From positions 68,143 through 104,463 of the forward strand of contig JAHKAY010000029.1 of NCBI GenBank assembly GCA_018825785.1: 36,321 bases of DNA, in the 5' to 3' direction. Both the position numbers and the translations under genes were made by a program. Shown here piece by piece: positions 1 to 36,321 of the stretch. The stretch is from Chloroflexota bacterium. GTDB taxonomy: Bacteria; Chloroflexota; Dehalococcoidia; JACVQG01; JAHKAY01. The notes beneath the pieces are model-generated. The model was not told the origin of the DNA. It did not search any database and saw only the letters and a list, made by a program, of their open reading frames with translations. How positions within the stretch are numbered: the first letter of the stretch is position 1; every line of letters starts with the position of its first letter.

Positions 1-1256
1 ATCTTGAGGCGCTCAATGGCCCGCCTCACATCGTTCATATCAGCCTCCGTGCCCTGAAGTCTCAGCAGCAGAGCTTGCTTCTGCTGCAGTTCGGGCAAAT
101 CCCGAAATTGCAGTGCGAATACAGTCAACAGCAGGGCGAGCCCCGCGGCGACAGCTAATGCTGCGATCGTCAGTGCCAGCAGTCCAAAAGCCACAGCAAA
201 TGCAAGTAGAGGCGCCACTGACACAAAGCAGGCAAGAAGCAGGCGCTGCCGTGCGAAAGGACCGCGTATGCGCACCAGCGGGACAGGTGACAGATGGTCC
301 TGAATCCAGACAGGAGCCTTTGGTTCGCTGATCTCCGTGCTCATTGCTACCTCCGAAGGTGGAGTGACTCGTTGAGCAGGGAACGGCGGGATTTCGCTGA
401 CGTTGAGTGGAGGGATGTCGGGTAGGTCTCTCTGGATGAAGGACTGAAATTGGCGGGCCAGCCGATGGAGGGTCTCATCGTCAGATTGCTTCAGGGCGTA
501 CAGCGCCTCGGAGGACGACGGATCCTCAAAGTCTTCACGGCGGAAGAGTAGCCTTTCCTCTCCCGCGCCAAGGCGGTCCCACAAGCTGGGGTCGATGCTC
601 AGACCCAGGAGCGACACATAGATCACCCAAGTCGAGAAGTTGTCCAGATGCGGACCGAAATCGCTTCTCGTTCGTCTCGGGCTTTGGTAGTTTGAGTGGC
701 CAAGCTCGTTGCTTGGCATCCCTTCCAGGCCGGGCACGAACATTCCGTCGTAGTCGATTAGGCGAATCTCTCCATTGACGATAAGAATGTTTCCATGCTG
801 CAAGTCACCGTGAGCAATGTTTAAGCGTCTAAGGTGGCAAGCCAAACGCACGAACCTCTCCGCGAGGGCCCACAAGCCGCGTGGATCCGCGAGGTTTCTT
901 TCCACGTAGGCGCTCAATGTCTCCCCGTTCACCCACTCCATCTTCAATAGAGGATAGGATTGACCCTTAATCTTGATACCCTGTTTGAGGAACTCGAAGT
1001 CCACTGTGCAAGGCATGGGATTCCGTTGCAGGTACTTGCTGATTGCTGCGTAGCGCTGTTCTTGGTCAGGGTGATATATGCAGAAACATCTGACTGCCCA
1101 TTTCCTGTGGCTGCCTGTTAGAGGGAACACAACAGCAAAGTTCCCCGAAATGGCCTTTGGAATTCCAAACCTATCTAACTCTGGCGCACCTTCTCTTAGC
1201 TCCGCGTCGGCAAGACACACACGAGGCGTCTGAATAGCCTCCTGGTAGTCGGTCAT
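1..1256 (-). CDS. TerY-P triad protein kinase-like membrane protein (partial)
   Basis: The minus-strand frame is open from 1256 to the window edge (at least 418 aa), so the C-terminus is missing. It shows a degenerate Ser/Thr kinase core: AVRCF where the VAIK lysine region should be (Arg at the Lys position), HGDLQHGN as the catalytic loop and LIDYDGMFVPG as the metal-binding DFG equivalent, then GHSNYQSPRR. After a Pro-rich linker come two adjacent hydrophobic segments (about residues 330-380) and a charged, coiled-coil-like tail. ATG 1256 is preferred because GAGG lies 9 nt upstream; ATG 1271 is in frame but has a poorer site. The PP2C gene ends 30 bp upstream and the vWA gene precedes that, so it is the kinase of a vWA/PP2C/kinase triad. 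Kinase-like fold is confident; its substrate is unknown. Confidence 0.82.
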   Translation of the reverse strand, partial: MTDYQEAIQTPRVCLADAELREGAPELDRFGIPKAISGNFAVVFPLTGSHRKWAVRCFCIYHPDQEQRYAAISKYLQRNPMPCTVDFEFLKQGIKIKGQSYPLLKMEWVNGETLSAYVERNLADPRGLWALAERFVRLACHLRRLNIAHGDLQHGNILIVNGEIRLIDYDGMFVPGLEGMPSNELGHSNYQSPRRTRSDFGPHLDNFSTWVIYVSLLGLSIDPSLWDRLGAGEERLLFRREDFEDPSSSEALYALKQSDDETLHRLARQFQSFIQRDLPDIPPLNVSEIPPFPAQRVTPPSEVAMSTEISEPKAPVWIQDHLSPVPLVRIRGPFARQRLLLACFVSVAPLLAFAVAFGLLALTIAALAVAAGLALLLTVFALQFRDLPELQQKQALLLRLQGTEADMNDVRRAIERLK

Positions 1257-1285
1257 AGTTGGCAGCCTCATCTCTTATGGATACC

Positions 1286-2104
1286 CTACATGATGTCAAT
1301 ACGAATCAGGGTAATATCGTCATTGCGCAGCTGTTTCTTTCCCCGCAGCTCCCCCATCCATTCTGTGAAAGATAGCGGCGCGTCGCGAGTGTCGAGATCC
1401 CGCGGAATTGCCCAGGGATTGTCCCCTGCCTCATATGTCCTCAGAAACCAGCAAGCCAGAGCGTCAGTCATTAGGTAAAATCTGTCATCTCGGTGCCAAT
1501 CCCCTTGGCTTCTTCTCAGGACTTCGGGGAATCGACGGTTCCCGGCGGGACCGCTGGATAGAAGAAAGGGCTGGATGTCGAACTGAGTGGAATGATCCAT
1601 CGGGAATTTCCCTATGAGGGCTTCACCTCGAACTTGGAACACGCAGGAGTCCCCAACGGCGACTGCTGTCCATCGTCCGTGCGATTCCTCTTCGGAATCC
1701 ATCAGCACGAGGCCAAGGAGTGTGGAGAAGGCGCCAGCTTGCAGTCCGGGCTCCTCGAACCATTGAATCGGTCTCCCCTGCCTCTGTCTAACACTGAGAT
1801 AGGTTCCTTTCCACTTGTCCCAGCTGCGGGTGGACCGTCCCAAGAAACAGGAGTCTGTTTCGGCTTCTCTGCAAAACGCCCGGACAAGAATACGAGCCCA
1901 TTCCCCACTCAGTAGTGCTTCGCTCGCGCCATCAGCCACCGCGAAGCGCAGCATATTCCCACGTCGTTCCCCACCCTTCTCAGGGTAGAACGCATCCTCG
2001 TACTCGTTCTTTGAATTGCCTGCCTTTGGCAGCCAGAATGCCGAGAGAAAGACGTGCACGCTTGGCCCTAGGGCATCACCGCAGTTCGCGGGCCCTCGTC
2101 CCAA
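1286..2104 (-). CDS. PP2C-type Ser/Thr protein phosphatase of TerY-P triad
   Basis: A 272-aa protein with PP2C signatures in order: N-terminal NEYEDAFYP (first metal Asp), FAVADGASEA (the DGxG-like second metal motif), VGDSCVFQ, YLMTDALACW and the C-terminal NDDITLI motif. PP2C enzymes are metal-dependent phosphatases that reverse Ser/Thr phosphorylation, here presumably by the neighbouring kinase. The longest start is TTG 2104, overlapping the upstream vWA gene by 29 nt; GTG 2059 is an alternative that still keeps the first metal motif. It is shorter than many PP2Cs because the core lacks extra domains. It lies between the vWA and kinase genes, consistent with translational coupling. Specificity cannot be read from sequence. 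Confidence 0.85.
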   Translation of the reverse strand: MGRGPANCGDALGPSVHVFLSAFWLPKAGNSKNEYEDAFYPEKGGERRGNMLRFAVADGASEALLSGEWARILVRAFCREAETDSCFLGRSTRSWDKWKGTYLSVRQRQGRPIQWFEEPGLQAGAFSTLLGLVLMDSEEESHGRWTAVAVGDSCVFQVRGEALIGKFPMDHSTQFDIQPFLLSSGPAGNRRFPEVLRRSQGDWHRDDRFYLMTDALACWFLRTYEAGDNPWAIPRDLDTRDAPLSFTEWMGELRGKKQLRNDDITLIRIDIM

Positions 2105-2915
2105 TATCCAGGAATCTGATCACTGCAACCATATCGGCGTTGAAAACGAAACCTCGCGTGTCCTCGGAGGTTCGGAACCCTTCCTGCTTCGCAAAGGTGC
2201 GCATGTATTCCGGCAAGTTGCTCGACATTCCAAACAGCAGACGAGCATGCTGGTCTGGTAGTCCTTCCTCGGCGTCCGGAAACTCAATGGGAGCCGCCTT
2301 TTGTGACGAAATGTGCAAGTTGAACAGCAGAGCATTGCCGTCTGTACTGGAAAGCGCCCTCAAGGACCCGGCAGGGATTGAAGGGTCGCCGTCGGTCGCT
2401 TCGCCGTCGGTGATGTTGAGGAGTATAGGGGGGAAGCAGTCTGGATGCTGATTCAGCCATCCTTCAGTGATCGAATGCGCACGCGTTAGTGCCTGGCACA
2501 TCGGAGTGGCCCCATTGGCAACGGCGTCAAACCATACCGGGAACCTCACCTTCTGGTCTACGAGGCCACCCGCTCCATCCTCAACCTTCTTTGTTCGTTC
2601 CTCGACCCGCGCTGGCGAACTGGCTATCTCGCTTACGGGGACCAATTCTTTCCCAGATAAGGCGCCAGCAAAAGCAGGACCGATGCGTGCCCCGTAGCCT
2701 ATCACTCCGACCCAGTAATAATCTCGGACCCCTTCAGCTTTGGCACACTTGATGACGAGGTTCTGCAGAAGGTGATTGATGACGACCGCGACGCCATCCG
2801 CCTTCCGCTTACCTGACTCACCGACCCCGAATGGGTCGGCCATTGACCCAGACTGGTCGACCAAAAAGAGGAAGCACGAAGGATTCGCGCGGCTGATTTC
2901 AGCTGTGTAACTCAT
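2076..2915 (-). CDS. TerY-like von Willebrand factor A domain protein
   Basis: A 279-aa vWA protein. The MIDAS metal site is complete: D20-Q-S22-G-S24 near the N-terminus, TPMCQAL in the middle and ITDGEATDGD downstream. TerY-like proteins are cytosolic metal-binding scaffolds found with PP2C phosphatases and kinases in stress-response (Ter) systems. I place the start at ATG 2915 (MSYTAE), preceded by GGGGAGGGAAC, rather than the longer frame from 2966. Its 3' end overlaps the PP2C gene. No terC/terD-type tellurite genes are visible in the window, so this is a triad without the classical Ter genes. The last 40 residues carry no recognised domain. Confidence 0.87.
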   Translation of the reverse strand: MSYTAEISRANPSCFLFLVDQSGSMADPFGVGESGKRKADGVAVVINHLLQNLVIKCAKAEGVRDYYWVGVIGYGARIGPAFAGALSGKELVPVSEIASSPARVEERTKKVEDGAGGLVDQKVRFPVWFDAVANGATPMCQALTRAHSITEGWLNQHPDCFPPILLNITDGEATDGDPSIPAGSLRALSSTDGNALLFNLHISSQKAAPIEFPDAEEGLPDQHARLLFGMSSNLPEYMRTFAKQEGFRTSEDTRGFVFNADMVAVIRFLDIGTRARELR

Positions 2916-2962
2916 GTTCCCTCCCCTATGAACTTGTTCGAGATCAAGCTTGCCACAACATG

Positions 2963-3154
2963 TCACGGCTGTAAAGGCAATGGCCCGTCATCCCACTCGG
3001 CCAGGACATAATCCCATTGGCACTCAGGTACGAAAGTGACTTCAGAGGGAAGGTGAAAGCGTCTCGGTCTCAGCGCAACGGGAGGAGGTGTGCCGCCGAA
3101 CTTGGCCCCCCCATGTACTTGAATCTTGAGAGGAAACCGGCCTCTTGACTCCAC
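2963..3154 (-). CDS. Candidate small ORF between YhaN-like and vWA genes
   Basis: A 63-aa frame with GTG start 3154 that begins 3 nt after the upstream ATPase stop and ends 47 nt before the vWA start, filling the gap in the same direction. A GGAAGGG sequence lies upstream. The C-terminal half reads like real protein (acidic and aromatic, with CQWDYVLAEWDDG), while the N-terminal half is Gly/Pro/Arg rich. I recognise no family. The case rests on position and co-direction only, and it may be non-coding. Confidence 0.35.
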   Translation of the reverse strand: MESRGRFPLKIQVHGGAKFGGTPPPVALRPRRFHLPSEVTFVPECQWDYVLAEWDDGPLPLQP

Positions 3155-3157
3155 TTC

Positions 3158-5605
3158 TCAAGTCCCTTCCTTGTGGCCCAACCGCCTCTTGCCGGGCGCG
3201 GTGACTGAACCATCTGCCGCCATGATGAACGCCCTGCAGGTAGAATGCCCAGCTAGGGAGCCGCTGAACCACCTCATGATGTCAGGGTCCTTAGAAAGCA
3301 AGAATATCTGGGTTTCCTTTGAGAGGCGTGCGAGGAAATCCAAAGCTCTTGTCAGCCGAGGCTGGTCAAAGTTCACGAAGGGGTCATCCAAGAATAGGGG
3401 CACCCTTTCGTGTAGATTGCTCATCAGCCTAGCCAGTTCTATCCTCAGGAAGAAATACATCTGTTCTGTTGTGCCAAAGCTGAGTTTATCGGCGGTTATT
3501 ATCTGCCCTGTCTCTGGCTCCTTTACGGCGACATTGAACTCGGCCGGGTCCACATACACAGTGGAATAGCGGCCGCCCGTCAAAGCAGCCACTTGCGCGC
3601 CGACCGCCTCGGCCAGTCTTGGTGCAAAATCGCGGTGAAGTTCGCCAGCAGCATCCTCGATCGCTGTTATTGCAGCTTCCAGAGATCGCCGAAGTAGCAG
3701 AAGCCTTCCAACTTCCCTCTGGTATCTGGCGATGTCTTCTTCTATCTCTGCACCTTCTCGGTGTGCTGACAAGCCCGCCTTGACCTTCTCGTCTCTTATC
3801 GCGATTTCGCGTTCCAGACTCGCCTTCCTATCGCCAAGATTGGTGCATTCCCCCCTTAGCGAATCCAAGGTCTTGTCCAGACGCAGCCCTGCCAACTCAG
3901 GGTTGGTGGCCAGAAGAGCATCCTTTTGTTGCTGCAAGTTCCTGTGCCTGCCTGCAAGCTCATGCGGGCTTTCCGTTCCCTGCACTTGGCTCTTTCCTTT
4001 TTCGGCTGCCTGGAAGTCGTCGTTCGCATGGTCATAGCGAGTCTTTCCTTCGTACGCTTCGTCAAACATGGCTGAGGCCTTATCAAAGTCTCTCTCTTGA
4101 ATGTGTGCCCTCTGGAAGATGCCGAGCAGTCTTTCGCGCTCTGCATCCACCGCGGATTGGCCTTCGCCCACTTGCTTATTGAGAGAATTTAGCTCCGCAA
4201 GAGAACTGCCCAATTGAAAATAGCGAAGCCTCTTCTTTTCAAGCTCCTCCAGACTTTCAACTTCGTACCTCTTGAGCAATGCCTCCAGCCTAGTAGTGGC
4301 AAGAGTCTGCTCAGTCTGCAAGCTGTCAGAAGCTTGCCGAACGCCTTTCTTCTCCTGCTCGAGAATCCTCTTGCTCCTGGCTCGCTGCCACAACAACAAC
4401 GGGATGCCGATAGGCGGAATCAAAATGGCGAGGGCAAGAACCCAAGTCTTCATTCTTGCGCGGCGGGTCTCTAGCTTCTCAAGAAGGCGTCGCTTTTCCT
4501 CAATACTCTCAGCCAATCGAATCAGTTCCTGTCGGATATCCTGAAGGTCACGGTATTCGGTATCCAACAGTTGTCCTATGGTCCCACTCAGCTTCTGGTG
4601 TTCGCTGATTGCCCCCACCTGAGCTAAGCTGGTTTCCTTCTCGGCTAGCGCCCTCCGCAGCTCGGAAACACGCCCAGCAGCATCGCTCAATGACTGTCTT
4701 CCCCTGATCGCCTGTTCGTGAAGACCCAATGGAAAATCGGAATACTTGCTGAGCCCGTCCCGTTTTGCTTTAGCTTCGTCCATACGCTGGTCTAGCTGGC
4801 CAATCGTTCGAAGGCGATCCTCAACATTCTCGATCTCTCTGCATATGACTGAGAAGCTAGCCCTTTGCAGGTCTCGTTTGCATTCGTTGAGCTGCCCGGA
4901 AAGCTCTTCTCTCTCGGCGGCTGCGTTCTGGACAGCCTCTTTCGCCTCCCTGTACTTTCTCAACTCCTCTTCGTACTCGCTCACCCGCCTCTTGGATACG
5001 GCGAATGGGGTCGTGCGGCTCCTATCGGTACCCACCCTCTGCCTGACGGCGCTGTCCAGGCTTTGGATGGCTCGTGCTGCCGAGATATCCCGTTTGCCTG
5101 TGTCGGCAAGCCCTACTATTGTGTCTCCGAGGGCACCCGTCGTGTCGAGTTCTGCAATAGCGCCCTGGCTGATGAAAGCGCTGGATCGGAATACGGGGTG
5201 AGACATTCCAAGCTGCTGCCTGGCAACCGGAACATTGCCGTGGCGGCCGACACCAAATTCGCTTGTGACATTCTGCCCGGTAGCGAGGTTGATAACCTTA
5301 GTTGGTACGTCGTCAGTCCCAAAGTCCCTTTCGATACGAAAGCACGTGCCGTCATCCAGGCAATACTCCAGGGTTCCCCCATAGCGTGCTGCGTGCCACG
5401 GGCGATATATCTCACGTCGTTCATTTTCTGCCTTAGTTGCCCGATCACCTTGGTAGAAGCCATAGAGCAACGTTAAGACGGCCTCTTGCAGCGTAGACTT
5501 GCCAGCCTCATTCTCACCAAAGAAGAGATTGACAGCAGGAGCAAGCCCCAAGTCCAGGTCACACAACTTGCCGAACCCCGCTATCTCCAGCCGCCGGATC
5601 TTCAT
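3158..5605 (-). CDS. YhaN/SbcC-like SMC-type ATPase with internal membrane segment
   Basis: An 815-aa protein. The N-terminal ATPase half has the P-loop GENEAGKST (residues 30-38); a long coiled coil spans about 205-385, a hydrophobic helix about 387-406, and a second coiled coil about 410-650. The C-terminal half carries the signature LSFGTTEQ (709-716), Walker B VPLFLDDPF (735-743) and a D-loop. There is no CxxC zinc hook as in SbcC/Rad50; the membrane segment sits where the coil would fold back, as in YhaN-type proteins. ATG 5605 overlaps the upstream nuclease stop (ATGA), indicating coupled translation and a two-subunit nuclease-ATPase. The longer frame from 5692 lies inside the nuclease gene and is rejected. 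Predicted role: ATP-gated DNA-end processing, possibly at the membrane. Confidence 0.85.
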   Translation of the reverse strand: MKIRRLEIAGFGKLCDLDLGLAPAVNLFFGENEAGKSTLQEAVLTLLYGFYQGDRATKAENERREIYRPWHAARYGGTLEYCLDDGTCFRIERDFGTDDVPTKVINLATGQNVTSEFGVGRHGNVPVARQQLGMSHPVFRSSAFISQGAIAELDTTGALGDTIVGLADTGKRDISAARAIQSLDSAVRQRVGTDRSRTTPFAVSKRRVSEYEEELRKYREAKEAVQNAAAEREELSGQLNECKRDLQRASFSVICREIENVEDRLRTIGQLDQRMDEAKAKRDGLSKYSDFPLGLHEQAIRGRQSLSDAAGRVSELRRALAEKETSLAQVGAISEHQKLSGTIGQLLDTEYRDLQDIRQELIRLAESIEEKRRLLEKLETRRARMKTWVLALAILIPPIGIPLLLWQRARSKRILEQEKKGVRQASDSLQTEQTLATTRLEALLKRYEVESLEELEKKRLRYFQLGSSLAELNSLNKQVGEGQSAVDAERERLLGIFQRAHIQERDFDKASAMFDEAYEGKTRYDHANDDFQAAEKGKSQVQGTESPHELAGRHRNLQQQKDALLATNPELAGLRLDKTLDSLRGECTNLGDRKASLEREIAIRDEKVKAGLSAHREGAEIEEDIARYQREVGRLLLLRRSLEAAITAIEDAAGELHRDFAPRLAEAVGAQVAALTGGRYSTVYVDPAEFNVAVKEPETGQIITADKLSFGTTEQMYFFLRIELARLMSNLHERVPLFLDDPFVNFDQPRLTRALDFLARLSKETQIFLLSKDPDIMRWFSGSLAGHSTCRAFIMAADGSVTAPGKRRLGHKEGT

Positions 5606-6735
5606 ACGGGTGCTATTTCCCTTCCGCCCAAGGCTTGCAGTCCGTACAGGAGCGCTCGCTCGATGATGCGCTTCTCTTCCTCCGTGCCACACAGCTCCAA
5701 ACGCTTGAGCATCTTCCTCAAGAAGAGCCCTCTAACTGTGGATTCCTGCTTGATAGCCTCAATGTCGTAGCCAGGGTAGGTGATATCGTCGACATCCATG
5801 AATCGGAATGACTCGTGGCAGTCGCGAAGGATCGACTCCAAGTCTAGTTCGACATCGGGATGCAGCGCGCCCTTGAGCACGACGCGCACCAGGGACTTCC
5901 CAAGCTGGCTCTCGCCTCCCATTCTTCGGATCTCTTCCTTAATATCTTCTATTGAGAGAGCTTCGGTTAGGTCGACTTCTATCCTCCGATAGTCAACAGC
6001 ATTGACCTGTATCAATCGGACGGATGCCCCACTGTCTTCTATCTCTGTGAGCAACACGTAGTGCGGGCCTTCCTCGTCAAACCCAAGCGGTTCAGGACTC
6101 CCAGGATAGCAGTAGAGCGCCTTGTCCTCCGGCAATAGTGACGCCCTGTGGTAATGCCCCAAGAGAGCAAGATTGACACCCGTGGTAGCCATCTGATCTG
6201 GCGTGAAGGGGCAATGGGCTTCTTTGCCAATCTGCACGCAGCTTGTGTCTGACGCGTGGAGGAGCAAGAGATTGAATCCTCCGCCTTGAACCTTGAAGCG
6301 TTCGAGCAACCTCCCTCGAAAGGATGGCGAATCGTGCGCTGCGCCCCAGAGAGTAATGTCAGGAGCCAGCTTGTGCGGAGACAATTCGGGAGAGGGGAAA
6401 ATGAACACATTGGGAGGCCATTCCGCTTGCCGATAGGGACAGCCCGGCAGCAGTGGATCGTGGTTCCCTGGCGCGATGACGACCGGAAGGGCACCAAGGG
6501 TCCCAAACTGTTGTCTGAGGAAGTTCAACGTATCGGGGCTAACCCTGTCGTTCTCGTAGAGGTCTCCCGCGATGGTGATAGCGTCGACACGCAGTTCTAC
6601 TGCCGTGCTGAGAATGCGCTTCAGGGCGTCGCGCAACTCTGCCCGGCGCTGCCTTGCCACGCTCGGGGACATGCCAGTGCGGGCAAAGGAGGCATCCAAG
6701 TGCAAATCGGCGAAATGCAATATCCGATATGCCAT
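5602..6735 (-). CDS. YhaO/SbcD-like calcineurin-fold DNA nuclease
   Basis: A 377-aa metallophosphoesterase with the full Mre11/SbcD motif set: D10-x-H12 (FADLHLD), GDLYEND (D58), GNHD (91-93), LLLHASD and LGHYH. These residues bind two metal ions, usually Mn, for exonuclease and endonuclease activity. The C-terminal third resembles the YhaO capping and partner-binding region. It overlaps the downstream YhaN-like ATPase gene by 4 bp, which is the usual pairing. A TATACT-like -10 lies about 40 nt upstream of ATG 6735 without a convincing -35. In this context it is probably the effector nuclease regulated by the phospho-signalling triad further downstream; that last point is inference. Confidence 0.88.
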   Translation of the reverse strand: MAYRILHFADLHLDASFARTGMSPSVARQRRAELRDALKRILSTAVELRVDAITIAGDLYENDRVSPDTLNFLRQQFGTLGALPVVIAPGNHDPLLPGCPYRQAEWPPNVFIFPSPELSPHKLAPDITLWGAAHDSPSFRGRLLERFKVQGGGFNLLLLHASDTSCVQIGKEAHCPFTPDQMATTGVNLALLGHYHRASLLPEDKALYCYPGSPEPLGFDEEGPHYVLLTEIEDSGASVRLIQVNAVDYRRIEVDLTEALSIEDIKEEIRRMGGESQLGKSLVRVVLKGALHPDVELDLESILRDCHESFRFMDVDDITYPGYDIEAIKQESTVRGLFLRKMLKRLELCGTEEEKRIIERALLYGLQALGGREIAPV

Positions 6736-6950
6736 GCTACGCTGCTCTCCCTCGTTCCCTCAGGGCGTCACCAGTATACTTCAATCGGACGCGGTGTCAT
6801 AGGCATGGGCACAATCCCTCATCAACCTTGGCCGTTCCAAAGAGCGAACGAACGCGAGAATTGTCCCTGTGGCCTATGCGGGACAGGGCAACGGCCTGCG
6901 TGGAGGCGTCGAGGGCCTCCGACCGTCCGATGCTCAAGGCACCCGCGCTC

Positions 6951-7775
6951 CTACGTTGGACGGGAAGTCCTGACGCAGCGGTCGAGACGGCGATGAAGAT
7001 ACGACGCAATAACAAGTAGATCCAAGGCGTCTTGCTCTGAAATGGGCCACCTAATCTTTGGGGCGTGCGCCGTGACGTTGCGAAAGACTCCAAACATGCC
7101 CTTCATCAGCTGCATCAGGCCGCTGTGCTCGCTGCGTTCGTTCTCAGTCCGAAGACTGTTGAATGCCAGAAGCGGCAGCCCTTGCTGCCCAATACCAAAG
7201 GCACGGTCGACCAGCTCGGAGCCGTCTCCGTCCACCTCGGCCATCTCCCTTATTCTGTCGGCCACGCTCTTCGTCGCCTCAAAAACCGCGTGAAAGTAGT
7301 TCTCCTGAAGTAGTTCCGGCTGGCAGAAGCGCAACACGCCAAGATGTACTCCTCGCCGGGCCAACTCTGAGCGAAGGCGCCCGGCAGCTTCTTCGGCTTC
7401 CGTCAGCGTATGGGCTGGTTGGGCACGCTGGCGTAATTTCCCGTCTTCACCCAAGGAGTAGCCACAGAAGGCGAGGATGGTATTGAGGGCACCGCGCCGC
7501 GACTCGAAAACGGGGCGGTTGGCGGTGTAACGCACGGGATTCATTGCCTCCTGTACAAATGCGCCCACGATGTTGCCCGAGTGAGTCTGCTCTTGAAGCT
7601 CGGCTAGAGCCTGAAAAAGGCGGTGTCGCTTGGTCATGGCAGGCATTGGGTCAGGAATGCCCAAGTGCGCCAAGAGGCTGCCTATCTCGCTACCTGTGAG
7701 CCCGGCCTGCGTGTCAGCGAGAACACCGCAGATACTCTCAAGTTCCGGCTGCCCAAACTCAGGAAGTGCAGGCAC
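6951..7775 (-). CDS. Ymh-family (TIGR02391-like) protein with HEPN-type motif
   Basis: A 274-aa protein whose C-terminal half matches what I recall of the Ymh hypothetical family: GLPLLAFNSLRTENERSE, then GLMQLMKGMFGVFRNVTAH. The segment R232-N-V-T-A-H237 fits the R-x4-6-H motif of HEPN ribonucleases and toxins, which are frequent in abortive-infection and toxin-antitoxin systems. The N-terminal ~130 residues look helical and are unassigned. The start is GTG 7775 with only a weak AGGG upstream; an internal ATG at codon 44 would be a shorter alternative. It lies 215 bp upstream of the nuclease/ATPase pair on the same strand. RNase activity is inferred from the motif only. Confidence 0.7.
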   Translation of the reverse strand: MPALPEFGQPELESICGVLADTQAGLTGSEIGSLLAHLGIPDPMPAMTKRHRLFQALAELQEQTHSGNIVGAFVQEAMNPVRYTANRPVFESRRGALNTILAFCGYSLGEDGKLRQRAQPAHTLTEAEEAAGRLRSELARRGVHLGVLRFCQPELLQENYFHAVFEATKSVADRIREMAEVDGDGSELVDRAFGIGQQGLPLLAFNSLRTENERSEHSGLMQLMKGMFGVFRNVTAHAPKIRWPISEQDALDLLVIASYLHRRLDRCVRTSRPT

Positions 7776-7949
7776 ACCCGGGCCCTAGTGAGCACCCATT
7801 CCGGTTCATCTCCTGTAATCATATCACCACCACGTGCATGCCTCACTTAAAGAGTAGACCATTGTCAGTTTGGTTGAATCAGGTCGCGTGTTGGGACAGG
7901 CCCTCCCTGGATTCGCGCGGGGGCAAGGAAGGCAGGGAATCCTGTGTAC

Positions 7950-8867
7950 CTATAGAGGATACACTTCTCCTGTATCCTCTGCCTTCCCCAAGGCTTCTAT
8001 CGCTTTTCTGAGCACGCTTGGTGCAAACCTGTCCATAGCCTCATAATTGAGTGTCCCCGTATCGGATAGTCTCATCGTAGTCTCTATGTTGAAGAAGCCA
8101 CACAGCTTCTGGAAATGGGCTCCCAGAAGCCATGCCCCCTTGTTGAAGGCTATTGGGTCGATTTCCTGCTCGAGGCAATGTCTGACTATCTCTCCAGCTA
8201 TTTTCTCGGCGTCTTGGCTCGTGTTGACGTTGCTCCAGCACTTCTTGGCCAACTCCCTGACCCATCTGTCTACAGGCTGAACGCAGCAGAGGTCGCTATT
8301 CTCTGCATTATGCCAACCACCAAAATAGCTGCGAGCATCGCGGAGGAAAAGGGCTGCAATCTTGTGGCCTATCCCGTCGATTCTTTTCAGAAACTCGTAT
8401 GCATCCCTCAGGGTCATCGATGTCAAGAATGTGACAACGTTTGGTTCCTCTTCGTCTCTCAGCTTCTCCAAGATGGCGTACACCGGCCCCTTCGTGTATT
8501 TCTCCATCCTCTCTCGTGTCTCCTCATCCCTATTAGCGACCCCCAGCAATCTCTTGAAATCACTCCACACCGCCTGTGGAAACCCCGGTTCGTCGTACTT
8601 GTTGGCGAACTTGGCGTTGACACCAGGGTCTCGAGTATCAGAAGCCCCGATACTCTTCAAGATGGCAATCCTATGTGCAACTGGATACCTGGGGTTCGAA
8701 AAAGGTCGTTCGTGTGCGTACATGGTGAAAAACATCATTGCGTCGAACGGCTTTGAACCAAGGGCTTGGTAGTCGATAGTGAGGCCAGCCCTCCTATCCC
8801 ATACGCGCCTCGCCGCATCAAAGGTAGAACTGAACTCTTGTATCTTCTCAGCCAGCCGACCGTTCAC
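7950..8867 (-). CDS. HhH-GPD-like DNA glycosylase-family protein
   Basis: A 305-aa protein. Residues about 156-175 (FLKRIDGIGHKIAALFLRDA) form a clear helix-hairpin-helix DNA-binding motif. About 25 residues later comes CCVQPVDRWV with D200 at the position of the catalytic aspartate of HhH-GPD base-excision glycosylases (compare PVDTHV in Nth/AlkA relatives). No four-cysteine Fe-S loop follows. The start is GTG 8867 with GGAGG 7 nt upstream. The N-terminal 150 residues are not recognised. The next gene upstream encodes another DNA glycosylase, supporting a base-excision or DNA-modification role. Substrate base unknown. Confidence 0.7.
   Translation of the reverse strand: MNGRLAEKIQEFSSTFDAARRVWDRRAGLTIDYQALGSKPFDAMMFFTMYAHERPFSNPRYPVAHRIAILKSIGASDTRDPGVNAKFANKYDEPGFPQAVWSDFKRLLGVANRDEETRERMEKYTKGPVYAILEKLRDEEEPNVVTFLTSMTLRDAYEFLKRIDGIGHKIAALFLRDARSYFGGWHNAENSDLCCVQPVDRWVRELAKKCWSNVNTSQDAEKIAGEIVRHCLEQEIDPIAFNKGAWLLGAHFQKLCGFFNIETTMRLSDTGTLNYEAMDRFAPSVLRKAIEALGKAEDTGEVYPL
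7954..7980. terminator. 10-bp perfect hairpin at the end of the HhH-GPD gene
   Basis: AGAGGATACA and TGTATCCTCT are perfect inverted copies separated by 7 nt. The structure begins inside the last codons of the minus-strand gene that stops at 7950. No T-run follows, so it would be a non-canonical terminator or a stabilising 3' hairpin. Confidence 0.3.
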
Positions 8868-8956
8868 ATCCGACCTCCAAGATTCTCATGTGCCATCATC
8901 TTGCGATTACCTCTGATTTCGGGACAACCTCGCATGGTGCAATAGTACACACCCTT

Positions 8957-9472
8957 TCAGCCTGCCAGTCCAGCAGTCCTTCGCCTGCCCAGGGTAGCAG
9001 CAAGTTCCTTCCAAGGGGCCCCGTTCCCCCACCACCTGCGAGCAGCCGGAGATGTTGAAGGGAGCACCCACATGGCCGTGAGCCCCACAGATTCGGGCTG
9101 TTTCCCGTACTGCGCCGGGTGGCGAAAGAACGCTTCCGCAGCTCGTTTCCCGTTGAAGGCCAGGGCCTTGGGGGTGACTGCGTCTATCTTGCGGCGTAAG
9201 ACATCTATGTTAGACTGCGAAACGCGGATGGAGCGATCGCTCCCTGCCTTGTCCTTCACCAAGTCTGTGAGCCCAACGCCAAATCCGAGAAGAGCGCGAA
9301 ACTCATGAGGCTTCAGTCGGCGAGGAGTGAGGCCAATCTTGTGCAGAATGTCCCAGAACTGGTTCCGAGGCTCTGCGTAGTATGCCCCTTCACATGCCGA
9401 TCTGGGCCCAGCGGCCACGCCGCAGAAGACCACCCTCAGACCCGGCTCAAGAACATCTTCTAGCACGTCCAT
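8957..9472 (-). CDS. mug: MUG/TDG-type mismatch-specific DNA glycosylase
   Basis: A 171-aa protein, the normal size for the MUG family. Motif 1 is VVFCGVAAGPRSA (the GINPG equivalent), followed by GAYYAEPRNQFWDILHKIGL, which is strongly diagnostic. FGVGLTDLVK and PKALAFNGKRAAEAF follow, then motif 2 VLPSTSPAARRWW. The family excises uracil, thymine or other damaged bases from mismatches in double-stranded DNA. ATG 9472 has AAGGAG directly upstream. It lies 89 bp upstream of the HhH-GPD-like gene on the same strand, giving two unrelated glycosylase folds side by side. The exact base specificity is uncertain because motif 1 deviates from the GINPG of E. coli Mug. Confidence 0.85.
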   Translation of the reverse strand: MDVLEDVLEPGLRVVFCGVAAGPRSACEGAYYAEPRNQFWDILHKIGLTPRRLKPHEFRALLGFGVGLTDLVKDKAGSDRSIRVSQSNIDVLRRKIDAVTPKALAFNGKRAAEAFFRHPAQYGKQPESVGLTAMWVLPSTSPAARRWWGNGAPWKELAATLGRRRTAGLAG

Positions 9473-9616
9473 CTCCTTCCCGCCTGATTCAGATGGACCG
9501 TCAAGGACGAGGAGTCCCTATGTCGAGTTACAGGCTCCAGGCCAAGACAGTCTGTCTGGCGACCTTGGCCGGTTCCCCGAGCCAGCTTCCGCGAGCCCCG
9601 GGGTTGCCAGGCACCG

Positions 9617-9853
9617 TCAGTCTCGAGAACATGCCCCACCCTCTACCTGAGGAAAACGAAGCACCTTGAGGTCCTCTGCATGCTGGCACTCAGACAGAAA
9701 CTCCTCCCAGTTGCGCACGACAGTCCCGTTCACCGCAACGGAGTAGGGCATGCCAAACATCTCCGCCTCTGTAAGGGCCCCCAGCTCCGCAGTTCGGGAC
9801 CGATGTCCCGATGCACAAAGGGTGACTATCGTCACCGTTCTCTTGGCCTTCAT
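9617..9853 (-). CDS. Small 78-aa protein, possible beta-grasp (MoaD/ThiS/Ub-like) fold
   Basis: No family is recognised with certainty. What is visible: a beta-like N-terminus (TVTIVTLC), a middle segment SVAVNGTVV resembling the VNG strand of MoaD/ThiS proteins, and a C-terminal LKVLRFPQVEGGACSRD in which a Gly-Gly pair is followed by five residues. MoaD/ThiS and ubiquitin-like modifiers end in Gly-Gly, some after trimming. ATG 9853 has GGAGGAG upstream and lies 1 nt from the stop of the 425-aa gene, so the two are almost certainly co-translated. The beta-grasp idea is a by-eye resemblance only; gene reality is well supported. Confidence 0.7.
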   Translation of the reverse strand: MKAKRTVTIVTLCASGHRSRTAELGALTEAEMFGMPYSVAVNGTVVRNWEEFLSECQHAEDLKVLRFPQVEGGACSRD

Positions 9854-9854
9854 A

Positions 9855-11132
9855 TCACTCCTCCTCCAAATGCCTGAGGTCTTCTGCTATGCGACCTATC
9901 GCCGCAACGGTGGCTTCCCGTGGAAATACCTGCTCCAGTATCTCCATGTGGCTCGGCTCCAACGTGGAAATCGTGCTTCTCGTCTCGGGGTCGGCAAGGG
10001 CCAGCATCTTGCTCGCTATCATATCGTCCAACGGCAACCGCAGAACAGAAGGGACCTGCGTGCACACCTCTTCACCGGCAAGCAGCACACCTGCATTCCT
10101 CGTTACAAGAACAACTCCGCCTGCCAGGAATCCATGCGGAAGGCGCACAAAGCCGAGTTGGCCCGCGATTATCTCTCTCACTCTGGACGCATTGCGACTA
10201 GCTTCGTCCCTCCCCTCGTAGACATCCCTTATACTCCGATCCAGGGCCGGGTGCTCAAGCAGAGGAACACCAAGCCAGTCGTGGAAACCGCTCAGATAGG
10301 CATTCAAGGCGACAAGGAAGCCAGGCAGGCGCTCTCCCACAAGCTGGCCTCTGAGAGGCCGGCGGGCTTCGATGACTTCGTATCTCTCTGGATGACACCT
10401 GTGTATCGGTCCATGACAGTCATCAGCAGGGTCATCGTACTCATGCCGTAGTTCCGAGAAGGATCTGGCTCCGGTCTCCCTTGCCTGGCTGGCCTGCACC
10501 ATCTCTTTGAGGGTCATGTTCATCAGACTATCCAGGTTGCCGCTGGGAGACAGCAGTCGCGCCATTTCGCCGGTCACCTTCGCCTCAAGCTCTTCCAGCA
10601 GGAGCGCCTCTGCTCCCACGACTGGCCAATCCCGATAGGGGGGAAGGAAGGGCCTCAGGCCCTCCGAGCACCTGATGACCACGAGTTTGAAGTTGTCGGC
10701 GTGAACAGTGCAGCCCACCATCGATTGCACAAGCATACGGGGAAATCTGAGACCCCTGAGCGGGCCGTCGCAAAGCCATGCCAGTTGAGTGATGGCCTCC
10801 CCAACGCCATGCACTATGGTGATGCTGAAGACATTGTTGGTGGCAACTGCTAAGTCCGTGTGGTGGGTCCTTCCCAACGTCCCGTCCGAAAGGACAAAGA
10901 CAGACCCCAGTCCCTCGAACTTCCATTCTTTGACCGCCGTGACAAACCTGAACTGCGCGCCATCTGTCAGCGTTACGGTCAAGTAGTCCGGGTGGCGGCG
11001 GCACCCGCTAATTGTTGGCAGGAAGGATCCCAGCGGAGGCGAGCCTAATGCCAGGAGGCCGGCGTAACCCCGAACCTCACCCAGGAGGTCTCGCTCCCTC
11101 TTGTCAACCGGGTCGGGAGGTTTCCGTGCCAT
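9855..11132 (-). CDS. Hypothetical protein, 425 aa
   Basis: I do not recognise this protein. ATG 11132 is chosen (MARKPPD) because GGAG lies 7 nt upstream; the frame extends to a TTG at 11144. It is probably soluble with no signal peptide. Notable points are an acidic His/Cys cluster in the centre (HEYDDPADDCHGPIHRCHPER), which could bind a metal, and a hydrophobic stretch near residue 365 (GFLAGGVVLVTRNAGVLLAG). The stop overlaps the ribosome-binding region of the downstream 78-aa gene, so they are expressed together. It has no P-loop and no Rossmann GxGxxG, so it is not an obvious E1-like partner for the small protein. Confidence 0.75.
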   Translation of the reverse strand: MARKPPDPVDKRERDLLGEVRGYAGLLALGSPPLGSFLPTISGCRRHPDYLTVTLTDGAQFRFVTAVKEWKFEGLGSVFVLSDGTLGRTHHTDLAVATNNVFSITIVHGVGEAITQLAWLCDGPLRGLRFPRMLVQSMVGCTVHADNFKLVVIRCSEGLRPFLPPYRDWPVVGAEALLLEELEAKVTGEMARLLSPSGNLDSLMNMTLKEMVQASQARETGARSFSELRHEYDDPADDCHGPIHRCHPERYEVIEARRPLRGQLVGERLPGFLVALNAYLSGFHDWLGVPLLEHPALDRSIRDVYEGRDEASRNASRVREIIAGQLGFVRLPHGFLAGGVVLVTRNAGVLLAGEEVCTQVPSVLRLPLDDMIASKMLALADPETRSTISTLEPSHMEILEQVFPREATVAAIGRIAEDLRHLEEE

Positions 11133-11345
11133 GCCTATCTCCAACTCCCTATGGCCGAAGCGCGGGCGGCCAAGTCATAGTGTGACCCGCGGCTCAGTGG
11201 CATGTCAAGGAACAGTGTCCAGATACGATTGTGAATCTGAACGATAGATACAGAATCATGTTCCCAGAGGAGCCACTAATCCAACGTTATGGTTGATCGT
11301 CGTCCTCGGGTCGGGGCCAATGAACTATGGTCGTCTGTGCTTGCT

Positions 11346-12011
11346 TCATAGACAGGGCCCGAAGATGGAGATAGGTCCAAGGCTGCGGGAGAGCCTGTCC
11401 GAGATAACGCGCACAAGTGGGCTAACGACGAAGAGTATGAGCAGAAACAGACCAAGCAAGATGCCGAACGCTGAAAGCATGCGATTCCAACCCTTTCGAC
11501 GCGCAAGCGGTCCAGCGACGGAGAAAGACAGGAGCCCTGCCCAGACCACTGTGATGGCTAGAAAGCCGTAGAGAACCGACAAAGCGGCCGGCGCTCCCCA
11601 GGTTACGGCAAGAATCCGGTACGAGATGATCTCATCGGGCCTAATGCCGGCTGTGACAGACGAGACCCACAAAGCCAAGCCGTAGTTCATCACCATGAGG
11701 AGTCTCTGCAGGAGAGCGTAGCCTGCCATGGAGAAAAGGAATAGGCTCCTAGAGGATGCCGCAGAGACGTATACCAAGGTCAGTACCAAAGCGACAAGGA
11801 GATTGACGGCGGGGCCGCTCGCAACTCCTGCTAGGTAGCGTGGGTCGAACTGAATGCCACCTTCTGGAGTCGCCTCGTTGAAATAGACGCATGTTGGGAT
11901 GCCAGACAGGTGCCACGCAGTCGCGTGGCCCACTTCATGGAGAAAGTTCAGAAGGACAGCGAATAAAGTGAAGGGTAGAGAATATAGGACAACAATCAGA
12001 CCGCGTTTCAC
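11346..12011 (-). CDS. Multi-pass membrane HExxH protease-like protein (M50-like)
   Basis: A 221-aa very hydrophobic protein with about six membrane segments. HEVGH in the first helix (about residues 25-29) is a zinc-binding HExxH motif. The later GVASGPAVNLLVALVLTLVYV resembles the second conserved region of site-2-protease/M50 proteins (GP-N in a helix), and MVMNYGLALW follows. Such enzymes cleave membrane substrates such as anti-sigma factors, but inactive homologues are common. The start is GTG 12011 with no strong Shine-Dalgarno sequence. It is the first gene of the leftward cluster, divergent from the SDR gene at 12388. Link to the other island genes is positional only. Confidence 0.65.
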   Translation of the reverse strand: MKRGLIVVLYSLPFTLFAVLLNFLHEVGHATAWHLSGIPTCVYFNEATPEGGIQFDPRYLAGVASGPAVNLLVALVLTLVYVSAASSRSLFLFSMAGYALLQRLLMVMNYGLALWVSSVTAGIRPDEIISYRILAVTWGAPAALSVLYGFLAITVVWAGLLSFSVAGPLARRKGWNRMLSAFGILLGLFLLILFVVSPLVRVISDRLSRSLGPISIFGPCL

Positions 12012-12387
12012 CAGTGTGGATTATAGCAGAGACAGCTCAAGCAGCCTTCCGCTGAATGATGGCTTCGGATGAACAGAATTGTGGTGTGTTGGGCTGCGGA
12101 GGTGGCGGACGATTCCTCTCGTCACCAGCCCGCGCGACAATACGCCCTTTTGTTGTATCGCCCCTTGGTTCAAGCCTGTAGGCATGGGCCAGCCTTCAGA
12201 CCACTCTGGTCTACCTCGAGATTCTTACCCGACCCCTGGGGGATATCGAAAGAGTCCTGCAAAGGCCGCATCGTAAGCTGGCTGGGACTGATTTTGGCCG
12301 ATTGCACTCGCTTTGACAGCCAGGAACCAGAGGTCTAGCATTGTTTCATCAGGTCTTTGGAGTCGGCGAAGGAAGGAGGGTAGAACA
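12012..12387. other. Divergent intergenic region
   Basis: 376 bp between the leftward membrane protease gene and the rightward SDR gene. Apart from the SDR promoter candidate and its AAGGAGGG ribosome-binding site, I see no gene or repeat here. Confidence 0.6.
12313..12341 (+). promoter_or_regulatory. Candidate sigma-70 promoter for SDR gene 1
   Basis: TTGACA (12313-12318), a 17-nt spacer and TAGCAT (12336-12341), about 45 nt before ATG 12388. The -35 is a perfect consensus; the -10 matches 4 of 6. Confidence 0.5.
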
Positions 12388-13182
12388 ATGCTGCAAGTTT
12401 CAGGGGCGGTTGCTGTCATTACGGGAGGGTCTGGTGGTATCGGTGAAAGTCTGGCTAGATGCTGGGTCAAGAATGGAGGCAAAGTTGTCTTGGCTGCGAG
12501 GAACCTTGAAAAGCTTCGTCGAGTGGAAGAAGAGGTAGCGGAAATGGGAGGAGAAGTGGTGGTCACAGCCTGTGATGTGACCAGAGAAGAGGACAACCAT
12601 GCCCTCGCCCGTCTCGCCGTGGAGAAATTCGGGGCCATCAATCTCATCGTTCCTGCCGCTGGTATTATCAACGATAGCTTCCTGGTTTCTATTGACCAGG
12701 ATACAGGCAAGGCGGCAGAGAAGATGTCGCTGGAACAGTTCCAGTCAGTGCTGGATGTCAACCTCACTGGTGTTTTCCTGACTGTGAGGGCGTGTGTCGT
12801 ACAAATGATTAACCTCGGCTGCAGGGGACTAATATGTCTGATTTCTTCGACCGGTTCTTTGGGAACGGCTGGCCAGCTCAACTATTCATCAAGTAAAGCA
12901 GCCATGTCAGTGATGCCCGATGTACTTACAGCCGAGTTTTTCAGAAGAAATATTGCCGATAGAATTCGGTGTGTGGCGGTAGCGCCGGGCTATGTCGCCA
13001 CACCCATGGTGAAGGCGGTCGTTCAGAAGGTTCTCGATAGAATTCTAGAGCAAGTGCCTATCAAGCGCCTGATAGAGCCCGACGAGGTGGCTACTCTGAT
13101 AATTGACCTTTACCGCAACGAGGCCTGCGCCGGGGAAGTGTTTTATATTCATGGAGGATTACGCCTAGGCTCGAGAGGTTAG
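12388..13182 (+). CDS. phaB: Short-chain dehydrogenase, acetoacetyl-CoA reductase-like (copy 1)
   Basis: A 264-aa classical SDR. It has the NAD(P)-binding TGGSGGIG (12-19), CDVT, DVNLTG and the catalytic S153/S154, Y166-x3-K170. The family reduces 3-oxoacyl thioesters; next to PHA synthase and thiolase genes the likely reaction is acetoacetyl-CoA to 3-hydroxybutyryl-CoA. ATG 12388 is chosen because AAGGAGGG lies 8 nt upstream; the longer frame to 12313 has no such site. It is the only PHA-locus gene on the plus strand and faces copy 2 (13357-14151), with 53 differences in 264 residues by hand alignment. FabG or another 3-hydroxyacyl dehydrogenase role cannot be excluded, so the symbol is tentative. 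Confidence 0.8.
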   Translation: MLQVSGAVAVITGGSGGIGESLARCWVKNGGKVVLAARNLEKLRRVEEEVAEMGGEVVVTACDVTREEDNHALARLAVEKFGAINLIVPAAGIINDSFLVSIDQDTGKAAEKMSLEQFQSVLDVNLTGVFLTVRACVVQMINLGCRGLICLISSTGSLGTAGQLNYSSSKAAMSVMPDVLTAEFFRRNIADRIRCVAVAPGYVATPMVKAVVQKVLDRILEQVPIKRLIEPDEVATLIIDLYRNEACAGEVFYIHGGLRLGSRG

Positions 13183-13356
13183 AATATTCGCCCAATGCAA
13201 AGTGGATGTTCTGGCTTCAGGGATAGTGGCATCACGAAAATGGTCCTCTGGGCGCCTCTGGGCGCCTACTGCCTCGGTCACGTCACTCTGGGCGAAGACG
13301 CACGGAAAGGTTCCAGCATCTCCCCTGGCAGCACCACGTCGCGAATGACGCCGGTC

Positions 13357-14151
13357 TTAGCCTCTCGAGCCCAGATGTAGTCCTCCATGAATATAAAACA
13401 CTTCCCCGGCGCAGGCCTCGTTGCGGTAGAGCTCGCCTATCAGAGAAGCCACCTCTTCAGGCTCTACCAGGCGCCCGATGGGCACCTGCTCCAGAATTCT
13501 ATCCAGGGCCTTCTGGTTCATGCCTTTCACCATGGATGTGGCGACATAGCCCGGCGCTACTGCCACACACCGGACTCTACCGGCAATATCTCTTCTGAAA
13601 AACTCGGCTGTGAGTACTCTGGGCATCACTGACATGGCTGCTTTACTTGATGAATAGTTGAGCTGGCCAGCCGTTCCCAAAGAACCGGTCGAAGAAATCA
13701 GACATATTAGTCCCCTGCAGCTGAGGTTAATCATCTGTTCGGCACACTCCCTCACCGTCAGGAAAGCCCCTGTGAGGTTAACATCCAGCACTGCCTGGAA
13801 CTGTTCCCGAGACATCTTCCCTTCCACCTTGCCGGTCTCCCTGTCAATGGCAAGCATGAGGCCATCTTTGATAATGCCGGCGCAAGGAACGATGAGGTTG
13901 ATGGCCCCGAATTTCTCCACGGCGAGACGGGCGAGGGCATGGTTGTCCTCTTCTCTGGTCACGTCACAGGCTGTAACTGCTACTTCCCCCCCCATTTCGC
14001 CTATGTCCTTTTCTACGCGTCGAAGCTGTTCTATGGCCATGTCAGCTAGGACAACCTTGCCTCCATTCTTGACCCAGTGCTTGGCCACAGTCTCACCAAT
14101 ACCACTACCCCCTCCGGTGATCACAGCAACCGCCCCTGAAATCTCCAGCAT
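13357..14151 (-). CDS. phaB: Short-chain dehydrogenase, acetoacetyl-CoA reductase-like (copy 2)
   Basis: A 264-aa SDR of exactly the same length as copy 1. It has TGGGSGIG near the N-terminus, DVNLTG, and catalytic Ser with Y166-x3-K170 (NYSSSK). Copy 1 is its inverted paralogue. ATG 14151 is preceded by TAGGAGGGTAGGAACG, nearly the same leader as copy 1, so the duplication includes the ribosome-binding site. It is the last gene of the leftward PHA operon, 94 bp after phaC, where a phaB would supply (R)-3-hydroxyacyl-CoA monomer for the synthase. Long nucleotide-identical tracts shared with copy 1 suggest gene conversion. The cofactor preference is not clear. Confidence 0.83.
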   Translation of the reverse strand: MLEISGAVAVITGGGSGIGETVAKHWVKNGGKVVLADMAIEQLRRVEKDIGEMGGEVAVTACDVTREEDNHALARLAVEKFGAINLIVPCAGIIKDGLMLAIDRETGKVEGKMSREQFQAVLDVNLTGAFLTVRECAEQMINLSCRGLICLISSTGSLGTAGQLNYSSSKAAMSVMPRVLTAEFFRRDIAGRVRCVAVAPGYVATSMVKGMNQKALDRILEQVPIGRLVEPEEVASLIGELYRNEACAGEVFYIHGGLHLGSRG

Positions 14152-14245
14152 CGTTCCTACCCTCCTACAGCACTATCTTGGCTGCTACAACAGCGACTTT
14201 CCTAGGGACACAAACGATGTGTATCCGGTTAAGGCCAGATGGCCA

Positions 14246-15394
14246 TCATTCTGCCTGCTTCTTTGCCGCCTGCTTCTTTGGAGACCCGGCCTTCCTGGCG
14301 CCGGGGGAGACAGGCTTCTCTGGCAGTTGTGACCTTGTCGACAGCCACTCTGCTATGGCTGGCGCCAGTTGCTTCTGCGATTGAGCGCTCACATAGATTC
14401 CGATATGACCCCCGCGAAAGGAGAGAATAGACTTGTCCTGACTGGAGACTGCATCATTGAGTGGTTTGCTTGCTGACGGAGGCACAAGATGGTCCTGCTC
14501 AGCAAATATGTTAAGAAGAGGCATGGTGATTCTCTTCAGGTCCACCGTCCGAGTCCCTATCTTGAGCTGGTTCTTGATCAACAGGTTCTTCTTGTAGAGG
14601 TCGTTTACAAATTGCCTGATTGTTTCTCCCGCTTGACCGGGACTGTCGAATATCCATTTCTCCATGCGCACAAAGTTCTCCGCTGTTTCCTTGTTGTCCA
14701 GATTGTCCAACATGCCGACATATTTGTCCAGCATCAGAGAGAAGGGTCTAAGCATAAGAAAGCCGAAATTCATGAAATCCCCAGGTACGACTCCAAAGGT
14801 ATCGACCACATTGTCTATGTTCAAGGATTTGGCCCAGATATGAAGCAGGCCATCACTGGTGTCGAAGTCTATGGGGGCGACCATGACGACAAGATTCCTT
14901 ACCTTCTCGGGGTAGAGGGCTGCATATATTACAGAGAAGGTCCCGCCCTGACATACACCCAGCAGGTTGAGCTTGTCCAGCCTGCTCTGCTCCCTAATTC
15001 TATTTACAGCGTTGTTAAGGTATCCCCTGATGTAGTCTTCAAGGTTAAGGTAGCGGTCACCTGGCCCGGGGTATCCCCAGTCAATCATATAGATGTCCTG
15101 CCCATGTTGCAGAAGGCGCCTCACCAGGCTCCTGTCCTCCTGCAGGTCCATCATATATGGACGGTTTACCAGCGCGTAGTTGATGAGCAGGGGGACCGCA
15201 CAAGGCTTGTCCACCAGGGGCCTGTAGTGGAAGAGCCTCATCCTGTCCTCGGTGTAGACCAAGTCCCTGGGCGTTGTACCTGTATCCACGTTGGAGATGC
15301 TGGTCAGCAACTCCATGCTCTTCAGCAGCTTTCGATTGGTAGCGACAAGCTCACTGGCAAGCTGTTCCATGCTATCCGAGAATGGGGTTCTCAT
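14246..15394 (-). CDS. phaC: Class III polyhydroxyalkanoate synthase subunit PhaC
   Basis: A 382-aa alpha/beta hydrolase-fold synthase that polymerises (R)-3-hydroxyacyl-CoA at the surface of PHA granules. The lipase-like box is GVCQGG with nucleophile C148; the general base and acid are D301 (AEQDHLVPP) and H330 (GGHIGIYVS). These positions match the Allochromatium class III enzyme within one residue, as does the length. PYMMDLQEDRSLVRRLL and the VYMIDWGYP-like IYMIDWGYPG are typical. An odd Lys/Ala/Pro-rich tail (from about residue 367) extends past the usual end. ATG 15394 overlaps the phaE stop by 4 bp, so the two subunits are translationally coupled. Confidence 0.95.
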   Translation of the reverse strand: MRTPFSDSMEQLASELVATNRKLLKSMELLTSISNVDTGTTPRDLVYTEDRMRLFHYRPLVDKPCAVPLLINYALVNRPYMMDLQEDRSLVRRLLQHGQDIYMIDWGYPGPGDRYLNLEDYIRGYLNNAVNRIREQSRLDKLNLLGVCQGGTFSVIYAALYPEKVRNLVVMVAPIDFDTSDGLLHIWAKSLNIDNVVDTFGVVPGDFMNFGFLMLRPFSLMLDKYVGMLDNLDNKETAENFVRMEKWIFDSPGQAGETIRQFVNDLYKKNLLIKNQLKIGTRTVDLKRITMPLLNIFAEQDHLVPPSASKPLNDAVSSQDKSILSFRGGHIGIYVSAQSQKQLAPAIAEWLSTRSQLPEKPVSPGARKAGSPKKQAAKKQAE

Positions 15395-16536
15395 GGCTGC
15401 TCCTTCTTTGTTGCCCTCTCTGCTCTTTTCAGTCTGCTCTGCAGTTCAGCCACCTGCTTGGTGTTTCTCCTGACCTCTTGCTTAAGCAGGTACACGCTCT
15501 TGTACAGGTCGTTCATCTCGGTCCTGGTAGGTATCGGGAGAGCCTTAAGGTATTCCTCAATGATTTCATGGTAGCGCTTTCGGACTAGCATTATGGCGTC
15601 CACAACCTGACCGAGGAGACGGGAGAACTCGGGGGTCTGGTAGAGCTCCTTGACGGCCTCCTCGTTGGTGGTCCACCACAGCTTGTAGAATTCCCTGAAG
15701 GTCTTGGGGGCTTGCCCCTTGTCCGACATGCTGCCCAACTCCGTCATCACCTTCTGCATGGCCTCTGTGCTTACCCTGGAAAAGGCCGACCCGAAGTCCG
15801 TCGAGACGGAGAAGTAATTCACCAGGGCCTCCGCACCTTGCTGCAGCAGTCCAACGGTCTCTCGCATCGGACCCAGGGCAGGCATTCTGAGCAGCCTCCC
15901 CCAGGTCTGTTCATAGGCCGGTAGCCACCAGTTGAGGGCCTCGCCATAGGCTTGAGGGCCTTTTTGCAGGGCCTCTGCCGTCTTCTGCGGCAAGCCCTGT
16001 AACGCCGCCGTCCAGGGCTTGGAGAACTGGGATAGGGCCTCGGCGTACATCGTCATCAAATCCGCCGGCGCAGCCAGTGGCCACTTCATGGGTTCCGGGA
16101 AGGAGCCTGTGAAAAAGCCCCCCAGCGATGCGTTGTAGCCCTTCAACCAGGAGCTATAGAAGTCCTGGTACGTTTCATGCACCGTCTTCCCTTCGGGCGG
16201 TGCCCCGGAGAGGATCTTGGCCGCGTTGGCCCAGAATTCATAGAGCTTGCCGTAGACCTGGGCAGCGCCGAGGGTCTTGGCAAAGGTCTGCCCTCCAATG
16301 GCCGAGGGGGTCCCTTTCCAGTATTCCCCGAACATCTCCTGGCACATCCTTTGCCACTCATCATAGATGCGCCCCGTTGCTTCCCACCAGGGACCGGGAG
16401 ACCCTTTCGCGGCCTCATCCCCTGGAGTGGCCCTGGGGAGTGCAGACAGGGTGTCGGCCCACAAGCGCATATAGCTTCTTTGGGTCTCTAACCACGCCCC
16501 CAGGAAATCCTTTTCCCTTCCGTGCTCTGTTGTCAT
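15391..16536 (-). CDS. phaE: Class III polyhydroxyalkanoate synthase subunit PhaE
   Basis: A 381-aa helical, Trp-rich protein with no enzyme motif, of the usual PhaE size and directly upstream of phaC. The C-terminal 100 residues (TNEEAVKELYQTPEFSRLLGQ, then a region resembling the conserved IPTRTEMNDLYKSVYLLKQEVR) form the most conserved PhaE block; a coiled-coil tail follows. PhaE forms the active PhaEC complex and is required for class III synthase activity. ATG 16536 has an AGGAGGGAGAC sequence upstream. The 4-bp overlap with phaC supports stoichiometric production. Confidence 0.9.
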   Translation of the reverse strand: MTTEHGREKDFLGAWLETQRSYMRLWADTLSALPRATPGDEAAKGSPGPWWEATGRIYDEWQRMCQEMFGEYWKGTPSAIGGQTFAKTLGAAQVYGKLYEFWANAAKILSGAPPEGKTVHETYQDFYSSWLKGYNASLGGFFTGSFPEPMKWPLAAPADLMTMYAEALSQFSKPWTAALQGLPQKTAEALQKGPQAYGEALNWWLPAYEQTWGRLLRMPALGPMRETVGLLQQGAEALVNYFSVSTDFGSAFSRVSTEAMQKVMTELGSMSDKGQAPKTFREFYKLWWTTNEEAVKELYQTPEFSRLLGQVVDAIMLVRKRYHEIIEEYLKALPIPTRTEMNDLYKSVYLLKQEVRRNTKQVAELQSRLKRAERATKKEQP

Positions 16537-16669
16537 AGGTGAGTCTCCCTCCTAGTTCTGGCTAAGGCCTGACTATGGGGACCGGCGACACATCAGGTAA
16601 GAGACTATCTTCGCTCAGGCAAGGCAACCCCGGATGTGCCACCGGTTCTCAGATTGTCCGTCTTGAGGG

Positions 16670-16948
16670 CTACGCCCTCTTGGACAGGTAGTCCTCTAGC
16701 TTCGCGAGATTCGCTTCAATGGTCTTCTGGAACTCATCGCTCGCCTTCTTGTAGGCAGACACCCACTCGCGGGTGACCTTGGTCCCTTCGTCATATCTTG
16801 TCTGGCCCTGAGTGAGCGCCGTCTCCAGCAGCCTTTCGCCCTGGGTCTGCAACATGGCGGCGCCGTCCATCCAGTTCCTGAAGGAATTCCTCATGAAGTT
16901 CACATATTCCAAACCGGCTTTCTCCACGCCAAATTCTAGCTTGTCCAT
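16670..16948 (-). CDS. Small phasin-like granule-associated protein
   Basis: A 92-aa amphipathic, helical, highly charged protein (MDKLEFGVEKAG...LEDYLSKRA) with no transmembrane segment. Size, composition and position between phaQ-like and phaE genes fit a phasin, which coats PHA granules. ATG 16948 is preferred because AAAGGAGG lies 9 nt upstream; the frame extends 17 codons further without a better site. Phasins diverge quickly, so assignment rests mainly on context. The segment QTQGERLLETALTQGQ resembles the coiled-coil region of phasin_2-like proteins. Confidence 0.7.
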   Translation of the reverse strand: MDKLEFGVEKAGLEYVNFMRNSFRNWMDGAAMLQTQGERLLETALTQGQTRYDEGTKVTREWVSAYKKASDEFQKTIEANLAKLEDYLSKRA

Positions 16949-17051
16949 TTTCGGTTCCTCCTTTCTTGGTTGTTTTTCCTGGGACTTCTTCTCTACCACA
17001 GTGCACCTCCTCTCGTTTGGGCTCCCTATCTGTTCTGTCTCGTTGTTTCCC

Positions 17052-17510
17052 CTATTTCGCCTCCTCCGCCTTCGCAGGGGCCGCCCTATGGGCGTCTTCT
17101 TTGCTGGCGAGTCGCTGTCCCTGGGAATAGACTTCAGTGAACCTAACTAATAGCCCCTGGTACTGCCTCAGGGCAGAAGCCCAGGTTCGCAGGAACTCCT
17201 CCCCTGCATCTGTAAGGGAATAGACTCTCTTGGCTGGGCCGGAATCCCCCGTTTCCCAGGCAGACATGATCAGCCCGGTTTTCTGCAGCCGACGCAACGT
17301 GCGATACACGGTCGTCGGCTCAAAGGAAGCCAGTCCAAACATGGTCAGGGTTTGCATCAGCTGGTAGCCATGCATGCTCCAGTTGCGCAGAACAAGCAAT
17401 ACCCAGGGCGTCAAGAAATCCCTGGGAAACTCAGGGGGCGCCCCAGAACGCGCTGGCGCACCATCCCGGTTCCCCACCCTGTCCGATTTATTCTTCTTCA
17501 TCTGAAGCAT
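17052..17510 (-). CDS. phaQ: PadR-family repressor, PhaQ-like
   Basis: A 152-aa PadR-type winged-helix regulator: FLTPWVLLVLRNWSMHGYQLMQ (helix 1-2), FEPTTVYRTLRRLQKTGLI (recognition helix) and the wing GPAKRVYSLTDAGEEFL. In Bacillus, PhaQ is a PadR-like repressor that senses PHA and controls phasin expression; here the gene sits directly upstream of the phasin-like gene and phaEC, the same logic. ATG 17510 or ATG 17501 may be used. The candidate promoter places transcription start only a few bases before the start codon, with a perfect dyad on the -10, which suggests autoregulation. The last 20 residues are Lys/Ala rich. Confidence 0.85.
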   Translation of the reverse strand: MLQMKKNKSDRVGNRDGAPARSGAPPEFPRDFLTPWVLLVLRNWSMHGYQLMQTLTMFGLASFEPTTVYRTLRRLQKTGLIMSAWETGDSGPAKRVYSLTDAGEEFLRTWASALRQYQGLLVRFTEVYSQGQRLASKEDAHRAAPAKAEEAK

Positions 17511-17514
17511 CTAC

Positions 17515-17547
17515 GTGCAGTATGCACTTACATACCAATGCCGTCAA
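17515..17547 (-). promoter_or_regulatory. phaQ promoter with overlapping dyad
   Basis: On the minus strand: TTGACG at 17547-17542, a 17-nt spacer, then CATACT at 17524-17519. GTGCA-GTA-TGCAC (17515-17527) is a perfect inverted repeat covering the -10, a plausible PadR operator. The predicted start of transcription is about 17512, almost on the ATG. Confidence 0.5.
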
Positions 17548-17698
17548 CGGCGCTGCGGGCCGCGGAACTGAGCGGGCGGGGAATCACAGCCTAGGGCCGA
17601 GCACTTGCTCACGACAGCTGCCATATTCTGCCATTCTCTTTATCTTGCGCGTCCGCCGGCTTTTCTTAGTGATAGGCAGGTGGAACGTAGGGTCGTTA

Positions 17699-18880
17699 TC
17701 AGGCCATCTCCACAATCATGCTCACCCCTTCCCCACCCCCCACGCAGAGGGAGGCCATTCCTCGCTTCCCGCCCCGGTCCCTGAGGGCATATAGGAGGGT
17801 TACCAGCAACCGGGCCCCGGAACAGCCTATGGGGTGGCCCAGGGCAATAGCACCCCCATTTACATTCACTTTCCCCTCATCCAGTCTCAGCTCTTTGATA
17901 ACAGCCAGGGCGCCGGCGGCGAAGGCCTCGTTTATCTCATGCAGGTCAATATCCTCTTCCCTGAGCCTCGCCTTTTTCAGCACCATAGGTATGGAATTCA
18001 TGGGGCCGGCGGAGAAGATACTTGCTTCAATGCCAGCAGAGCCGTGGGCGATGACCCGGGCCATAGGCCTAATCCCCTTCTCTCTCGCCTTCTCCGCCGC
18101 CATTAGGACCAGAGCGGCGGCACCGCTGGAGATCTTCGAGGCATTTCCGGCGGTGATGGTTCCCCCCTCCTTGAAGGCGGGGGATAGCTTTGCCAGGGCC
18201 TCAAGGCTGGCCTCCCGCTGGGCTACTTCATCCTTGTCAAAAAGCTGTGGGGGCCCTTTCCGCTGGGGGATGGGGACAGGGACTATCTGTTCCCGGAACC
18301 GGCCCTCCCTGGTGGCCTGCTGGGCCCGTTGATAGGACTGGAGGGAGAAGCGGTCCTGGTCCTGGCGGGAGACGGACCACTTCTCGGCTACATTCTCGGT
18401 GAGCCGGCCCATGTGGGCACCGTGGGTCAGATCCCACAGGCCGTCATGGACCATCCCGTCCACCACCTTCCCATCGCCGAGGCGATAGCCGGAGCGAGCC
18501 TGGAGTAAGTAGTAGGGGGCCAGGGACATGTTCTCCATCCCCCCGGCCACAATGATGTCGGCATCGCCCGCTTTTATGGCATATTCGGCCAGCATGACAG
18601 CCTTCAGCCCCGAGCCGCAGACCTTGTTGACGGTGAGGGCAGTAGTGGTGTGGGGGAGTCCCGCACGGAGCATGGCCTGGCGGGCGGGGCTCTGCCCCAG
18701 GCCCGCAGGCAGCACATTCCCCAGAATCACCTCGTCCACCTGCCCCTTTTCTATACCTGCCCGCCTTATGGCCTCCTCAATAACAACGCGGCCCAGCTCC
18801 AGGGCTGAGGTATCTCTCAGGGCCCCTCCAAAGTCATCCATGGCGGTCCTCACCGCGCTGACAATGACTGTCTCCCTCAT
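17699..18880 (-). CDS. phaA: Acetyl-CoA acetyltransferase (thiolase)
   Basis: A 393-aa biosynthetic-type thiolase condensing two acetyl-CoA into acetoacetyl-CoA, the first PHA step. Catalytic residues sit at family positions: C88 (VNKVCGSG), H349 (GHPIGCSGAR) and C379 (CVGGGEG), with NEAFA in between. ATG 18880 (MRETVIV) has GAGGAGGT 7 nt upstream; the longer frame to 18916 is rejected. It is the promoter-proximal gene of the leftward PHA series, 188 bp before phaQ. Together with phaB and phaEC it gives a complete acetyl-CoA-to-PHB route. It could also serve fatty acid metabolism, but context favours phaA. Confidence 0.93.
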   Translation of the reverse strand: MRETVIVSAVRTAMDDFGGALRDTSALELGRVVIEEAIRRAGIEKGQVDEVILGNVLPAGLGQSPARQAMLRAGLPHTTTALTVNKVCGSGLKAVMLAEYAIKAGDADIIVAGGMENMSLAPYYLLQARSGYRLGDGKVVDGMVHDGLWDLTHGAHMGRLTENVAEKWSVSRQDQDRFSLQSYQRAQQATREGRFREQIVPVPIPQRKGPPQLFDKDEVAQREASLEALAKLSPAFKEGGTITAGNASKISSGAAALVLMAAEKAREKGIRPMARVIAHGSAGIEASIFSAGPMNSIPMVLKKARLREEDIDLHEINEAFAAGALAVIKELRLDEGKVNVNGGAIALGHPIGCSGARLLVTLLYALRDRGGKRGMASLCVGGGEGVSMIVEMA

Positions 18881-19888
18881 GTCCTGACCTCCTCTACTCA
18901 CTTCCGACTCCGACAATACGGGGGACAGGAACTGCTGACCGCTCTGCGCTCCGGCCTCCGCCGTTCCCCCCCCCCCCCACTTCTGGTCTCTCTCGGCTGT
19001 GGTAGATGCCCAGACCTACTGCCAGATCAGACTCCCGGCAGTAGCCCGGCCTGCTCCATCCCTATCCCGTGATGGGCCATTCTATCACAACATCCCTTTC
19101 TTCTGCTGGCAAGCTTCTGCTGCTGACAAGCTTCTGCTGGCAAGACCCCTTTCTTTGGGACTGGCCCCGGTCGCCGTCTCCCCCTCGGCGGCCTCAACTC
19201 GGGCTGCCATGCCCCTAACTGGGCGGGCAGAGGCGGCGTGGGTAGCCCCCGGGGCAGAATGCCAGGGACGGCTGCCAGAGCCCGCTGAAGGAACGCCGAA
19301 TAAGGCACTGGGATGTCTCTGGCACCGGCTGTATGTTGTGGGGCAACTGGACGAGAGACCGATGGTTGGTCCATGACCATATCTCGCCCTCTGGCCTTTG
19401 GGCCGAGCGCGTGCGTCCCCAGTGCCAGATGCGATGGCGATCGGCACTTCTCTTCAAGCAAGCGCCACTGCCCGAGGCGTGCATGGCGAAAACATGGTCT
19501 TCTCTTCTTATGACAAACGGACAGATTGTCTCGCTCGGAAGCAAGAAGGGTAGATCCAGCATCCTGCGGATCCGTTTCGCAAGATTCTCAGCCGGCTCTC
19601 ATCCTCCGCAAGTTTCAGGACCAATACGCAAGGTAAACACAGCGATTATATTAGCCTCGTATCACTTGGCTATTTCTCTGAGTAGTTCGTCTACATGCTC
19701 ACCTAAGTGTAGACATCTACATACTCACTGGCCTGTGACCCTCCCCCCAGCAACGATGCGACTCGCTAATTTAGTCCCGCTCTCCCGCTACCGCTCTATG
19801 TGGAGAAGGCTAGGCTGTATGGGGTCCTGTGTGCGGTAGGCTCACCCCTGGAAACCGCCGGAGATTGCTGAGTTTGCTCACATGCAGG
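18881..19888. other. About 1 kb gene-poor region with short repeats
   Basis: I see no convincing gene here; open frames exist in several phases but lack family features and ribosome-binding sites. It holds a run of about 14 C near 18967, a duplicated TTCTGCTGGCAAG (19101-19113 and 19132-19144), and a dyad/direct-repeat cluster at 19689-19728. It separates the PHA locus from the recombinase-bearing element and may include the unrecognised left edge of that element. Confidence 0.5.
19689..19728. repeat. Dyad plus direct repeat, possible operator cluster
   Basis: GTCTACA (19689-19695) and TGTAGAC (19708-19714) form a perfect inverted repeat. TCTACATGCTCAC recurs as TCTACATACTCAC 27 bp downstream with one mismatch. 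This looks like a regulator-binding cluster, but the nearest genes are well over 150 bp away. Confidence 0.35.
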
Positions 19889-20557
19889 TCAAGGGCCATC
19901 GGGGCACCAGCGACACCGACCAGGAATCCTATTCTGTAGGGTGAGTTCCCGAAAGCCCCGGCTGACTTTATCCGTTAGCTCGTTCAACTTCCGCCATACC
20001 CTATCTTTGTTCCTTCTGAGCCTAACCAGCTTCTCCTCTCGCGACCGAACCCATTCCGGCGAACCCTCAAAGTGGTGAGGTAGAGGTGCTATCCAGCACC
20101 AATAAAATTGCCTCAGCGTCTGGTATCTATTAAAGTCCTTCCAAACTTCCGTTCCTCCAAGGTGCTCCTTCAGGGCTAAATACACAGGGTCACTGTCAAC
20201 AGGCTGCCCAGCTCTGAGAGTTTGACCCGCATATGGCATTGCCACTTCGCCACGGCTGGTCAGGGGCACCGGCCTACTCCAATCCCTAATCCAATCATCT
20301 ATGTGGGCTATCATCTTTCGCAACTCATCTTGATGGGGGCCAACCTCTGGCTTGCCGGCAGCTTGCTCCTTGAGTTTCGGAAATCCCCCACCTCTTATTC
20401 GCTCCAGCTCATCTTTATGAACCCGCCAGGTGCTGCTATGCGTTATTCGGCTGCCCTTGATATCTCCCTGCCTGAGGTATTCGTATACCCTGTCCAGAGA
20501 CAGGTCCAGGATCTTGGCTACTTCTTCCACACTGTAGAACTCTTTCTTCACCGCCAT
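19889..20557 (-). CDS. Excisionase-like HTH protein with unknown C-terminal domain
   Basis: A 222-aa protein. The N-terminal 55 residues (FYSVEEVAKILDLSLDRVYEYL, then GDIKGSRI and WRVHKDELERI) form a MerR/excisionase-type helix-turn-helix. The remaining ~165 residues are Trp/Arg-rich and unassigned (DWIRDWSRP, EWVRSREEKLVRLRRNKDRVWRKL). ATG 20557 (MAVKKEF) is chosen over 20599 as it starts at the domain. It diverges from the AbrB-like and recombinase genes, as expected for a control or directionality protein of an integrative element. The function of the C-terminal domain is unknown. Confidence 0.65.
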   Translation of the reverse strand: MAVKKEFYSVEEVAKILDLSLDRVYEYLRQGDIKGSRITHSSTWRVHKDELERIRGGGFPKLKEQAAGKPEVGPHQDELRKMIAHIDDWIRDWSRPVPLTSRGEVAMPYAGQTLRAGQPVDSDPVYLALKEHLGGTEVWKDFNRYQTLRQFYWCWIAPLPHHFEGSPEWVRSREEKLVRLRRNKDRVWRKLNELTDKVSRGFRELTLQNRIPGRCRWCPDGP

Positions 20558-20618
20558 CGCTAACCCCAAAGATGCCTTAAGATGCCTTAATTTGAGCAAC
20601 CACAGACGTACCCTCTAT

Positions 20619-20654
20619 CCTATGATTATAGGCTGTTATAAGGGGGGCGGTAAA
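20619..20654 (-). promoter_or_regulatory. Candidate promoter and dyad for the HTH gene
   Basis: On the minus strand: TTTACC (20654-20649), an 18-nt spacer and a perfect TATAAT (20630-20625). The -10 lies inside the dyad CCTAT-GATT-ATAGG (20619-20632), between the divergent HTH and AbrB-like genes. Confidence 0.42.
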
Positions 20655-20662
20655 GGGAATAT

Positions 20663-20881
20663 ATGGGGACAGGGCAGGAACGTTCAATTATAGACTTGGG
20701 ACGAGGCAGCTCTGCTATTACGCTTCCCAAGCCCTGGCTCCGTTACCGCCGCCTACAGCCGGGCGAAAGAATGCTGGTCGTGACCGGCGGCGGGCTAAGG
20801 GCAGGAGTTATCAAGAGGAAGCCGGCTGTCCCTGAAGGGCCAGAGCCGAGAGAGGGTAGCGGTGGGCAACCGCAAGCCTAA
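20663..20881 (+). CDS. AbrB/SpoVT-like small DNA-binding protein
   Basis: A 72-aa protein. RSIIDLGRGSSAITLPKPWLRYRRLQPGERMLV fits the swapped-hairpin AbrB fold (beta strand, G-x-S-x-x-ITLPK, then L-x-x-G-D/E). Such proteins act as transition regulators or antitoxins. ATG 20663 follows AAAGGGAATAT, a modest ribosome-binding site. The C-terminal 20 residues are Pro/Gly/Glu rich and disordered. It heads the rightward gene series leading to the recombinase, so it probably regulates the element. Its partner toxin, if any, is not apparent. Confidence 0.6.
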   Translation: MGTGQERSIIDLGRGSSAITLPKPWLRYRRLQPGERMLVVTGGGLRAGVIKRKPAVPEGPEPREGSGGQPQA

Positions 20882-21032
20882 AGAAGCCCGCCTGCCCCCG
20901 GTACGGGTGCTCGTTCAGGCGGGGCCGGTCGGCCCAGCACAGCGGGCAGCCTGGGCCCGGCTTTGGGCAAAGCTAACTCAGATAGACAAAGCCCCGGCTC
21001 CTGGCGGCAAACCGGGAAGCCCTCAAAGCTAG
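20862..21032 (+). CDS. Candidate 56-aa basic ORF of the element
   Basis: GTG 20862 overlaps the end of the AbrB-like gene and has AGAGGG just upstream. It encodes a Pro/Ala/Arg-rich peptide (MGNRKPKEARLPPVRVLV..., with AAWARLWAKL). No family is recognised. Same direction and overlap support it; low complexity argues for caution. Confidence 0.35.
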   Translation: MGNRKPKEARLPPVRVLVQAGPVGPAQRAAWARLWAKLTQIDKAPAPGGKPGSPQS

Positions 21033-21107
21033 AGCGAGGGGAATATGACTCTCACCAGAAAACCAGGTGATTTTTCCTAAGGCCTCCAAAAGCAGGCCCC
21101 AAAGCCC

Positions 21108-21136
21108 TTGACAGGGCACTACAAGGGCACTACAAT
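21108..21136 (+). promoter_or_regulatory. Near-consensus promoter with tandem 11-bp operator-like repeats
   Basis: TTGACA (21108-21113), a 17-nt spacer and TACAAT (21131-21136). The spacer and -10 are built from two perfect tandem copies of GGGCACTACAA (21114-21124 and 21125-21135). The expected start of transcription falls on the ATG at 21143. Confidence 0.6.
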
Positions 21137-21142
21137 AGGAGC

Positions 21143-21307
21143 ATGGGACAGTATGTCAGGGTGGACAAACTCAAGGGAGGCAAAGTTCGGTATTATCTGG
21201 TGGAATCCCATCGGGAAGGAAAGAAGGTAGTCCAGAAGCGCCTAAAATACTTGGGGACCGAGCCCCCGGAGGGCTGGCGACCAAAGAAGGGAGAGGAGGG
21301 GAAATGA
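21143..21307 (+). CDS. 54-aa basic protein translationally coupled to recombinase
   Basis: MGQYVRVDKLKGGKVRYYLV...KRLKYLG resembles the short N-terminal beta segment seen at the start of some IS1634/IS4-type transposases (R-YY-LVES-REG-KV-QK-LKYLG), but here it is a free-standing protein of 54 residues. AGGAG precedes ATG 21143, and the stop overlaps the recombinase ATG (ATGA), so the two are translationally coupled. It lies directly after a near-consensus promoter. Likely a recombinase accessory or control protein; function unknown. Confidence 0.65.
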   Translation: MGQYVRVDKLKGGKVRYYLVESHREGKKVVQKRLKYLGTEPPEGWRPKKGEEGK

Positions 21308-22923
21308 AGATAGCAGCTGTCTGGGCAAGGGTATCCACGCAAGACCAGCGGGAGTTGTCTCTGAAGGGGCAGGTGGAAAGGTGCCGGACAAAGCTAGAGA
21401 GCCTCGGCTACCTCGTGCCGCCAGAGCGCATCCTGGCAGTAGACTGGACATCATTGGACCTTTACGCCTGCCCCCAGTTTCGGGAGCTACGACGGTGGGT
21501 GAAGGCCGGGGAGATAACAGCGCTGGGGGTGTTGGACCGGGACAGACTCAATGCCCAGGGCCTTCAGCGGCTGAACCTCCTGGCTGATTGTAAGGAGGCC
21601 GGGGTAGAACTAATCCCATACCAGGGGCCGCCGATGCTGGAAGGGCCGGAAGGACAATTGGTGGAGCTTGCCCTAGCTATCGGCAAAGAGCGCTCTGTTG
21701 AAAGGGCGCAACAGGGAGCGAGGGATGGACTGAGGGACCGGGCGAGGCTCAAGGGTCTCCCCCCAGCACCCAAGAACCCGTATGGGTACGCTTGGAATAG
21801 TACAAGGACGAAGCTACAGGCCACCTCAGAGTTGCCCAACGCCGAGTTTATTTGCCGGGCCGCGCTGGAGGGGGTGCCCATCCGTCGTATAAGTCAGGAA
21901 CTACACCGCCGGGGTACTTCCTCCCCTTCGGGCAAGACGTGGTGGCCGAGCCCCACTATCTATGGCATCCTCACCAATCCCATATACGGTGGCCGGTTTT
22001 ATGCGCTCCGCCGGGAGATGGTGCTGCCCCGTCACAGAAGGACTCAGAGCTATGGCAAGAGTAGCGGTCGACACAAACCTATCGAGGAGGCCTTCCTTCT
22101 CCCCAATATTATGGTAGAGTGCCCGCCACTGACCTGGGATGAATGGCTGGCCCTTCAGGGCCGCCTCAAGGTCAACAAGCTTCAGGCGCAACGTAACGCC
22201 AGGCGGGACTACTTGCTGCGCTCCCTCATTATCTGCGAGACCCACCGCCGCCGCTATCGGGGTTCTGTCCATTGTGGGAAATGGCGCTACCAATGCCCCA
22301 CCTGCTATGACCAGGCAGGCAGTCCCTGCCCCAGGCCCTACCTTTTTGGGCCCGAGCTAGAGGAGAAAGTCAAAGCTATATGTCGGCAGGTCCTGTCCTC
22401 TCCCGAGGTGTTAGAGCAGGAAATACGCCAGAGGGCAGGTCGGGTGGAGGCCACCTTGGAGTCTCTGCAAAACAGCCTCGCGACGCTGGACAGAAGGGGG
22501 GCCCGCAACCGGGACATGGAGGCCAACCTTCTGCTGGAACGGGCAAAGGGGAACGCCTCTCCCGAAGCGTATGAGCGCTGCCTGGCAATGCTGAAGGCGG
22601 AGCGAGTCTGGATTGCTGAGGAGCGTCAGCGCCTCCAGGCCCAACTGGACACAGCTCGGCAGGGGGAAGCTACGCTCTTCGCGTTGGCTCAGGTAAGGGA
22701 GAAGTTGGCGACCAAGCTGGATAGTGCCGCCAATGAGGACTGGCGGCTAATCTTCAGCGCCTTGGCCCTGGAGCTCCATGTTACCGAGCAGGGGAATGTT
22801 GAAGTCGCTCTGGCTTTACCTGTGGAAAAGCCCTCAATTGTATCAAGCGCCCCTTTGTCCGCCTCCGGGCCATGGCCGGGCTCCTCGGCCGCTACCGGGA
22901 GGGGGGGCTTTTTGAGGGCCTGA
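21304..22923 (+). CDS. Large serine recombinase (site-specific integrase)
   Basis: A 539-aa protein. The N-terminal resolvase domain has catalytic S11 in ARVSTQDQ, a conserved Arg-containing LDRDRLNAQG and a long E helix. A recombinase domain follows (NPYGYAWN..., ISQELHRRG, SPTIYGILTNPIYGG), then a zinc-ribbon-like region with Cys pairs (ICETH, HCGKWRYQCPTCYD) and a coiled coil near residues 370-470. This enzyme family integrates phages and mobilisable elements at att sites. ATG 21304 overlaps the 54-aa ORF. The last ~25 residues (from about KPSIVSS) are Ser/Gly/Ala-rich and are read out of frame from DUF2851 gene DNA, so the C-terminus is probably chimeric, created by integration. Confidence 0.92.
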   Translation: MKIAAVWARVSTQDQRELSLKGQVERCRTKLESLGYLVPPERILAVDWTSLDLYACPQFRELRRWVKAGEITALGVLDRDRLNAQGLQRLNLLADCKEAGVELIPYQGPPMLEGPEGQLVELALAIGKERSVERAQQGARDGLRDRARLKGLPPAPKNPYGYAWNSTRTKLQATSELPNAEFICRAALEGVPIRRISQELHRRGTSSPSGKTWWPSPTIYGILTNPIYGGRFYALRREMVLPRHRRTQSYGKSSGRHKPIEEAFLLPNIMVECPPLTWDEWLALQGRLKVNKLQAQRNARRDYLLRSLIICETHRRRYRGSVHCGKWRYQCPTCYDQAGSPCPRPYLFGPELEEKVKAICRQVLSSPEVLEQEIRQRAGRVEATLESLQNSLATLDRRGARNRDMEANLLLERAKGNASPEAYERCLAMLKAERVWIAEERQRLQAQLDTARQGEATLFALAQVREKLATKLDSAANEDWRLIFSALALELHVTEQGNVEVALALPVEKPSIVSSAPLSASGPWPGSSAATGRGGFLRA

Positions 22924-23234
22924 AAAGTGCCGTGGCCCTGGCGAGGAGCGCTTCTCAGGTTGAGGCCGCTCTCATGGTGCCCGGGCTGGGGCGGGCCAGG
23001 GCGGCGGCCATAGCGGTGAATGTCCTCCTGCCCTTCTTTTATGCTCTGGGCCTGGAGGGTGCCCGGGAGCTCTTCCTGGCCTATCCCCTGCGGGAGGAGA
23101 GCGGTCTGGTGCGGCAGATGAGGGAGCAGCTGGGGCTGGGGCCCCTCTCCCTGGCCTGCCAAGAGCAGGGCCTCCTCAGACTCTACCAGGCCTTCTGCCG
23201 GGAGGGAAGGTGCGGGGAGTGCCCGCTTTCGTAG
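22842..23234 (+). pseudogene. 3' remnant of a DUF2851-family gene
   Basis: The frame reads IKRPFVRLRAMAGLLGRYR, then LMVPGLGRARAAAIAVNVLLPF and a C-terminus MREQLGLG...CQEQGLLRLYQAFCREGRCGECPL. This matches the C-terminal third of DUF2851 proteins as I recall them, including the terminal cysteine cluster. The N-terminal two thirds are absent, and the recombinase gene overlaps the start in another frame. An internal ATG at 22872 could in principle still be translated. Interpretation: the host gene was split by the recombinase element. Confidence 0.68.
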
Positions 23235-23581
23235 TCCACCGCCACCAGGCCCGCCAGCTCCACTTTGACCTGCGGCTGGAGATGGAGGGGGTGCTGAGGA
23301 GCTGGGCGGTGCCCAAGGGACCGCCCCCAGCCCCCGGGGTAAAGCGCCTGGCCATCGCCGTGGAGGACCACCCCCTGGGGTACGGGGCCTTTGAGGGGGT
23401 CATCCCCGAGGGGATGTATGGGGCGGGGAGGGTGGAGATATGGGAGCGGGGGCAATACCATCTGCTGGAGGAGAAGCCCGACCGCCTGGTCTTCCGCCTG
23501 GAGGGTGAAAGGCTGCGGGGGGAATATGTCCTGCTTCATACCGGGGGTGACCAGTGGCTCTTCTTCCAGAGGAAGGCTTAG
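23210..23581 (+). CDS. Stand-alone LigD-type DNA 3'-phosphoesterase
   Basis: A 123-aa protein equal to the isolated PE domain of ligase D: FVVHRHQARQLHFDLRLEM, VLRSWAVPKGPP, and AVEDHPLGYGAFEGVIPEG, then GAGRVEIWERG. The H-R-H, HFDLR and DHPLxY motifs carry the metal and phosphate ligands. The domain removes 3'-phosphate and 3'-ribonucleotide ends during non-homologous end joining. The start is GTG 23210 with GGAGGG just upstream, overlapping the DUF2851 remnant by 25 nt. No ligase or polymerase domain and no ku gene are visible nearby. Free-standing PE proteins are known in archaea and some bacteria. Confidence 0.87.
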   Translation: MRGVPAFVVHRHQARQLHFDLRLEMEGVLRSWAVPKGPPPAPGVKRLAIAVEDHPLGYGAFEGVIPEGMYGAGRVEIWERGQYHLLEEKPDRLVFRLEGERLRGEYVLLHTGGDQWLFFQRKA

Positions 23582-23609
23582 TTGCGATAACTCCCTAACA
23601 GAGTGAGCC

Positions 23610-23673
23610 GAGACCCTTCGCTTCGCTCAGGGTGACAACATAGCGTGTCATTCTGAGCATGGCGAAGAATCTC
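23610..23673. repeat. Interspersed hairpin repeat (GTCATTCTGAGC type)
   Basis: Two 28-nt arms (23610-23637 and 23646-23673) are imperfect inverted copies around an 8-nt loop; shared cores are GAGA, CTTCGC, GCTCAG and TGACA. The right arm (TGTCATTCTGAGC...GAAGAATCTC) is of a type I recognise as multi-copy in Chloroflexi-like genomes. It sits between two convergent genes and could also act as a bidirectional terminator. Confidence 0.6.
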
Positions 23674-23693
23674 GTAGCGCTAAGTAGATACTG

Positions 23694-24455
23694 CTATCTT
23701 GCCAGGAGCAGTTTTCTGGCTATCTCCTCCACCCCCTGGCGCAAGGGTGAATCAGGGGGAAGCTCTTTCACGGGCTGGCCGCGGGCCTCCAGGTCGGCGA
23801 GGGCGGGGTCTTCGGGGAGGCGCTGCACCAGCTCCAGGCCCCCCTCCTCAATGACCTGGGATATCTCTGCCGAGATGGGCCCCTTCACCCGGTTCAGCAC
23901 CAGGGCCACCCGCCCCACGGAAGTCCTGAGTTCCCGGATAAGCTCCTTCATCTTCCGGGCGGTGTAGACCCCCTTTACCGTGGGGTCCGATACCAGGAGC
24001 AGGAGGTCTATGTCCCTGGTGGTCTGGCGGGAGAGGTGCTCCATCCCGGCCTCGCAGTCTATCACCACGTAGTCATAGTGGCTCCCCAGCCGGTCTATTA
24101 TCTGGCGGAGCATGTTGTTGGCGGCGCAGTAGCACCCCGGCCCCTCGGGCCGGCCCATGGCCAGGAGGTCTATCCCCGGGGACTCCGACAGGGCCTCCCG
24201 CACCTTCAGCTCTAGATAGTCCTGCTTGGGCAGGGAGGGGCTGAATTTTCCCCCCTTCACCAGAGTGAGCATCTCCTCCCGCGCCTGCCCCACCGTCTCC
24301 CCCAGGGAGAGGCCCAGGGCCAGGGGCAGGTTGGTGGAGGGGTCGGCATCTATGGCCAGCACCGTCCCCTTTCGGGAGAGGAGCTCAATGAGGAGGGCGG
24401 CCACGGTGGTCTTGCCCGTCCCGCCCTTTCCGGCCACGGCAATGCTCAGGGTCAT
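23694..24455 (-). CDS. cooC: CooC/AcsF-type nickel-insertion ATPase
   Basis: A 253-aa MinD/ParA-family ATPase. The deviant Walker A is GKGGTGKTT (9-17), followed by AIDADPSTNLP, the metal-binding CYC pair C108-Y-C110 in GPGCYCAANN, and VVIDCEAGMEH (Walker B region). CooC dimers use ATP to insert nickel into the C cluster of CO dehydrogenase; AcsF does the same for acetyl-CoA synthase. As acsB is present but no CODH gene, maturation of the ACS A cluster is the likelier role. It overlaps acsV by 4 bp (ATGA) and is the last gene of the leftward acs operon. Confidence 0.92.
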   Translation of the reverse strand: MTLSIAVAGKGGTGKTTVAALLIELLSRKGTVLAIDADPSTNLPLALGLSLGETVGQAREEMLTLVKGGKFSPSLPKQDYLELKVREALSESPGIDLLAMGRPEGPGCYCAANNMLRQIIDRLGSHYDYVVIDCEAGMEHLSRQTTRDIDLLLLVSDPTVKGVYTARKMKELIRELRTSVGRVALVLNRVKGPISAEISQVIEEGGLELVQRLPEDPALADLEARGQPVKELPPDSPLRQGVEEIARKLLLAR

Positions 24456-26377
24456 CCCTTCTCCTCCAGCTGGGCCTTCACCGAGGGGAAGAGGTTGATA
24501 TCAGTGTGTGGGAGGAAGAGGGCGGCGGTCATCTCGTTCATAAAGGTGTTGTCAGCGATGAGCTCCAGGTAGGTCATGCGGCGGGCTATCTCTTCGGCCT
24601 GGGCCCTGGCGTACTTGGAGATGAGGACCTGTATGGCCCCGGCCAGGGAGGTATTGCCCAGGAAGTGGAACTTTTCCCAGGGCAGGTCGGGGAGGAGGCC
24701 TATCTGGATGGCGCTCTCCACATTTATGTGCTGGCCGAAAGCCCCGCCGATGAGGACCTGCTCTATCTGGTGGAATTCTATGCCCAGGGTCCGGGCCAGG
24801 ACGGCGATGCCGGCGTAAATAGCGGCCTTGGTGCGGAGGAGGCTGTTGATGTCCACCTCGGAGATGGCGATGTCCTCCCCCGCATCCGTCTCCTCGGCCC
24901 AGGCCAGGACATACTCGGTCCCGTGCTCCCCCCGGCGTGCCCGGGGGCGCTCGGGGGTGCGGGAGACCACGAAGTCCCCGGCGATCTTCCCCGCCCGGTC
25001 CATGACCCCGGTGAGGAACATCTCGGAAAGAACGGTTATCAGGCCGGAGCCGCAGATGCCCTGGGGGGGCCTGTCCCCAATCACCCGGAGGGTGGGCTGG
25101 AGGGTGGCGGAGTGGATGCGGACCTCCTCTATGGCGCCGGGGATGGCCCTCATCCCCCACCTCATCCCCGCCCCCTCAAAAGCAGGCCCCGCCGAGCAGG
25201 CGCAGGTGGTCATGAACTCCTTGTTCCCCAGGACGATTTCCCCGTTGGTCCCCACATCCAGGAAGAGGGTAAGCCTGTCAGCCCGGTAGAGGCAAGAGGC
25301 CAGGACCCCGGCGGTGATATCCCCCCCCACATAGGCGGCCACGGCGGGGAGGGCATAGACCGGGGCCTGGGGGTTGATATTGACCCCCACCTCCCCCGCC
25401 CGGACCTCGGGGAAGAAGGAGGTGGTGGGGACATAGGGCTCCTCCCTGATAGGTTTGGGGTAGAGGCCCAGGAAGAGGTGGGTCATAGTGGTATTGCCCG
25501 CCACCACCATGGCCTCCACCTCCCCCGGTTCAAAGCTGTGGGCCCGGGCCAGCTCCAGGAGGAGGGAGTTGATGGTGTCCGTCACCAGCCCCTGGAGCTC
25601 CTTGAGCCCTTCCCCCTTCTCGCTATAGACGATGCGGGAGATGATGTCCTCCCCCCGCAGGACCTGCCGGTTGCGGGCGGAGGCGCCCCCCAGGCTTCTG
25701 CCGGAGCGCAGGTCCACCACCTCCATGACCACGTTGGTGGTCCCGATGTCCACCGCGAGGCCCAGGAGGGGCCCTTTCTTCTTCCCAGGGGAGAGGTTGA
25801 CCAGCCGGGCCTCCCCATCGGGGAGGTAGAGGTCCAGGGTCACCTTCCATTCCCCTTCCCTGAGGGCGCGGGCCAGGCGCTGGAGGTTGGGGAGCTCCAC
25901 CCTGAGCCGGTCCAGGCCCTCCTTCTGGGCCAGGGCACGGCGCAGGCGGTCCAGGTCCGTGGCGGGGTCCTCCAGGGTGGCGGGGGGTAGCTCCAGGAAT
26001 ACCTGGCGGAGGGAGGGATAGAAGGGGAGGGGACAGGGGACGGGGGCGGCCCGGCGGCTGGCGGCGCTCTCCACCGCTACCCTTTCCCTTTCCTTTAGCG
26101 GCGGCACCGTCAGCACCAGGTCCCCTGCCACCCGGGCAGTGCAGGCCAGGACCCAGCCATCCTGCTGCTGTTTCTGGGTGAGGTGGGGGTTCTCCCGCCG
26201 GGTGGCCTCACCCTCCTGGATGCGCACCAGGCACCGGCCACAGCGCCCCTGGCCCCCGCAGGGGGTATCGATGATGACCCCCGCCCGGGTGGCGGCGTCC
26301 AGGATAAGCGTCCCGGGGGGGGCCGTGACCTCCCTGTTTTCAGGGAGGAATAGAATCCGGCAGGCCCCTTTCTCCAA
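24452..26377 (-). CDS. acsV: Corrinoid protein reductive activator (ferredoxin-ASKHA)
   Basis: A 641-aa protein. The N-terminal 2Fe-2S domain has C40-x5-C46-x2-C49 and C79. A linker follows, then an ASKHA-type ATPase: LGLAVDIGTTNVVMEVVDLRSG (phosphate 1), VVAGNTTMTHL, LFLDVGTNGEI (phosphate 2), CSAGPAFEGAGM and IGGAFG. RACo/AcsV proteins use ATP to reduce inactive Co(II) corrinoid Fe-S protein back to Co(I). The start appears to be TTG 26377 with GGGAGGAC upstream. It lies between acsC and cooC, as in acetogens and Dehalococcoides-type clusters. Codon use is strongly GC-biased like the whole operon. Confidence 0.93.
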   Translation of the reverse strand: MEKGACRILFLPENREVTAPPGTLILDAATRAGVIIDTPCGGQGRCGRCLVRIQEGEATRRENPHLTQKQQQDGWVLACTARVAGDLVLTVPPLKERERVAVESAASRRAAPVPCPLPFYPSLRQVFLELPPATLEDPATDLDRLRRALAQKEGLDRLRVELPNLQRLARALREGEWKVTLDLYLPDGEARLVNLSPGKKKGPLLGLAVDIGTTNVVMEVVDLRSGRSLGGASARNRQVLRGEDIISRIVYSEKGEGLKELQGLVTDTINSLLLELARAHSFEPGEVEAMVVAGNTTMTHLFLGLYPKPIREEPYVPTTSFFPEVRAGEVGVNINPQAPVYALPAVAAYVGGDITAGVLASCLYRADRLTLFLDVGTNGEIVLGNKEFMTTCACSAGPAFEGAGMRWGMRAIPGAIEEVRIHSATLQPTLRVIGDRPPQGICGSGLITVLSEMFLTGVMDRAGKIAGDFVVSRTPERPRARRGEHGTEYVLAWAEETDAGEDIAISEVDINSLLRTKAAIYAGIAVLARTLGIEFHQIEQVLIGGAFGQHINVESAIQIGLLPDLPWEKFHFLGNTSLAGAIQVLISKYARAQAEEIARRMTYLELIADNTFMNEMTAALFLPHTDINLFPSVKAQLEEKG

Positions 26378-26425
26378 ATCGTCCTCCCTGAGGTATTCTA
26401 AGGCGCTCTCAGGTGGGCTGCTGGT

Positions 26426-27775
26426 CTAGTTCTTCCAGTGCTGCTTCAGGAAGCCCCCGATGTCCATGGCCTCGGGGGGCCCTACCAGGACCTGCCATCC
26501 GGGCAGCTCCTCCTCCAGCTCCCCCTTGAGAACTGCCACCTTGCCCGGGAGGATGAGGGAGTGGTGAGAGACCGTCTCCCCCGCCTTGAACTCCTTCACC
26601 GTCTTGGCTATCCTGGCGGCATCAAACTTCCCCGCCGCCCAGGCGGTGAGGACGGAGAGCCCCTCGGTGTCGCACACCAGGAGCCAGGAGGGGAAGCCCG
26701 AGGACTCCAGCTCCCCGGCAATTGAGAAATAGGTGAGGGAGAAGTTGGTGGTAACACACAAGGGGCTGGCCTCCTTGGGGGCCCCCAGCTGATAGACCCC
26801 CGGCTGCACCTGGATGGGCTTCTGGGGGTCGGTATAGATGTTCAGGCGCAGGGCGAGGAGGGGATAGGCCAGGGAGGGGGAGAAACGGTCCAGCACAATA
26901 ACCCCGGCGTATTTGGCAACCTGCTGGGCCGCCAGGAGGGCCTCCTCCTCCTGGTCCTTTGCCCCCTCCCCGGGGAAGGTGATGACGGGGTGGCCAAGGG
27001 GGCGGAAGTTCTTTTTTAAGGCCAGCCTCCTTATCTGAGTAAGGGTGACCAGGGAGGAGGCGAAGTCCCTGGCCCCCGGGTCCAGGACGATGTCCTCCAC
27101 CCCCTTCTGGCTTATCTTCTCCACCTGCCCTGCCAGGGCCTCCAGGCCCGAGGGCTCCGCCACCGCCAGGGGGCACTTATACTTCAGGGCCAACTCTGCC
27201 ATAGCCTCCCAGTTGTCCCTGGTGGCGGCGTAGAGGAGGGGGCGGCGGGGGGCAACCTTCTCCAGGACCTGGGCCAGGGCCCCCGGCCCCGCCATGAGCA
27301 CCAGGGGGAGGTCCCCCTGCCCGTCCACCGCTTCCAGGGCCCTGGCAAGGGCTGATGGGTCCCCGGAGGCGTTTTCCAGGGCCAGGCCGTCCAGGCCCAG
27401 CTTCATCCCCACCCTTTCCACCTGGTAGGAGGCTATCTCCTGGGCCCTTCTCTTCAGCTCCTCTACGGGGGTGGTGTCCTTAAGCCGCACAACAATTCCG
27501 GGGGGGTGGTAGAAGGTCTTCTCGTGGCGGAACATCACCACCTCGTTGCCCACCTCTATCTTCCTCTTGTCGGCGCCGATGGTCACCAGGTGGATGGGAG
27601 GGCGGGCGGCGGCCTCCAGAGCGGCCCGGGCCTCTGGTGAGAGGTATGGGCACTGGGTGATGGGCACCGCCTTCTGGGCCACCTTCATGGCGAAGGCCAG
27701 ACAGGTGGGGAAGCTGCATTCCTTGCAGTTGGTCTTGGGCAGGTGTTTGTAGATCTCTATCCCGGTGAGGGGCAT
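26426..27775 (-). CDS. acsC: Corrinoid iron-sulfur protein large subunit
   Basis: A 449-aa protein. The N-terminal 4Fe-4S motif is C17-x2-C20-x4-C25-x16-C42, exactly the spacing of the Moorella protein. A central TIM-barrel-like domain follows, then a C-terminal B12-binding domain (SLTYFSIAGELESSGFPSWLLV, DTEGLSVLTAWAAGKF). With AcsD it carries the methyl group from methyltetrahydrofolate to acetyl-CoA synthase. ATG 27775 has AGGAGGG upstream. It follows acsD by 9 bp and precedes acsV. Full length, no damage seen. Confidence 0.96.
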   Translation of the reverse strand: MPLTGIEIYKHLPKTNCKECSFPTCLAFAMKVAQKAVPITQCPYLSPEARAALEAAARPPIHLVTIGADKRKIEVGNEVVMFRHEKTFYHPPGIVVRLKDTTPVEELKRRAQEIASYQVERVGMKLGLDGLALENASGDPSALARALEAVDGQGDLPLVLMAGPGALAQVLEKVAPRRPLLYAATRDNWEAMAELALKYKCPLAVAEPSGLEALAGQVEKISQKGVEDIVLDPGARDFASSLVTLTQIRRLALKKNFRPLGHPVITFPGEGAKDQEEEALLAAQQVAKYAGVIVLDRFSPSLAYPLLALRLNIYTDPQKPIQVQPGVYQLGAPKEASPLCVTTNFSLTYFSIAGELESSGFPSWLLVCDTEGLSVLTAWAAGKFDAARIAKTVKEFKAGETVSHHSLILPGKVAVLKGELEEELPGWQVLVGPPEAMDIGGFLKQHWKN

Positions 27776-27784
27776 TTTTCCCTC

Positions 27785-28735
27785 CTATTTACCCGAGAGG
27801 GCCTGGATGGCCCTCTTCACCTTTTCCACTGAACGGGGGTGGCGCAGGACCACAATATCCGAGCCGGCGTGGAGCAACCCGATGGCGGTTATCTCCTCCC
27901 AGAGGAGGGCCCGCTCCTCCCACTCCCCCCAGGAAGGGGGCATCCCCCCGGCGGCCCTGGACTCCTTCTGCCGCCAGGTCTCCTCTCCCACGGTGTTGAA
28001 CATGGGCATGGCTGTCATCTTGTCCCCCGTGAGCCCGGCCAATCTCAGGCGCTCCATAACCGAATAGCTGTATTCCAGGCCGTAGCCCAGGGCACCGGTG
28101 GAGGGGTCAACAAGTACCTGGTCGGGGGAAAGGCCCAGGTCCAGGAGGAGGATGTTGAGCTGTTTGGCCAGGTTTATCTCAATAGGGGTCTTGGCGATAG
28201 CCACATGGCCATCAGCCAGACAGGCGGCGGCGATGGTGCGGTAGTTCTTCTCCACGCAGGGGCCGAGGGCCACCCGCTGCCCCCGGGCTACCTCCGAGGC
28301 TGCCACCAGGACCTCGTTGTCCTTGGCCGGCACCTCGGGGCCCAGGATGATGAGGGGGAGGTCCACCGCCCCCAGCACCGTCTCCACCACCCGGCGGGCC
28401 TGGTCGGCCCCGGTATCCCCTTCTTCGGGATGGGCGCTGGCCAGGCGGAGGCAGATAATCTCGGCCCCGAACTGGGTGGCTTTTTTTGCCCAGGCGCCCG
28501 GGTCTTTGAGGGCATCACCCCAGGCCCCCGAGAGAGGGGCGGGCCAGTCCCTGGGTTCCCTGTCCCGGACCTCTATGGCTACCACCGGGGGGTGAGGGAG
28601 GGCCCCCTCAAAGCGGAGGAAGGGGAGGGTGGTCTCCCCGCCCACCACCACCTCCCTCCGGCCATTGCCTCCCAGTCTCACCTCATGGACCTGGCCCACC
28701 CACTTCTCTACGGGCACCTCTGCCACGACTGCCAT
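27785..28735 (-). CDS. acsD: Corrinoid iron-sulfur protein small subunit
   Basis: A 316-aa TIM-barrel protein: VHEVRLGG, then ICLRLASAHPE, KNYRTIAAACLADGHVAIAKTPIEINLAKQLNI in segments, LVDPSTGALGYGLEYSYSVMERLR and TAMPMFNTVGEETWRQKE, all typical of AcsD/CdhD. It pairs with AcsC and positions the corrinoid for methyl transfer. ATG 28735 (MAVVAEV) is preferred, with AAAGGAG 4 nt upstream; the longer frame would need a TTG at 28756. The family is clear, and its order acsB-acsD-acsC is conserved in many anaerobes. Confidence 0.95.
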   Translation of the reverse strand: MAVVAEVPVEKWVGQVHEVRLGGNGRREVVVGGETTLPFLRFEGALPHPPVVAIEVRDREPRDWPAPLSGAWGDALKDPGAWAKKATQFGAEIICLRLASAHPEEGDTGADQARRVVETVLGAVDLPLIILGPEVPAKDNEVLVAASEVARGQRVALGPCVEKNYRTIAAACLADGHVAIAKTPIEINLAKQLNILLLDLGLSPDQVLVDPSTGALGYGLEYSYSVMERLRLAGLTGDKMTAMPMFNTVGEETWRQKESRAAGGMPPSWGEWEERALLWEEITAIGLLHAGSDIVVLRHPRSVEKVKRAIQALSGK

Positions 28736-28794
28736 CCTTCTCCTTTCAGGCCACAAAATCTCCCCTCACCTGGCGGGCGAGGGGAGGCATTTCT

Positions 28795-31014
28795 CTAGAG
28801 GATAGGGGGCAGGGTCAGGGCGGGGTGGCCCACCTTCTCCAGGAAGGGGACGAGCTCCTCAACGGTGGTGACGCCAGTGCCATCGGCTATCTTGTCCATG
28901 AGGTCCGGGACGCCCTCCCGCTCACACACCTGCTGGAGCTCTTCCGCCATCTCCTCCTTCAGGTTCTTGCTCATCCACACCACCCTCTTGATGCCCCCTT
29001 CTGCCTTGATGAACTTCTTGCTGGTGACGTAGAACTTGCCGTGCCCCATCATGCCCGGGGTCTGGAGCCCCCCGCCCACCAGGCCCATCAAGGTGGTGAA
29101 TGTCATGCCCAGGGGGGTCATGCCGTAGTCGTCCCGGGACACAATCATCACCCCGTTGGCCTCGGGCAGCAGCGCCATGACGCACTCGCAGCAGCCGCAG
29201 GTGGTCATGGGGGCATCCATCAGGGAATAGACGGTGAAGCGGTTCACATTGTTGTGGGAGCACTCATAGATGAAACTGTTGACCCCCTCCCACTCTCCCT
29301 TTTCCGCGTCAATGACCTTTTTCTTGGGGATGGGCTGGTTGGAGCCCCTGGGGTTTATCTCATAGGCGGCCCGGCAGTCCAGCCAGTTGTAGGCCCCGCA
29401 CAGCCCCACTCGCTCCGGGTTAATGACGCAGACATGGTTGGGGGCGAAGGACTGGCACAGGGTGCAGCTGTAGTAAGTGTCCACCGCCTCATCGGTGAGG
29501 CCGGCGGTGCGCACATTGCGCTCCTGGTAGACCTGGCGGGCCTTCTCCAGAAGCTCCCGCACCTTGCTTTCCTCTGTGTAGAGGGTTATCTGCACCTTGT
29601 CCACGATGGCCCCGAACTGGTTGTGGAAGTTGGTGTGGAGTATATCTCCCAGGTGTTTTATCCTGAAGCCCTTGGCCACGGAAGGCTTGGCGAAACGGAT
29701 CCAGGCGATGTCCCTCTGGCCCATGTGCTGGATGCCCTCGGCCCCGTTGATGAAATGGTGTATCTGGCGCTCCAGGACGGGCTCAAAGTCCTTGTTCATC
29801 TTCCTGCCCGCTACCTCCACCAATATCCCCAGGGGGACCTTGCCCGGTGGCAGGGTATCTATATCCGGGCCCACCACTGTAATCTTCCCGTCCTCCACCT
29901 CATCCATGCCCCTCATGGTGAGCCATTCAAAGCAGACCCCGCCCTTGCCCCCAAACTCGTGGGAAAGGTTCTCCTTCCTCACCACCTCCCCCTCAAAGGC
30001 CGGGCCGTAGGCCACAGGGATGGGGACCTTGGCAATCTTTACCTTGATGCCCCGCACCTCAATGCAACGCTGCACCAGCCTCTCCGCCCTCTCCATGTCA
30101 TCCTTCCCGGGGATGTCGTCAAAGGGCAGGCTTACCACGTGCTCATACCTCGTAATCCCCACCGGCAAGATATTGGGGATGGCGGTGTCAGCGATGACGG
30201 GGAAGCCATAGTTGATGGCCCCGGCAGCGGTGGCGTATTTGAGTTCGTCCACCGGCCCCAGGGCCAGAGCGAAGGCGAAGCAGCGGAACTTGTTGTAGAG
30301 CAGTATCTGGCGGAAGTCCCCGGGCTTCACACCGCCAAAGCTGATGGCCGCCCGGCTGGCGTAGCCCAGGGCGTAGACAGCCGAGATGGTGTCGGTGCCA
30401 AAGGGGACCGTGAAGGTGTCATACCCCAGGTCCACCCCCGACTCCAGGAGCTGGTCCACAATGGAGCGGCCCTTGTTATTGCCCGAAAGGAATATGAGCT
30501 GGCCTTTGGACTGGAGCTCCCGCACGATCTTCACCGCCACTTCGTTGCTCTTGGCGGCCCCCACGATGGCGGCAAACCCGGGCATGCGTCCGTCCACCAT
30601 CTGGATGCCCCAGGCCCTCATCTGCACATCGTCAATGGGGCCGTTGAAGCGGAAGCCGTTCCTCGTCTCCGGCTGCTCACCCCGGGCAAACCTCAGGCCC
30701 TCGATAATTTCCTCGGCAAAGAGGGTGGCCATCCCGGCGTCCAGGGTCTCTCCCAGGTAGGGAAGCCACACATTGTCCCGGGGCACGTCCGGGAGCAGGC
30801 TCTTGGCGAGGTCCAGGGGGACCTTCAGGTCCGAGAGCTTGGATACCTTGTGGCCGGTCATCGTGTAGATGGTAGGGAGAAAATAGGCCGTGTTGGGGAA
30901 AGCTATGGCGACATCGCGGCCCAGTTTGACCTCTGTTTCCTTGAGGAGCCTCTCGGCTTCCTTGACCACGCCGTGGGCCCCCTTGATAGCCTGGGTAGCT
31001 ATAAAGCGAGACAT
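28795..31014 (-). CDS. acsB: Acetyl-CoA synthase (CODH/ACS alpha subunit)
   Basis: A 739-aa bacterial-type ACS with the N-terminal CODH-contact domain retained (Moorella ACS is about 729 aa). A-cluster ligands align with an 11-residue offset: C517, C520, C529 and C539 for the 4Fe-4S cubane, and C606-G-C608 bridging the nickels (TTCGCCEC). It joins CO, a methyl group and CoA into acetyl-CoA, or cleaves it. ATG 31014 has AAAGGAGAGG upstream. No acsA/cooS or methyltransferase acsE gene lies in the window, so the partner CODH is either distant or absent. Confidence 0.97.
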   Translation of the reverse strand: MSRFIATQAIKGAHGVVKEAERLLKETEVKLGRDVAIAFPNTAYFLPTIYTMTGHKVSKLSDLKVPLDLAKSLLPDVPRDNVWLPYLGETLDAGMATLFAEEIIEGLRFARGEQPETRNGFRFNGPIDDVQMRAWGIQMVDGRMPGFAAIVGAAKSNEVAVKIVRELQSKGQLIFLSGNNKGRSIVDQLLESGVDLGYDTFTVPFGTDTISAVYALGYASRAAISFGGVKPGDFRQILLYNKFRCFAFALALGPVDELKYATAAGAINYGFPVIADTAIPNILPVGITRYEHVVSLPFDDIPGKDDMERAERLVQRCIEVRGIKVKIAKVPIPVAYGPAFEGEVVRKENLSHEFGGKGGVCFEWLTMRGMDEVEDGKITVVGPDIDTLPPGKVPLGILVEVAGRKMNKDFEPVLERQIHHFINGAEGIQHMGQRDIAWIRFAKPSVAKGFRIKHLGDILHTNFHNQFGAIVDKVQITLYTEESKVRELLEKARQVYQERNVRTAGLTDEAVDTYYSCTLCQSFAPNHVCVINPERVGLCGAYNWLDCRAAYEINPRGSNQPIPKKKVIDAEKGEWEGVNSFIYECSHNNVNRFTVYSLMDAPMTTCGCCECVMALLPEANGVMIVSRDDYGMTPLGMTFTTLMGLVGGGLQTPGMMGHGKFYVTSKKFIKAEGGIKRVVWMSKNLKEEMAEELQQVCEREGVPDLMDKIADGTGVTTVEELVPFLEKVGHPALTLPPIL

Positions 31015-31037
31015 CTGGTCCTCTCCTTTTTCTGGGA

Positions 31038-31502
31038 CTAATACCTGCGGAAATCGCCAGTCATCTTGGCATCTACGGGGTCGGTAGCAGTCATCCGCTC
31101 CGCCCGGGGAAAGCCGCCCTCAGCCTTCTCCCCCGGGGTCACCTCCGCCCGGAGGAGCAGTCGGCGGACCTCTCCCTCCTTTTTCTGGGACTGGACAGTG
31201 AGCAGCACCCCTCCCAGCTTCAGCCCCATCTCGTAGTAGCCCAAGACATCCTGGGGCAACTCCAGAGTCTTCAGAGGGGCCTCCTCATTCTGGGCCAGGG
31301 GGCCTAAGGCTATCATCTCCCCCACCCCGGCGAGCTGCCGGCGGGCGGGGTCCTTCCCCATTTTCCCGGCCAGTTCCAGGCCGACATCGCCCTTTACCAG
31401 GATGCCGATCTCCTCGGACTTGAAACCCTTCGCCAGCAGGTCTGCTACTGCCCTTGCGGCGTGGCCGGGGTCCCGGAAGAGCTTAACTATCGCCTTAGAC
31501 AT
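31038..31502 (-). CDS. General-stress-protein (YflT/GSP17M-like) domain protein
   Basis: A 154-aa soluble protein. The N-terminus VKLFRDPGHAARAVADLLAKGFKSEEIGILVKG has the beta-alpha-beta pattern of heat-induced stress protein YflT-like domains; a Gly-rich linker, another ferredoxin-like half (DVLGYYEMGLKLGGVLLTVQ) and a charged tail follow. ATG 31502 has AAGGAGG. It is the first gene after the candidate acs promoter, 23 bp upstream of acsB on the same strand, so it is probably co-transcribed. Its role in acetyl-CoA synthase expression or protection is unknown. Confidence 0.7.
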   Translation of the reverse strand: MSKAIVKLFRDPGHAARAVADLLAKGFKSEEIGILVKGDVGLELAGKMGKDPARRQLAGVGEMIALGPLAQNEEAPLKTLELPQDVLGYYEMGLKLGGVLLTVQSQKKEGEVRRLLLRAEVTPGEKAEGGFPRAERMTATDPVDAKMTGDFRRY

Positions 31503-31530
31503 ATCCCCCCCTCCTTGTTCAAATCAGGGT

Positions 31531-31560
31531 ATTTTAGCACCTCTCCCTTCAGGGCGTCAA
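31531..31560 (-). promoter_or_regulatory. Candidate promoter of the acs operon
   Basis: On the minus strand: TTGACG (31560-31555), an 18-nt spacer and TAAAAT (31536-31531). Transcription would start near 31524, about 20 nt before ATG 31502. Confidence 0.55.
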
Positions 31561-31572
31561 CCGCCCTGAAGG
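31546..31572. promoter_or_regulatory. Perfect 11-bp dyad over the acs -35 box
   Basis: CCTTCAGGGCG and CGCCCTGAAGG are perfect inverted copies around a 5-nt centre that overlaps the -35 of the acs promoter. No T-run follows on either strand, so an operator is likelier than a terminator. Confidence 0.5.
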
Positions 31573-31610
31573 CTCCTGACCTTTTGGCCCAGGGCCAATA
31601 GCGTTTCTGT

Positions 31611-31645
31611 TGGAGATGGGGCAGAGTCGAACTCACACCGAAACG
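31611..31645 (-). ncRNA. tmRNA 3'-end-like relic
   Basis: Read on the minus strand it gives a T-arm-like GTGAGTTCGACTC followed by a CCCATCTCCA end, strongly resembling the 3' terminus of bacterial ssrA/tmRNA (GTTCGACTCCC...CATCTCCACCA). T-stem pairing is partly broken and the final CCA is not encoded. The dtxR gene begins 235 bp away, so a full tmRNA does not fit. Probably an old att-site footprint, if real. Confidence 0.3.
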
Positions 31646-31799
31646 CGACCTCGCCGTAGTCCTGATCTTGTCCAGGGAAGCGACTCGACGCCTGCAGCAA
31701 CAGCACCCGCTGTCCAGGCATTGGAGCAAAACGGGATACTCGGTTACGTTCAAATCCCCTTGATGGGGCAAGACATCGGCATATGGAACCAATTGCTTC

Positions 31800-31828
31800 T
31801 TGACAAATGCGCCTATTTTCGCTAAAGT
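31800..31828 (+). promoter_or_regulatory. Promoter of dtxR-feoB
   Basis: TTGACA (31800-31805), a 17-nt spacer and TAAAGT (31823-31828). Operators lie just downstream over the expected start of transcription. Confidence 0.6.
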
Positions 31829-31859
31829 TTAGGGGAGCCTAAGTGTTAGGCAACCCTAA
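31829..31859. promoter_or_regulatory. Two tandem DtxR/IdeR-like operators
   Basis: TTAGG-GGAG-CCTAA (31829-31842) and TTAGG-CAAC-CCTAA (31846-31859), each a perfect dyad, with centres 17 bp apart. The half-site equals that of the DtxR/IdeR consensus (TTAGG...CCTAA). They lie between the -10 and the start codon of a DtxR-family gene, implying metal-dependent autorepression of dtxR-feoB. Confidence 0.72.
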
Positions 31860-31876
31860 CCGGAGGGGTGATTGAC

Positions 31877-32611
31877 ATGAGCGCTAGTACTGAAGAATAT
31901 CTGGAGGCCTTGTACACGCTAACCCAGGGTAACAAGGCTGCGACGACCTCTCAAATATCTAAACGCATGAAGATCGCACCGGCGAGCGTAACCGAGATGC
32001 TAAGAAAGCTGGCTGATACTGGATTCGTAAATTACTCACCCTATCAGGGAGTCACTCTTACCGCGAAGGGTTTCGAGATAGCTGAGAAAATGGTGAGGAA
32101 ACACAGGCTCCTGGAACGCTTTCTGCATGATGTTCTTAGAATCGGGGATGACCGGGTCCACAAGCAGGCGTGTGACATGGAGCACGTGTTGTCCGATGAA
32201 GCTGAACGAGCTCTTTGCCAGACCCTAAAATCGCCAGACAGATGTCCCGACGATGAGCAGGTTATCCCGCCGTGTAACCTAGGTTTTGCCACCTGCGAGG
32301 AGTGTCGGAAATGGGATGGAGATAATCTGGAAGAATTGGGCAGGAAAAGACTAAACGTGGTCTCAATGTCCACACTGAAGGAGAATCAGGCGGTCACAGT
32401 TGCTTTTATAAGGGGAGACAACAAAGTGCTTCGCAGGCTGTTGGACATGGGTTTGACACCCGGAACCAAAATACGCGTCAGCAGAATTGCGCCTCTGAAG
32501 GGTCCGGTGGAGATTGCGGTGAGAGGTTCAAAACTCGCTCTCGGGGATGAGATAGCATGTAACATCTTTGTCACAAATGATTCAGGTGATTCGGAGATAG
32601 CGAGTGGCTAA
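31877..32611 (+). CDS. DtxR-family metalloregulator fused to FeoA domain
   Basis: A 244-aa protein. The winged helix is in residues 1-65 (EEYLEALYTL, ISKRMKIAPASVTEMLRKL). The dimerisation and metal-binding domain follows (VRKHRLLERFLHDVL, CDMEHVLSDEAE), then a Cys-containing spacer (CNLGFATCEECRKW) and a C-terminal FeoA/SH3-like domain (LRRLLDMGLTPGTKIRVSRIAPLKGPVEI). DtxR/MntR-type proteins repress metal uptake genes when Fe2+ or Mn2+ is bound. ATG 31877 has GGAGGGG 9-10 nt upstream. The stop overlaps feoB by 8 bp. As no separate feoA gene is visible, the fused domain may also serve as FeoA for the transporter. Confidence 0.9.
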   Translation: MSASTEEYLEALYTLTQGNKAATTSQISKRMKIAPASVTEMLRKLADTGFVNYSPYQGVTLTAKGFEIAEKMVRKHRLLERFLHDVLRIGDDRVHKQACDMEHVLSDEAERALCQTLKSPDRCPDDEQVIPPCNLGFATCEECRKWDGDNLEELGRKRLNVVSMSTLKENQAVTVAFIRGDNKVLRRLLDMGLTPGTKIRVSRIAPLKGPVEIAVRGSKLALGDEIACNIFVTNDSGDSEIASG

Positions 32612-34586
32612 TCTGGCATCATGTCATTCGACGCAGACTGTAAGGAAAGATAGCCGCGGCAAAGGGAACCGCCTGACGATTGCTCTGGCCGGAAATGCCA
32701 ACGTCGGCAAGAGTGTAATCTTCAATCAACTGACGGGTTCGCATCAGACCATCGGGAACTGGCCCGGGAAAACCGTGGAGAAGGCCGAAGGGCTGCTACG
32801 CTTGAACGAACATGACGCCATTGTTGTAGACCTGCCGGGAATCTATTCTTTGTCCACCTTCTCTCTGGAGGAGTTGGTCACAAGGGAATACATCGCCCAT
32901 GAAAAGCCGGATGTCATCATCAATGTCATTGGCGCTGCAATTCTTGAGCGAAACCTCTTCTTCACTCTGCAGCTGATGGAGATGGATGTCCCGATGGTCA
33001 TTTGTCTCAACCAGATGGACATCGCCGAGGGAAAGGGAATAGTCATTGATGCGGGCAAACTGGAAACCATACTGGGTGTACCAGTAGTGCCAACCATAGC
33101 TGCCAGGGGGAAGGGAATACGCGAGCTAATCGAAAAGGCCATTGAAATTGCCCGTGCCAGACAAAGGCCCCCAGGAAAGACCATCAGGTTCAACGGCGGC
33201 GTGGAAGCGTATATAGAAGAGCTGACCGACTTGGTTGAATTGGAGCAGGTCAACCTTAATCTTTCTTCCCGCTGGGTGGCTATCAAGCTACTTGAGGGCG
33301 ATTCGAATATCAGGGAACTGGTCAGTCTGAAGTCGGAAAACGTAATTCGCGCCTCCGAAGCCGTGGCCAAGAAAATAGAGGAAGTCTACCAACAACCTGG
33401 CTTCACTGTGGTTGCTTCGGAGAGATATGCGCTGGTAAATCAGATTGCACACGAGGTCCAAAAACAGGAGGTGGTCAAGCCCGCATTTTCAGACCGGCTT
33501 GATAGATTTGCCACACACAAGGTGTTTGGCTACGTTGCAGCCTTTACCGTGATTGCCATCCTGCTGCTGTGGACATTCATCGTGGGGAATCAGCTCTCCA
33601 CCTGGTTTTCAAATGCCTTCAACTTCTTCCAGCCCATAAACCCGAAGCTGAGCGGAACCTTAGTAGGCATCTTCTGGAATGGCATCTTTGGTGGCTTTGT
33701 AGCCGGAGTCACCCTGGTCATACCTTACGTTATCCCGTTCTATTTGATGTTGGCCGCGATGGAAGATTCGGGCATCTTGACACGCGTGGCCTTTATGCTG
33801 GACAGTGCCATGCACCAAATTGGACTGCATGGGAAGGCCATCATACCTCTGATCCTGGGGTACGGGTGCAATGTGCCCGCGATATACTCTACCCGAATCA
33901 TGGGAACCAGGCGGGAACGCTTGATCGCAGCATTCGCAATCACCTTTGCCCCCTGCACTGCGAGGACCATAATCATCTTTGGCCTGGTGGCCGTATTCGT
34001 GGGCATTGAGTGGGCACTGGCGCTCTATGCGATTAACCTGCTCATAATGGTTGCAGTGACCAAGCTGGCCGTGAAGGTGATCCCCGGTCAACTGACCGGA
34101 CTGATAATGGAGATGCATGCTTTCAAGACTCCCTCTCTGTCCGTAATAGGCACGCAAACATGGGCCCGAACCAGGTCGCTGGTACTCATGGTCTTCCCGT
34201 TGTATATGCTCTCGACTGCTGCGGTTCAGGGAGCATATGCCACAGGCTTGCTTGAACCACTGAATAGCGCCATGTCCTTTCTCACTGTGGGGTGGCTGGG
34301 TCTTCCAGCGATTGCGGGAACACTGTTGATATTCGGTGCGGCTAGGAAGGAGTTAATTCTCCTCGCGCTGGCAGCTATTGTCGGCACTAATCTAGCCTCG
34401 GTTCTCACACCAGTTCAGTTCATCGTGCTAGCCCTGGTGGGTACAATATACCCGTGTATGGCAACTGTTGGCGCACTGAACAAGGAATTCGGCTGGAAGG
34501 CTGCGGCCTCAATTATTGGGGCGAACCTGGCTACAGCCATATTGGTTGGAGGTGTTGCCGCAAGGCTACTGACTCTGGTGTTGTGA
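32604..34586 (+). CDS. feoB: Ferrous iron transporter FeoB
   Basis: A 660-aa protein. The G domain has G1 GNANVGKS (30-37), G3 DLPG (76-79) and G4 NQMD (136-139), then the GDI-like helical domain and a membrane domain of about 8-10 helices with Gate motifs, including GYGCNVPAI (conserved Cys) and FAPCTARTIII. It imports Fe2+ across the inner membrane. The start is GTG 32604 inside the dtxR end, so translation is coupled. The N-terminus carries about 20 extra residues. It is shorter than E. coli FeoB but the core is complete. Confidence 0.95.
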   Translation: MANLASCHSTQTVRKDSRGKGNRLTIALAGNANVGKSVIFNQLTGSHQTIGNWPGKTVEKAEGLLRLNEHDAIVVDLPGIYSLSTFSLEELVTREYIAHEKPDVIINVIGAAILERNLFFTLQLMEMDVPMVICLNQMDIAEGKGIVIDAGKLETILGVPVVPTIAARGKGIRELIEKAIEIARARQRPPGKTIRFNGGVEAYIEELTDLVELEQVNLNLSSRWVAIKLLEGDSNIRELVSLKSENVIRASEAVAKKIEEVYQQPGFTVVASERYALVNQIAHEVQKQEVVKPAFSDRLDRFATHKVFGYVAAFTVIAILLLWTFIVGNQLSTWFSNAFNFFQPINPKLSGTLVGIFWNGIFGGFVAGVTLVIPYVIPFYLMLAAMEDSGILTRVAFMLDSAMHQIGLHGKAIIPLILGYGCNVPAIYSTRIMGTRRERLIAAFAITFAPCTARTIIIFGLVAVFVGIEWALALYAINLLIMVAVTKLAVKVIPGQLTGLIMEMHAFKTPSLSVIGTQTWARTRSLVLMVFPLYMLSTAAVQGAYATGLLEPLNSAMSFLTVGWLGLPAIAGTLLIFGAARKELILLALAAIVGTNLASVLTPVQFIVLALVGTIYPCMATVGALNKEFGWKAAASIIGANLATAILVGGVAARLLTLVL

Positions 34587-34645
34587 CCGGGCCACTGAGG
34601 TCTTTGGCCTGAATCTATGCAGCGAAGTGGCTAGAGTATCGGCGT

Positions 34646-34751
34646 TAGCAGGGTGATGAAAAAGTCCCGTAGAACGAGACCTTAGCTTTGGACCTGTCGG
34701 ATATTTCGTATCTGCGTTTGGTTGGGCACCCCCTTTTTCAGCACCCTGCTA
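34646..34751. mobile_element. 106-bp MITE with 19-bp terminal inverted repeats
   Basis: The left end TAGCAGGGTGATGAAAAAG (34646-34664) and the inverted right end CTTTTTCAGCACCCTGCTA (34733-34751) differ at one position. The 68-bp interior has no coding capacity. TA at both tips could be the target duplication. The tip sequence is close to the IS end at 36069. It lies between feoB and mscL. Confidence 0.75.
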
Positions 34752-34862
34752 GAGAATATGGCTCAATAGTATTCTAAATCCAATCGCAATGTTGTGAGGT
34801 CGTCCGGAGGCTTGATTCAGAGGGTCTGACGACGTACGATAAGGGACCGAAAGGAGGGCAGT

Positions 34863-35321
34863 ATGCTCAAAGATCTCAAGGCGTTCATCATGAGGGGCAA
34901 TGTGGTGGACATGGCAGTAGGCGTCATAATCGGTGCTGCTTTTGGTGCCATCATAGGCTCACTGGTAAAGGATGTTGTTATGCCGCCCATAGGTCTGGCC
35001 CTGGGCAAAATTGATTTTTCCAACCTGGCTGTCATTCTCAAAGAGGGCTCCACTCCTGGACCTTATGCGTCTGTGGCTGCCGCCCAGGCCGCCGGTGCTA
35101 CTTCAATCAACTACGGCCTCTTCATAAATACCGTTGTCAACTTTCTGATAATTGCGGCGGTCGTATTCTTCTTTATCGTCCGTCCCATCGCCAGATTACA
35201 GGCTCCCAGGAAGGTGGATGTAGCGGCTGCACCGATAACCAAAGAATGTCCCTTCTGCTTTACCAGTATTCCAGTCAAAGCCACGCGTTGCCCCAACTGC
35301 ACCTCACCACTGACAAAGTAG
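34863..35321 (+). CDS. mscL: Large-conductance mechanosensitive channel with zinc-ribbon tail
   Basis: A 152-aa protein. The N-terminal amphipathic helix and TM1 ([20 protein letters not shown]) and TM2 ([20 protein letters not shown]) are classical MscL; the channel opens under membrane tension to release solutes in osmotic downshock. Unusually, the C-terminal helix bundle is followed or replaced by [18 protein letters not shown], a CxxC-x11-CxxC zinc-ribbon. AAAGGAGGG lies 6 nt before ATG 34863. It stands alone downstream of the MITE. Confidence 0.93.
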
Positions 35322-35740
35322 AGGGGAACCTCCTGCAAAGCTTTCGGCCATAGCGCCCTGGTGGTCCTCTCCAGCAGGCCCAACTGGAGGAGGCTAACCA
35401 CCTGGTCGGGGAGCAGGAGGTTCGTTCAGGCGGAGGATGAATGCATCCTAGGAGCCGCCCTGGGCCTGGCCAGGCAAGGCGCCGTTCGTAGCGCCCACCA
35501 CCTGACGGCAGAGCCCCCCCCCAGGCGCAACCTCCCCAACTGGGAGACCCATACACTTGTTTCATTATAGCAGGAATAGTCAGCAGAAGCAAATAGGACA
35601 GCGACCTCCGCCGCTTGTCAATAGTCACATCGACATGTTCCTTGCTCCCACTTCCCTCTTGCCCTACCGCTGTCAATAGAGATGTGATAGAATCGCTGCA
35701 TGTTACGAACCCAACCTCAAATGTTGGAAGGAGGCTTCTT
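35322..35740. other. 419-bp intergenic region
   Basis: Nothing firm is recognised. Open frames on both strands look spurious. There is a C-run near 35515 and an AT-rich patch with TAGAAT at 35688 that could be a -10 for the next gene, but no matching -35 at the right distance. Confidence 0.5.
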
Positions 35741-36082
35741 GTGAGTGAATCCTTGAAGCCACAATGTTTTGTAATAATGCCATTCTCCAAGACAACCGAT
35801 AAACACACAGAAGAGTATTGGAATGAGCACTTCCAAGAATTCATTAAGCCTTTGATCCAAGAACATCCACTCCAGCCGCACCGGTCAGATCCACTCAGAG
35901 GAGACATCTTGCGCCAAATTGTTACCGACCTCGTAACTGCGCCAGTCGTTGTAGCCGATCTCACGGACTTGAACGCAAATGTTCTCTGGGAATTGGGAGT
36001 TCGCCAGAGTTTCAAACACGGCACCATTACTATTGCTGAGGATGAAGGCGTCAGATTGCCTTTCGACCTAGCAGGCTGCTGA
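35741..36082 (+). pseudogene. Deoxyribosyltransferase/TIR-like protein truncated by IS
   Basis: GTG 35741 follows GGAAGGAGG by 7 nt. The 113 residues CFVIMPFSKT...YWNEHFQEFIKPLI, RSDPLRGDILRQIV, VVVADLTDLNANVLWELGVRQ and HGTITIAE fit a Rossmann-like family related to nucleoside 2-deoxyribosyltransferases and TIR-like domains, often seen in defence loci. The conserved E in NANVLWELG would be catalytic. The frame ends at LPFDLAGC just inside an IS end at 36069, where homologues normally continue, so the gene is interrupted. It may still yield a shortened protein. Confidence 0.65.
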
Positions 36083-36321
36083 AAAACTCCCTTGAGTTGA
36101 CTGACATGGCAAGCAGATTGTGGAGGCCCTTTCGGAACTATCCTGACGTTCAGCCGGATGTACGCCGAAGTTGGCCGTCCGTCCATACCTCCCGAGCACC
36201 TGCTCAAGGCATGTCTGCTGATTGTCTTATACTCAATCCGCTGGGAGCGGTGTTAGCGGAAGCGCGTGACAGGAAGCTGCTGTCGGAAGACCACTTCACC
36301 GTGGATGGCACCTTACTGGAA
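36069..36321 (+). mobile_element. Left end of an IS5-superfamily-like insertion sequence (partial)
   Basis: TAGCAGGCTGCTGAAAAACTCC at 36069-36090 looks like an IS terminal inverted repeat and falls exactly at the break in the upstream gene. Transposase-like coding DNA follows. The right end is outside the window. Confidence 0.65.
36140..36321 (+). pseudogene. Decayed IS5-type transposase with internal deletion
   Basis: One frame reads FSRMYAEVGRPSIPPEHLL, then KACLLIVLYSIR, the N-terminal domain of an IS5-like transposase. It hits a stop soon after (about 36254-36256), while another frame resumes at AVLAEARDRKLLSEDHFTVDGTLLE, which holds the first catalytic Asp of the DDE motif. The roughly 40-60 residues that normally lie between these blocks are missing, and the N-terminus is also abnormal, so this copy is dead. 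Confidence 0.7.

Follow-up and report, generated by a model that had tools for sequence, protein, structure and literature searches.

An inverted pair of SDR genes beside PHA synthase genes in a Dehalococcoidia genome, with signs of partial gene conversion and predicted divergence in cofactor preference

Two SDR-type genes that lie tail-to-tail (convergent) in the 36,321-nt window, the whole stretch of DNA that was analysed, are best explained as a PHA-linked reductase gene and its inverted copy, partly homogenised by gene conversion, one of NADH type and the other of NADPH type, and we consider this reading as a whole to be probable. The genes, SDR1 (12388-13182, plus strand) and SDR2 (13357-14151, minus strand), are 795 bp each, and their stop codons are separated by a spacer of 174 bp (13183-13356), in agreement with an earlier sequence-only reading of this DNA. 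They are identical at 677 of 795 nucleotides (85%), and re-alignment of the proteins returned the same 53 differing positions of 264 that had been counted before. SDR1 and SDR2 are the only strong match to each other in the whole 1.59-Mb draft genome, and a repeat search showed that their inverted repeat, with arms of 799 nt that are 85% complementary, is the sole long one in the window. An intrinsic terminator was looked for in the spacer and not found, and the spacer RNA folds no better than shuffles. Upstream of SDR1 there is a promoter-like sequence (TTGACA-17-TAGCAT, 12313-12341, plus strand), which is a consensus match only.

The identity between the two genes is concentrated in tracts. 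The longest, of 101 nt, covers positions 12818-12918 of SDR1 (plus strand) and is, as had been claimed, base for base the reverse complement of 13621-13721 in SDR2 (minus strand); it encodes the catalytic Ser153, Tyr166 and Lys170. The other long identical stretches that the sequence-only reading placed near the middle and the 3′ end do exist, a 65-nt tract (12577-12641 in SDR1, plus strand; 13898-13962 in SDR2, minus strand) and a 48-nt tract (13111-13158 and 13381-13428, on the same respective strands), but the 65-nt tract sits within the 5′ third of the gene, and it is the 101-nt tract that occupies the middle. We found silent differences in 38 of the 203 codons that specify the same degenerate residue in both copies and, with a few tract-boundary codons excluded, these were distributed as 0/67 within the tracts versus 36/133 outside (Fisher test). 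When silent sites only were shuffled, the longest identical run had P=0.012 and the three longest runs together P=0.004, and a whole-codon shuffle gave P=2e-5 for the identical run. These tests are of moderate force, with a silent-only P of about 0.01 and with tracts that were picked after being seen.

Controls from orthologs bear on the cause of this pattern. In 45 ortholog pairs, the silent difference in the tract columns was 0.325, compared to 0.328 elsewhere, and 25 of 26 ortholog pairs of similar divergence were not patchy in this way. Since the ortholog columns are equally variable and only one control pair in 26 is equally patchy, a silent-site or RNA constraint is ruled out as the cause of the tract identity. 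The patchy control pair (L063 6001-6783 and L079 6001-6783) shows silent identity over 46 and 36 codons in a row, which may reflect recombination between lineages. No orthologue of either copy was found in the class or phylum genome samples for a per-segment comparison. In summary, the earlier proposal of gene conversion from patchy identity is strengthened, as silent sites are identical too, the controls are almost all unpatchy and the tract columns vary in orthologs, and the silent-site pattern makes partial gene conversion the best explanation of the tracts. Among our search results, the literature on intragenomic gene conversion dealt mainly with eukaryote and rRNA cases.

The same data allow other explanations to be weighed. 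A single duplication followed by uneven constraint, without any conversion, would make the identical tracts simply the most conserved parts of the gene (the catalytic loop and the C terminus), and it draws on the facts that the catalytic segment, with 85% protein conservation among relatives, falls in the 101-nt tract, and that the silent-site-only shuffle leaves just the P value of 0.012 for the longest run. However, a constraint on the protein does not account for identical silent sites, which in these columns differ among orthologs as often as elsewhere, and the two copies have the same DNA in the 65-nt tract although its protein conservation against the relatives is only 60%. We therefore regard this explanation as unlikely. 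We give still less credence to an assembly artefact, whereby short-read assembly or error correction equalised the tracts, or alleles of two strains were joined as a false inverted pair. The genome is indeed a draft of 60 contigs, and short reads commonly have lengths near 101 nt, but 15% of all positions differ between the copies, SDR1 is the faster-evolving one both before and after the 101-nt tract, similarity of the flanks does not extend past the ribosome-binding site, and there are genes on the contig that fit the lineage. An assembly flip between the 101-nt cores has likewise left no sign, SDR1 being derived on both sides. Finally, a functional switch in which inversion exchanges the 3′ ends of both genes, half by half, could use the 799-nt inverted arms with their 101-nt perfect core, but it is very improbable, given that the arms are only 85% alike, that no recombinase adjoins the pair, that exchanged halves were not seen, and that large serine recombinases act at short att sites, not at long homologies. 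The earlier suggestion of an inversion hotspot thus found no backing: only one orientation of the locus is present in the assembly, no relative has the pair, and, as derived residues are in excess in SDR1 to either side of the 101-nt tract, the arrangement in the assembly shows no exchange of halves.

We also looked at the origin of the pair. Relatives at 64-76% identity come almost only from Desulfobacterota and from MAGs labelled Deltaproteobacteria, and in samples of 393 class and 400 phylum genomes, the SDR family is present in one only, the source genome. The gene was likely transferred from a Desulfobacterota-like donor. A mis-binned Desulfobacterota contig was rejected, as the AcsB encoded on the contig is 80% identical to that of a same-order genome and PhaC and PhaE have relatives at 72% and 60% identity, respectively, in another genome of the class. 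In the tree, SDR1 and SDR2 form one clade (support 100/99), which most likely places the duplication within this lineage. The Desulfobacterota SDRs (L033-L088) are like the pair in length, and some also lie beside PhaC, PhaE or phasin genes; unlike the pair, they have no second copy within the fetched loci, and multiple copies of one genome lie on different contigs. The two copies have evolved at different rates, with branch lengths of 0.30 for SDR1 versus 0.095 for SDR2 and relative-rate counts of 24-30 versus 7-13 with the eight nearest outgroups. Outside the tracts, dN/dS between SDR1 and SDR2 is 0.31, compared to 0.04-0.16 in ten ortholog pairs, a value which indicates faster protein change with both genes still constrained. 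As an observation on the class, two of its genomes, each a single contig of 1.4-1.5 Mb, have 26-27 reductive-dehalogenase matches each, in keeping with the Dehalococcoidia as the most likely class.

We also compared the functional residues of the two proteins. Both have the features of classical SDRs (PF00106 / PF13561), namely TGxxxGIG, N125, S153, Y166 and K170, and the differences between them are strongest at codons 37-42, at about 86-121 and at 206-240. The first of these segments, where strand beta-2 ends, is the cofactor-specificity loop (12496-12513 in SDR1, plus strand), which reads ARNLEK in SDR1 and DMAIEQ in SDR2. Position 37 is Asp in SDR2, the slower-evolving copy, and in 51 of 52 relatives used as outgroups (in the Desulfobacterota set, in all but one), and it is replaced by Ala37-Arg38 in SDR1. 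A structure prediction for SDR1 (mean pLDDT 89.6) gives beta-2 as residues 32-37, with residue 37 as the last. In SDRs, an acidic residue at the end of beta-2 goes with NAD(H), and a basic residue just behind it with NADP(H); the NADP-dependent 7alpha-HSDH of C. absonum has the same Ala37-Arg38, in which Arg38 is essential (PMC4785404), and the cofactor determinants of C. necator PhaB lie within residues N37-R41 (PMC8904767). SDR1 has no acidic residue ending beta-2 and has the basic Arg38 just behind, as in NADP(H)-type enzymes, although the basic residue that these have before GIG is not in its glycine motif (TGGSGGIG). One relative (L070 5986-6792), the sole copy in its genome, also has Ala37-Arg38, apparently as an independent change of the cofactor loop. 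Residues 210-215 of SDR1 depart from near-invariant residues (GMNQKA to AVVQKV). As this region is presumably the substrate lid, as is usual in SDRs, the substrate of SDR1 may be different too. Codons 1-62 have the highest silent divergence (15/41), which is significant relative to the whole remainder (23/162, P=0.003) but not relative to the other unconverted segments (23/94, P=0.21), so that a divergence peak at the cofactor loop is suggestive against the remainder only.

The gene neighbourhood, which the sequence-only reading had not mentioned, points to a role in PHA synthesis. SDR2 follows next after phaC on the same strand, and the order on the minus strand is an acetyl-CoA acetyltransferase (thiolase) that is a PhaA candidate (17699-18883), a PadR-type repressor resembling PhaQ (17052-17510; TIGR02719, just below the cut-off), a small phasin-like protein (16670-16999; assigned by position and similarity to its L122 counterpart, with no library match), PhaE (15391-16536; PF09712) and PhaC (14246-15394; TIGR01836, over the curated cut-off), the last two being the class III PHA synthase subunits, and then SDR2. 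Acetoacetyl-CoA reduction for PHA is probably the role of the pair, as judged from the thiolase, PhaE and PhaC beside it. Like PhaB and FabG-type SDRs, the pair has the SDR fold, the Asn-Ser-Tyr-Lys residues and a place beside a PHA synthase and a thiolase, and FabG of Bacillus sp. SG-1 (4nbu, NAD-bound; PMC5264612) is its best or second-best PDB sequence match. It differs from them in sharing only about 28-36% identity, in being longer after beta-4 and in lying below every curated NCBIfam cut-off, neither copy reaching that of any FabG or PhaB model (SDR1, 144.1 bits against TIGR01829, cut-off 302.1; SDR2, 106.9 bits against NF042966, cut-off 436). A similar cluster in a further member of the class (G119, L122 1025-4312) consists of a phasin, a MaoC-type hydratase (PhaJ-like), PhaE and PhaC, with no SDR beside it. 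As this cluster has the hydratase without an SDR, the SDR may offer another way to make (R)-3-hydroxyacyl-CoA. The PhaE of G119 has a tandemly repeated C-terminal coiled segment, in three copies of about 30 residues.

Together, these data suggest the following course of events. A 3-ketoacyl-CoA (acetoacetyl-CoA) reductase gene of the Desulfobacterota type, linked to PHA synthesis, would have been acquired and then duplicated beside itself in inverted orientation, the lineage-specific pair being what the tree displays. Homologous recombination between the inverted copies would have made three or more short tracts alike, the one with the catalytic Ser-Tyr-Lys among them, while the remainder diverged. 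SDR1 changed faster, with Asp37 of the cofactor loop giving way to Ala37-Arg38 and the substrate-lid segment being altered. The pha operon would then provide the cell with an NADH-preferring reductase, and a separate transcript with its NADPH-preferring partner, both of which, judging from residues and neighbourhood, would supply (R)-3-hydroxyacyl-CoA to PhaEC. Thus SDR2 and SDR1 are likely 3-ketoacyl-CoA reductases of predicted NADH type and NADPH type, respectively, with a homogenised core and diverging specificity loops.

Conversion plus divergence of gene duplicates is a known kind of process, and all its components here are of known kinds. In a model reviewed for the human red/green opsins, selection keeps a small region diverged against gene conversion (PMC3924837). 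The SDR pair resembles the opsins in being close duplicates with some tracts of low divergence and with high divergence around function-changing residues; it differs in being bacterial and inverted, and in that its silent excess near the cofactor loop is not significant relative to the other unconverted segments. That selection holds the cofactor loop apart while conversion re-homogenises the catalytic core, so that PHA monomers are supplied by way of two cofactors in an anaerobic member of the Dehalococcoidia with CODH/ACS, is a tentative idea, which we think may well not hold. If the cofactor split is real, one local duplication would let an anaerobe drain NADH or NADPH into a storage polymer, and the locus would show, in compact form and in a bacterium, divergence that persists in spite of gene conversion. 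The pair would then also be a natural comparison for the cofactor engineering of PHA reductases, having the same catalytic core and differing specificity loops.

Several other features of the window were observed. Defence-like genes lie at 1286-7775 (minus strand), with PP2C and TerY matches, a PD-Lambda-3_B / Ymh protein, and an AAA_23 ATPase and metallophosphoesterase (SbcCD-like). A large serine recombinase (Resolvase and Recombinase domains) is encoded at 21304-22923 (plus strand), 7 kb from the SDR pair, and together with a nearby HTH_17 protein (19889-20599) it is a possible remnant of an integrated element. The CODH/ACS (Wood-Ljungdahl) cluster at 23694-31502 (minus strand) encodes a ParA/NifH-like ATPase, RACo, two CdhD-type subunits and AcsB, and has a GC content of about 0.60-0.66, compared to 0.52-0.58 in most of the remaining window.
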